Source: Calycina herbarum
Lineage: Eukaryota; Ascomycota; Leotiomycetes; Helotiales; Pezizellaceae
Assembly: GCA_001414485.1 (NCBI GenBank)
Contig: LLEY01000180.1
Span: forward strand, 55,369 to 119,368
Direction of reading: 5' to 3'
Length of the DNA: 64,000 nt
The translations under genes were made by a program, and so were the position numbers. The notes beneath the pieces were generated by a model. The model did no database searches. It was not told where the DNA came from and saw nothing but the letters and a program-made list of their open reading frames with translations. Below are positions 1-64,000 of this stretch, piece by piece (the first letter of the stretch is position 1; each line of letters opens with the position of its first letter).

Positions 1-2351
1 CCGATGAAGAGCGTGAGTTTTTGGATTGCGTCTGAGCGGGAGAATGTTGCGAATTGGGACTGTGAGTTTTGGGATTGGTTGTTAGGGGGCGACTTTGCTC
101 CTTTGAGGAGTTCAACGCAGATCACCCCTGCGCTTGGGATACCGTAGAATGTTATCTTAGCAGCATTAGTATTCTCATTCAAAGGGGATCGACAGAGGGA
201 AAAAGGAAAGAACATACAATCCAGTCGAAGTATGATGTATAAGGCACGAGTTCATCTCTCCTCATCCAGAACATCAATGCTAATTCTAGCGTTTCCATGG
301 CCGTGGAAAGGAGATTTGGTGAATTTGGAAAGCCACGAGCCGTGGCGACTCGTTCGATGAGGAACAGGTTTTGGAGATAGTCGAGCATGATGCATGCCTG
401 TGAAAATAGGACACTGCCAGTACTTTTCTTGGGAACCTTTCCCGGGCCATAGTAGAGAAGTTGTTTGGGGAGATTGTCTAGAACACGCTGACAACGCTGA
501 TGGAGGTCCCTGTGAATCATGAGCTTTATCATACGCGAATAAGGCTTCGGGACATCATACGTTATGTTTCTCTCGGCGATGAAAACATTTACCCCCAAGG
601 CCAATTCCAGAATCTCTTCACGGACGACAAAAAGCTGCCATGTTGCTCGGGATATAGTAACTGGGTATATCTCTCCTTCGGTATTCCATCCACTCGCGTC
701 CAGTTTTGCGATTTCGGCAGCGAGTTCTTCCTGCGGTAAAAACAATTGTTCTTCGGAAACGTCCAGACAAGGTTTAATGTCGACAAACAAACGACCAAGC
801 ATCGGTGGTATGCCATTGAGTGAAGAATCCGATTTATCCACGTAGTAAACATTAGAGAACAGCCTCCTTTTGTACTCGGAAGCAGTCGTAATTTTGGTAT
901 TGCCGTAGTCTGGAAGTCTGTGGAGTCCAGCTGTGATTGCGGTTGTCACCATATCTCCATGTCGACATCTTGTCAAATAGCCTGATAATGTAAGTTATAA
1001 ATTCTATTTGAGTAGAGGATTTACTTACTATCGTTACCTGCACAATTGCTCTCCAGAATATGAATGCTGTAGCTCAAAGCCACCACAATCTCATTGACAG
1101 TCTCGGATAGATGGCAATGTTTGCGACAAACATCTGCGCATTCCGTCATCCTCCACGCTGTCTCTTTTCTGTTCCTGTCAAAGTTTTCAGGTACCTTGAA
1201 AACTGGATCCGAGTCTTGCAACGTAAGGTAAGCTCTTCCAAAGAAGCAAAACAGTAGTCCAAGCATTTCTATCCGCATATTTGGCCCGGTAAAGGTATCA
1301 AGCCAGTCCATGCCGTCCTCGGGTGTTGGCTGCAAGGGACGCTCCTCGTTCTCAAACAAGTGATCCGCGAAGAGACCCAGATTATATTTTTGGTTTGGAT
1401 CCCCAGTCCGTCGTGGAATCAAGAAGTCTGAAAAGGTTGACCATAATTTTGAAATGCAATGTTTGATCATGACGGGGCTGAAAACAAGATTGCTTAATAC
1501 ACCTGATGTGTTTAGTAGTATCTCGCATATCTCTGGTGATGGAATATTCCAAAGGACTTTAACTAAGTCTTTCCTTCTTATATCTGGAGCCGATGGTCTG
1601 TTCTTGCCAACTAGATTGTACCAATCAGCTTCAAGAAACATGTAATATAGCAAGAGAATAGTGTGGGCTCGAAAAGTGAGATTGTATTAGAGGACATCAA
1701 GAACAATGAGAAGGAATGGTTCTTACGCAGAGGTTGTCCGAATGGCCACGCTCCTGGATGCTTCCGAGTATTTTCGTCTATGTCCATTAGATCCCCATTG
1801 TTGGTTCTATGTTCGGAGAAGACTGCAGAGAAACTTGTAGGTCCATTATAACGCGCCGACCGTGGATATATTGAAGTCTTCCATCGATCGACATTGGGAA
1901 GCCTGGGAGCTATATAATCACGGAATTGGTGATGAGTTTCATGGTTGACTTCCTGAGGAGCGTCTTGAACATTGCCACCCCCTTGATTTTCCTGAAGGGA
2001 AAGTGGGCTAGATAGCGGTATTGGTCCTACTGGAGGTGACGGTTGGGCGATCTGATCCAGTTGTTGAGCTGGCTGTCGAAATTGGTGGAGCACCTGCAAC
2101 TCCTCAGCTGAGAGTCCCGAAGGTTGAAATTCTGGCTCTTGTTCCTGAACGGGTGCTCTCTTTGGCGGGGTCATTCCTGTCATTGGGTTTGGATGATAGA
2201 GACATTTGTCTGTCATTTTCCTTCGGACGCATCTTCCACAAAAAGGAGCAGTATGATCGCATGCTAGCTTTCCCTTTCGACATGGCTCGCAAGCTCGCAT
2301 CTTCCCATTCCGGCGAAAACCAATGCCATTTCCATTTTCTACTGGCGGCAT
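1..2351 (-). CDS. Zn2Cys6 fungal transcription factor, 3' end cut by window edge
   Basis: I predict four exons: 1727-2351, 1038-1667, 218-981 and 1-155 (continuing off the window). The introns are 59, 56 and 62 bp with donors GTAAGA, GTAACG and GTATGT, and the reading phase is kept across all three joins. The start is the ATG just before MPPVENGNG. Residues about 18-52 hold the binuclear zinc cluster, with cysteines spaced C-x2-C-x6-C-x6-C-x2-C-x8-C and a basic RKGK stretch. The rest matches the middle-homology region of fungal regulators: a segment around HTILLLYYMFLEADW after the first splice, and YTSYFDWI joined to the last exon's ITFYGIPSAGV. A stop codon at 179-181 lies inside the third intron, so the protein does not end there. 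Such proteins act in the nucleus on CGG-containing sites; the target genes cannot be inferred. At least 720 residues are encoded here. It is divergent to the rhodanese gene. Confidence 0.9.
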
Positions 2352-2929
2352 TTCTTTACTCCAACTCCGTCAATATCGGAGTCGGAGAGAAGAAATCAAT
2401 TGTCCAACTAGGAGAAAGCACAGTGCCTGTACCTCACTTGATCCTCCACCGACAGACAGCAATGAATAGATGGTCTTGGACTCCGGGACTCGGAGCTCGT
2501 CTCGAGAGCAACCTGGGTTGTTGTCTGTTGCAGACAGAACGAAAATGCCTTAAAAACGGAACGAACAACAAAGGAAATAAAAGGAGACCTCCGAACTCGA
2601 AAGTGTCATGAATGCTTTATCCAATGCGCTCCGAAAAGGTGAAGTAACTTGAAATCATCAAGCCATGTCGTTCAACACCAGGCGAGGAAGCGGCGATTTT
2701 GGTAGGTCAAAGTAGAGTGGGGCATATCACGTGTTAGAGATGGTCTGCGGCGCTGGATCTCTGCTCCCAACAAGCTGAACCCACCATACCAACGTCGTTC
2801 TTCGCTGTCGATTTACGAGCAGAAGAAAACGATGAGCTTACTGGACTAAGTTCTTATTCCCGGCATTATCTTTGAATTGTGTCGTACACAAAGATATCTA
2901 TACAGCTAGATTCCGTCGCATCACCCCGC
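2352..2929. promoter_or_regulatory. Divergent promoter between Zn2Cys6 regulator and TrhO-like gene
   Basis: This 578 bp non-coding gap separates two outward-facing genes. It contains CTCCG at 2365-2369 followed seven bases later by CGGAG at 2377-2381, with another CGGAG at 2383-2387. A second pair, CTCCG at 2481-2485 and CGGAG at 2491-2495, is five bases apart. Everted CCG/CGG half-sites of this kind are typical binding sites of zinc-cluster proteins. A CACGTG E-box lies at 2728-2733. A six-codon upstream reading frame (ATG at 2832, TAA at 2847-2849) precedes the TrhO start. Whether the regulator binds its own promoter is inference. Confidence 0.45.
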
Positions 2930-4234
2930 ATGGCACCACGACTTCCTACAGGATCATCGGATCCTATTTCTTTTACCTGCACTTGCAGCGCATCAAAAGA
3001 CCCAGAGGGCGGATATGTTCTTCTCTTTTATCGCTACTACGCTGCTTCGCCGCCGCTTTCTATCTTTCCAAAAGATCAAATCCAAGCAAACGACCCCTCT
3101 GCCCTGGCAGCATTTCACACCAGTCTTACGACCAGACTCGAAATCGGAGGAAAGATACGAGTAGCAAAGGAGGGCTTCAATATAACAGTTGGCGGAACAA
3201 GGGATGACATCAAAGAATATACGCAGGAGTGTATGAAGCACTGGTCATTCGAAGGACTGGAATTGGACACTGAAGAGAAGCAACGCGACTTCTTCAAACC
3301 CTCACCGGGCGGTTGCGCATGTGCCTTCGGCGGTGCCCCAGCGAGTATACGAGTTGCGGCGGAAATCACACCTATGGGCGTTACGAATTACTGTCCGAAG
3401 AATTGGAATGACATTGAGGTTTTGAATCCGGAGGAGTTCCATCGCAGATGCCATGAGGAGGAAGACATCACTCTGCTGGATGTGAGGAATTATTACGAAT
3501 CTAGAATTGGCTACTTCATTGATCCGAAAACGGGGGATCCTGCTTTGCGACCGCCTATTAGGAGATTTTCACAATGGCCGCAGTATGTGAGGAGATACAT
3601 GGCAGCTGACTCTGAGGAGAACGACCAAAAACATACGCAACCCCAGGGAAAGCAAATACTGACTTTTTGTACTGGTGGGATCCGATGCGAAAAGGGTGCT
3701 CGATATATGCAAGAGAATATGGAGCAGTCACCTGGGACAAGTGTGGCGACCCTGAAAGGCGGAATCGCAGCATACCTCACTTGGATGGACGAAGAGATCA
3801 AGCAAGGCAGAAAAAGACCTAAAGATTCGTTGTTCAAGGGGAGAAATTACGTGTTCGATGCTCGTGGCTCAACATCACTATACGAGCACTCGGAACCGGT
3901 ATCAAAGTGCCACTGCTGCAATAGGCTTTCAGATTGCCTTGGCAAGTGCCGCTCAACAGGATGCCATTTAGTTCTTGTTGTTTGTTCTGCCTGTGAGCTT
4001 TCATCGGATCCGAGGTGTTGCCAGAGCTGTCTTGATATGGATATAGACCTTGACCATGGGGAGGGAGACGATACTTCCAAAAATTCTGGACCCAGACCCG
4101 TTTGTGAGTGCGAGAAGGAGAGAGAAACGCAGCTCTGGGGCGAAGGGTCCAGGAAGCTGCCCAAGTCGCGGAGAGCCAACAAGGAAAAGAACGCGAGACA
4201 CAATGCCAAGATTCAAGTGAAAGTAATGGATTGA
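2930..4234 (+). CDS. Rhodanese-domain TrhO/UPF0176-type protein (probable tRNA uridine hydroxylase, TSTD2-like)
   Basis: A single exon encodes 434 residues from the first in-frame ATG at 2930; the frame is open a little further upstream but lacks an ATG. The N-terminal third is the acylphosphatase-like UPF0176 domain. It is followed by a rhodanese fold with the LLDVRNYYE strand and the active-site loop FCTGGIRCEKG, whose CTGGIRCEK string is the hallmark of bacterial TrhO and animal TSTD2. The C-terminal part is rich in CxxC pairs (CHCCN, CSACE, CCQSC, CECE), as in the rhodanese C-terminal zinc domain, and ends in a basic tail. Bacterial TrhO makes 5-hydroxyuridine at tRNA position 34; that activity is assigned by homology only. 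The catalytic cysteine is present and nothing is broken. The long Cys-rich and basic tail is typical of eukaryotic members. Confidence 0.88.
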   Translation: MAPRLPTGSSDPISFTCTCSASKDPEGGYVLLFYRYYAASPPLSIFPKDQIQANDPSALAAFHTSLTTRLEIGGKIRVAKEGFNITVGGTRDDIKEYTQECMKHWSFEGLELDTEEKQRDFFKPSPGGCACAFGGAPASIRVAAEITPMGVTNYCPKNWNDIEVLNPEEFHRRCHEEEDITLLDVRNYYESRIGYFIDPKTGDPALRPPIRRFSQWPQYVRRYMAADSEENDQKHTQPQGKQILTFCTGGIRCEKGARYMQENMEQSPGTSVATLKGGIAAYLTWMDEEIKQGRKRPKDSLFKGRNYVFDARGSTSLYEHSEPVSKCHCCNRLSDCLGKCRSTGCHLVLVVCSACELSSDPRCCQSCLDMDIDLDHGEGDDTSKNSGPRPVCECEKERETQLWGEGSRKLPKSRRANKEKNARHNAKIQVKVMD

Positions 4235-4568
4235 ATGCTTTGGGGAGCTCGCTGTAATGGTAGCTCCATTCCATCGTTGTTCAGAAAAGTGCCGAATCGA
4301 TAAGTAAATTCCTCGTAGGTTTCAGTTTAGATTGACCTAACCCTACGCTTCGATTTTAAAGACAGGGACGGAAACATGATCGATTTCATTATTTGATTCA
4401 ACTATATTTACAATAGCTATAGGTCATATGTACTGAGTAACCGGTATGGTATACGCTAATAAACAAAAGAAAAAAATATGTACGACAAGTGCCTAAACTC
4501 CACCCCCAAAAAACGCCAATGATGCAACGCTAAAATAACAGCACAGAAAAAAAGTAGTGTCCCCAATT
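4235..4568. other. Convergent 3' intergenic region
   Basis: This 334 bp AT-rich spacer lies between two genes that end towards each other (TrhO-like, plus; GDSL-type, minus). I see no reading frame or RNA gene in it. It probably contains both 3' untranslated regions. Confidence 0.6.
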
Positions 4569-6016
4569 CTAAATACCTCCCGCGGCATTGCTAGAACCCT
4601 TACTCAACTGCCTTCGTAAGCTATCTCCATCTTTGATCATCTGCGACACCTCTTTCCCGATATCCACCTTTGCAAGGGAACCGATGTTGAATGCATCCCA
4701 GTATAAATACTCGTCTGGGTATTTGCACAGAAGATGACCGTTGAGTTCGAGGAATTCCTCCTCGTTATCTTCTTCGTCTTCGCTTTCGCGGAGACAGGCT
4801 TGGTAGATGTTTTCATATGGTGTGAAACCCGTTCCGAGTCCTCTGGCATCCGAAATTCCTGTATCTTGCATCTGATATTCGACCAACATATCAAGAATCT
4901 GTTGCGCGATATCGAAGTAGAAAATATCTTTTCTCATAATATTGACTGGCTTGGTGATGTTCTTGGCCTCGGGTTGTTCAGCTTTTCTCCTCAGTTCCTC
5001 GATCTTCTTCTCTTCGCTTTCGTAGAATGCGGGGATCTCTTTCATCCATGAGATCATTTTGTTTTCCATTGCGAAGTTCCAGCGGTTGGTGAGGTACATG
5101 GCGTTTTTCTGTTGTTCGGCGATGGTGCTTGGTCGGACGGGGAGCGGGCGGTGGGAGAGCCATCCGGGTACGAGAGATGGGTCGAGGAGGTTTGGGATGA
5201 GGACTGGGAACAAAGGTGGGTTGGTGGTGTTGTCTGCTTTGATGGTTGTATATGCAGGGTATGATTTCGCGTGGTGAGAATACAAGACATCGAGTTGGTA
5301 GAAAAGTTCTTCGACTGAGGCGTCTGTTGCGTTGATTCCTAGGTCGAAGTCGAGGCTGGCGTAGTTGTAAATGTCCCAGAACCCCAGGGAAACCACGAAG
5401 ATGGTGTCCATTGGTTTCTTGGAAGGTGGGTTTTCGGCAATGTAGGATTGGATTTGAGCGCCTAGGTCTGGGAGGAGGTTGAGGTTTTCGGAGCCGATGT
5501 GGGATTGTTTGCTCTCTTCGAGGGTGGCGATGTGGATGTCGTTCATGGCTAGGGCTCCCTTTGGAGGGCTGGCTGGGTATTCATCTGTTGGTTGCGTTGT
5601 GGCGTAACTGAGGTATGATGTGCAGCCAATCTAACGAATTGTCAGTTTCCCAACAATCTCCCTCGTCCTCTCCTTTGAGGTAATAGAAAACTCACCTCCT
5701 CGCAAGTAGTCCTAACCCAACTCTTTCCCTTCCCACTCATCCCACTTTCTGGTCGATCATCCACCCACGAATCACCAAAAACTACCATCCTCACTCCCCC
5801 CTCTTCGACTTCCTCCTCTTCCGCTACATCCCATCGAAATATCCCACCTGTGTACTCATGTAAACCCGTTGCTAAAGTGAGAGATTGGAGATGTGTACCG
5901 ACTCTTTGTCGGGCGAGTAAGAGTAATATTGCGGTAAGAGAAAGGAAGGAGAAGAGAATTGAAAAAGTAAAACGTCGTTTGAGTGTCGGCATTTGATGAT
6001 TTATTGAGTAGTGCAT
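4569..6016 (-). CDS. GDSL/SGNH-type esterase-like protein with N-terminal membrane anchor
   Basis: Two exons, 5696-6016 and 4569-5630, are separated by a 65 bp intron (GTGAGT donor, TTAG acceptor, phase 0), giving about 460 residues. A second ATG at 5992 would shorten the protein by eight residues. After a short basic start there is a hydrophobic segment at about residues 18-36, then a stalk, then the SGNH block I motif VVFGDSWVDD at about residue 80, in place of GDSL. The downstream exon carries a block III-like VSLGFWDIYNY and a C-terminal YPDEYLYWDAFN where most relatives have the catalytic Asp-x-x-His. Here the Asp is kept but the His position reads Asn, so the enzyme may be altered or inactive. 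The hydrophobic segment suggests a type II membrane or secreted location. The real substrate is unknown. Confidence 0.75.
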
Positions 6017-7357
6017 TCGCACTATTTTTGGGAAATCGAATTTGAAGTTGGATTTGAATGTCGTCTAATAGAGCGATAAAAATGAATCGAGACCTAGGAC
6101 GAAAAGAAAATGAGGCTACTTTGACAAGTAGTAAGTTGAGCCTCGTGGTTGATGCCAAGATATATTGGGGGACTGCGTGCTTCTTCGGTTCTTCCGGGGG
6201 TCTGCCAAGGCCACGCGTCTCCTTAATTTAGCGACTAGGATGTTGGGTTGGTGGTCGTGTGATTGGGTCGCGAGATGGAAAAGAGAAACACTATGAAATA
6301 ATAACAACAGAAGCAAAAGAGAAATGAGAAAAGATAAATGACAGTTTGGAAGAGGAGTGACATTATATTGTTGTAAAAAGAGGAGGAGAGGAAATTTGAT
6401 GGGCTGAGCTTTTTCTATGTTTAACGTCACGACCTCCGCCAGTCGTCGTCATCTGAAGTGGAGGGGAATTTGTGGGTCGGAAGGTTTGATTTGCGGACTT
6501 CCAGATTTTTCAAGAGGTTTTCCTGGGTCTTTTCGGGTATCGGCGTGGATGGCATCCATGGGAAAGTTGGAACTCGAGGATCTTGACTCTTGGTGTAATT
6601 TCAATGCTCTTGGAGAGTTTTGTGTATGGTACTGTGGTTTTTTCTGTATGGATTTTGGTTTTGATTTGGGTCGAGTGAGTGAGTGAGTAGGTAAGTGAGC
6701 CAAAGACAGGAGACATTGAGCACGCGACCACCAATTGTATTATCCCCAAGCACGGGTGTATATTAATGAGTTTGCGTGGCAAGAAAGAACTCAGCCTTGT
6801 GTGGTACGAAGATGGGTGGGTTGTTACCGTTAGCTCCACAATATCTTTGGGATGAGGGTTCATAAGTACTGGTGCTATTCATCATTTGGATAAAATCTTG
6901 AGAATGAAGAAGCTTTACCGAGGAAGTGTGCATAAGAACTGTTAATGAACTTGATAAGCGCCAGGTTAGAGCCGGGAACTCGAAGCTTGATTATTTTCCT
7001 GCAAAAGAAAGGCGGAGTTCATCGAATGCTGGGTGACGGTCGAGCCGCCTGCTGCTTAACCGGTTTGATGGTCGAAGGTTTAAATTTAGAAGTGTGTGTA
7101 TACTTCTATTTCCCTCCCAGCATTGACTTGAGAACATCATTAATTTAAAGGCTTCCTTCCCGTTTAATAGAAACGGTTCGATATACAAGAACAGTGGCTT
7201 TATTTTGTGCTCGATATCAAAAACCTTTCGGCTCAAGCTTCTGCGTACATATCTACCCACAATATGCTTTTTTGACGAACGCCATTTCCATGCAACGCCA
7301 AACTCAAGCAAACCAACAACATCTAGCCAACCAAGCCTAGCCAGACACAAAAGCACC
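6017..7357. other. Intergenic region upstream of the GDSL-type gene
   Basis: About 1.3 kb separate the start of the GDSL-type gene from the 3' end of the Utp12-domain gene, both on the minus strand. Short open frames occur on both strands, but they are low in complexity, lack splice-consistent partners and resemble no family I know. Pyrimidine-rich stretches near 6300-6400 on the minus strand fit a fungal promoter or 5' leader. I support no gene here. Confidence 0.5.
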
Positions 7358-8551
7358 CTATCGTTTTTTAGAAATAACACCACTCGTTCTCTGTAGCTTT
7401 GAAGGGGGAGCCGAATCTGCATCGTCACTCTCCTCGTCCTCGGAATCAACATCATCGTGATCCACCTCGTCTTCGTCACCGGTATCTTCGTCTGTCTCCT
7501 CTGCCTCGTCGTCCAATAAATTATCACCGTCCGAACTCTCCTCTTCATCAGACTCCGCAATCACCCCATTGGTGGTTGGCATATCTTCTGAAATTTCGCT
7601 ATCATCCTCTGAGAAATCCTCAAGCTCTCCATTTCGGGCAAGTCGTTGAGGTTTGGCGACTGGCTCTTCATCATCACTCTCTTGTCCCTCCACGTAGATG
7701 ATCCCTTCATCCTCCTCATCCTCGTCCATTCGTAGTCGCTGGTTTTGCATACTTCTTCTAAGCTCAATTTGCGCATCAAGCATATCGAGTTTCCCCTTGA
7801 GTGATAGGAGGGGTTGGAGACCCTTGGCGCGCTCCTCGATCACTTTATTCAACTCGGAAAGTTTCTGTATCAAATCCTTCTGTGTTGCAAGATATCCGCC
7901 ATGTGCAACAAGCGTCCATTGAACCCACACCATCAATGTTCCAGCTCTTCCAGGTCTTCTATGTAATCTTTCGGCGAGTTTTTGTAGTAATTTGCCTGCG
8001 AGCGGCGACTCGAGACGCTGGATGGTATTGCGAACAATCTGTACATCGGTGACATGGAAACAGGATTCGAGGAGCGAAACATCATTTGTCCGTAGGGCTT
8101 GTGCGAGAACTGTTCCTAAAGATGTGCCGGATGGAGGTTGTATCTGCGATCCTTTTGGGTAGGCGACTGCATTGGGCTCCTCAAAAGCACCAGCGACATC
8201 GATGATCTCCGCATTTGCTCTCACAAGATCTCCAAAACTTTCCCCGTTCTCCTCCCCATCTTCTGGTATTGGCGCATCTGCATCTGTCATTGCGATATCG
8301 TCTTTGGATGTCTCTTCCTCCGACTCTTCACCAGCACTCTCGTCCGCCGAATCTTCCTCCTCGTCGTCGCTCCCCTCGTCACTGGATATTTCTACGATAT
8401 CCTTCGTGCCATTGGTACGCGCCTGCATCGTATTTCCACCCGCCGAGACGACCGTTCTCGAATCATTAAGATTTCCTTTCCCCAATGCCTTTGCGCTCTG
8501 GTTCACCTTGGGCTGGGCGAGCTTCTGCGGGAGTTTCCGTTTGGTAGACAT
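7358..8551 (-). CDS. Utp12-domain nucleolar protein (small-subunit processome, Utp5/WDR43-like)
   Basis: A single exon encodes 397 residues from the ATG that begins MSTKRKLPQK. An in-frame ATG at 8704 would add 51 residues of poor complexity and is less likely. After an acidic Ser/Glu/Asp-rich stretch, residues about 140-265 form the Dip2/Utp12 helical domain: LLESCFHVTDVQIVRNTI, LLQKLAERLHRRPGRAG, MVWVQWTLVAHGGYLA and a closing LDAQIELRRSM helix. The C-terminal third is again very acidic (runs of DEDE) and ends in a basic SKKR tail, as in nucleolar proteins. Utp12-domain proteins belong to the tUTP/UTP-A and UTP-B parts of the machinery that processes 18S pre-rRNA. The WD40 repeats of yeast Utp5 are absent, so this is the short filamentous-fungal form. 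A CACGTG lies upstream at 8748-8753. Confidence 0.85.
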   Translation of the reverse strand: MSTKRKLPQKLAQPKVNQSAKALGKGNLNDSRTVVSAGGNTMQARTNGTKDIVEISSDEGSDDEEEDSADESAGEESEEETSKDDIAMTDADAPIPEDGEENGESFGDLVRANAEIIDVAGAFEEPNAVAYPKGSQIQPPSGTSLGTVLAQALRTNDVSLLESCFHVTDVQIVRNTIQRLESPLAGKLLQKLAERLHRRPGRAGTLMVWVQWTLVAHGGYLATQKDLIQKLSELNKVIEERAKGLQPLLSLKGKLDMLDAQIELRRSMQNQRLRMDEDEEDEGIIYVEGQESDDEEPVAKPQRLARNGELEDFSEDDSEISEDMPTTNGVIAESDEEESSDGDNLLDDEAEETDEDTGDEDEVDHDDVDSEDEESDDADSAPPSKLQRTSGVISKKR

Positions 8552-8854
8552 GGCTGGATGTTTGATTTGCGAAATCACTGGTAGAATGTAGGATTGTATC
8601 TTCTGGTCGAGTCCCGAGTCCGGTAATCTCGAGTCGCGTCGCAAGGGTTGGTGGTGGTGTTTGTTTGCGGAGCTTGAAGCTATCTGTGTGGAAACTTTTC
8701 CCATTTTTTTTTTGACAATCGTAATCAGCGCCCGCAATCTGCGTCATCACGTGGTAAGACTATTCTCACTAAAGTGGGGCACCCCTCTTCCCCCCAAACC
8801 CCTTCACCAACAATCCTCATCTTCACTGTTCATTACCACTCCAATTGATCCCGT

Positions 8855-9051
8855 TATGTCTCTACTCAGTCATTTAGAATCCACCCCCCAGCCTAAAGGA
8901 CATCCTGCTTTCAAATTGGCTAACAACCTAAACGGAAACCAAAACTAAGGGTCAGCCACCAATGGATATTGAGGACAAAGTGCCCATTCAACCCAGGAAA
9001 GTCATGTCCGATAGTTTTCAAATGACCACTGGGTGTCCTTTGAGGTCAGTA
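8855..9051 (+). pseudogene. Possible small gene or frameshifted remnant
   Basis: An ATG at about 8855 opens a 30-codon frame (MSLLSHLEST...) that stops at a TAA at about 8946. One base out of register, a second frame with equally protein-like codons (GQPPMDIEDKV...) runs on to a TGA at about 9050. The break falls in a run of four A. One extra base there would explain it, as would an unrecognised intron. I recognise no family. It could also be chance open sequence in the Utp12-gene promoter. Confidence 0.25.
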
Positions 9052-9591
9052 TGAACAACAATTCAGTTTTCTCAGACCATTCCCTCTCACGGCACTTGTT
9101 GTCTTTCTTAAGAACTACAAACATCACAATGGAAAGGATATAACCATTCAACTTGTAATATTTACTTGAAGATGGTCACTAGCTGTCTACTATTACCAAC
9201 TGCCCACAGATTACAACAATAGTTCCTCAACCTAAAAGCACCATTTTCTGCTGTGTATCCATCTACAAGTTAGTGATTGCTGGTTCTCAAGGCCACAAAG
9301 GGTCAAAAAAACCAAACTTCAACTCCATCATCTTGGCATCAATTCAATCACAAGTAAAGTGCTCTCTTTTTGCAAGAAAAATGCTAATGCTGATTGGGTA
9401 TCTACCTAGCTATGGTCCATCAAAATCAAACGCCATCAAATCACCTTATCATACAAAGCCCTCCTCCCTCTTTTCTCAAAACCACCAAGATACCAGAAAT
9501 TTTTTTCTCCACAAATCACCCTGTCAGTAATGCTGTTGGTATCTCAGAATATCCTCCATCAACTGCACATGGTTCTGCCATTCTCTCCCTT
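9052..9591. other. Intergenic region, no gene seen
   Basis: About 540 bp of plain sequence downstream of the 2EXR gene. I see no convincing coding frame, RNA or repeat. Confidence 0.5.
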
Positions 9592-11530
9592 CTAATGGGA
9601 CTGGTCAGCGTTATAGACATTTATCGCCTGCTCATTAATGGACTCTACAAAATCAAGCACCATCTTCTTTGCGGCTGCGACCGACTTCTTGCTTCCTCTG
9701 AAGCCAATCTCTCTGGGATTTTCTGCGGCAAAGGATTTACGTTGAATAATGACATGGCAACCAGTGGCATGTTGAATGCTTCGACGGGTCTCCCACTCGT
9801 CTTTCTTTGCGCAGGTAGTACCATTCTGAGCATATTCCTTTCCCAGACGCATACAATCCAATACTCGCTCGCCCACTCCAAGGCCATCATCATAGGATTT
9901 TCCTTCGACTGCTGGTTGGATGCTGAGACTGACCCAGTGGAAAGATGGCTTATTTTCGTCCAACCACTTGTTCTTTCCGACGTTGTAAAGGGTTTCGTAG
10001 TTCTCCACTCTTTGGACATCACTTAGGATTCTTGCCTTGAACCGATGTTGGCCATTGGTCAAGCCGTTCGTCGACGCAGGACGGAATGTATGCTCCAAGC
10101 CAACCTCTCCGGATTCTGGTCTGCAAAGATTGGATTGCACAACCCAGAAAACGTCCCGAAGTCCGCAAATTCCTGGGAACCTACTGTCGTTGGTATATGG
10201 ATTAAGCATGATAAGCTGAGAGTCGAGATCCCACTGATCGTTCCAATGGGTTTCCATTGGGCGACCTGTAGCCTTGGCCTCGGACTCTCGAATTGCTCTA
10301 GACTCTCGTGCTGCCTCGAGGCGGTAGAAACCATGGAGGCCTTGCATGGGGCTAATACCGCCATCGACGTAATAAATGTCGTCGTTCATATTACAGCATT
10401 GGGTGAATTTTCCAGAGGAATATATTGCAATTCGTGGTATGTATTTCCCGCCAAGCCCCAACAGAGTTTGCATACAAGTATCATCTCCAAGGTAAATAAC
10501 ATCTACTTCGGGGTTATAGTAGATGTATTTCTCTGCATGACCCGGGGTTATGGTGTCGAAGGTACGGAGCTCATATACCTTCTTTGCTTCCTCGCGAGCT
10601 TCGCTGTTGACGTGTAGAATCGCGGGAGGTTTTCGGGATGTAAGGCAGACACGACGCCATGTGTGGATTCCGCTCCCAAGCCAAATTTCTGACAAGTTCT
10701 CATTGTTGCGGATAGCGGGACCATGTTCAATCTCGATAATGTGTGGCCAGCTCATAATGATCTGCCAAATCTTGAGTCGAATTTCGGGATGCAACGCGGA
10801 AAAGCATTTGAATGTTGTGAGTGGTTGTGTGGTTCTTGTGGGTTGTTGTGGAATTCTTGCGGATGGCTGTGAACGTCTTGGGGCTCCAAACAATTGGTTC
10901 CATGGCTTTCCCATTGTCGGTGGTTTGGACTCTGGTCGATTGGATTCTACTCGAGCACTATTTCACATTTAGTATCCTGTGTTTGTTTCTATGTTTTAGC
11001 AGGTTCGTGTTAGTTACTTACTTCGCCAACTCGCTTTTCTTTTCTCCAGACACCTTAATCATCTCGGCCATCTTCATTGCATCCAATTTCTTCCTAATAT
11101 CGTTCAAGACATTATCAAAGTTGCTGCCTTGGTCAACCCCCTGTTGGACACGGCCCTCTTGCACTACGTTTGTTGACTACCTAGTGTTAGTTGTTGTCGC
11201 TCTAGGGAAATGGTATGCCAAATTACCTGGTTGGTTGTCGTCATCGAATCATTGTCCTCGGCGTTCTTCTTTGTGTCTGGCAAATTAGAGAGCTTCGTAT
11301 TGGGTGTTGAAAATTTTCTCGAGTTCGGAGCATGTCGTTGTCGTTGTCGTACACCAGGTATATCGGGGACTGCAATGAGAGGAGCTGTACTTGGCGCGGC
11401 GCTGATTGAAAGGTTCTATACCAGAGTTACGTTAGTGTTGTCAACCTACAGAGGTACCTACACTTACGCCTCGTTGTGGTCCTCCACCACCTCTACTACC
11501 TCGACCGCCCTTGTTATCGTTGGATGCCAT
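9592..11530 (-). CDS. 2EXR-domain protein with RGG-like N-terminus and KH-like C-terminal segment
   Basis: Four exons: 11468-11530, 11227-11415, 11022-11176 and 9592-10957. The introns are 52, 50 and 64 bp with GTAAGT, GTAATT and GTAAGT donors and CTAAC/CTAAA branch sites. The joins keep phase exactly and give 590 residues. The long last exon alone has an ATG at 10914, but the upstream exons splice into it in frame, so the earlier start is preferred. Residues 8-17 are Gly/Arg-rich. Residues 85-135 form a charged, possibly helical stretch. From about residue 183, FKCFSALHPEIRLKIW and later PPAILHVNSEAREEA and YNPEVDVIYLGDD are the 2EXR (F-box-like) signature. The last 60 residues (ATGCHVIIQRKSF ... 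EIGFRGSKKSVAAAKKMV) resemble the second half of a KH RNA-binding domain. The function of 2EXR proteins is unknown, and the KH call is my inference. Confidence 0.82.
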
Positions 11531-14500
11531 TGTACTGTACTCTGGTCAACAAAGAACCCAAAGTCCAATAGCAGAAGCTCGAAAGCAACAAAGAGTTAAT
11601 TTAAGTAACTCAGACTCGATAAGGGAACAAGAATTAAGCGAACGATATGCCCAGCTTTGGTGTTGCTGCAATGTCAAGTTTGTGACAAGACAGTGACCAG
11701 ACAGTGTATTGAAAGGTTAAATGTATGTTATTAAAGGAACATATTTATACCCCGAAATGGTGCGCTATGACGAGGCAACGAGGCATCGCTTGTTGCCTCG
11801 AGGGCTCCATGTGGGCGACGGCGGGCGATTCACCTGCCAATTTCCGCAGAATGAGTCTGTGGCTGGGACGAACTTGGAATTCATTGGTGGTTCATTTGTT
11901 GTTTGTGGGGTTAAGGTTGGTAGGTGCTTCTGGGATGTGATACGATAGAAGATTCACTTGAGATTCCAGAGGGTGAATACAAGGGAAGAAAGATTGAGGA
12001 AGGGATGCTGGAGGGAGATCGATCAGTGATTATTTTACTGCCCTGGCTGCGAAGGTTTGGAGAACGTCTTACATTTGATTTTCTATATTGCAATTCTCTA
12101 TACTTCTGTGTAGCTGTAAATATACCAACTGACCTAATTCTCTTGAACACCTTTACAACTTGAAAGGCATCACGTCCCAGTCACATGACATGTAAGCAAA
12201 CTGGGAAATCTCCGAAGTACTGCAGGGGAAATAGAAGTTGACTCACAGCCCAGTATCAGAGTTTCCCCTCTGTATGCGTAAACCATGCAAGTGAAGACTG
12301 CAAAATTGTATCAGACAGGCTAGAGAACGGAGTAAAGGCTGTTTTCCTCCACGCTTTTGAACCACCGTCGTGGTGAGTCAGTGCCTGATTGACGAGAAAA
12401 GCAACGATTTATGGTCAATTTCTCCGGTACCTAGTGATGGAATTGTTTTGTTCATAATGAGTTGCTGTTTTGAATTAACTGTGAATTTAGCTGAGTCGTG
12501 CTATTGAGATAGACGGAGAAATTTAGGTTATCGTCCTTGTTTGAGGGAGTTTAAGTAACTAAATTATTCTAACTATATAGGATAAGATAATATTCAAGAT
12601 AATATAAGATTACTACAGATTTTACCTTAATCTTACTATTTTTGAAGAAATTCCATTGTCTAAGAAAGTTGGAATAACAATCTTTAATGAACGATATTAT
12701 GAAGATAAGACTTGAACGATCATTCTTTGATATATTTGAAACCTTCAATTATACATAATTATTACCTTATATCACTTGAAAAATGAAGAGAAACAACTAA
12801 CCTTCAGATCAACGTCCAATAAATAACTGAAAGCGTAGCAAGTAGAACCGCGGTAACTTTCCTTTATTCTCCTCATTCTCTTCCCTTACTAGCAGAATAT
12901 ACTTAACAATGATATTCCAACAAACCATCCACATCTACTTGTTTCATGAAGATTCAGGCTTTGGACTTTTCCAATCAACCTAAAACATTTGGAGTATTGG
13001 TATATTTTATCTACTAATTATTGTATTAGTCAATAATGTACCGATTGCACCAGGGATTTGGTTTGTAGGAAAATCTATTTATTCACCAATTATACAAGAA
13101 AGAAGCTATTTGCTCTAAGTCAATGTCGGAATATATAAATCGGTTGGGTAGAAGAGAAGATAATGGGGTTTTCACCATTCATTTTTGGTCGATTAACTAC
13201 TAGGAATTCTCGCGATGTGCAACAAAATATGCACCGCTGTCCAAGATGGGCCAGTGGCTTTCAGGGTGTGGCTACCACCGTTTTCCTCCCCAGCCTCCAT
13301 TCTGGTCCGATACCGAAGCGAGATGGCCGTAATACCATTTAACAATGGCGAGATTTCCTGGGCAAGCTCTCTTCATGGATGGAAAAGATTTGGAGTCGCG
13401 TGGGTCACCAGTGGTTCCTTCCCTCGTTCACGCCTCAGCGAGGTTTCTCAATGACATGGAAGCATCACTTGAACCCAGCTTCCCGGAGTCCCCTTGGGTC
13501 AACACATTACACAATTTCAGTTCCTTGAGATGGCGACTCAAAACAAGAATTTGGCAAATTTCAAGGAATACTCTTTCATAAGAACCCATATGATTGAGAG
13601 CCTGAAGTCTAGCTTCATTAACAGCATTTTTGCCTTGCCACAAGTATATCCTTATATACATCTTGCATTATTTAGGTTCGTTCACCGTGGGCTTGAATCT
13701 GAACTGCGAGCCAGCCCGCAACCAATTCCTCAACACTTTTGTAAACCATCCCGAAACCGCTTTCCGTGTTGGACAGCCCGTGGTTCTAGGCTCGTTATGC
13801 TTTGTGGTGCCCCCAATCTAGCGTGAGCGCTGTGCTTTAGTGGACCTCCTTGTATTTCAGGGCTCAGTTGCCAGTTTCATAGGCCCGCTTACTCTGGGGC
13901 CTCGGGGTAGCAACGCCCCACCTTCAGGGGATTTTACAGGGCATTACAGGGCAGAAGCCTAAACTCTCCATACTTTTGAACGGGTTCATGAAAGAATGGG
14001 AAGATACCGCCAAGTGAAAACAATTCAGGGTGCATAAGACCTTTTACTGTCCGTAGGCCGAGACGATGCCTGTGAATAGATATAATAAAAGTTTGAAATC
14101 AGGCTTTCAGAAAATGTTCATACGATTCCTTCGAGTTCTCTGTCGACTATCAGAGCTATTTTGAGCCAAATTCCGTGGGGGTACTGGTACTAGGTATCTT
14201 TCTTTCTTTGTTTCTTCATCTTTTCTCTCCTAGGAGCTTTGAATTCCAGAAGGCTTATGGGCTGATTACTATTTTGCAGTATTATCTCATTTATCAAGTT
14301 CTGGGATGACGAAGAAGAGAACGACAGAATTGTCATATTTGAGAGGAAAAACGTTGTTGACGATGAGAACAGGTAACCGAACCCCTGTCTACAGGGACTG
14401 GCAAAACGTCCTATTTTGTCCCCTCCAAAAACAGTCTCAAATCCTAGATAAAATTACAACACGACAATCTAAATAGACGAGTTTCGATTATTTTGTTAAT

Positions 14501-14663
14501 TAGCTGCTAGCGACTTGTTGAATATTTTTCATATATTTTTCATGTCTCTTCTAGCCGTTGTGTTAGTCTTTTGGTAGGGTGTAGCTCAAGAACAAAAGTG
14601 AACGTTTTTTCCGTCCCCGGAGAGCTTCCCCCCTCCCTCCTCGCCTCCAACTAGGCCAAAAGC
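11531..14663. other. Long intergenic region, no supported gene
   Basis: About 3.1 kb. 12540-13140 is AT-rich, and 13200-13980 has normal composition with short open frames on both strands. None shows a domain, a start with support, or splice-consistent continuation. A GC-rich inverted repeat (GGGGCCTC ... AACGCCCC) sits near 13898-13920. The stretch may hold decayed genes, but I cannot name any. Confidence 0.45.
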
Positions 14664-15036
14664 ATGATAAGAAAGTATTTATCAGCCAGACAGCATCTCT
14701 CCATTCATGAATACTTAGGACTCTTTATGCATGCTACAAGTAATCTTGGGTCATATCCACGATTGCCGAGCCTACCCACTTGGCTACCTGATTGGAGGAG
14801 TTCAAACCATATCACCGCTCGAGGAGACAGATTTTACGCACCCCAGATTTCCGAAATTGGATGCAAAAGCTCTTGTCAAGGCAACCTTCCGCATTGACAA
14901 CAAGGACATGAACTCGCTGATATTGGTACGAGAAGAAGGTGTTCGCGAGAGAGAGATGGACAAAGAGAGAGACACAATTGTAAGCATTGGTCGGCCACTG
15001 TTCTCCACACAACCCCCCAGACAAGGATCGTCATGA
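14664..15036 (+). pseudogene. Possible remnant of a HET-domain (heterokaryon incompatibility) protein gene
   Basis: A 77-codon frame contains LGLFMHATSN followed by LPTWLPDWR. This resembles the L-P-S-W-V-P-D-W stretch commonly seen downstream of the HET domain in fungal incompatibility proteins. A second frame, shifted by one, continues with protein-like sequence (FPKLDAKALVKATFRIDN). The HET domain itself is absent and no intact gene is present. The family call rests on one short motif. Confidence 0.3.
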
Positions 15037-15246
15037 ATTATCAACTCGATTGGCGCCTCTTTTATCCGGATACTGGAGCTATAATTAACTACAATCAGAA
15101 GAAAATACGAGCTTCAAACGAATATGTTATAAGGAAGTTATTACTTGTTATTAAGCTTCCGACAACCCATCTCGTGGGTTTCATGGTGTGGAGTTTTATA
15201 CCAACATATATGTTTATGATCCGCTAATGAAGGAAGCCTCAGCAGG

Positions 15247-17462
15247 AGGGGTTGTCAGTACTCCGTGCGTATAGACCAAAATCAGCTACCAAAAATCACT
15301 AACTTCTCCTACTAATTATAGAACAACGCTTTTATAAACTGATAGAAAACTAAGTATAGAGGATCAAATAACTAGACACTTATGCTTCCTTAGCTTTTTT
15401 CTATATTTAAGTAACGTATATTATATATTATATATAACGTGGTTTATCACCGAGTCGGTAATATCACCGAGTCGGCAATTTTCCTCCACATTCCACCCTA
15501 TTAAGTTTAACACGCGTTTTCTCAACTACTATAAATAGAAGTTCATACCAAAGAAGCTCGAATAATCCTAGCCCTTAAAGCTATTCGTTTATCTAAGAAG
15601 ATTAACTCTTTAGCTATAGTAAAGCTTTATAGAGTGCCTAGATCTATACTCTTAGATAGAATAGCTAGCTGAACTTCTTAAAACGAAATCCGACCTAACT
15701 ATATTAAGTTATCTAAGATAGAAGAGGAAGTAATTATTTAGAATATACTTAACCTAGATTCTAGAGGGTTTATACCCTAGCTAGCTAGTGTAGAAGATAT
15801 AGTAAATTTTATCTTAGAATTAAGAGAGAGGAAACGCGTTAGTAAGCTCTAGGTATATCGATTTATATAACGATAACCAGCTCTTAAGACGCGTTTTAAT
15901 CGCGTCTATGATTTCTAAAGAGTCTTATACGAAGATTCTAAGCTAATTAGCTCGTAGTTCTAACTAGTTGAAAATATAAGAGTAAAATATAAGGTATTAG
16001 ACTATAACTTCTATAACTTCGACGAAACCGGCTTTATAATAGGTATAATTTACTCTATAATAGTTGTTACTTATATAGATCGACGTAGTAGAGGTAAGAT
16101 AGTTTAGCTAGAGAATCGAGAATAGGCTATAGTAATTACTTATATTAATAGTAAAGGCTAGAGTATCCCTCTATTTCTAGTGGTTTAGAGTAAGAACTAC
16201 CTCTTAAATTAGTATATAGATAGTAGTCTCTTAACCGATTAAGTTATTAAACCGATAAGTAATAGATAGACAAATAATAAGATAGGTCTAGAATAGCTAG
16301 AATACTTTAATAAATATACTACTACTTATATAAGAGGTTTATATCGAATGCTTGTATTAGATAGGTATAAGAGTTATAAATCGGCTGAGTTCTAAGAGTA
16401 CTATAAGATATATAATATTATTACTCTTAGATTACCTCTCTATTTGTCCTATCTTACCTAGCTACTTAATATTAGGTGTTTTAGTATCTTAAAGCAGGTG
16501 TATAGTCGGTAGATTAAGACGTTTATTAAAGCTTATATTAACTATATTACGAAGGTGGAGTTCTTTCTAGCCTTTATAGCAGCGTATAAGGAATCTATAA
16601 CAGCCTAAAACTGTTAGACTAGATTCTATAGAGCTGGCTTAGTGCTTTTTAACCTATAAGTAGTGCTTTTAAAGCTTAACGTAAAGTTACAGACTCTAAC
16701 TCCCTCTAGACCTTCTATAGCTAACAGCTACTCTTAGGTCTCCTAGACTCCTTCTAACCTAACTAAAGCTCTCTTATAAACAACTCTTGTTTGAAATCGG
16801 ATTGCCTATTACTAAGGGAGCTTGCTAACTCTACTCTTTAAGACAGTTACTATATTAGCTAAAGGTATAGAGCGAATAGCTTATAAGATAACCCTACTAT
16901 CCGCTAAGGTACGTACTCTTTAAGCAGCTAATAAAGCTCTAAGTAAACGCCGAAGGGCTAAAAAGGCTCGTATCCGTCAAGGGGGTACACTTATAGTAGA
17001 GGATGCCTAAGATATTATAGCTCAAAAGGATATAGATAAGCAGGTACGACGCGATGTATGTACGGCGGAGGGTAGTTATAAGAAGGGGCAGCCGTCTAGG
17101 TAACACTATAGAATCTATAGAAAAGCTAGTTATAATGTACGAACTTGTTAAGAAGCTATAGATATATCTAGTTCATCAGATTCTGATTAGATTTAGTTAA
17201 TTTAATATATTATAGTTGATTTATTAATATTCAAAGTTTAATACTAAGGAAAAATTGCCGACTCGGTGATAAACCACGTTATCTTTAAAGGATTTGTTAG
17301 TAAAATATTAGTCTTTGAAATTATAGACGTAGATTAGAAGTGTGTTCTTCTTATAAAGTTCTACGTCTATAATTGTTGTTATAATATAGTATAATATATG
17401 TTTACTACGTTATAAAGCTGTAAAGAGGGTGACTTTGGGTGTGTTTTCGGCTGACAACCCCT
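15247..17462. mobile_element. Small non-autonomous TIR element (MITE-like), split by a pogo element
   Basis: The ends are a perfect 12 bp inverted repeat, AGGGGTTGTCAG. Without the internal pogo element the host is about 370 bp (15247-15436 plus 17282-17462). It is a diverged copy of the uninterrupted element at 39384-39813, sharing the terminal sequence, an internal CTCCRTGCG block and a stretch ending near GCTTCCTTAGC. It has no coding capacity. I could not define a target duplication. Confidence 0.6.
15437..17279 (+). mobile_element. Fot1/pogo-type (Tc1-mariner) DNA transposon, RIP-degraded
   Basis: The element is 1843 bp between TA target duplications (15435-15436 and 17280-17281). Its termini begin ACGTGGTTTATCACCGAGTC in inverted orientation, and the left end carries a second ATCACCGAGTCGG block. 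The plus strand encodes a broken transposase. Near 15555 the psq-type helix-turn-helix EARIILALKAIR...AIVKLYRVP is readable, followed by the CENP-B-like segment and DDE-domain traces. Many Gln/Trp codons read TAG or TAA; for example, the position that is Gln in the 52-53.8 kb relative is TAG here. It is the same subfamily as the element split across 43123-59380. Confidence 0.88.
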
Positions 17463-19354
17463 GTTGGCCCGGCTCGCGGTGGACAAGACAAGTGGCAGTA
17501 AATTACCTGACCTAGGACAGCTAGCAACGAATACAACTCAATGTAAACTAAGTCAGAACTTTGCAAAATTGATCTAGTTGTTAATTAGCAGTCTTCGCAT
17601 CTACTTGTATTTTTCTTGTATTTTTGCGATGTTTCTACGTCAAGTTATTTCAGGTAGCGGGTTCTCATGGGGTTGCTAATTACTTATCTTGTCTACCGCG
17701 AGCCTGGGATAACCTCGAATTCGTTCCGCTGTTGAAGTCTTCCAGTGACTTTCGCTTCCCTAGCGGCATGGAGATGTTTTCGGTTTCCGACTGGCTCGTG
17801 GCATATTCCTGTTCCAGCTTTAATCCTAGCTTTTTAGAAGACAAATCAGTTGCGAAATTTGCTTCCGGCCGCATAGCCATTGTTCCATCGTCAGCACAAG
17901 TAGGGATTTCGCTTGGTGGAAATATGGGATGAAGCATAACGCATTTCTGTATCGTGAACTTCAAGAGTCCAGATGGCTTGCCACAGCTGAGTCGGATCAT
18001 AAAATCGACTCCCAGATAGGGTATAGCCGCCGGATAAATGGACCGAGGACACTACCTATTATACTCGTGGGGCCTTATTATGATGATAGTCTTGGAGTAC
18101 TCAGAGCGAGCACCAGAGAAGAGGATTGGAGAAATTGTGAATCTGAAGAATCTCGTTATTCTGAAAAGTATGAGGAGGAAAAAGGTGCAAAGCGACTATT
18201 AGCAATTTACTAATATTATTTCTCGCGTTCTCATTATACTAAATTTGCGTACGTATTCAATTTTAAGATAAAGAATGGTATTTTAATATCGGGGTTTCTT
18301 ATACATCTGCATCTTCCAATCATGTGTTTAATTTCTCTCGTGGTGAGCTGAAAAAGGATCAAAGTTCTAATATATAAGCTAGTATTCAGTAGTATCTTAT
18401 TCGTTTATTCGTTTGTTTTCACGTGGGCGACATATATAAAATCTGGATTTATCCGAGGGGAAGGCCTCAGATATATAGGTTTTACAACAATCAAGAAGAA
18501 CAGAAAGCGCCTTTTCCTCTGCTCGCCTGTCGGAGAGTCCTTGTCTCCCCCGGTTGTAGTTTTCTCCAGGGTCTTCACTGGGGCTAAAGGTGGGCTAAAC
18601 TGCTCTTTTCTGTAGTAATGTCGCATAGTTTCTTGAAGTTCATCATTCCAAGTTTACGATGATTATTAGTTATGGCTTGAGTCCATCAGTCCTTGCTAAA
18701 ACGGCTTCCGGCCCTCAGAGGTCCCAATGCCAGTGCCTAGCTCGCAATGAACAAGAAAAGTAGCAGTAAGTGCCCTTTGTTCCCACCTTTTACAGACGAA
18801 AACTCAATATTCATCAAAGTTTCCCCGTCAATCGTTCCATTCATCTATTCGACAAATCGCATTCCGCTATTTTTCGCACAATTGATTTGGGATTTCTAGA
18901 TTGTCGGACAGTTTGAGAGAGCAAGTGAGAGCCTGAGTATGAGTGGGTCTTTGCACATGTGCACCTGCCGGGCAGTCCGCTTCAGAAGTTTGTCTGTGTA
19001 CTTGAGAGTGTAGTTGTGTCTTTTGGTCTGAGATTCAATTTTCTGTAACTTTTGTCGAAGGTCATTGTTTCTTTATGCATTCAATCATAACATCTTTCAT
19101 TTACTGTGATTAACCAGCAATACCAACCCCTACCCCGCACTTGAAGTTTGGCAGCCAAGATTATGGGTTTTCGTGGGATGATAAAGCACGAAATTAACCT
19201 CGGGGATTAAAAGCCTGGGCATTCTGAAATTGGAAGGCGCTTTCTTTTTCACCTGCCTTTTTTAAGTATTGTACATAATTTATAAGTCATGGTACTTATT
19301 TCGCATGTCTTTCAAGTCAGATAATATATTTTTACTTTTCTTCAAATATTCAGG
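17463..19354. other. Intergenic region with decayed or unrecognised open frames
   Basis: Two overlapping plus-strand frames at 17624-17932 and 17929-18213 (the second ends near KRLLAIY) and one minus-strand frame at 17680-18000 are open, but none matches a family I recognise. The segment 18190-18400 looks like a diverged duplicate of 39060-39290. The last part before 19355 is the promoter side of the M35 peptidase gene. Confidence 0.4.
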
Positions 19355-20103
19355 ATGCGAAGCCTCAAACACCTCACTCTCTTCTCCCTGCTCTCAAGGA
19401 CCTTGGCGGCAACATTCGAATCGTGTTCCACCACACAAATAGCAACACTCAATATAGCCATCGAGCGAGCCACCACCAAAGCATACGCTGCTATTGACCA
19501 TTTGGAGAGCAACCCAAATGGTAGCGATATCCAAACAACTTGGTATGGGACGTTTGGTATCGCAAGGTACAACAAAACCTTGACTGCTTTTAAGGTATGT
19601 GAATTCAAAAAATTGAAATTGAAATGGAATGCTGATTGAGGTTGTAGAAATTCGCACCAGATCTAGCAACTACTTTTAGTTATGATTGTAGTTGCACCAG
19701 CGAAGTCGTCTACGCCTACCCTGGGAATACCTATGGAGATGTGACGATCTGTAGTGTTTATTTTAATGAGGGGTTATTGCCGCCTGCGGGACAACATCGG
19801 AATCAATGGGAGTGTGTTCTCCCTCTCATGCCTTTCCCTTTCATTCCCTCTAGATTTCTGAGATTCTTATGAGACTTTTAGTACTATTATACACGAAGCA
19901 ACGCATTTTAGGGATGTACTTGGGACTTCAGATCGTGGGTATGGGGTGGAGTTGTGCAAGGAGCTTGCGTTGCAGGACCCGGAGAAAGCAGTGAGCAATG
20001 CCGAGTGAGTCTTCTGGTCGCCAAGGGGGAAAAATTGTGTTAACTGAGATTTTGTAGCAATCATGCGAGGTTCGCCGTCGAGGTCCTTCCTTGGGGACCG
20101 TGA
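19355..20103 (+). CDS. Secreted M35-family (aspzincin) metalloendopeptidase, peptidyl-Lys type
   Basis: Four exons: 19355-19594, 19648-19811, 19882-20004 and 20058-20103, with introns of 53, 70 and 53 bp. All joins keep phase and give 190 residues. A short signal peptide (MRSLKHLTLFSLLSRTLA) precedes the mature start near ATFESC. The catalytic signature forms only after splicing: TIIHEATHF supplies HExxH, and GTSDRGYG supplies the third zinc ligand Asp and the conserved YG. NADNHARFAVE near the C-terminus is the family's NADN-y-F-E motif. Paired cysteines (YDCSC, ICSVYF, ELCKEL) fit a secreted disulfide-bonded protease. The length matches the compact lysine-specific peptidases rather than deuterolysins, which have a long propeptide. 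The gene lies between transposon clusters yet has no RIP damage, which suggests it is single-copy and under selection. Confidence 0.87.
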
Positions 20104-20315
20104 GCTTTAGGGGTTAAGGTGTAGGCACTTCCAAAATACTTTTATCGGCTACTCAATTTAGGAATTCAGTGGAGTTCAGAGCGGCGTCTGATATATGTAC
20201 AGTACTAGTCAACAGCTATTAAGCGATTTGTGTAACCCTACCAAAAACACCATTTTGCCTAGTTTAGAAAGACATAGAGATACTGTGCCTCTAAACTAAA
20301 TTCTTTTAAGTATTA
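20104..20315. other. 3' flank of the peptidase gene
   Basis: About 210 bp between the peptidase stop codon and the first base of the next transposon. No gene seen. The last two bases are the TA target duplication of that element. Confidence 0.6.
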
Positions 20316-21014
20316 ACGTCATCCACAAGCGAGTGCAACACACAAGTGAATACAACACGGAATCGTACCACCCTAATAAAAATTATAATTAACTACCTAT
20401 AATAAACAAAATTGATTAAAACTACTCTAATTCCTCCTCTTTAGATATATTAATATCAATTTCATAGGTACGTATATTATGACTAGTATTGCCGTATCGT
20501 TTACAACGTCGTTCCCTCGGTCGGAGTCTAGTAGCTACCCCTCTCTCTTCATCCTCTTCCTGTTATATAGTACTCTAGATATTCTTCTAGGATAAAAGGT
20601 TCTGCCCCTCTTATAAAGTTAATGTTCCTCCTTAACAGACATGTGTCTTTCTAGCCCTTCGATACTTGCTTAGGGTTTTATTTGCCTCTCGAAGGTCCTA
20701 GACCTCTGCCTTTAATAATATAACCTGGTGTATTATCCTATATGCCCCTTTTGTAAATTAGTCAATTGCCTAGAAAATTAAAGTCGGCGAGCTATTTTGA
20801 TATATAGAAATACGGGATTTTAGGAATTCAGATTATAAAGTCGCTTTAATTAGGTTATTCAGGGTCTTTGAAACCTATGGAGGTAGGTTAATAGCTGATT
20901 TAGAGGGTGTTAGTATATATAGCTTAATATCTAGTAGAGATATTACACTTTCTAGATTAAATAGAACAAGCCTAGCTCCTTAGAAGCCCTCTTAAATATT
21001 TATTAGCGTTATAG

Positions 21015-21476
21015 TGTCACGAATCATGTGTCAGCACGTGACGAAGTGAAGTCCAGGCGACGCCCTGACAGGACAAGCACTATTGTAACCCTGGAAGAAA
21101 GAAAGGATTAGATGTAGTAGGACATATAATTCTAGGATCTTATTACAGTTATATCACGTGACTCGGTTAGGAGCAGTTAGGTAATAGAGTCCAGTTTTAA
21201 GGAGCCCTAGAAATGGAGTCAGACTCTATTTTCAGGACTCCTGCTAAGGAGGACTCTAACATAAACGAAGGTTCTATATAAGACTGGCACGTCTGCTATT
21301 TAGATAGGAGCTTCGTACTCAACTTTAGTTATTAATCTTATCACATTATTTAACATCTTTAATACAAGTAACGAGTTCACTTCTAAGTAAACAACCTAGC
21401 GCATCTATACTTCTTACCCACATACCAACTTTCGAGACTTAGTCATCTTTATTTAGTTCGTTTAAGTTTCGTTACA
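21015..21476 (+). repeat. 5' LTR of Gypsy element 1
   Basis: The LTR begins TGTCACGAATC and ends CGTTACA. It contains CACGTG at 21035-21040 and 21155-21160 and a TATA box (TATATAAG) at 21275-21282. It is the less mutated of the pair. Confidence 0.88.
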
Positions 21477-24400
21477 CTTTAAGCACCTGCTTAGAAGTTC
21501 AGTCGCCATAGCCCCAGCAACCCCTGCCGCAGCAGCTAGCCCGAATACTAGTCGAGTCAACGTCGCAGGAACATCTAGAAGTGCGACCAGAAGAACACCT
21601 ACTAGTACATAGTCAACTAGGAACGATAACAATATTAGTATACTAGACACGCCCGAGCCCTACAAGGTCGAAGCACTTAAGTCTATTAAAGTCAAGATGC
21701 TCGATACGTATTATAGGAAGCGAAAGGAACTTAACTCGTTCCTTCTCTAGATAGACATCTACTTTAACTTTAACTCCGACAAGTTTAAAGGCAATTATAA
21801 CTCACGAACCATCTTTGCTATCTCCTATCTTAAGGGATTAGCTTTAGAATAGGCTTAGTTATACTTAGAGGACTTCTTTAAGAATAAGGATAAAGATAGA
21901 AAGATAGAATTAACTAAGATTATGTTTAAATCTTAAAGAGGATTTAAAACAACTATTAGGAAAGTCTTTAGAGACTTTAATACAATTTAAACAGCTATAT
22001 ATAAGCTTTTAGAATTATACTAAACTAGATTAGTAATAGATTATACTAATAAATTCTAATATTATAAAACAAAATCAGGATAAGATACTATTACTCTTAT
22101 AAAACTCTTCTATAGAGGATTAAAGATATATATCTATAAGAAAATAGCTAAATAAAATATATAATTCTTAACTATTATAGGTATAATTAAGGAGGTTGTC
22201 TAGCTAGATAACCGCTTATACGAATTTAGAAAGAGTAACTCTAAGTATAGGGAAAAGAATAAAGGGTTAGGAAAGTAGAAGTACTCTTATACTAATAAAC
22301 ATAGTAAGGAGGTAAACGCTATATAGAAGAAAACCTTTCTAAAGAAAGAAGGACTTTCCTAAAAGAAGCGAGATCGTTGATATAAGTAGAACTTATACTA
22401 TAATTATAGCTAACTAGGTTATAGAACAAATAAGTATAGTAAGAAGAAAGACTCTAAGGGAAAGAAACAAATTAATACTACTATTTAATAATAGGTAGCT
22501 TTAACTAATCGTATTAAACTTATAGATAAGGAGCTTAAAGTATAAGAATATAGAACCTAGATTAAAAATAATAAAGAAATTAGTAGTATATAAGATACTA
22601 ATAATAATAGAGATCTACTTCTTAAAGAATATTATAATATATAATTAGTAATAAATTCTAAGTAACCTCTTTAAATAGAATATAAATTACTACTATCGAC
22701 TAGTTTATTAAAGATATTAGATTCATCTTCTAGTTTAAAAGGAGAAATAAAGAATAAGGACCTTAAAGTTAAAGAAACTTAGGTTTTCCTTAAAACCTTT
22801 AAATAAGGAAATCGATAAGCATATATCGATAACTAGAAACTAGACTTCTAGAGTTCTTATATAACATAAGAGGTTAACCTAACCATCTTAACAACATATA
22901 CAGTTATAAGTAATAACTCTAAAACAATAACTCTAGTTAGCCTAATTACTAGACAGAAAACTATTAAAGAAAAACCAGAATAGAAACGTTAACCAGTTAA
23001 AAAACCTAGCTACCCTAAAGTAGGGGATATATAGAGAATATATAATATCTCAGATAAGAACAGTACATAGACATAGCAAGTTCTAACAGGATTTATAAGA
23101 CGAATTAAAACCCCTTTCCTTAGAACACTACTAGAAGATATAATACTAAAGGAATTTAAGTAATATATCGTAGTTACGTTAATTAGAAATAATAGGTTAG
23201 TATTTAGAAAACATAACTTATAACAACTATTTAGTATATTATTCTAGGAACAAAGAGAGCTTAATATAACTAGATAGGCTAAGATAGAACTAGAAGAATT
23301 ATACTATCTATTAATAGGAGAACTATAGTTTATAGAAACAGTTTAGGAAATAATAGTATAATAGATATAATATAAACTAAGTCCGACTTTATACTAGTTA
23401 TTATAAAAGCGGTTTAAAGGATTATTACTAGAGCCTACTAGAATAGTAGAATATTATTAGATATATAAGGTAGTATTATTAGATAAAGAAGGAGTAGTAT
23501 TCTTTCCTTAGTCCTAGATTAAGGCTATTAGAGAAAAGAATTTAAGAGACTATATATTTAAAGTTTACTATATAAAACTAGAGATAAGTATACTAGAAGC
23601 TACTTTAGATTATCTTTATATAAGAGAACTTTAGTCTATAAAAACTATTTTAGAAACTAGTTATAAATAGATCTAATATAACTATAAACAAATACTAAAA
23701 CGATTTATAAGAGAAATTCCTAAAACTATAAGAATCGTAGAATATAGATTAGTATATAAGGTAGTATATACTAATAAGGAAAGAGTAAGATTCTTTCTAT
23801 AGTATAAGAATAAGAAGAGAAAGAGTTATAATTAAGAGAATTAATCTTTTAAAGTCTAATATATTAAAGCAAAGTTAAATACTACGTTAAAAGAAAGACA
23901 GTTAATAATAACTATAGAAATATAAGATAAAAAAGTTATAAGTTATAATAGACTTAGGAGTAATAAGCAACTTTATTTCCCTAATAGCTTAAGAGAAGCT
24001 AAACGTTCTAATTAAAGAGATAAGACTATATTAACTAAAAGTAGTTAATAAAATAGATATTATATATTAAAATAGAATTATTAATTAGTAAACTATTCTA
24101 ATAAAAATTAATATTAAAGGATACTATTTAGATATATAATTCGATATTATTAAAATAGGAAGTAAGGAAGTAATACTTAGTATATTATAGATTTAGAAAC
24201 ATAATCTAGAAATCGACTAGAAGGCTAGAACGTTAACCTTTAGCTAATATAAATACATAGGTTCGTATTTATAACTCTAAGGCTAGAACAAGGTTAGTAC
24301 TACCTCTTCTAAAGCACTAGAATACCTTGCCTAGGGTCCTCCATAGGTTAGTAAGACGGCTAATAACGAAATACCTATGTAGTACAGAGAATTTAGAGCT

Positions 24401-27209
24401 TTGTTTAAAAACCTAGAAGACTTATAAGCCTTATTAGAACATCGCTTATAAGATTATAAGATTAAATTAAAAAAGGATTATCACCTCTTAAAGTAGAAGC
24501 TTTAGTTATATAACTAGAAAAGCCTATAGAGAATAGAAAGTTATATAAAAGAGGGTATTAAGAAGGGATATATTAGAAGATCTAAGTTACTAATTACCTT
24601 AAACATACTTATTATTAAGAAGAAAGACGATCTAGATAGAAGAGTATATATTAACTACTAAGAAGTAAATCATACTATAGTTAAGGACGCTTATCTACTA
24701 TTACCTAGCTAATACTTATAGGATAAGTTAGGCAAGGTAGTACGATTTACGAAACTAGATTAATAAAACGCTTATAGACTTATATAAATAAAAGTCAGAG
24801 ACGAATAGAAGACAGTATTTACCTTACTATTAAACCTCTATAAATACACAGTTATGCTATTTAGACTCTATAACGTACTAGCTATATGTTAAAGATAAAA
24901 TAATAATATTTTAAGAGATCTTCTAAGGATAATAGTAATTTATTACTTAGATAATATCCTAATCTTCTTAGAAAAAGAAGAGGAATATAAGAGATATATT
25001 AGAGAAGTTTTATAATAACTTATAAAAGTAAACTCTTAGTTAAAACTCTTAAAATACAAGTTCGAAGTAACTTAGACACTTTTCCTAGAATAGGTATTTA
25101 GCCTAAGAAAAATAGAAATAGATCTAGTAAAGATCTAAGACATCTTAAACTAGAAGTTATTAGAGAATATAAAAGATATATAGTCCTTTCTTAGATTTAT
25201 AAACTTTTACTATCTATTTATATAAGACTATATAAAGATTATTAAACTAATGTTAGTACTAGTTAAGAAAGCTATTAAGTTTATATAGAATAAATAAATA
25301 GAAAATACTTTTTAGAAAATTAAAGTAAAGTTTATAAAAAAACCTATTCTATATAATTTTAATATAGATAAACCTAGTATAATTAAAATAGACGCCTTAG
25401 ATATATTAGTAGGTATAATTCACCTATAACTAAATAATAAGAGAAAACTTATACTTATTATATATTATTCTAAGATATTTAACCTAGTATAATAGAACTA
25501 TAGCATCTTCGATAAGGAACTACTTACTATAGTATTAGCTTTAGAATACTAGAGAATTTATTTATAGTTAGTAAAATATCTAGTTATAGTTTTATCTAAC
25601 TATAAGAACCTTAGAATATTTATAACTACTAAGGAACTTATAATAAGACGATTAGCTAGATAGTTAGAGATATTAGAAGGATTTAATATTATTATTCGAT
25701 ATATAAAAGGAACGTCGAATACTTGAGCTAATACTCTTAGCTAGAAACCTAGATACGAGGGAAATAAGAAGTATAAAAAGATTATAATCTTAAAAACCCT
25801 TGAGAATAGAGATTTAGTACCTACTATATATAAGATAGTAGTAATAAATAATATCTAGATAGATAAGATTTAGAATATATATAAGGGTTATAACTAATAT
25901 ATAAAAGGGAAATTATAGGTTCCTAGCTTATATATAAAGGAATTTATATAAGAATACTATGCTATACCTGGTTACGGTTACTAAGGAATTCGTAGAACCC
26001 TCTAGAGGATAAGATAATACTACTATATTAATCGGTTATCTATAATAGTTAAGGAAGTGATAGTAGAATATAATACCTATACTAAGAATAAGGCTTCCTA
26101 CTATACTCCTTATAGATAGATAAACACTACTCTAATACTATAGATACCTTAGAAATTAATATCTATAGATTTTATTATTAAATTATTAAAATCTAAAGAT
26201 CTGATAATAGGAGTTAAATATAATATAATCCTAGTTATTATAAAAAGACTTACGAAGTATATGATTCTAATAGTATATATAGAGTTAAGTATAGCTAAGG
26301 AATTAGTATTCGCATTCCTTAAGAAAGTAGTCTTAAGACATAGACTACCTAAAGAGATACTCTTAGACAGAGATAAGCTCTTCACCTTGAAATTTTAGAT
26401 CGCTCTTATAGAACGATTAGAGGCGAAAAGAAAGCTTTCTATAGCTTTCTACTCTTAGATAAATAAAGGAAACGAATAGATAAATTAAGTAGTTAAAACA
26501 TACTTTTATTATTATATAAACTACTAGTAAGACAACTAGGTAGAACTACTACCCTTAGCACAGTTCGCTTATAACAGTTTAGTAACAGAAATAATACTTA
26601 TTACGCTATTCTATACTAATTTTAGGTATAAATTAATAGTATATTAAGAACTACTGTCTATAACTATCGATAACCAACTTACTCGTATTCACGTCTTAAA
26701 AATTAAGAGTCTATATAAAGAACTTATAGAAGACCTATAATTTATAGTAGAAAGAAACATATACTACTATAATAAACGACGTAGTTAGGAGCTAACGCTA
26801 AAAGAGAGGGATAAAGTCTACTTAGTATAAAAAAATATTAACATAAAAAGACTAAGTAATAAATTAGATTATAAAAAACTTAGACTATTTAAAATTAAAC
26901 AAGTTAAGAGACCTTTAAATTATAAATTAGTATTACTAAGGATAATAAACATCTACCTAATATTCTATATATCCTTACTCGAACTAGTATTACTAAGAGT
27001 ACTACTAGCCCTATTTATAGAAATTTAACTAGTTAATCTAAACGCTGAATATAAAGTCGAAAGGATTCTTAACTATAAGATTATTAGAGGTAAGATTAAG
27101 TATTTAATTAAATAGTTAGATTACTTATACTTAGAGAATATATAGAAACTAAAAAGCAACCTTAACTATTACTTAGGGAAACTTCAGGAGTTCTACTAAC
27201 GAAACCTAG

Positions 27210-27503
27210 GGCTGCCTAGAATTCAAGACTAGGGTTAGACAGGGATATATCATCAGAAAGTACCTGTTTAATAAAAGGAGCTATTTCAAAGGTAGGAAAC
27301 TAGGTAGAGGAGGATTTAGGAGGAGGACTCGAGGGAGGAGGACTCGGAGAAGTAATAAGAAACCGTTTATATATAGGACTAAAGAAGAATCGAGACATAG
27401 GTTTTCAAGGCCTAGGGACAGGAACGATAAGATAGCTAGAGCTATCGTAAGACCTTTTCAACTAAATATACTTAGAATAGCGAGAAGATTTAGAGAGCTC
27501 TAG
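27210..27503 (+). other. Arg-rich open frame between chromodomain and 3' LTR of element 1
   Basis: This 97-codon stretch has no stop in an element otherwise full of them. It reads through GRGGFRRRTRGRRTRR and IARAIVRPFQLNILRIARR. There is no ATG, so it could be a frame extension of pol, an accessory exon, or simply AGR-rich sequence that RIP cannot easily break. It is unrelated to the antisense frames at the same place in elements 2 and 3. Confidence 0.35.
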
Positions 27504-27710
27504 GAGACATCGACAGGATTGTTTACGATAAAAAGAACAAGTCTTAGCTAGACGTTACGCGGTTTCGATCTATATAGCAAGAGCTAAACGCTCTTTTTAT
27601 TTAGTATATAAGGAGGATATGTTTATATATAAAAGAAGGTCGATATCTTTCTAAAAGTATTTTAGGTTCGTATCCTAGCGTAGGGACACGCTAGGCTAAG
27701 AAGGGGATAG

Positions 27711-28172
27711 TATTACGAATTATATATCAGCACGTGACGAAGTAAAGTCCAGGCGACGCTCTAATAGAACAAGCACTATTATAACCCTAGAAGAAAGAAA
27801 GGATTAGATATAGTAGGATATATAATTCTAGGATCTTATTATAGTTATATTATATAACTTAGTTAAGAGCAGTTAAGTAATAGAGTCTAGTTTTAAGGAG
27901 CCCTGGAAATAGAGTCGGACTCTATTTTTAGGACTCCTACTAAGGAGAACTCTAATATAAACGAAGGTTCTATATAAGACTAGCACGTCTGCTATTTAGA
28001 TAGGAGCTTTATACTTAACTTTAGTTATTAATCTTATTATATTATTTAACATCTTTAATATAAGTAACGAGTTTACTTCTAAGTAAACAACCTAGCGTAT
28101 CTGTACTTCTTACCCGTATACCAACTTTCGAGACTTAGTCATCTTTGTTTAGTTCGTTTAAGTTTCGTTATA
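27711..28172 (+). repeat. 3' LTR of Gypsy element 1
   Basis: 462 bp, starting TATTACGAAT where the 5' copy reads TGTCACGAAT, and ending CGTTATA. It is followed by CATAG, the RIP-altered partner of the TATAG at 21010-21014. Confidence 0.88.
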
Positions 28173-28614
28173 CATAGCTTACTAGAAGGCAGTATAGAAG
28201 GCAGGTAAAAAGTCAGCTTTTATAATATATATAATATATCTCTATATTATATCTTTAATATACCGCTTATATACCTGCTTTAGTAGGCTAAAATAACCAA
28301 CGTCGAGAGGCTGAAGAAGGTAAGACGAATAAGGAGGTATATAGAGGGTAATAATATTATTCTCTTTATAATAAAGCTTAAAATCTATTAAGTAGTAGCT
28401 TTCGTAGCTGTCGAGGATAAGTAGATAGTATATACTAATTATCCGACCTCTAATATACTTATTAAAGTACTAAAGCTATTTAAGACCTCTTTTATTTATT
28501 ATCTAACTGTTATCGCTTATAATAATACGTCAGTCCTTTAGTAATTCACTATTTTTATACTATAGCACGAGGTAGTATTTACTAGCGACGATAATAAACA
28601 GGGGGACCGTATAG

Positions 28615-29061
28615 TATTACGAATCACGTTATATATAGTAAGTAGTTCAGACGGCGCTCTAATAGAACAAGGCACGATATCTAGGAAATAGAAGGTGACA
28701 CGGGAGGGAATTAGTAATATAAAAGGTATTTAGGTATTCTAGGATCTCACTGTTAGATAACCGTTGGTAGTTATATAATAGATCCCCTCGGATCCCTTAG
28801 AGGATCTAGAGGGATCTAGGGATCTAGGCTTATATAAGGATCTAGATAGCGCGAGAGGGTCTATATATACCGGCACGTCTGCTATTAGATAGGAGCTTCG
28901 TGCTTAACTTTAGTTATTAATCTTATTATCTTATTTAATATCTTTAATATAAGTAATAAGTTTACTTCTAAGTAAATAACCTAGTATATCTATACTTCTT
29001 ATCTATATACTAACCTTCGAGACTTAGTTATCTTTGTTTAGTTTATTTAAGTTTTGTTATA
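28615..29061 (+). repeat. 5' LTR of Gypsy element 2
   Basis: 447 bp, begins TATTACGAATCACG and ends TTTTGTTATA. A TATATATA box lies at about 28870. The U3 contains the repeated motif GGATCCCTTAGAGGATCTAG, unlike element 1. Confidence 0.87.
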
Positions 29062-32000
29062 CTTTAAGCACCTGCTTAGAAGTTTAGTTGCTATAGCCCT
29101 AGCAACCCCCGTAGCAGCTAGCTTGAATACTAGCTAAGTCAACGTTGTAGGAATATCTAGAAGTGTAACTAGAAGAATACCTGTCGGTATATAGTTAACT
29201 AGGAACGACGATAATATTAGTATACTAGATGTCTCTAAGCTCTATAAGGTTGAAGTACTTAAGTCTATTAAAGTTAAGATACTAGATATATATTATAGGA
29301 AGCGAAAGGAACTCGACTTATTCCTTCTCTAAATAGACATCTACTCTAACTTTAATTCTAATAAGTTCGAAGGTAATTATAACTTACGAACTATCTTTAC
29401 TATCTCCTACCTTAGAGGATTAGTATTAGAATAGGCTTAGCTATACTTAGAGGACTTCTTTAAGAATAAGGACGAAGACGGAAAGATAGAATTAACTAAG
29501 ATTATGTTTAAATCTTAGAGAGGATTTAAGGTAACTATTAGGAAAGTTTTCGAAGACTTTAATATAATCTAAATAGCTATATATAAGCTTTTAGAATTAT
29601 ACTAGACTAGATTAGTAATAGATTACGCTAATAAATTCTAACGTTATAGGACGAAGTTAGGATAGGATGCTATTACTCTTATAGAACTCTTTTATAGAGG
29701 ATTAAAGATATATATCTATAAGGAAATAGCTAAGTAGAATATATAGTTCTTAACTATTATAGGTATAATAGAGGAAGTTGTCTAGTTAGATAATCGCCTA
29801 TATGAATTTAGAAAGAGTAACCCTAAGTATAGAGAAAAGAATAAAGGGTTAAGAAAGTAGAAGCACTCTTATACTAGTAAACATAGTAAGAAGGTAAACG
29901 CTATATAGAAGAAAACCTTTCTAAAGAAAGGAAGACTTTTCTAGGAGGAGTGAAATCGTCGACGTAAGTAGAACTTATATTATAACTATAGCCTTCTAGG
30001 TTATAGAGCAAATAAGTATAGTAAGAAGAAAGACTCTAAGAGAAAGAAATAAATTAATACTACTATTTAATAATAGGTAGCTTTAACTAATTATATTAAA
30101 CTTATAAATAAGGAGCTTAAAGTATAAAAATATAAAACCTAGATTAAAAATAATAAAGGAGTTAATAGTATATAAGATACTAATAATAATAGAGATCTAC
30201 TCCTTAAAGAATATTATAATATATAATTAGTAATAGAATCTAAGTAACCTCTTTAAGTAGAATACGAATTACTACTATTAACTAGTTCTTTAGAGACATT
30301 AGATTTATCTTCTAGTTTAGAAGAAGAAATAAGAAATAAAGACCTTAAAGTTAGAGAAACTTAGGCTTTTCTTAAAACCTTTAAATAAGGAAATTAATAA
30401 GTATATATTAATAACTAGAAACTAGATTTCTAAAGTTCTTATATAATATAAGAAGTTAACCTAACTATCTTAATAATATATATAGTTATAAGAAACAACT
30501 TTAAGATAATAACTCTAGTTAGTCTAATTACTAGGTAAGAAACGATTAAAGACAAAGAACTTATATATAACTAACTACGATTTAAGGGACCTACTTATCC
30601 TAAGGTTAGAGACGTGTAGAAGGTGTATAATATTTTAGAAGAAACTAGTATATAGACGTAGTAAGTCTTAACAGGATTTAAGAGGCGAATCAAAACCCTA
30701 TTTTATAGAATAGTACCTAAAGACGTTATACTAAGGGAATTTAAATAATATATTATAGTTATATTAATTAGAAATAATAGGTTAGTATTTAAAAAATATA
30801 ACTTATAATAATTGTTTAGTATACTATTCTAGGAATAAAGAGAGCTTAATATAACTAGATAGGCTAAAACGGAACTAGAAGAATTATACTTTCTATTAAT
30901 AGGAGAACTATAGTTTATAGAAACAGTTTAGGAAACATTAGTATAATAGATATAATATAAACTAAGTCTAACTTTAGACTAGTTATTATAAAAACAGTTT
31001 AAAGGAATATTACTAGAATCTACTAGAATAGTAGAATATTATTAGATATATAAAGTAGTATCTTTAAATAAAGAAAGAGTAGTATTCTTTCCTTAGTCTT
31101 AGATTTAAGCTATTAAGGAAAAGAATTTAAGAGATTATATATTTAAGGTTTATTATATAAAATTAGAGATAAGTATACTAGAAGCTACTTTAGATTATCT
31201 ATATATAAGAGAACTATAGTCTATAGAAGCTATTTTAGAAACTAGTTATAAATAGATCTAATATAATTATAAATAAATACTAAAACGATTTATAAAAGGA
31301 ATTCCTAAAACTATAGGAATTATAGAATATAGATTAGTATATAAGGTAGTATATACCGATAAGGAAAGAGTAAGATTCTTCCTATAGTATAAGGATAAGG
31401 AGAGGAAGAATTATAATTAAGAAAATCGATCTTTTAAAGTCTAATATATTAAAGCAAAGTTAAACGCTACTTTAGGAGAAAGATAGTTAGTAATAACTAT
31501 AGAAATAAGAGGGAAAAAGTTATAAGTTATAATAGACTTAGGAGTAATAAGCAACTTTATTTCTCTAATAGCTTAAGAGAAGCTAAACGTTCTAATTAAA
31601 GAGATAAGACTATATCGATTAGGAGTAGTTAATAAAATAGACGTTATATATTAAAATAGGATTATTAATTAATAAACTATTCTAATAGAAATTAATATTA
31701 AAGGATATTATTTAAATATATAATTCGATATTATTAAAATAGAAAGTAAGAAAGTAATACTTAGTATACTATAGATTTAGGAACATAATCTAGAAATCGA
31801 CTAGAAGGCTAGAACGATAACCTTTAGTTAATATAAATACGTAGGTTTATATTTATAACTTTAAGACTAGAACAAGGTTAGTACTATCTCTTCTAAAGTA
31901 CTAGGACACCTTGCCTAGGGTCCTCTATAGGTTAGTAAGATAGCTAATAATGAAATACCTATATAGTATAGAGAATTTAAGGCTTTGTTTAAAAACCTAG

Positions 32001-34849
32001 AAGACTTGTAAGCCTTATTAAAACATCGCTTATAAGATTATAAGATTAAATTAAAAGAGGGTTATTATCTCTTAAAGTAGAAGCTTCAGTTATATAACTA
32101 GAAAAGTCTATAAAGAATAGAAAGTTATATAAATAAAGGTATTAAGAAGGGATATATTAGAAGATCTAAGTTATTAATTACCTTAAATATACTTATTATT
32201 AAGAAGAAAGACAACCTAGATAAGAGAGTATATATTAATTACTAAGAAGTAAATTATACTACAGTTAAGAACGCTTATCTGCTACTACCTAGCTAATACT
32301 TATAGGATAAGTTAGGTAAAGTAGTATAATTTATAAAACTAGATTAATAAAATACTTATAAACTTATATAAATAAAAGTTAGAGATGAATAAAAGATAGT
32401 ATTTACCTTACTATTAGGCCTTTATAAATATATAGTTATACTATTTAAACTCTATAATATACTAGCTATATGTTAGAGATAAAATAATAATATTTTAAGA
32501 GATCTTCTAAGAGTAATAGTAATCTATTACTTAGATAATATCTTAATCTTCTTAGAAAAAGAAGAAGAATATAAGGGATATATTAGAGAGGTTTTATAAC
32601 AACTTATAAAAGTAAACTCTTAGTTGAAACTCTTAAAATACGAGTTTAAAATAACTTAGATACTTTTCCTAGAATAGGTATTTAGTTTAGAGAAAATAGA
32701 AATAGATCTAGTAAAGATCTAAGATATCTTAAACTAGAAATTACTAGAGAATATAAAAGATATATAGTTCTTCCTTAGATTTATAAACTTTTACTATCTA
32801 TTTATATAAGACTATATAAAGATTAGTAAACTAATATTAGTACTAGTTAAGAAAGCTATTAAGTTTATATAGAATAAATAAGTAGAGAATACTTTTGAAA
32901 ATTAAAGTAAAGTTTATAAAGAAACCTATTCTATACGATTTCGATATAGATAAACCTAGTATAATTAAAATAGACGCTTTAGACATAGTAGTAGATACGA
33001 TTTACCTATAACTAAATAATAAAGGAAAACTTATACTTATTATATATTATTTTAAAATATTTAACCTAGTATAATAAAACTATAGTATCTTTAATAAAGA
33101 ACTACTTACTATAGTATTAGCTTTAGAATACTAGAGAATTTATTTATAGCTAGTAAAATACCTAGTTATAGTTTTATCTAACTATAAAAACCTTAAGACG
33201 TTTATAATAACTAAGGAGCTTATAATAAGATAATTAGCTAGGTAGTTAGAGATATTAGAAGGATTTAATATTATTATTTAGTATATAAAGAGAACGTTAA
33301 ATACTCGAGCTAATACTCTTAGCTAGAAACCTAGATATAAGAGAAATAAAGAGTATAAGAAGATTATAATCTTAAAAACTCTTAAGAATAGAGATTTAGT
33401 ACCTACTATATACGAAATAGTAGTAATAAATAATATCTAGATAGATAAGATTTAGAATATATATAAAGGTTATAACTAGTATATAAAAGGGAAATTATAG
33501 GTTCCTAGCTTATATATAAAGGAATTTATATAAGAATACTATACTACGCCTGCTTATAGCTATTAGAGAGTTTGTAGAACCCTCTAAAGAATAAGACAAT
33601 ACTACTATATTAATCGATTATCTATAATAGTTAAGAAAGTAATAGTAGAATATAATACCTATACTAGGAATAAGGCTTCCTACTATACTCCTTATAAATA
33701 GATAAACACTACTCTAATACTATAGATACCTTAGAAATTAATATCTATAGATTTTATTATTAAATTACTAAAATCTAAAGATCTGATAATAGGAGTTAAA
33801 TATAATTCTAGTACTATATATAGAATTAAGTATAGCTAAGGAATTAGTATTCGTATTCTTAAAAGAAGTAGTCTTAAGATATAGACTACTAAAAGAGATA
33901 ATCTTAGATAGAGATAAGCTCTTTACCTTAAAATTTTAGATTACTCTTATAAAATAATTAGGTACGAAAAGAAAGCTTTCTATAGCTTTTTACTCTTAAA
34001 TAAATAGAAGAAATAAATAGATAAATTAAGTAGTTAAAATATACCTTTGTTATTATATAAACTACTAGTAAAACAACTAGGTAGAACTATTGCCCTTAGT
34101 ATAGTTTGCTTATAATAGTTTAGTAATAGAAATAATACTTATTATACTATTCTATACTAACTTTAGATATGAATTAATAGTATATTAAGAACTACTATCT
34201 ATAACTGTTAATAACTAACTTACTTATATTTATATCTTAAAAATTAAGAGTCTATATAAGGAACTTATAAAAGACCTATAATTTATAGTAGAAAGAAACA
34301 CGTACTACTATAATAAACAACGTAGTTAGGAGCTAATACTAAAAGAGGGAGATAAAGTCTACTTAGTATAAAAAAATATTAATATAAAAAGACTAAGTAA
34401 TAAACTAGATTATAAAAAACTTAGACTATTTAAAATTAAATAAGTTAAGAGACCTTTAAATTATAAATTAGTACTACTAAAGATAATAAACATCTACCTA
34501 GTATTCTATATATTCTTACTTAAACTAGTACTACTAGGAGCACTACTAGCTCTAATTATAAAAATTTAACTAGTAAACCTAAACACTAAGTATAAAGTTA
34601 AGAGGATTCTTAACTATAAACTAGGTAGAAGATAAGTTAAGTATCTAATTAAATAGTTAGATTACCTATACTTAGAAAACACTTAAAAGCTAAGAAGTAA
34701 TCTTAACTATTACCTAGTAGAACTTTAGAAGTTCTATTAAGAAAACCTAGGTTTACCTATATTTCGTAGTCTAAAGGAAAAGCTACGAAGAAGGATAGGT
34801 TAAGGACTATCTTAGATTAGGAATTAGCAGGAATAGATAAGACTACTAG

Positions 34850-35130
34850 ATAGACAACCTCCGCCTCCCGCTACTCTTATTCCTCTCTTTCTTTCTCCTC
34901 CTTCTCTTTCTTTTCTACCTCTTTAGTAGTATTAAGTTTATTAAGAAAATAAAGTCCTTAATAAGACATTTTACGTCGCCTTTCTTTAAGAAAGGCCTTC
35001 TACTTTCGTAACTATAGAATCTTCGCTATCGCCTCCTCCTCTTCCCTATCTAGCTTCTCCTCTTATCTTTCGATAGAGGACTAGTCGCTAGTATAGGGAA
35101 CGTTCTTCTCTTAGGCATCATCGGTTCTAT
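34850..35130 (-). CDS. Antisense Lys/Glu-rich accessory frame of Gypsy element 2 (degraded)
   Basis: On the strand opposite to gag-pol, between the chromodomain and the 3' LTR, a frame reads EEKLDREEEEAIAKIL, then LRK, FLKERRRKM and TTKEVEKKEKEEKERE. A few TAG/TAA codons sit where Gln or Arg would be expected. The same order of motifs occurs in element 3 at 44390-44765, also antisense (AIAKVL, LLYARKQRI, TTKELERKEKEKEEEKK). Conservation of sequence, position and antisense direction between two otherwise diverged copies argues for a real element-borne gene. Its function is unknown; composition suggests a charged coiled coil. Confidence 0.5.
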
Positions 35131-35398
35131 TATATTTCAGCTTTAAGTAAACATATTTAGAATATTAAGAAGATTAGGAGGTATTAATAAAACATCTACG
35201 CTTTTAAGAAGCGTAGTAAGAACAGGGTAATATTTCGTTATAAACTATTTTAATACTTTTTATAAGAAGTATTTATTCTTCTTTCTTTTTTCATATAAAA
35301 TAAGACATAATAGAAAAGAAAGGATACTACTAGTACCCTAACCAAGTTTCTTAGTTTATACTTAAGTATAAGGATATACTAGGCTAAGAAGGGGATAG

Positions 35399-35845
35399 TA
35401 TTACAAATTACATTATATATAGTAAGTAGTCTAGACAGCGCTCTAATAAGACAAGGCACGATATCTAGGAAATAGAAGATAATACGAGAGAGAATTAATA
35501 ATATAAAAGGTATTTAGGTATTCTAGGATCTTACTATTAGATAACTGTTAATAGTTATATAATAGATCCCCTTAGATCCCTTAGAGGATCTAGAGAGATC
35601 TAGGGATCCAGGCTTATATAGGGATCTAGGTAGCGCGAGAGGGTCTATATATACCGGCACGTCTACTATTAGATAGGAGCTTCGTACTCAACTTTAGTTA
35701 TTAATCTTATTATCTTATTTAACATCTTTAATATAAGTAACGAGTTCACTTCTAAGTAAACAACCCGGCGCATCTATACTTCTTACCTACATACTAACCT
35801 TCGAGACTTAGTCATCTTTGTTTAGTTCGTTTGAGTTTCGTTATA
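35399..35845 (+). repeat. 3' LTR of Gypsy element 2
   Basis: 447 bp, preceded by the purine tract GCTAAGAAGGGGATAG and followed by TATAG. It differs from its 5' partner mainly by transitions. Confidence 0.87.
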
Positions 35846-36572
35846 TATAGCTATAGGAACTAATACTCTAAATAACTATAACCTATTCTCTATTGCCTTG
35901 CTAAGCTATTTTCAGCCTCCTACGTCTTTTAGTACTTATAACCACTATTCCTATTAAGATAATACCTATTATAAAGCCTATCTCGTTAAAGTTATAGATA
36001 TCTTTATCTTAGATACTATATTTAGTAGTTATATTTTAAACTAGTCGGAACTACGTAGAAATCGTATCAAGGTCTTTGTATTAGGCCCTCTAGTAATTAT
36101 ACTTCTAATAAAGACACATTTGTAAGACTTATTGTCGCTTTATAAAGTTAGAAGCCCAGTTCCTACTAACAGGTGCCGCGTTACGGTTATAGAGTAGTCG
36201 GTTCACCATATCTGTTACACTAGCAAGTCTAGGAGGAAATGCGCGTACATCGAGGTCGAGGATATATTAAACTATTACTAACTCTTCTAGATCTATAAGC
36301 TTTCGAGATTTAGGCGTAGAATCACGTCGTGAAGGTTGACCATGTCGTCGGCGACCTAGTGTACTATGATCGACCCCATAGATTGTAGCAGCGGCTCTAG
36401 CGCTTAAATCACGGTCACGATCCATAGCCTGACTAGCTAGGAGAATTTTTCTTTCGTCGCTTTTGTTTTGCATCGTTGGTTATGGTAGTATTCGAGTTTT
36501 AGTTAGGGTGACGCGTCTTGTGTAATTCCGTGTTGTATTCACTTGTGTGTTGCACTCGCTTGTGGATGACGT

Positions 36573-36681
36573 TATTAATCTTTTATATAACTAGAATTTT
36601 CGATTAAGGAAGGTAGGCTTATAGAGTAGAAGTACATACACAGACTAAGGAATTTTTAGTTAAAAATCACAATATTTATAT
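36573..36681. other. Spacer between the split pogo element and the MULE
   Basis: About 110 bp holding the TA target duplication of the pogo element (36573-36574) on the left and the 9 bp MULE target duplication (36673-36681) on the right. No gene. Confidence 0.7.
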
Positions 36682-38763
36682 CGGCAATTGACACTTTTGC
36701 CCCCTAAATAATTAGAAATACCTAGAATATCCCCTAAAATCCTGATGTTTTGACAGAACTACCCCCTAAATCATACCCCCTAAATATAAGGGTATTCTAG
36801 TCAGAAAAGAGGGATATTTGAGTCATTAATTTAAGTAGTAAATACACTAAATATAAGTGAATTGACGCTAAGCTAGTACTTTAAAATGGACCGAATTTAA
36901 ACTTTAATATGTAACTTCAACTATTCTAGTTATTCTACTACTATCACCATCACTGTCACCACCAATATGCTCGCCCACAAGTATGTCAAAAGGGTGACCC
37001 GCCGTATAAAGGCTTCTGGGCTACGCTGTATAATTAAGAGATAACGAGAGAAACAAGATGAGGCTATTGCCAATTATGCCCTAACGGAGGAAGAGGAATT
37101 AAAGGTTGGTCGAGAGTGGAATACTGTTAAGGAGGCAAGAGAGAGGATTTACTTTTCGCTAACCGACCGCGATTTATCCTAGTATATTATAAAGTTAGAC
37201 GTACGAAGTTTGGTTTTAGATTGCAAAGATAAAACTTGCCCTTTCCATATTCGAGTATCCTAGATCGACCGCGCTGTCCTTTCAGCATATATTCTATACG
37301 AATGCCCCTCGTATACACATACTGACCACCGAGCTAAGAATAGCGTTTGATATATCCTCTATAATCACGGCGAAGCCATCGATCGAGATCACTCCTTTAA
37401 AGCTATAACGTTAATAAACAATGAGATATTGTATAGGAGAGGCCATAAAGTGCCTTCGCGACAGGCATATCGAGCGGTCGAAAAACAACGAAACGAGAGT
37501 GTAAAAGAGGAGGAGAAATCCTTTGTGCTCTTTCCCTACTACGTCGAGGAGCTTTAAAAGTTTGATCCTGATTACTACGTATATCTTTAAACCGACGAAA
37601 CCACTTAAGAGTTCGAAGGATTGTTTATCGCTCTAGGACCTCTTCGTAAAGCTGTCAGCTATATACGCCATTTTGGAGCGGTTGATGGTATACATACTCG
37701 GTCAAAGTATAAGATGGTACTCTATATTACTGTCTGTATTGATACCAACAATGAGATATTACTGATTTGTTGGGCTCTTATGCCGAGAGAGGGAGAGAAA
37801 GGTTGGAAGTAGTATTTTACTCATATGAAGCCTTTCCAACATTTCGTATAACATAGCCAGAGGGCGAAAAATGGGTGGTGATTAGTGATCGCCAAAAAGG
37901 ACTACGAAAGGAACTCCCTCAGGAACTTCCAAAAGCTTACGCTCTTGCATGTTGTCAACATATCGTAGATAATATCGCCTTTCGCTATGGTAAGGATGTA
38001 AGGAAGCTTTGGTGGAGGCTTTGTCGCTCAAAAGATGAAAGCGCTCGTACGGAAACTCTCTCTCAAATTGCGAAGTTCAAAAGCGATATAGTAGGAAGAA
38101 ACTCTCAGAGTATATCGACACTATCCCGATCGATATATATTTGGCATAGGCTACTGTCGATCGGCGTGGAAAGAGAATTGGTCCTACTCTTTAAGATCTT
38201 ATTTATATGCCAGGTAATACTGATTAGGAGCGACGAGATAATTGGCATAAGAAGAGGCAAAAGGCTCGTACAAAGAAGCCTACTTTTGGTCAACAAATGG
38301 AGGCAATTAGAGCGAGAAAGAAGAGGGATAAGGAGGTTGAATTTGAGGTTCAAGATAGAACTAAGGTTCAAGAAGGAATTGAGGCTCAAGGAGGAATTAC
38401 GGAAGGAGGAATTAAGGCTCAAGAGGGAATTACGGAAGAAGGAATTAAAAGCCGTAAGTGAAAGGGTCAAGAATATTGGGCTCAACCACCACCAAAATCC
38501 TCGAGAGTTGGTTTACGTAGTCGTAAGTAGGTTATACATGAGTTAGTTAATTTACTATATTCATTGATTTCTTAGTATATTAGTATAAGGAAACTGATGA
38601 AGAGAGAAAATGTATAAACTGACTTAAATATCCCTCTTTTCTGACTAGAATACCCTTATATTTAGGGGGTATGATTTAGGGGGTAGTTCTGTCAAAACAT
38701 CAGGATTTTAGGGGATATTCTAGGTATTTCTAATTATTTAGGGGATAAAAGTGTCAATTACCG
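36682..38763 (+). mobile_element. Mutator-like element (MULE) with 144 bp TIRs and 9 bp target duplication
   Basis: The element is 2082 bp. It starts CGGCAATTGACAC and ends in its inverted partner, with TIRs at 36682-36825 and 38620-38763 that are about 95 percent alike. The flanks are a perfect TATTTATAT repeat (36673-36681, 38764-38772), as expected for MULEs. Each TIR has four CCCCTAAA-type blocks. Internal coding runs on the plus strand. The element is less RIP-damaged than the Gypsy copies but not intact. Confidence 0.85.
36967..38546 (+). pseudogene. MULE transposase gene, broken
   Basis: From an ATG at 36967 (MLAHKYVKRVTRR) the frame runs with several stops to about 37850, then continues in another frame. 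The MULE domain is clear: FGAVDGIHTRSKYK near 37675 with the first Asp, VCIDTNNEILLICWALMP, then VVISDRQKGL near 37875 with the second Asp, and ALACCQHIVDN with the conserved C/H. A frameshift near 37830 and stops at Trp/Gln positions make it inactive. The 3' part (about 38330-38460) encodes a charged tail from short repeats of the type AAGGAGGAATTACGG. Confidence 0.75.
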
Positions 38764-39383
38764 TATTTATATATAGAACCGGCGTTTTTCTGATTTACTC
38801 TACTTTAAGGTACTATATATATTGGGGTGTATTTATAGGAATAAATTTGAATTGTATGAAAGTTAGTAATTAATTGAATTATTAAATGTCTAGAAAGCAG
38901 TAGTTTTAAATAGTACTTTATAGGGTCTAATTGTAACGCTAAAACCCTGTGTTTTGGTGTGAAACGAGGACTCGATTAATAGCTGTTGACGGTGACTGTA
39001 TATCACTTACGAGTCATATTTGAGTGGGGTAAAAAAAATCGCCAGATGTGTGCTATACTTGGTTAAAAAGCGATTTTTAGCAATCTACTAATATCATTTG
39101 TTGTTTCCGCATTCGTACCAATTACTTAATAAAGGCAGAATTGTAAGAGCTTATATGAGCGGGAACAATTTTACCGCCACTGATGCTAACATATTTGCAA
39201 TAGGTACTTTAATATAGAGGTTTCTTATCATTTACCAATCATGATAATTGAAGCAGCTTATCTATTTGTTTCTTCAAATCTGTTATACCAAAGTTCAAAG
39301 ACCCGAGTGGCAAGGACCTGAGGGACTTCATTGTTGAGAGGTAAACCAGAGATAATAACACTGAATTAGATAGCCAACGTAAC
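38764..39383. other. Intergenic spacer, no gene
   Basis: The left end is the MULE target duplication. 39060-39290 shows partial similarity to 18190-18400 (shared blocks such as TTTAGCAATCTACTAATAT and AGAGGTTTCTTAT), suggesting an old segmental or repeat copy. No coding frame. Confidence 0.4.
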
Positions 39384-39813
39384 AGGGGTCGCAGTTACTC
39401 CATGCGTATAGGCTAGAATTAGCCGAATTCACACCAAAAGTCCCCCTCTTTGCAGCTTTATAACTTAATAAATATATAATATACTATATCCTAATAACAA
39501 TTCTATATATAGAACTTTATAAAAAGAATATATTCCTAAGCAACCTCTTAGTTATAACTCCTATGCTACGTGTCTAATTTCATAGACTAATATTTTACTA
39601 ATAAATCCTCTAAGAGATTATATAATATATACTATAAGTTACTCTAATATAGAAAAAAGCTAAGGAAACTCAACTATCTAGCTGCTTAATCCTCTATACT
39701 TAGTTTTATTTAAATTTATATGAGCGTTGCTCTGTAACTAGTAGGAGAAGTTGCTGATTTTGGGTGTGTTTTCAGTGATTTTGGCCTGTGCGCACGGAGT
39801 AACTGCGACCCCT
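39384..39813. mobile_element. Small non-autonomous TIR element (MITE-like), uninterrupted copy
   Basis: 430 bp with near-perfect inverted ends AGGGGTCGCAGTTACTCC; the match extends to AAC/GTT outside. It has the same internal blocks as the element at 15247-17462. It has no reading frame. Which autonomous family mobilises it is unclear. Confidence 0.65.
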
Positions 39814-40617
39814 GTTGAACGGGTCAAACACATGTAAAATTCCCAGGAGACAACTGGAGATTGTTAGTTCACTTCAGTATATTTAGAGCTAGTAAAACCA
39901 ATAGGGGATACCACCGTTGATGAGTACCGTTCATTGTTCAGCGATGTTGGTATTACTGTCTCAGCAAGAAAAGAAAACTTGTTTTCCCATTCAAACCTGC
40001 ACCCACAAGTTCAGATTGCATACTAATTCCCCTCATTAAGCAAACTCAACGATTCTCTCGGTCCATTGATTCATTCTCTTGCCTGGGGAATATTCTCACA
40101 TATGCTTCAGAATGAGTTGGCACACCAAATTGAAAAAGGATTTCCAACTTGAGAAACTAGTGGTTACTCCCTTCTTTACAAGAATTATACCTTGTTGTTG
40201 GAATACTTGTGATGATAACATGTGATTTGTTGTTGGTTTGCGCCTTACACGTGCACCCGAAGTAGCTTAGTTATTCTGTGGAATGGAGTGTTCATGCTGC
40301 CTTGCTGGTTTCCTATTTTTCTTGGAAGTTTACTTAACGAAATCATCCTTTACAGCTTTGGAATTTAGCGAGCTTAAAATGACAATTGGAATTCATTGTT
40401 TCTTACAATCTCTCTCCTCCCATTAAATGATACTTGTGAGAGAGTGTAAAGAATCTCAATTCTCTCTAATAACTACGATCTCTTGCCAACGGTTGTTGTA
40501 TTGTAATTCCCACGTATCCGCCTCGGGCATGTAGACACCTGGGTGTGACCACGGTCCACCAACTAATTTTGAGAGGCAATAACGAATTGTTGACCTGCTG
40601 AGCTACCAGCCTACAAA
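39814..40617. other. Intergenic region, no gene seen
   Basis: About 800 bp of ordinary composition. No RNA gene, repeat or coding frame can be supported. Confidence 0.5.
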
Positions 40618-41079
40618 TCATGTAGATTCCAGATAGTGTGCTTCGTTCCCAGATTTTCTCTCATAGCCACTCTTATCCGTTGGCCTCATATCCTCCCCAA
40701 TACTCTTATCTTGCGCCTCCCCTGCGTTGCAGTGGCTTTCAACCTCCTCTCCCGAGCTACAAGAATTTAACGAAGAAATTTCTCCTCAACCGCCCACCCA
40801 GGTCAATTACTGGGTATTTCTGGGGAGCTGGGTTCTCCTTCTTTTCCCCGAGGTCTTTCGCGCCTGATGGTGAAGGAGTGGCCAAACCTATCCCCGCAAC
40901 CCTTCTTTCTAAGGGTGAGCCATTTAACTCTGAAAAGACGCTATTATTGTTAGGAAAATAGTCTCAGAAGGTTTCATACCAACTTTATTGTCTTTTCTTT
41001 GCTTCTTAGGCGATTTGGTGGTCTCCTTGCTGGGTGATTCCGCTGCCTTCGCATTGATAACCGTACGGTCGCTTTTCAT
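40618..41079 (-). CDS. Probable small three-exon gene, charged hypothetical protein
   Basis: Proposed exons are 40980-41079, 40811-40929 and 40618-40746, giving 115 residues from an ATG that begins MKSDRTVINAK. The first intron (50 bp) is textbook: GTATGA donor, CTAAC branch site, TTTTCAG acceptor. The second (64 bp, GTAATT donor, GAGAG acceptor) is less certain. Codons in all three exons look natural, and the product is hydrophilic, rich in Lys, Glu, Ser and Pro (AESPSKETTKSPKKQRK, DKSIGEDMRPTDKSG), with no recognised domain. It could be disordered or a fragment of a larger gene. The plus-strand frame at 40638-40961 overlaps it and is rejected. Confidence 0.4.
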
Positions 41080-43122
41080 AATCTGGCTTATATTTGAAGA
41101 GATTAATTGTTCTTTTTCTGGACAAAGAAAAAAAGAAGTAAGAATAGTGCCTACAGCGTGTTTTTAGAACACTTTTTCAGTAACTCAATTACTGAATCGC
41201 AAAGCCATGTATTTACAAGTCCCACTCAATTATATATGGCAAAACCTCGAAATCTAGAATGCTAACTTTTCTACTTTTATTCAATAATAAAACCCCTCTT
41301 TCGCCACCCCTCTCTACATTCACCTTCCTACTCGTTTAATCCTTCCCACAATTCCCCCTACACTCTACTCCTCTTGCCTTTTTCTAGGTCTCTAGCTTTT
41401 GTTTTTGCTCGAGAAACACGAGGTCAAAGAAGGGAGGGCCGGAAAAAATCCCACTGGACCCCCCCCACCAACTGGGAAAAGGAGAGACGGGGCGGGGTAG
41501 GCTCTGCCTCTTATCTGCATCTGTGGTGCTGTCTGCCCCTTGTGTGAATTGCATCGGATAAACTAGGACTGCATTGTGAGGAAAGACTAGGCTAGTTTAG
41601 GAAGGTAGAAAGGGCATGCGACGAGGTGGCGTAAAAAAGGAACTTCTTATACGCTCAGCGCGCAGCCTTATTCTCACTTCTTTAGACATCTTCGAAAGGG
41701 ATTACGTCTGTCTCTCTGGACATCGACAATAGTGATGAGAAAGAAGAGCACTGTCAGTCTACAAAACAATTGCTTTGCTGGACTTTCATTCCTTCTAGCT
41801 AGCTGCCATCGACACCTGTTACAACCCTTCGCCCAAAGGAGAAGAAGAAGAAGTGCAAAAGCCCTTTCGACCTTTGATTCCGGTCATGAAAACTTTGATT
41901 CAATCTGAGTCAACATCTATGATAGCAACGACTTCTTGAAACTCGTCGTTGGTAGTTTTAAATCTATGTCGGTGTTAAAGATGAATTTGCTCATGAAAAG
42001 TCTTAAGGGTTACCCGCCATTAAAGACAGTTACTTGCTGTTTACCACTGGAGAACAATTGATAGGCTTTGGTCCCGTCCGGTGGGTTGTCATCGATAATC
42101 ATTCGATTGGCGTATATGAGTTTTATTACATCATTTGCTGCCTTTGCATTCCTATATGTTGTAGCCGTACTTGAGCCCTCCCAGAATGACGAAGAGCATA
42201 CAACTGTTAGTGGCCAGTGTTGTCAGGCACGCTATTCTAGCATTTACTTTATTAAGATTTCATTCTAGTTTTTATCAATAATATAATCGACCTACGCTAG
42301 GCTTAATTTGTGGTTGGTTTTTGTTCGACCCCCCCCCCCCCCCCCCCCCCCGGCCCCCCTTGCAACCTAATCGCATGGTAATAGTGTAGTCGCCATCGTT
42401 TTCTAAAGCGAACCTCTGCTACTTATTAAGCACCCTCGTATAGTCGTCTTATGCCGGGAGAGAAACCTCCTCTATTTATTAAGACTTCTAGCAAAGTTAT
42501 CGTAAAAAACTTCTCTCTCTATTTATCAACTACCTATCTAATAGTTATATAGTAGTAATAATCTATAATAGAACTCTTACATAGTAGCTATCTATGTCTA
42601 GAACTACGAGTTGTGACAGCCGTCACGTGGCTGGAGGTCACGTGGGAGGTGTTACACCGGGATTCCTATCAAGTAGTAGAATAGCGAATTGGTCTGTAGA
42701 TCAATTCTTGTGCCTTTTGGCCGGCTGGCGCACTGGTAAAAGCTATTCATTCACGTCCGTCACAACGAGCGTCTTCTCTATTTACTAAGAACTCTAGCTA
42801 AGTTATTATACGTTAACTTCGATTGATAAGTAAGTTTATGTTACGGGCTGCTTGTAGAGAGGTCAAGTACAAGTAGAGAGTTGTATTATAAGTGAGGAAG
42901 GAAGGAAGAGATAAGCTCTCCTTCGCACAGATGTACGCTACAGGCACAGCTCACGTGACTATGTGCCAGGTCACGTGACCCAACAAATAAACCGTTACAA
43001 ATACATTATAAAAAACCTAAGACTAAGAATTTACTAGTTTACTAGAGTTATATTATATAAAAAGTATCTTAATTTATTAATCTTATTAATATATAATTAT
43101 TATTAAAGAAATAAAATAGATA
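41080..43122. other. Intergenic region with homopolymer and small repeats
   Basis: It contains pyrimidine-rich sequence around 41280-41470, a run of 23 C at 42329-42351, and a putative small insertion at 42612-42764. Below 42450 there are two loosely similar copies of a TCTATTTAYTAAG block (42473 and 42777). CACGTG occurs at 42624, 42639, 42952 and 42972. From about 43000 it turns AT-rich towards the next transposon. I support no protein gene. Confidence 0.45.
42612..42764. mobile_element. Putative solo LTR or tiny TIR insertion flanked by ACGAG
   Basis: About 153 bp starting TGTGACAGCC and ending CCGTCACA, with ACGAG just before (42606-42610, one base away) and just after (42765-42769). This fits either a very short solo LTR or a TTGTGAC/GTCACAA inverted-repeat element with a CGAG duplication. 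It has two CACGTG motifs and no coding. Confidence 0.35.
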
Positions 43123-43696
43123 ACGTAGTTTATTACTAAGTTAGTAATATTACTAAGTCGGTAATTTTTCCTTAGTATTAAATTTTAAATATTAATAAAT
43201 CAACTATAATATATTAAATTAACTAAATCTAATTAGAATCTAATAAACTAGATATATCTATAGCTTCTTAATAAGTTCGTACGTTATAACTAGCTTTTCT
43301 ATAGATTCTATAGTATTACCTAGATAGCTGCCTCTTCTTACGACTACCCCCCGCCGTACGTATATCGTATTACACCTGCTTATCTATATTCTTTTAAGCT
43401 ATAATATCTTAGGTATCCTCTACTATAAGTATACTCTCTTAATAGATACGAGCCTTTTTAGCCCTTCGGCGTTTACTTAGGGCTTTATTAGCTGCTTAAA
43501 GAGTATATACCTTAGTAGATAGTAGGGTTATCTTATAAGCTATTCGCTCTATACCTTTAGCTAATATAGTAACTGTCTTAAAGAGTAGAGTTAGCGAGCT
43601 CTCTTAGTAATAGGTAATCTGATTTCGAATAAGAGTTATTTATAAGAGAGCTTTAGTTAGGTTAGAAGGAGTCTAGGAGACCTAAGAGTAGCTGTT

Positions 43697-44121
43697 TATA
43701 ACGAAACTCAAGCGAACTAAACAAAGATAACTAAGTCTCGAAGGTTGGTATATAGTAAGAAGTATGAATACGCCGGGTTGTTTACTTAGAAGCGAACTCG
43801 TTACTTATATTAAAGATGTTAAATAAGATAATAAGATTAATAACTAAAGTTAAGCACGAAGCTCCTATCTAATAGCAGACGTGCTAGTCTTATATAGAAC
43901 CTTCGTTCCTCTAAGCAGCTAACTCGCTTATCGAGCTAGCGATCCAACGAGCTAGTTCGCCTAACGATCCAGCGGTCCGTTATATAATCAATATAATAAA
44001 ATCCTTAGATTACTTAGCTAACCTAACCGATCCTTATCTACTATAAGGTATTCCGATAGTGCTTAACCTGTTAGGACGCCGCCTGGTCTTCACTTATCAC
44101 GTGTATACGTAATTTGTAATA
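43697..44121 (-). repeat. 3' LTR of Gypsy element 3
   Basis: 425 bp; on the plus strand it starts TATAACGAAACTCAAG and ends TTTGTAATA. It is followed by the purine tract complement CTATCCCCTTCTTAGC. Confidence 0.87.
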
Positions 44122-44389
44122 CTATCCCCTTCTTAGCTTAGCGTGTCTCTACGCTTAAGTATAACCTAAGAAATATCGTTAGAAGGCTAGCAGCCTTCTT
44201 CCTTTTTTACTATACTACCTAATCGTTTAATAAAACGTACTAAGTATATTACTCTTAGAAAAGAAATTAACTTATCTAGAATAAAAATAGTACTCTATAC
44301 CCGATGTTTAAAAGCTAGTTTTATAAATAAATATATTACTTCTTAAGATAAAAGTCTAAATCGCTATAGTCGTTATACAAAGAACAGTA

Positions 44390-44765
44390 AGACTTACAAC
44401 GTTCGTAAGGTAAACCGTATACCAACTATTCAAGATTAGGAGTCTATAAATACTTAGATCTAACAACTAGAGGACGAGGCCGATAAGGCTATAGCGAAAG
44501 TCCTCTAGGTTAATAAGTAGAAGAAGCTGCTTTACGCCCGGAAGCAGAGAATAATAGTAGCTAGTCTTAACTTCCTTAAAGAGCTAGATACTACTAAAGA
44601 ATTAGAAAGAAAGGAAAAGGAGAAGGAGGAAGAAAAGAAGCAGATAGAAGAAGAGGCTGCTAAGCTAGCCGCCCTTCCTACGTCTAACGTTTCCGACCCT
44701 GCCCTCGCTCTAGGCCTCGACCTAGCCTTTCTTACGTCCTTTCCTACTAACTACACGATATAGGT
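44390..44765 (+). CDS. Antisense Lys/Glu-rich accessory frame of Gypsy element 3 (degraded)
   Basis: On the plus strand, opposite to this element's gag-pol, the frame reads LEDEADKAIAKVL, two Trp/Gln-type stops, then an unbroken 80-codon run at 44521-44763: LLYARKQRIIVASLNF, LKELDTTKELERKEKEKEEE, a KQIEEEAAKLAALP coil and a Pro/Leu-rich tail. It corresponds motif for motif to the antisense frame in element 2 at 34850-35130. No ATG is visible in the remaining frame. The product would be a charged coiled-coil protein of unknown role. Confidence 0.5.
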
Positions 44766-47700
44766 AGACTTAGGTTTTAACAGTAGAACTCTTAAAGTTC
44801 CTCCGAGTACTAGCTAATGTTTTTTCTAGGTTCCTAAGTATTTTCTAAATATAGGTAATCTAACTATTTTATTAAATATCTAACCTATCCTCTAATAAGT
44901 CTATAGTTAAGAATCCTCTTAACTTTATACTTAGTATTTAGGTTTACTAGTTAAATTTCTATAAGTAGAGCTAGTAGTACTCCTAGTAGTACTAGTTCGA
45001 GTAGGGATATATAGAATACTAGGTAGATGTTTATTATTCTTAATAGTACTAATTTATAATTTAAAGGTCCTTTAATACGTTTAATTTTAAATAGTCTAAG
45101 TTTTTTATAATCTAGTTTATTACTTAGTCTTTTCGTATTAATATTTTTTTATACTAAGTAGACTTTATCCCTCTCTTTTAGTATTAGCTTCTAACTACGT
45201 CGTTTATTATAGTAGTATACGTTTCTTTCTACTATAAATTACAGGTCCTCTATAAGTTCCTTATATAAGCTCTTAATTTTCAAGACCTAAACACGAGTAA
45301 GTTAGTTATTAATAGTCGTAGATAGTAGTTCTTAATACGCTATTAATTTATATCTAAAATTAATATAGAATAGTATAATAAGTGTTATTTCTATTACTAA
45401 ACTGTTATAAGCGAACTATGTTAAGGGCAGTAGTTCTACCTAGTTATCTTACTAGTAGTTTATATAATAATAAAAGTATGTTTTAACTACTTAATTCATC
45501 TATTTATTTCCTTTATTTGTTTAAGAGTAGAAAGCTATAGAAAGCTTTCTTTTTATACTTAATTATTCTATAAGAGTAATCTAAAATTTTAAGGTAAAGA
45601 GCTTATCTTTATTTAAGAGTATTTCTTTAGATAGTCTATATCTTAAGACTACTTCTCTAAGGAATATAAATACTAATTCCTTAGCTATACTTAACTCTAT
45701 ATATATTATTAGGATTATATATTTTATAAGTTATTTTATAATAACTAGGATCGTATTATATTTAACTCTTGTTATTAGATCTTTAGATTTTAGTAATTTA
45801 ATAATAAAATCTATAGATATTAATTTCTAAGGTATCTATAGTATTAGAGTAGTGTTTATCTGTTTATAAGGAGTATAGTAGGAAGCCTTATTCCTAGTAT
45901 AGGTATTATATTCTACTATTACTTCCTTAACTATTATAGATAACTAATTAATATAGTAGTATTATCTTATCTTTTATAGAGTTCTACGAATTCCTTAGTA
46001 ACTATAAGCGAGTATAGTATAGTATTCTTATATAAACTCCTTTATATATAAGCTAGGAACCTATAACTTCCTTTTTATATATTAGTTATAACCCTTATAT
46101 ATATCTTAAATCTTATCTATTTAGATGTTGTTTATTACTACTATCTTATATATAGTAGGTACTAAGTCTCTATTCTTAAGAGTTTTTAAGATTATAATCT
46201 TCTTATACTTCTTATTTCTCTTATATCTTAGTTTCTAGCTAAGAGTATTAGCTCGAGTATTCAACGTTCTCTTTATATATTAAATAATAATATCAAATCC
46301 TTCTAATATCTCTAACTATCTAGCTAATTGCTTTATTATAAGTTCCTTAGTAGTTATAAATGTCTTAAGGTTCTTATAGTTAGATAAAACTATAACTAGG
46401 TATTTTACTAACTATAAATAAATTCTCTAGTATTCTAAAGCTAATACTATAGTAAGTAATTCCTTATCGAAGATGCTATAGTTTTATTATACTAGGTTAA
46501 ATATCTTAGAATAATATATAATAGGTATAAGTTTTCCCTTATTATTTAGCTATAGGTAAACCGCACCTACTACTATATCTAAGACGTTTATTTCGATTAT
46601 ACTAGGCTTATCTATATTAAAATTATATAGAATAGGTTTTTCTATAAACTTTGCTTTAATTTTCTAAAAAGCATTCTCTACCTATTTATTCTATATAAAC
46701 TTAATAGCTTTTTTAACTAGTCTTAACATTAGTTTAGTAATCTTTATATAGTCTTAGATAAACAGATAGTAAAAGTTTATAAATCTAAAGAAGAACTATA
46801 TATCTTTTATATTCTCTAGTAACTTCTAGTTTAAGACGTTCTAGATCTTTGCTAAATCTATTTCTATTTTCTCTAAGCTAAATACCTATCTTAGGAAAAG
46901 GGTCTAAGTTACTCTAAACTCGTATTTTAAGAGTTTCAACTAAGAGTTTACTCTTATAAGTTATTATAAAACTTCTTTAATATATTCCTTATATTCTTCT
47001 TCTTTTTCTAAGAAGATTAATATATTATCTAGGTAATAGATTACTATTACTCCTAGAAGATCTTTTAAAATATTATTATTTTATCTCTAATATATAGCTA
47101 GTATATTATAGAGTCTAAATAGCATAACTATATACTTATAAAGGCCTGATAATAAGGTAAATACTATCTTCTATTTATCTCTAACTTTTATTTATATAAG
47201 TCTATAAGCGTTTTATTAATCTAGTTTCGTAAATCGTACTACTTTACCTAACTTATCTTATAAGTACTAGCTAGGTAGTAGTAGATAAGCGTTCTTAACT
47301 ATAGTATAATTTACTTCTTAGTAATTAATATATACTCTCTTATCTAGATCGTCTTTCTTCTTAATAATAAGTATGTTTAAGGTAATTAGTAACTTAGACT
47401 TTCTAATATATCTCTTCTTAATACCTTCCTTTATATAACTTTCTATCCTCTATAGGCTTTTCTAGTTATATAACTAAAGCTTCTACTTCGAGAGGTGATA
47501 ATCCTCTTTTAATTTAATCTTATAATCTTATAAGTAATGTTCTAGTAAAGCTTATAAGTCTTCTAGGTTTTTAAATAAAGCCTTAAATTCTCTATACTAT
47601 ATAGGTATTTCGTTATCAGCTGTCCTACTAACTTATAAAGGACCCTAGGCTAGGTGTCCTAGCATCTTAGAAAAGGTAGTACTAACCTCGTTCTAGCTTT

Positions 47701-49412
47701 ATAGTTATAATTATAAACCTATATAATTATATTAACTAAAGGTTATTATTTAAGCCTTTTAATTAATATCTAGATTATGTTCTCTAATCTATAGTATACT
47801 AAGTATTACTTCCTTATTTCCTATTTTAATAATATTAAATTATATATTTAAATAGTATCCTTTAATAGTAATCTTTATTAGAATAGTTTATTAATCAATA
47901 ATTCTATTCTAGTATATAACGTCTATTCTATTAACTACTCTTAAGTAGTATAGCTTTATACCTTTAATTAAGACGTTTAGCTTCTTCTAAGCTACTAGGG
48001 AAAGAAAATTGCTTATTACTTCTAAATTAATTAAGACTCGGAGTTCCTTTCCTCTTATCTTTACTATTACTATAAGTTGATTTTCTCTAGAGATAGCGTT
48101 TAATTCTCTAATTATTAGTTAATAGAGCTCTCTTTATACTAACTTCGTTTCTTAATCTATATTATATTCGTTTATCTCTTAGAAGATTATATTAAATAAT
48201 TTTCTATTTCTTAATTCTTAAAATATTACCTCGACTTTTCTAATTAAAATAACTATAGTATATTAGCCTCCTATTTCTAGTATAGCTTCTTTGTTATTAG
48301 ATAGCGTACCTAAAAAACTAGGTTTAGAGCGTCTTATAAAGTTGTTAGAACCCTACTATTACTATAAGCTAGTTTCTTCTTATATATCTATAACTATCTA
48401 AATATCTCCTATCTCAGATATACTAGATAGCTTATTAGATACTGCTTATTTTAGTCTAGGTTTTTTAAATTCAATGGTTTCCCTTCTATTAACAAGGCTT
48501 ACTAAAGTTATTCTATCCTATTTATTCTAAACTATTTTATAAGTAGTTAAAATAGTAGAGTTAATTCCTTAAATAGAATATAAGCTCTAAAAATCAGGTT
48601 TCTAGTTTTCTATATATACCTATCTATTCCCTCTTTTAAAGGTTTTAATAAATACCTATATTTCACCTTATTTAAGCTTATATATTCCTAGATCTACCTT
48701 TAATAAGTCGGATATTAATTCTAATAACTCTAATAAACTTATTAATAGTAGTAATTTATATTCTACCTAAAAGAGTAATTTATAATCTATTTCTAACTAT
48801 ATATTATAATATTCTTTAAGCAATAGATCTCTATTATTATTAGTATCCTATACCTTACTAACTTATAACTTAATTCCTTCGTTTAGCTATAAGTATATAA
48901 CACCTGTCGTTATATCTATAGCGTCTATCTTAATTTATATACTATAACCTCTAGCCTCGAGTTCTTTATCTATAAGTTCGATTTTTTCTAGCAAAGCTAC
49001 TTCTTTTTAGATAGTAGCGTTAGCTTATTTCCCTTTAGAGTCTTTCTTCTTACTATACTTATTTACTCTATAGCTAGGAAGACTATAGTTATAATATAAG
49101 TTCTACTTACGTCGACGATTTCACTCTTTCTAAGATAGTCCTCCTCTCTAAGAGTTTTCTTTCTTAGATTCCTTCTCTAAAACCTATGATTTCTAAGTAG
49201 TATCGATTTCTATAAGGTCTCTATAATCTTTTCATCTACCCTTCCTATATTAGTAACTATAACTTCCTTTCTTCTCTAGATTCCTTTTATAAATATAGTT
49301 ATTAATCCTAATTATATTATTTATTAATTTATTTAATATATCTAGAAAATCCTCTTATACGAGTTTATCCTTTATATTATCTTTAAGTCTACGATAGAAT
49401 TGTTTATATAAT

Positions 49413-49741
49413 TGTTACGGACCTGGCCACCGCCGAGCACGTGACTCGCGTACGGCTGCTCGCCGGCGTCCGTAAAGCCTGCTATTCCTAGCCTGGCCTA
49501 GAACCATTCCTACCTAGGCCAGGAACCATTTCTACAAACGGATCGACATTTCTATAACTTATCGATTCCTTAGCTATCTCTATATTATAGGACCTCTAGA
49601 AGTCTCCTCTTTCCTTCTCTTCTCTTCTATAGCTTTAGACCTTCAATTGAACTACCTCTTACTTCTCTGATTATCCGCTACACCTGTGTATACTATAGGT
49701 AAGGATAACTACCAGAGGGCTAGCAGATTAGGTTTGTCACA
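49413..49741. repeat. Solo LTR of another retrotransposon family inside Gypsy element 3
   Basis: 329 bp from TGTTACGGACC to TTTGTCACA, flanked by a perfect ATAAT duplication (49408-49412 and 49742-49746). It is clearly more GC-rich than the surrounding RIP-mutated gag and keeps CpA/CpG sites, including CACGTG at 49438-49443. It therefore arrived later and escaped most mutation. No internal region remains, as expected after LTR-LTR recombination. Confidence 0.8.
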
Positions 49742-50292
49742 ATAATACTTCGTCGTTCTATCCTATCTATATAAAGTACTATTAAAATTATAAGGCATAT
49801 TTAGCAGCTAACCCCTTTTACCTAAGTATATATAAAGCTCTAACTACCTTCTTTTTTATATTAACATCCTTAAAAGCCTAGTTAATTCTATCTCTAAACT
49901 CTTAAACATTTCTAAACAAATCCCTCGTCTTCTTAAACATTTAAAGAGAGACTTTTCCTTCAACTATTTTATTTACCTAGTAATCCTCTAAGTATAGTTC
50001 TAACTAGTTATAAGCTACCTCTTTAAGACAGGTAGACAACTATATAACCTAGTTAGTTTTATTTCTAAACTAAGTATAATAAAAGTTTAAGTAAAGAGAA
50101 GCTTTTATTAAGAACTTAGCTAGTTTCTTAGGCAAGCTATTAAACAGCTTTAGAAGAGGAAGTTTCACTTCCTCTCAAAGAGTAGTAACTAGTATAACTA
50201 GGGGGTCTACAGCTGGCTTTAGTAGGGTGGTTCTCGGAGTAGAAGAGGTTGCTAACATAGTAGCGATCTTACTTCTAAGTAGGTGCTTAAAG

Positions 50293-50717
50293 TATAACGA
50301 AACTTAAGTAAACTAAACAAAGATAACTAAGTCTCGAAGGTTAGTATATAGTAAGAAGTATAAATATACTAGGTTGTTTACTTAGAAGCGAACTCGTTAC
50401 TTATATCAAAGATATTAAATAAGATAATAAGATTAATAACTAAAGTTAAGTACGAAGCTTCTATCTAATAGCAGACGTGCTAGTCTTATATAGAACCTTC
50501 GTTCCTCTAAGCAGCTAACTCGCTCGTTAAGCTGGCGATCCAACGAGCTAGTTCGTCTAGCGATCTAGCGGTCCGTTATGTGATTAATATAATAAAATCC
50601 TTAGATTGCTTAGCTAACCTAACCGATCCTTATCTACTATAAGGTATTCCGATAGTGCTTAACCTGTTAGGACGCCGCCTGGTCTTCACTTATCACGTGT
50701 ACACGTGATTCGTAACA
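50293..50717 (-). repeat. 5' LTR of Gypsy element 3
   Basis: 425 bp; on the plus strand from TATAACGAAACTTAAG to GATTCGTAACA, followed by CTGTT. It contains two CACGTG motifs at 50694-50699 and 50702-50707. Its minus-strand R/U5 matches elements 1 and 2. Confidence 0.87.
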
Positions 50718-51191
50718 CTGTTAGCTATAGAGGGTCTAGAGAGAGTTAGAGTCTATAACTTTACGTTAAGCTTTAAAAGTACTACTTATAGGTTAAAAGA
50801 TACTAAGCTAGCTCTACGGAATCTAGCTTAATAGTTTTAAGCTGTTATAGATTCCTTATACGTTACTATAAAGGCTAGAAAGAACTCTACCTTTATAATA
50901 TAGTTAATATAGGCTTTGATAAACGTCTTAATCTACTAACTATATACCTGCTTTAAGATACTAAAGTATCTAATATTAAGTAGCTAGGTAAGATAGGATA
51001 AATAGAGAGGTAATCTAAGAGTAATAATATTATATACCTTATAGTACTCTTAGAACTTAGCTAATTCGTAACTCTTATACCTATCTAATATAAGCATTCG
51101 ATATAGACCTCTTATATAAGTAGTAGTATATTTATTAAAGTATTCTAGCTATTCTAGACCTATCTTATTATTCGTCTATTTATTACTTATT

Positions 51192-51431
51192 TATCAAGGG
51201 TTACACCCGTAGAATAAGTCTCGGAGTACTCCAGCGACGCATTCACGTGACCTCGCTTGGCAACGCATGGACGTAACAGAACCTTCGAGAGTACTCTTAG
51301 CAGAACCCTCTAGAAAGAGCTAACTAAGTATATAAGTTAGTAAGAACTCTAGCTTAGAAAGGATAATCGAATCTTCTTATATATAGACAGCCTCTATAGT
51401 TTAATTCATTAGCACTTACTATAAGCTCTGA
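51192..51431 (+). repeat. 5' LTR of Gypsy element 4
   Basis: About 240 bp, TATCAAGGGTTACACCCG at the start, with CACGTG at 51244-51249. The 3' limit is set by loss of similarity to 58573. Confidence 0.75.
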
Positions 51432-51454
51432 TATTAGATTCGATTTAAAAATAA

Positions 51455-51671
51455 CAGGCCTTTATAGTAATACTAGAACATATTAGGCTATTTTAGTAAT
51501 ACTAGAATATAACAAGCCTTTATAGTAATATTAGAACATATTAGGCTATTTTAATAATACTAGAATACATCGGGCCTTTATAGTAATACTAGAATATATC
51601 GGGCTATTTTAGTAATACTAGAACATATTAGGCCTTTATAGTAATACTAGAACTTATAGGCTATTTTACGG
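51455..51671 (+). repeat. 29 bp tandem repeat in the leader of Gypsy element 4
   Basis: Seven and a half copies of a 29 bp unit of the type AGGC-N8-AGTAATACTAGAA. Two variants alternate (CTTTATAG and TATTTTAG), so the true period is 58 bp. It lies between the 5' LTR and gag. Confidence 0.8.
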
Positions 51672-51970
51672 TATTTATAGAACTTATAGATAATAAGAGA
51701 ACTATAAGAAGGCGGTATACTAAATCAGCTACCTGCCTAGTTCCTATAATATGTTTAAGAGTAGTAGAATCAGTTAATATCTACCTAAGAGAATAATCGT
51801 CTATAGATTACGAACGAGTAAAAGAAGGATAAGGAAGCTTGCTTATAGATAGTCTATAACGATAATAAACCTGGGAAATCTCTTCCTCTACTACTAGAAT
51901 TCTATAGAGACTTAGATAAGCTAGAAGCTTAGTTATAATAAGTATAAGCTAAAATCGAAGTTGACTACTA

Positions 51971-53831
51971 ACGTGGTATACCAGGACCTCGTGATTATCA
52001 GGACCTCGTGAATTTTTTCCTACCCCACCACTTTAAAATATAATAAAACTACTATAACATATTAAATTAATTAAAACTACTCGGAATCTGATGAACTAGA
52101 TGTATCTATAACTTCTTAACACGTCCGCGTATTATGACTAGTTTTTCCACAAGTGCTACAACGTCGCTGAGTCGTTTGTCCTTCATCTTCTCTACCCTTC
52201 CTAGAGCGCTTGTTACGTTGAACCTGCTCCTCTGCATTCTTCTAGGCTAATCCGTCTTGTGCATCCTCTACAGTAAGTACACCTCCTTCTTGGATACGGG
52301 TATTTTTAGCCCTCTGGCGTTTGCTAAGGGCTTTATTTACTGTTCGAAGTGTACGAACCTTAGCTGATAAGAGGGTCACCTTATAGGCTAATCGCTCTGT
52401 ACCTTTTACCAACAAAGCGATTGTCTAGAAAATAGGTGTTGGCGAGCTTCCTTGGTGACGAGTAATACGATCCTTAATAAGAGTTGATTACGAAAGAGCT
52501 TCAGAAGGGTTGCGAGGAGTCTGGGAGACCTAAGGGGTGGCGTCGGCAGAGGGGGGTCTGGTAGGTGTAGGAGTCTGTAACTTGACATTAAGCTTTGAGA
52601 TCATAGTCTGGGGTTCTAGAGGTACTAGACCAGCTCTACGGAACCTAGCTTTGGCGTTTTAGGTTGTTATTGACTGGTTATAGGCTATGTGAAACGCAAG
52701 AAAGAACTCGACCTTGGTGATGTGGTTTATATAAGCCTTAATAAAGGTCTCGATTTGACGCCCGTACATGCGTTTAAGAACACTAAAACACCCAACGTCG
52801 AGTGGCTGGGTTAGATGAGACGAATGAGGAGGTAGGCAAAGAGTAATAATGTTGTATAACTTGTAATACTCTTGGAATGCTGCCGATTCATAACTCTTAT
52901 ACCTATCTAGAACTAACATTCGATATAGCCCTTTTGTATAACCACGAGTATGCTTATCGAAGTGTTCTAGCCATTCTAAGCCTATCTTATTGTTAGTCTA
53001 TCTATTGCTAGTTGGTTTAATAACCTAGTTGTTAGGAAGACCGCCCTTAGTATACTAACTAGCAAGGTGATTTTTCCCTTAAACCACTAAGAATAGAGGG
53101 ATGCTTAAACCCTCTCTATTAATATAGACAATTGCTATAGCCTATTCCCGATTGCCTGGCTAGACAGCCTTGCCTCTGCCACGTCGATCAGCGCGTGTAA
53201 CAACCATTCCAGCGCAGATAACACCTATTATAAAACCAGTCTCGTCAAAGTTGTAGAAATCGTAGTCTTAGATCCCATATTTCGCCCGCATATTCTCTAC
53301 TAGTCGAAACCACGCGCTAATTAGCTCAGGATCTTCGCACAAGGCCCTTTAGAAATCGTAAACGCGATTAAAACGCGTCTTTAGTTCTGGACGTCGTTGT
53401 ATAAATCGTTGTACCCAGTTCTTTCCGACGCGTTGTCCTCTACGCGACTTAAGTATATAATTTGCTATATCTTCTACACCACCTAGCCGGGGCGCAAATC
53501 CTCTCGTATCTAGATCAAGTATATTTTGAATAATCACCTCCTCTTCTATTATAGTTATTTTATAATTTACTAGCCGGCGTTCGCTGAGAGTAGTTCGACC
53601 AGCTATTCTATCAGTAAGTATAGAATAAGGGACTCTATATAGCTTCGCAGCTTTACTACGGTTTATTCGTTTAGATGATCGAATAGCTTCGATAGCTAGG
53701 ATAATTCGAGCTTCTTAGGTTTGAGATTCCATTAGGTAGTTGTTAAGAAAACGCGTGTTAAAGTTGGAGGTAGTAGGGTAGGGAAAAAATTCACGAGGTC
53801 CTGATAATCACGAGGTCCTGGTATACCACGT
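51971..53831 (-). mobile_element. Fot1/pogo-type transposon, least damaged copy
   Basis: 1861 bp with perfect 50 bp TIRs starting ACGTGGTATACCAGGACC, flanked by TA (51969-51970, 53832-53833). Each TIR has two copies of CAGGACCTCGTGA. It lies inside Gypsy element 4, so it is among the latest insertions in this nest. Confidence 0.9.
52080..53731 (-). pseudogene. Pogo/Fot1 transposase gene with about ten in-frame stops, no frameshift
   Basis: One frame runs the length of the element. It starts with a psq helix-turn-helix (EARIILAIEAIRSSK, KAAKLYRVPYS), then the CENP-B-like domain at 53349-53537 (RVGKNWVQRFIQRRPELKTR), then the DDE domain: FYNFDETGF near 53250, MLVLDRYKSYES near 52910 and LPPHSSHLTQPLDVGCF near 52815. 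It ends in a CxxCG-x-x-xHN-x4-C zinc knuckle near 52140. Every stop is TAG or TAA at a position where relatives have Gln or Trp, as RIP produces. The frame is otherwise colinear over roughly 550 codons. Confidence 0.85.
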
Positions 53832-56800
53832 TATAGATATACTAAATATATTAAGTTTTAGGTACTTAATAGATCCCTATAAGGTAAGACGCTCTATAGA
53901 ATAGAAGTATAAATACGGGAATAGAGTAAGCTAGAGCTAGCTAATAGTAGTAATTTCTTAGATTAAGTAGAGTTTGTGTTTAAAGACTCGTAAGCTAAGG
54001 AAAGAGTGTAATAAAAGCTAGAATCCTTCCGCTAAGGCTTAAGACTATTCCTAGAGGTCTTTATAGAATAGCAAGCCCTGCTTATAGAGTCTAGAGAAGG
54101 ATCTTAGCTAGACAACGTAAAGAAGGTGTCTCTTAACCGAATCCTTAGTAACGAGTTAGTTAAGGCAATAATCACAGTTCCTTCTTAACCTAACTTCGAG
54201 TCTTACTACTCTATTATTAAAGAAACGAACAACTGCTTAAGAGCTTATAAAGCTCGAATATTAAGATCTAGGGCCTAGACTCTTCTAGAAACACTACAGA
54301 TCTCTTAGAAATACTCGACGGATACTATATAGTAGGTAATAAGCGGTAATATCGCTAACAGACTGAAAGTCACTTATAAGGCATCTGTAGAGGGTATAGA
54401 TTAGGAACCGGCACCTGCTAAAGTCTTAATAACTAGTACTAAGCGTGCTAAATAGGTGTTCTAGAAAGAACGAAGTAACCGTGCCTATACTAGTCGCTGT
54501 CTTCGCTATAGAGTTACTAGTTATTTTATTTAAGAATGTCTATATAGACTACTAAGGCAACCTATAACAGCGGATTCGGTCTATAAACAGAAGGTAGAGG
54601 TTAAGGAGGTAGCGCTAGAATTAGAAGAAGAAGACGGTAATATCTCCTTAGATTTAGAAAACTAGTAGCTTCTATTAGAAAGCGTAGGTAGAGGCGACGA
54701 AGGGAGTTATTAGTAATAGACACTTAGAGACATTTTAAGTAGGAATATATAGACAAAAAACTTCTTCTTATATCGGCTTTAGTAAATAGAGTAGCTACTT
54801 TATAAGCCTTAGTAGATTTAGAGTATTTAGTCTATAGAATTATTTTAGACTATTTTATCTATTATTATTAGCTCTCTTATATATAAATTATACTAAGGCA
54901 TTTATAGTTAGTAGAAGGAGTATTAGAGGATACTATATCCTAAGTAGTATCTTTTAGTATAGATATTAGAGGCTACTAGTAGAAACGGGTTTATACTTAT
55001 ATAGTCTCTAAGATTAAGAGCTATAAAATAATTCTAGGAAAATCTTAGTTAAGGAAAGAGCAAGCTTTACTTAATACTACTAAGGGATACTTACTCTTCT
55101 AAGACTCTAGGTTAGAAGTTTATAGTAAGTTAGAAAAGTCTTACTCTTATAAGTAAGTAAGCGCAGCTGTCTTCTACTTTCTTACAGATTATAAACGTAA
55201 GCTATAAGTTTTCTTAGCTAGCCTCGTAGACATTAGTAAAGCGTTAGTAGAGAAGAAGTATATAGACCCGCGGATAAAGCTGCCTAGCTAGATTAGTCTA
55301 GAATTCTACCTAGCTTTTAATAGAAAAGAAGCAAACAAGTTACTAGTATACTAATAAGGAATTAATTATAGTATTAAGCTTTTATAGATAGACAGCAGAT
55401 CTAAGGAGACAGTCCTATAGAGGCCACTCTATAATATATTATAAGACGAGCTGTTAGTACTCTATAAAACCCTAACAGAGCTACTAGATAAGGAATTTAT
55501 TTAAGTAAGTAACTCTTTAGCAGCTACGCTAGTACTCTTTATATAGAAGCTAGGAGGGGGCCTACAGTTCTATTATAACTACTAGGTACTAAATAAGTTA
55601 ACTCGTAAGAACTGCTATCTATTACTCTTAATCTAAGAGATACTTAACTAGATCGGAAAAGCAAAGTAGTTTATAAAAATAGATATTATTACTACGTTTT
55701 ATAAGATATAAATTAAGAAGAGAGACAAGTAGAAAACGGCTTTCTAGACACGCTTTAGGCTTTTTAAATAGCTTATTACCCCTTTTAGGCTTATAAATAC
55801 TTCTAGCACTTTCTAGTAGTATATTAATCATATACTTCAAGAGTTCTTAGATAACTTTATCTTAATATATATTAACAATGTCTTAGTCTTTATAGACAAC
55901 ACCTATAACTAGCACCGCGAGCATGTCTATAAAGTAATACAAAGGCTTTAAGATACTAGACTATAGCTTAATATTAATAAGTACGAATTTGAAGTATAGT
56001 CTACAAAGTACCTTAGGTTTATTATAGAAGTAGGGAAAGGTTTACAGATAGACCTAGCTAAAATATAGGCTATTATAGATTAGAAAGTACTAATAATAGC
56101 AAAAGGCGTCCTTAGCTTTCTAGGATTTATAAATTTCTATTAACAGTTTATTAAAGACTTTTTACAGATTATAGCTCCTCTTTACAAACTCGTTAAAAAG
56201 GATATATCCTTCTAATAAATAGACGAAGCAAATAAAGCCTTCGAATAGTTAAAGCAGGCCTTTATAGAGGCCCTAGTACTAGCTTAGTTTAACCTAGATT
56301 ATAAGACAGTCCTAGAGACAGACTCCTCTAGATATTACTTAGAAGGCGTGCTCTCTTAAGTAAAGAATAGCGTCTTATAGCCTATAGCCTTCTTCTTAAA
56401 GAAACACACACCTGCTAAATACAATTACCTAATATATAATAAAGAGTTATTAGCTATTATTTATTACTTTAAGAAATAGGAAGTAGAGTTAAAAAGTATT
56501 AGGTAGTTTATAATACTTATAAATTATAAGAATCTTAAGTACTTTATAATAGTCTATAAACTGTCTAAAAGACAAATATAGTAGTAGTTAATACTTAGTA
56601 AGTTTAATCTAATAATCTAATACTACCTAGGTAAAGAAGAAGAACTACTAGATATATTAACAAGGAGGGACTAGGACCTTCTAGAGGAGGGAGATAAACG
56701 CCTTAATTATAGAATAGTATAATTAATTCTAGACAGAATGATTTAAGGAAATACTATATAGCTAGCACTAGTGTTAACAAACGGGAGGAATCAAGTAAGC

Positions 56801-58333
56801 GACGTAGCGACGTAGTAAGCGTTTATAGACCAACTACGGAACTTCTAGGAAGAGGGAAAGGTATAGAACAAGGACTTTAGGCGTCTTACAGATACTATCT
56901 ACTAAGGAGATAGGGTGTTTCTAGCAGACCTCGCTTCTCTAGTCAAAGTCTCTATCTCTAACTACTTAGTTAATAAGAATAGTGATTTACAGTTTAGAGG
57001 TAGACTATAGGTCCTCGACTATAAGCTACTATAGACTGTAATTATATAGGAACTCTATAATTCTACACTTATAAGCTATCCTAGTAAGAACGGGACAATT
57101 ATAATAGTCTTAAGAGAGTTCTTCTAACTAAACCTATAGACTATAGTTAAGCAGTTTATCTATAACTATAGAGTTTATAGACGTACTAAGGTCTAGAGAG
57201 ATCGTAAACAAGGCCTGCTTCGTCTCTTACTAATTCCTAAGCAGTAATAGCAGGAGATCTCTATCGACTTTATTAGACCACTACCTATAAGTAAAGGCTC
57301 TAATATAATAACAGTGTTCACAGACCGTTTAGGCAAAGGGGTGCTTCTTATAGCCTATAACTCGACTATATTATCAGAGGAATTTGCTCGCTTATTTATT
57401 ACTATATACTATAGCTTACATAGACTACTAAGAGCAATAGTGTCTAATAGAGGCCTGTAATTCATTAGACAAGTATAGAAGACGCTTTGTAACTTCTTAC
57501 AGATTAAACGACGGATCTCTATAGCCTTCTATCTACAAACTAACAGGTTAACGGAACGGGCAAATGCTGAAGTCGAGACGCTTCTACGGTAGTGGATTAA
57601 TATAGCTTAGGACGACTAGGCCGACTAGCTGCCAGTAGTATAGTTAGCTTTTAACAGACAGGATTTAACATCAACAGGTGTAAGCCTCTTCTAACTTAGC
57701 TACGGCTATCCGTTACAGACTATCGACCCCTTAATAGACATCGTAGTACCTGTAAACATAAAAACACTAATTCAAAAGAGCGAAGCAATAGTAGCAAAGA
57801 TTAAGGCTATTATAGAATAGGCATAATCATTAATAGCAAGGGTATAATAAGACTAGGAGACTTAAGTAAATCGTTCACGGAATACCGCTTCTACGTATAA
57901 GGTTAGAGACAAGGTTTACTTAAGCTTATAGAATATATAGATAGACAGGGCTAGTAAGAAACTAGACACTCGATCCGTTAAGTTTATAGTTATCGAGGTT
58001 ATTAGCCTGTTTATATATAAGCTAGACACTCTGCCTAGTATCTATAATGTCTTTAATATAGACTTATTAAGGCTAGCAGCTATAGACCCGCTACCTAGTT
58101 AAATTATAGACGATAATTAACCACTTATAATATTAGTAGACGATACTATAGAATAGTAAGTTAAAAGAATACTAGGTTAATAGTAAAAGAAGCTCTTAGG
58201 GAAAGGCTCTCGTACTTAACTTAAGTATAAGGTTAAATAGACAGGATACGCAAACCTAACATAGGAACCTACTACTAAGTTAGAGGATATAGTAGCCCTA
58301 GACACCTACCTTCAAGAGTAGGAAGAGGGGTAA

Positions 58334-58573
58334 TATCAAGGGTTACACCTGTGGAATAAGTCTCGGAGTACTCTAGCGACGCATTCACGTGACCTCGCTT
58401 AGCAACGTATAGACGTAACAGAACCTTCGAGAGTACCCTTAGTAGAACCCTCTAGAAAGAGCTAACTAAGTATATAAGTTAGCAAGGACTCTAGCTTAGA
58501 AAGGACAATCGAATCTTCTTATACATAGACAGCCTCTATAGTTCAATTCATTAGCACTTGCTATAAGCCCTAA
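58334..58573 (+). repeat. 3' LTR of Gypsy element 4
   Basis: About 240 bp, TATCAAGGGTTACACCTG at the start, CACGTG at 58386-58391. It is followed by host pogo sequence resuming near TTAGTTAAGAGACTAC. Confidence 0.77.
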
Positions 58574-59382
58574 TCTAATTAGTTAAGAGACTACTATCTA
58601 TATACTAATTTAAGAGGTAGTTCTTACTCTAAACTACTAGAAATAGAGAGATACTCTAGCCTTTACTATTAATATAAGTAATCGCTATAGCCTATTCTCG
58701 ATTCTCTAGCTAAACTGTCTTACCTCTACTACGTCGATCTATATAGGTAATAACTATTATAAGGTAAATTATACCTATTATAAAGCCGGTTTTGTCGAAG
58801 TTATAGAAGTTATAGTCTAATACCTTATATTTTACTCTTATATTTTCAACTAGTTAGAACTACGAGCTAATTAGCTTAGAATCTTTATATAAGACTCTTT
58901 AGAAATCATAGACGCGATTAAAACGCGTCTTAAGAGCTGGTTATCGTTATATAAATCGATATACCTAGAGCTTACTAACGCGTTTCCTCTCTCTTAATTC
59001 TAAGATAAAATTTACTATATCTTCTATACTAGCTAGCTAGGGTATAAACCCTCTAGAATCTAGGTTAAGTATATTCTAAATAATTACTTCCTCTTCTATC
59101 TTAGATAACTTAATATAGTTAGGTCGGATTTCGTTTTAAGAAGTTTAGCTAGCTATTCTATCTAAGAGTATAGATCTAGGCACTCTATAAAGCTTTACTA
59201 TAGCTAAAGGGTTAATCTTCTTAGATAAACGAATAGCTTTAAGAGCTAGGATTATTCAAGCTTCTTTAATATAAACTTCTATTTATAGTAGTTGAGAAAA
59301 CGCGTGTTAAACTTAATAGAGTAGAATATAGAGGAAAATTACCGACTCGGTGATATTACTAACTCGGTGATAAACTACGTTA

Positions 59383-60090
59383 AAATTTAAATAACTAATA
59401 ATAAAGCTTTAAAGATAGTATTCTAGTAAGTTTTACTAAAGAATAAGATTATACTAAACTTCTAAAATAAAGTAGTTATTTATATAAACTTAAGATAAAA
59501 ACGAAACTAGTTATTAGATATCTTAGTAAGTTTCTTTAATAAATAAGATTATTCTAAATATTTATAAGAAAGAAGTTATTTAAGAATTCTTAGAATAATC
59601 TTTATTCTTTGAAAATATTCCGTTTTAATCTTTATTTTTATAAGTATATTAAAATTATAAAATTATTTTAATAAAATAGAATAAAGAGATAATTTAAAAG
59701 AAGTTATAAAAAAAAGATATTACTTTAAAATACGTTTAAAATTTATATTCAAGTAAGTTTCTTGAAATTTTAAAATTATTCTAGCTTTCTAAGAGAAATA
59801 AGCTATTCTAACAAACTTACAGAAAATATAAATTATTACTAAGCACGTCTGAAATTTGCCTTCTAGTAACTCATTTTATAAATCAAAATTACCTTATCAT
59901 TTCAGCACAATCATTTCACATTTCACATTCATTGGACTATTACTTTCGCGCCAGGTAAAAAATCGCATTTCTGGTGGTACTGCATCCCCCAGCAGTCCTC
60001 TAAAAGATCTCTGTAAAAACCAGAGAAAAATCCCTCTAAAACAAGCACAAAAAACCAGGGAAATTCCTCTAAAACAACAATAAAAAATCC
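59383..60090. other. AT-rich flank and 3' region of the next gene
   Basis: 59383-59820 is extremely AT-rich, with short similar blocks (for example AGTAAGTTTCTT twice), probably an old RIP-degraded repeat beyond recognition. From about 59850 composition is normal. 59990-60090 has three near-copies of a CCAG(A/G)GAAA...CCTCTAAAACA block in the presumed 3' untranslated region. Confidence 0.45.
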
Positions 60091-60883
60091 CTATGGTCTG
60101 ATGGTCTTCGCCATCATAACGACCTCCGGCTTCTTCCACTCTCGGTCGCTCAAGGCCAGGCGGCGAACATCATCTCTGGCAATAGCCAGCCAGTTATCGA
60201 GCTTGTAATGCTCGGGGTGGTTGTTGCGGTTGGGGAGGACGAGGTCGAGCTCATCGAAGCAGTAATCGACCCCGAGGGGCTTTCCGACGGCGGAGGGGGA
60301 GGTGATGTTGCGGGAGAAGCCCTTGCTGATGATGATGAGCTTTTTGAGGGCTCGGAATTGGAGGAGGGGGAGGTAGAGGGTAACCGTCATGTTGAGGGCG
60401 GCATTGCAAACGACATCGAGGTCGATGGCGAGGGTCTCGATGGTGTAAAGAGACTCGTCTGACATGCGTGCGACGACGTCCCAGAGGTAAGATGGTGGTG
60501 GCATGGCCACGCGAGTGAGAGGATCCTATCTCATTGAATTAGCCTTGAAAATTGGTGGAATGCTATGCATTTCAATGAAAGAAACGAGAAAAGAATGAAC
60601 TTACGAGGGGGGGAGCGGGAACGAAGACAATGTCCTCATCGGACTTCAAATAGATATCCTTCTTCTCTTCCTCCTCGTCCTCCAACAACAAGACCAGCCC
60701 GAATTGCGAGCATCCCCATGCGAATTGTGAGACCAATTTTACTTCCCCAATTGGGAAGCGAGGCTGGCTCTTGTCTTCGAGGCCGACTTCGATGATTCTG
60801 GCTCCGTCACCACCTAACTTGAAGATTTGAAGCGCGATTTTGGCGGGCAAGGCGGAGAGAGAGGCGGTTTGAGGAGCGGCCAT
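60091..60883 (-). CDS. Divergent 2EXR-like protein
   Basis: Two exons, 60605-60883 and 60091-60525, with a 79 bp intron (GTAAGT donor, GATAG acceptor, phase 0), giving 237 residues from an ATG that begins MAAPQTASLSALP. The opening ALPAKIALQIFKLGGDGARIIEV, split here by variable residues, resembles the LPxEIRLxIW...R-V-E part of 2EXR domains. Further on, KDIYLKSDEDIVFVPAPPL matches the region where those proteins have a beta strand ending in D-x-x-Y/F. A Glu-rich loop (LLLEDEEEEKK) lies between. No other domain is seen. 2EXR proteins are numerous in filamentous ascomycetes and have no known biochemical role. Confidence 0.7.
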
Positions 60884-62430
60884 TGTGGTGGTGTTGAGGG
60901 GGTTGGAGAGGCAGGGACGAGAAGTAAACAATAATTGAAAACCCCGAGGGAATAGGAGGTCCAAGGGCAAATCGGAGCAAGAGCAGCAGCAGCAGAAAGC
61001 AGACAGAAGGGTGTGTTGGTGCGAGATCGGTTTGGGGGCTGGTGGTTGCGTACGGTCAAAGACGAGGAAAGAAAATAATTCAATTGAGGGTGCCTGGCGA
61101 AGTTTTATAGACTTGAAAAGTACGCTAAAATTAACCGAAATGAGCTCTACCACAGCACGACAGCAAGACGCGTCGGTTCACGATGGAGGCAGTTTGAGTC
61201 TTGCCTTGGGAACAAAGGAAAGAAGTCCAAGTGTTCGATTAGCTTCGTTTGGAGTCAATTGCGGCCATTAACAATAGTGGATGGGGACGCGGACAAGGCT
61301 CTCATTAAGTGCGGTGAGGGGAGCTGGCTTTTCTGTGAACTTGGAGAGAGATTTTGAGGTGTTATTTCAAGCTTGGGGGTGAGTTCCAACCACCCAATGA
61401 CCACAACATTTACTCACCCCTATAAGAATTCTAGCATACCCACTGAAAACAGGTAAAATTAAAGATTCAAGCAATGCAGTTTGTATGTTTTTAGCCAATT
61501 AACTGGAGTTGTGCGTTGGAAGTGACAGTTGCACTGAGTGCAATGCGCTTCGCTTATTATAAAAGGGGTCATGAAAAACATCACAAACATCACCTCACAA
61601 AAACCTCTTCATAACCCCTGATGCAAAAGCCCCAGAACTCTTCATCGCACACAACATCCCTCTCTTTCTTCAACCACCCACGTGGCACACCATCCGTCTC
61701 CCATTGGATAAGCTTTGCACCAACGCATACAGAATTCGCACACCTCTAAACCCAATCGGGCAGTATCAACAGGTCACCCACCCTCACGAAACCTGAGGCC
61801 ATTTTCAGGCAGTTCAGCACAAAGCAATCTTGACTCCAACCGCTTCCAGGAGCCTCATGGAGCCTCATGGAACCTCACCGAATTACACGTCCAGACCATA
61901 GAATGTCTGAGGAAACCCACATGACCAGCTCCAACGATGCGTCAATGAACCTCATAGAACCTCACCGAATTCCACGCAGCACATGGAAGAATATCCAAAG
62001 AAAACTGCCCAATAAGGAATAGTAAATTATGATTAGTCCTTTTCGGGAAAGTCCTCCCCATGCTCTTGTACCCAGAGGAGGGGAGGACGAGGCTGGAATG
62101 TTGACTTTTCAAGAGTGTGAGCTTTAAAATTGATCTAGTGGTGATGAATTTATCACAGCACACAAACAAGTAAATCATAACTCTTGAAGGCCAAGACAGT
62201 GGTGCGTAGATTTGACTTCTGGTACAGTAGAATACTGAGACCTTGCCCAATCTCACGCATTTCAAGTACCCGTCCATATTCCCCAATACCACGAGAGAGC
62301 AGTGAGACCTCGAACTCGAACCAAAGCTCAATTTCGCTCTCCCATACTTCGTTACTCACGCATCTCAAACAGTCCCGACTACACCCCCGTATCCGCTCTC
62401 CCTCAGGTTTACTTAAAGATCTCCAACAAC
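60884..62430. other. Intergenic region, promoter of the 2EXR-like gene
   Basis: About 1.5 kb. Pyrimidine-rich and CAG-type short repeats occur near 60980-61000. A direct repeat of about 28 bp (GAACCTCACCGAATT core) occurs at about 61868 and 61957. I see no coding frame with support on either strand. Confidence 0.5.
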
Positions 62431-63508
62431 TCAACCCCAAACCCCCCTCCCCACGCACTCCTTAACATACTCCTCCAACCCCTTCGCTTTCCTCCCCGTA
62501 ACAGCTTCAACAACACCCCTCCCCTCCTCGAAAATAAGTTCCTCCTTCCCCTCCTTAACAAAAGTATCCAATCTATACTCAATCAGCATCCCCCTCATTC
62601 CTCAAAAAAGCGCGGGAATCACTTACTCAGCCAACATCCCAGCATACCTCTCCTCAACCCCAAAACTCCTCATCCCGTCCGCCAACTCCTTCTCACTAAT
62701 ACACACATGCGTAATCGTCCTCCCAAGCTCTTTCGACAAAAGCCCCGCCACATCCCCATAACTCCACAACTCAGGACCGAGGATGAAATGATCAGTATTA
62801 TGAGCCTTCTCATCTGTTAGCGCGTGGAAAGCAACGGCTGCGATATCATCCGCTGATACGAAGGGAAGTTTCCCGTTGCCGGCTGCGGTTATGATTTGAG
62901 ACGAATCGCGGATTGTGTTGAGATGGTGCATTTCGGAGAAATTTTCTGAGGGAGGTTGTTAGGATATGACTTCAAGTGATCTCGAAAGACTCAATCCCAG
63001 GATTAAACGTGACAGGAAGAGGAGACACAAGGAGAAACATTTCAAGAATTCAAACAACCGAAGAGACAAGTCGAAACATACCCATAAACCAACTCGGCCT
63101 CAAAACCGCCCATGCGACATCCAGCCCCTTCAAATACCCACTCACCTCCCCCATCGCAGGTCCATCGCCCACCTCCAAAATACTAGCACTAAGCAGCACG
63201 AACCTCTTCACACCATACTTAATCGCCCCCTCAATGAATTTCTTCATCGGTGGTAAGGCATCGAGAACCGGTGGGGCGACGAGGAAGACTGCCGAGGTGT
63301 TGGAGTTTTGGAATGGCGATTCGTAAGTTTTTTCATCATCCCAATCGAACTTTACGCCAGTACAGTTTTCAATACCGGCAGTGACTTTTCCTGATCTTGA
63401 GGCTTGGAGGACGGAGTAGTTCGCTGAGGAGAGGAGGGGTGCGATGCGCGAGGAGATTTTGCCTGTTCCGCCTAGGAGGATAATAGTTTCTTGGGCGGGT
63501 GGAGACAT
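62431..63508 (-). CDS. NmrA-like / EasG-type NAD(P)-binding oxidoreductase
   Basis: Three exons: 63082-63508, 62627-62945 and 62431-62572. The introns are 136 and 54 bp, with GTATGT and GTAAGT donors, and all phases agree, giving 295 residues. The start MSPPAQETIILLGGTGKIS contains the Rossmann GGTGxIS nucleotide-binding loop. YGVKRFVLLSAS is the strand before the substrate pocket. WFMENFSE, formed exactly across the first splice, is the hallmark of the AgnL4/EasG branch of the NmrA-like family, and PFVSADDIAAVAFHAL and ILGPELWSYGDVA complete it. The last exon restores VEAVTGRKAKGLEEYV after the second splice. Relatives act in secondary metabolism, such as festuclavine formation, but many are uncharacterised and no cluster is visible here, so the substrate is unknown. 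Confidence 0.88.
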
Positions 63509-64000
63509 GATCTAGGGTGAGAGGAGAAAATTCAACTTTGGGCTTATTTCGAGAACCTTTTGAACGTTAGTTTGTGAAGCATCAATGAGTGCAATGATCC
63601 TCAACCACTTACTCCTTTATACATATGCCGTTGGGTCTCTTGTACAATAGTACGGAGCGCGGAACTCTTTAGCGCGCGCCATTCCCGGACTTAAGAACTG
63701 GGCTCCGGGTCGCCCTAAAAATTAGTCCCGAAATTGCGACCGATTTATAATTTGTGTTTCAAGCTAAGATGAATCTAAAGAGGGGTCAAGTCAGCCTTAC
63801 AGTCCCCACAAAAGGACAAAACTCGAACTCACACTTGAAAACCCATCTGAATTTGTACCTGTCTCCAATCGTATTTCGTTCCATACTGATGTTGTCGTTT
63901 CCACAGTACTTCCAGTAAGTTTAAAGCTCGAGCTGCATGCTAGTCTTTAAGTTAGCCTTGAGTCAGAGAATAGAATTGTGGGGGGGGGGGGGGGGGGGGG
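63509..64000. other. Upstream region of the NmrA-like gene, ending in poly-G
   Basis: No gene seen. The window ends in at least 21 consecutive G (63980-64000), which may be a real homopolymer or a contig-edge artefact. Confidence 0.5.

What the first reader, a model, noticed from the sequence alone, without database searches (positions are those of the whole stretch)
34850..35130. Conserved antisense accessory frame in chromovirus LTR retrotransposons
Elements 2 and 3 have opposite orientations, different U3 regions and independent RIP damage, yet both carry, between chromodomain and 3' LTR and on the strand opposite to gag-pol, a frame with the same ordered motifs: AIAK(I/V)L, a basic K/R segment, then TTKE(V/L)E(K/R)KEKE and a Glu/Lys coil. 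The partner is at 44390-44765. Seen directly: the two frames and their similarity. Inference: an extra element-encoded gene with its own antisense promoter, possibly affecting silencing or transposition.
Basis: partly seen in the sequence, partly recalled or inferred. Interest (0 to 1): 0.75.

Follow-up and report, generated by a model that had tools for sequence, protein, structure and literature searches.

The report
Antisense zinc-cluster-like gene in fungal retrotransposons
Jumping genes in this fungus carry an extra gene, read backwards relative to their other genes, for a small protein that looks like a fungal DNA-binding regulator; an antisense gene in this position was already known from a grey-mould element, but the likely DNA-binding part makes its function testable.

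Summary
A profile built only from database proteins matches element 3 (44221-44808 +) and element 2 (34724-35293 -) over nearly its whole length, and the N-terminal part in element 1. All three elements are complete, with 5-bp target duplications. In 44 of 44 genome copies with enough flank, pol lies on the opposite strand and an LTR begins 91-114 nt from the start of the match. Of 58 copies examined, two are naturally stop-free, one related to E2 and one to E3. NG86 dN/dS is lowest in this frame in 8 of 8 pairs; other selection tests are weaker or mixed. Database relatives, mostly hypothetical proteins, share six cysteines spaced as in GAL4-type Zn2Cys6 domains, a long helix and a tail; the Pfam cutoff for that domain is not met. 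Best reading: an element-encoded nuclear DNA-binding regulator made in antisense. The gene is near certain; that function is inferred. The kind is known: brtn of Botrytis Boty (2011; title and citing passages seen). The zinc-cluster-like part and a coil-less subfamily are the additions.

The parts
28615..35845 (+). Element 2 (E2), complete chromovirus; LTRs 28615-29061 and 35399-35845; target duplications 28610-28614 and 35846-35850
   Evidence: LTR alignment and flanks; LTRs 90.0% identical
34724..35293 (-). Antisense accessory frame of E2 (broken); profile positions 6-188 of 193
   Evidence: 117 bits with the profile of 37 database proteins; 15 stops
34850..35130 (-).
   Evidence: translation
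43697..50717 (-). Element 3 (E3), complete; LTRs 50293-50717 and 43697-44121; target duplications 50718-50722 and 43692-43696
   Evidence: LTRs 93.2% identical
44221..44808 (+). Antisense accessory frame of E3 (broken); profile positions 4-192 of 193
   Evidence: 126 bits; 7 stops
21015..28172 (+). Element 1 (E1), complete; LTRs 21015-21476 and 27711-28172; target duplications 21010-21014 and 28173-28177, which differ at one base
   Evidence: LTRs 90.4% identical
27435..27605 (-). N-terminal and cysteine part of the antisense frame in E1
   Evidence: 24.5 bits, E 4.6e-7, profile positions 7-63
27177..27239 (-). Possible conserved C-terminal tail of the E1 frame, in the same reading frame
   Evidence: not significant alone (-3.9 bits); read by eye
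35365..35380 (.). Inverted repeat between antisense start and 3' LTR, E2
   Evidence: candidate only
44140..44155 (.). The same inverted repeat, E3
   Evidence: candidate only
27677..27692 (.). The same inverted repeat, E1
   Evidence: candidate only

Best explanation
Shown: these chromoviruses carry a second protein-coding gene of about 200 codons on the strand opposite gag-pol. It runs tail-to-tail with pol, and its start lies about 100 nt from the 3' LTR. In the window it is broken by RIP-like decay. The family product has an N-terminal helix, six conserved cysteines in GAL4-type (Zn2Cys6) spacing, a long helix with a Glu/Lys-rich part, and a conserved tail. Inferred: it is transcribed in antisense from in or beside the 3' LTR, dimerises through the long helix, enters the nucleus and binds DNA through the cysteine cluster, most likely the element's own LTR or leader. 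It would thereby adjust the element's transcription (or its integration), as the antisense factor HBZ does for HTLV-1 (HBZ recalled). The overlap with pol would also let the two transcripts pair. It belongs to the brtn kind by place and strand; homology with BRTN was not tested.
For: Database-protein profile matches E2 and E3 at full length. pol and LTR in constant place in 44 of 44 copies. Two of 58 copies stop-free, and only in this frame. Lowest NG86 dN/dS of six frames in 8 of 8 pairs, 0.19-0.47. Transversions least at codon position 2 in distant pairs. 54 relatives at E <= 0.001, of which two carry a UniProt Zn(2)-C6 name and one (P0054) the JGI name 'predicted transcriptional regulator'. 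Six cysteines at least 90% conserved in 37 members. Strict spacing in 24 of 37, relaxed in 30 of 37, and relaxed in 0 of 7400 shuffles. At least two basic residues between the second and third cysteine in 21 of the 24. Zn_clus is the commonest Pfam match, 18 of 37 at E <= 0.1. GAL4 is the top PDB sequence match, cysteines in register, E 0.35. The 9 rows of the VIA second look are all fungal zinc-cluster DNA-binding domains (their class is recalled except where the title says so). Model pLDDT 84.
Confidence: 0.55

Rival explanations
1. A real antisense protein gene, but a transposition helper (for example nuclear import of the pre-integration complex, integration-site choice or RNA binding) rather than a transcriptional regulator.
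For: Same conservation evidence. The review proposes regulatory or accessory roles for such genes and notes nuclear localisation of a plant one (PMC7264820, passages).
Against: Cysteine spacing and the weak structural matches point to zinc-cluster DNA-binding domains. The zinc-knuckle pattern of nucleocapsid fits 0 of 37.
Confidence: 0.3
2. The antisense transcript itself matters (pairing with gag-pol RNA, small RNAs, silencing); the protein is secondary.
For: Tail-to-tail overlap with pol of 140 nt in L039. The review raises double-stranded RNA as a possibility (PMC7264820).
Against: Protein-level conservation, cysteines included, across database relatives and low dN/dS in the frame are not explained by RNA alone.
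Confidence: 0.07
3. The gene is on the sense strand: a Ser-rich frame opposite the coil.
For: One sense frame shares third positions and has NG86 dN/dS 0.30-0.72 in the 8 pairs; it is open for 166 aa in L057.
Against: It is higher than the antisense frame in 8 of 8 pairs. It has 673 stops against 483 in 58 copies and no stop-free copy; it breaks at 93 aa in L039. The database proteins are the antisense product.
Confidence: 0.03
4. Chance or composition artefact in RIP-damaged low-complexity DNA.
For: The coil is low-complexity, and two other E2/E3 frames score 173 and 167.
Against: Database-protein profile with reversed-window control, shuffles, open copies.
Confidence: 0.01

Closest known systems
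brtn, antisense gene of Boty-like Ty3/gypsy elements of Botrytis cinerea (Zhao et al. 2011; title in reference lists and citing passages seen; paper not held)
   Same: Ty3/gypsy element with a chromodomain; antisense gene between pol and 3' LTR; Helotiales host like most named relatives here
   Different: BRTN sequence not available, so homology untested; whether a zinc cluster was noted there is unknown to me
Antisense additional ORFs of plant LTR retrotransposons (Grande gene23, RIRE2, Retand, PvRetro13; PMC7264820 passages)
   Different: Different host kingdom; no sequence comparison made
GAL4-type Zn2Cys6 DNA-binding domains (PF00172)
   Same: Spacing of six cysteines, basic residues between the second and third, following helix
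   Different: Below the Pfam cutoff; weak structural scores; encoded antisense in a retrotransposon; no downstream regulatory domain seen
HBZ of HTLV-1 (nature of the protein recalled; antisense 3' LTR promoter from PMC7264820)
   Same: Works-like comparison: antisense factor made from the 3' LTR
   Different: bZIP protein of a retrovirus; no homology claimed

Membership tests
Chromovirus (Ty3/gypsy with chromodomain) | Chromodomain at the end of pol | tested here: met
   PF00385 37.1 bits (cutoff 25.1) in L057, relative of E2; E1-E3 themselves were not scanned, their pol ends align with such copies
Chromovirus (Ty3/gypsy with chromodomain) | Paired LTRs and 5-bp target duplications | tested here: met
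   Three of three window elements; E1's duplications differ at one base
brtn-type antisense gene | Antisense frame between pol and 3' LTR | tested here: met
   44 of 44 copies with flank, chosen for holding the frame
brtn-type antisense gene | Sequence homology with BRTN | not testable with these tools
   Paper not held; no Botrytis protein named among the 54 hits
brtn-type antisense gene | Antisense transcription | not testable with these tools
   No RNA data; a Monilinia transcript matching truncated Pol and BRTN is reported in PMC5987419 (passage)
Zn2Cys6 binuclear cluster (PF00172) | Six-cysteine spacing | tested here: met
   24 of 37 strict, 30 of 37 relaxed, 0 of 7400 shuffles relaxed
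Zn2Cys6 binuclear cluster (PF00172) | Pfam gathering score (21 bits) | tested here: not met
   18 of 37 at E <= 0.1, best 17.9 bits
Zn2Cys6 binuclear cluster (PF00172) | Full PROSITE-like pattern (recalled) | tested here: not met
   0 of 37
Zn2Cys6 binuclear cluster (PF00172) | Fold | tested here: inconclusive
Zn2Cys6 binuclear cluster (PF00172) | Zinc and DNA binding | not testable with these tools
   Needs purified protein
Retroviral zinc knuckle | C-x2-C-x4-H-x4-C | tested here: not met
   0 of 37; weak HIV nucleocapsid matches of the L039 protein, E 0.6-1

The most novel reading that the evidence does not exclude
A clade of fungal chromoviruses encodes, in antisense, its own GAL4-like zinc-cluster regulator acting on the LTR or on the inverted repeat beside it, an independent counterpart of HTLV's HBZ. 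The E1 subfamily, which keeps the cluster but lost the coil, spreads with a competing, dimerisation-poor version, so that subfamilies contend over shared regulatory sites.
Probability: 0.15. Interest if true: 0.8.

Novelty: new member of a known kind. Interest (0 to 1): 0.5.

Why it matters
Antisense accessory genes of LTR retrotransposons have no known function (review PMC7264820). A conserved GAL4-like cysteine cluster with a long helix gives a concrete and cheap test: does the protein bind zinc and the element's own LTR? If so, antisense regulators would have arisen separately in retroviruses and in fungal elements. The coil-less E1 subfamily is a natural variant for comparison.

Tried and rejected
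Chance or composition: rejected. Sense frame as the gene: unlikely. Zinc knuckle: rejected. Known families: no match above a curated cutoff in the antisense proteins scanned, Pfam (and the best match of each family in 53) and NCBIfam (six proteins). Homology search with the E3 coil piece alone gave nothing at E <= 0.01; the open L039 protein was needed. The first structure model (11 sequences, pLDDT 65) was not used for fold search. Special sparing of the gene from RIP is not supported: gene TA/AT is below that of pol in only 15 of 44 copies, although the substrate index is higher in 39 of 44. A polypurine-tract count gave 0 of 47 because my pattern was one base too long; it is not used. I first noted that E1 lacks the gene; that was wrong.

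Print: literature searches (open PMC library only) listed no paper that I recognised as describing a Zn2Cys6-like antisense gene in fungal elements. Zhao 2011 is not held and may say so.

Rows dropped before counts: L001 and L009 (the window itself), 11 loci repeating a place already held, and E1, leaving 58 copies; loci under 2300 nt left out of the 44. A4 holds 37 of the 54 database hits; the 17 others, mostly short or partial, were left out by my choice.

Full report
What was claimed.

Is it there? Yes. The motifs read as stated. The window holds three complete elements with 5-bp target duplications: E1 21015-28172 (+), E2 28615-35845 (+), E3 43697-50717 (-) (E1's two duplications differ at one base). 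A profile from 37 database proteins (A4), with no window sequence in it, matches E3 at 44221-44808 (+), 126 bits, and E2 at 34724-35293 (-), 117 bits, both nearly full length; and E1 at 27435-27605 (-), 24.5 bits, N-terminal part only. The next place (4.2 bits) is inside a host gene at 1611-2351 that is itself a Zn2Cys6 protein (24.8 bits, cutoff 21). The reversed window gives at most 1.2 bits. E2 and E3 score 222 by Smith-Waterman, against at most 61 in 500 codon shuffles; their DNA similarity is patchy.

Is it a gene? The window's genome (68.8 Mb, 379 contigs) was searched with three proteins, each time scoring 150 places of 680, 718 and 536 first-look candidates, so copy number is a lower bound. 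I examined 58 distinct copies (56 loci, E2, E3), which form 13 clusters at transversion distance 0.03 and 8 at 0.06. Two are stop-free over the whole match: L057 (C169; frame 215 aa), 15 transversions in 178 codons from E2, and L039 (C367; frame 208 aa), 3 in 183 from E3. They are also the only two stop-free rows among the 150. So both window subfamilies have a naturally open relative. In 58 copies the antisense frame has 483 stops, the other five frames 556 to 1254, and it alone has stop-free copies.

Selection. RIP (established knowledge: C-to-T changes) yields transitions, so transversions are the cleaner signal. In 966 distant pairs they are 0.231, 0.172 and 0.270 per codon position; in 35 closer pairs 0.094, 0.078 and 0.217. 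NG86 dN/dS in the antisense frame is 0.19-0.47 in 8 pairs, the lowest of six frames in each; L039-L056, with dS 0.93, gives 0.26. Pairs share copies and are not independent. The sense frame that shares third positions gives 0.30-0.72. Against: E2-E3 itself 0.57; YN00 0.34-1.03 with 3 failures among 14 pairs; several ML dS values saturated (the Biopython module is experimental); and a fourfold-site test that goes either way.

Place in the element. In 44 of 44 loci with enough flank, pol lies on the opposite strand beyond the frame's end, and an LTR match begins 91-114 nt (median 102) beyond the start of the profile match. These loci were picked for holding the frame: this shows a constant place, not prevalence. 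In L039 the pol frame, read on past its own internal stops, ends 140 nt inside the antisense frame. The chromodomain was confirmed in L057 (PF00385). A 16-nt inverted repeat lies between the antisense start and the LTR: 47 of 47 with a RIP-tolerant pattern (44 loci and E1-E3; the same pattern occurs 7 times in 14,389 nt of E1+E2), 26 of 47 with the strict pattern, perfect arms in 31 of 47. The pattern was drawn from these copies, so it is a lead, not a test.

Element 1. E1-type copies keep the N-terminal and cysteine part: 6 of 6 loci, E1 itself among them, match it on the antisense strand. Where I read the antisense translation (E1 and three relatives), a Pro/Ser-rich stretch stands in place of the coil, followed by a tail like the family's (its profile match is not significant). 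Forty places, all those scored of 197 candidates, share E1's 3' arrangement at 85-100% identity, E1 included. So a coil-less subfamily multiplied.

How it most likely works. An antisense transcript from the 3' LTR region encodes a small dimeric nuclear DNA-binding protein that regulates the element. Gene, place and cysteine-helix design are shown; promoter, zinc, dimer, DNA binding and regulation are inferred.

Known or new. Boty of Botrytis has the antisense gene brtn in the same place (title in reference lists and citing passages of PMC8365987, PMC7264820 and PMC4227169). PMC5987419 reports a Monilinia transcript matching truncated Pol and BRTN (passage). The review gives the function of such genes as unknown (PMC7264820). 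This is a new member of a known kind, with a testable idea of function added.

Noticed in passing
51451-51668: Tandem array of 29/58-bp units beside E3's 5' end.
   Followed up: no
52659-52919 (-): Open fragment of a DDE_1 transposase (PF03184, 52.5 bits).
   Followed up: no
36682-36825 and 38620-38763: 144-nt inverted repeat, 97% complementary, 1.8 kb apart: possibly ends of a DNA transposon.
   Followed up: no
1611-2351 (-): Host gene with a Zn2Cys6 domain (PF00172, 24.8 bits); the antisense-family profile touches its cysteine part weakly (E 0.73).
   Followed up: partly
L039 1-1400 against 1400-2600: In this copy pol is strongly RIP-like (GC about 0.23-0.34) but the antisense gene and LTR are much less so (GC about 0.39-0.54); not a rule across copies.
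   Followed up: partly
27677-27692, 35365-35380, 44140-44155: Conserved inverted repeat beside the 3' LTR; in E2 both arms carry RIP-like changes that keep them complementary.
   Followed up: partly
LTR starts and U3 of several copies: TCACGTGA-like palindromes recur near the LTR start and in U3 of low-RIP copies; possible host factor sites.
   Followed up: no
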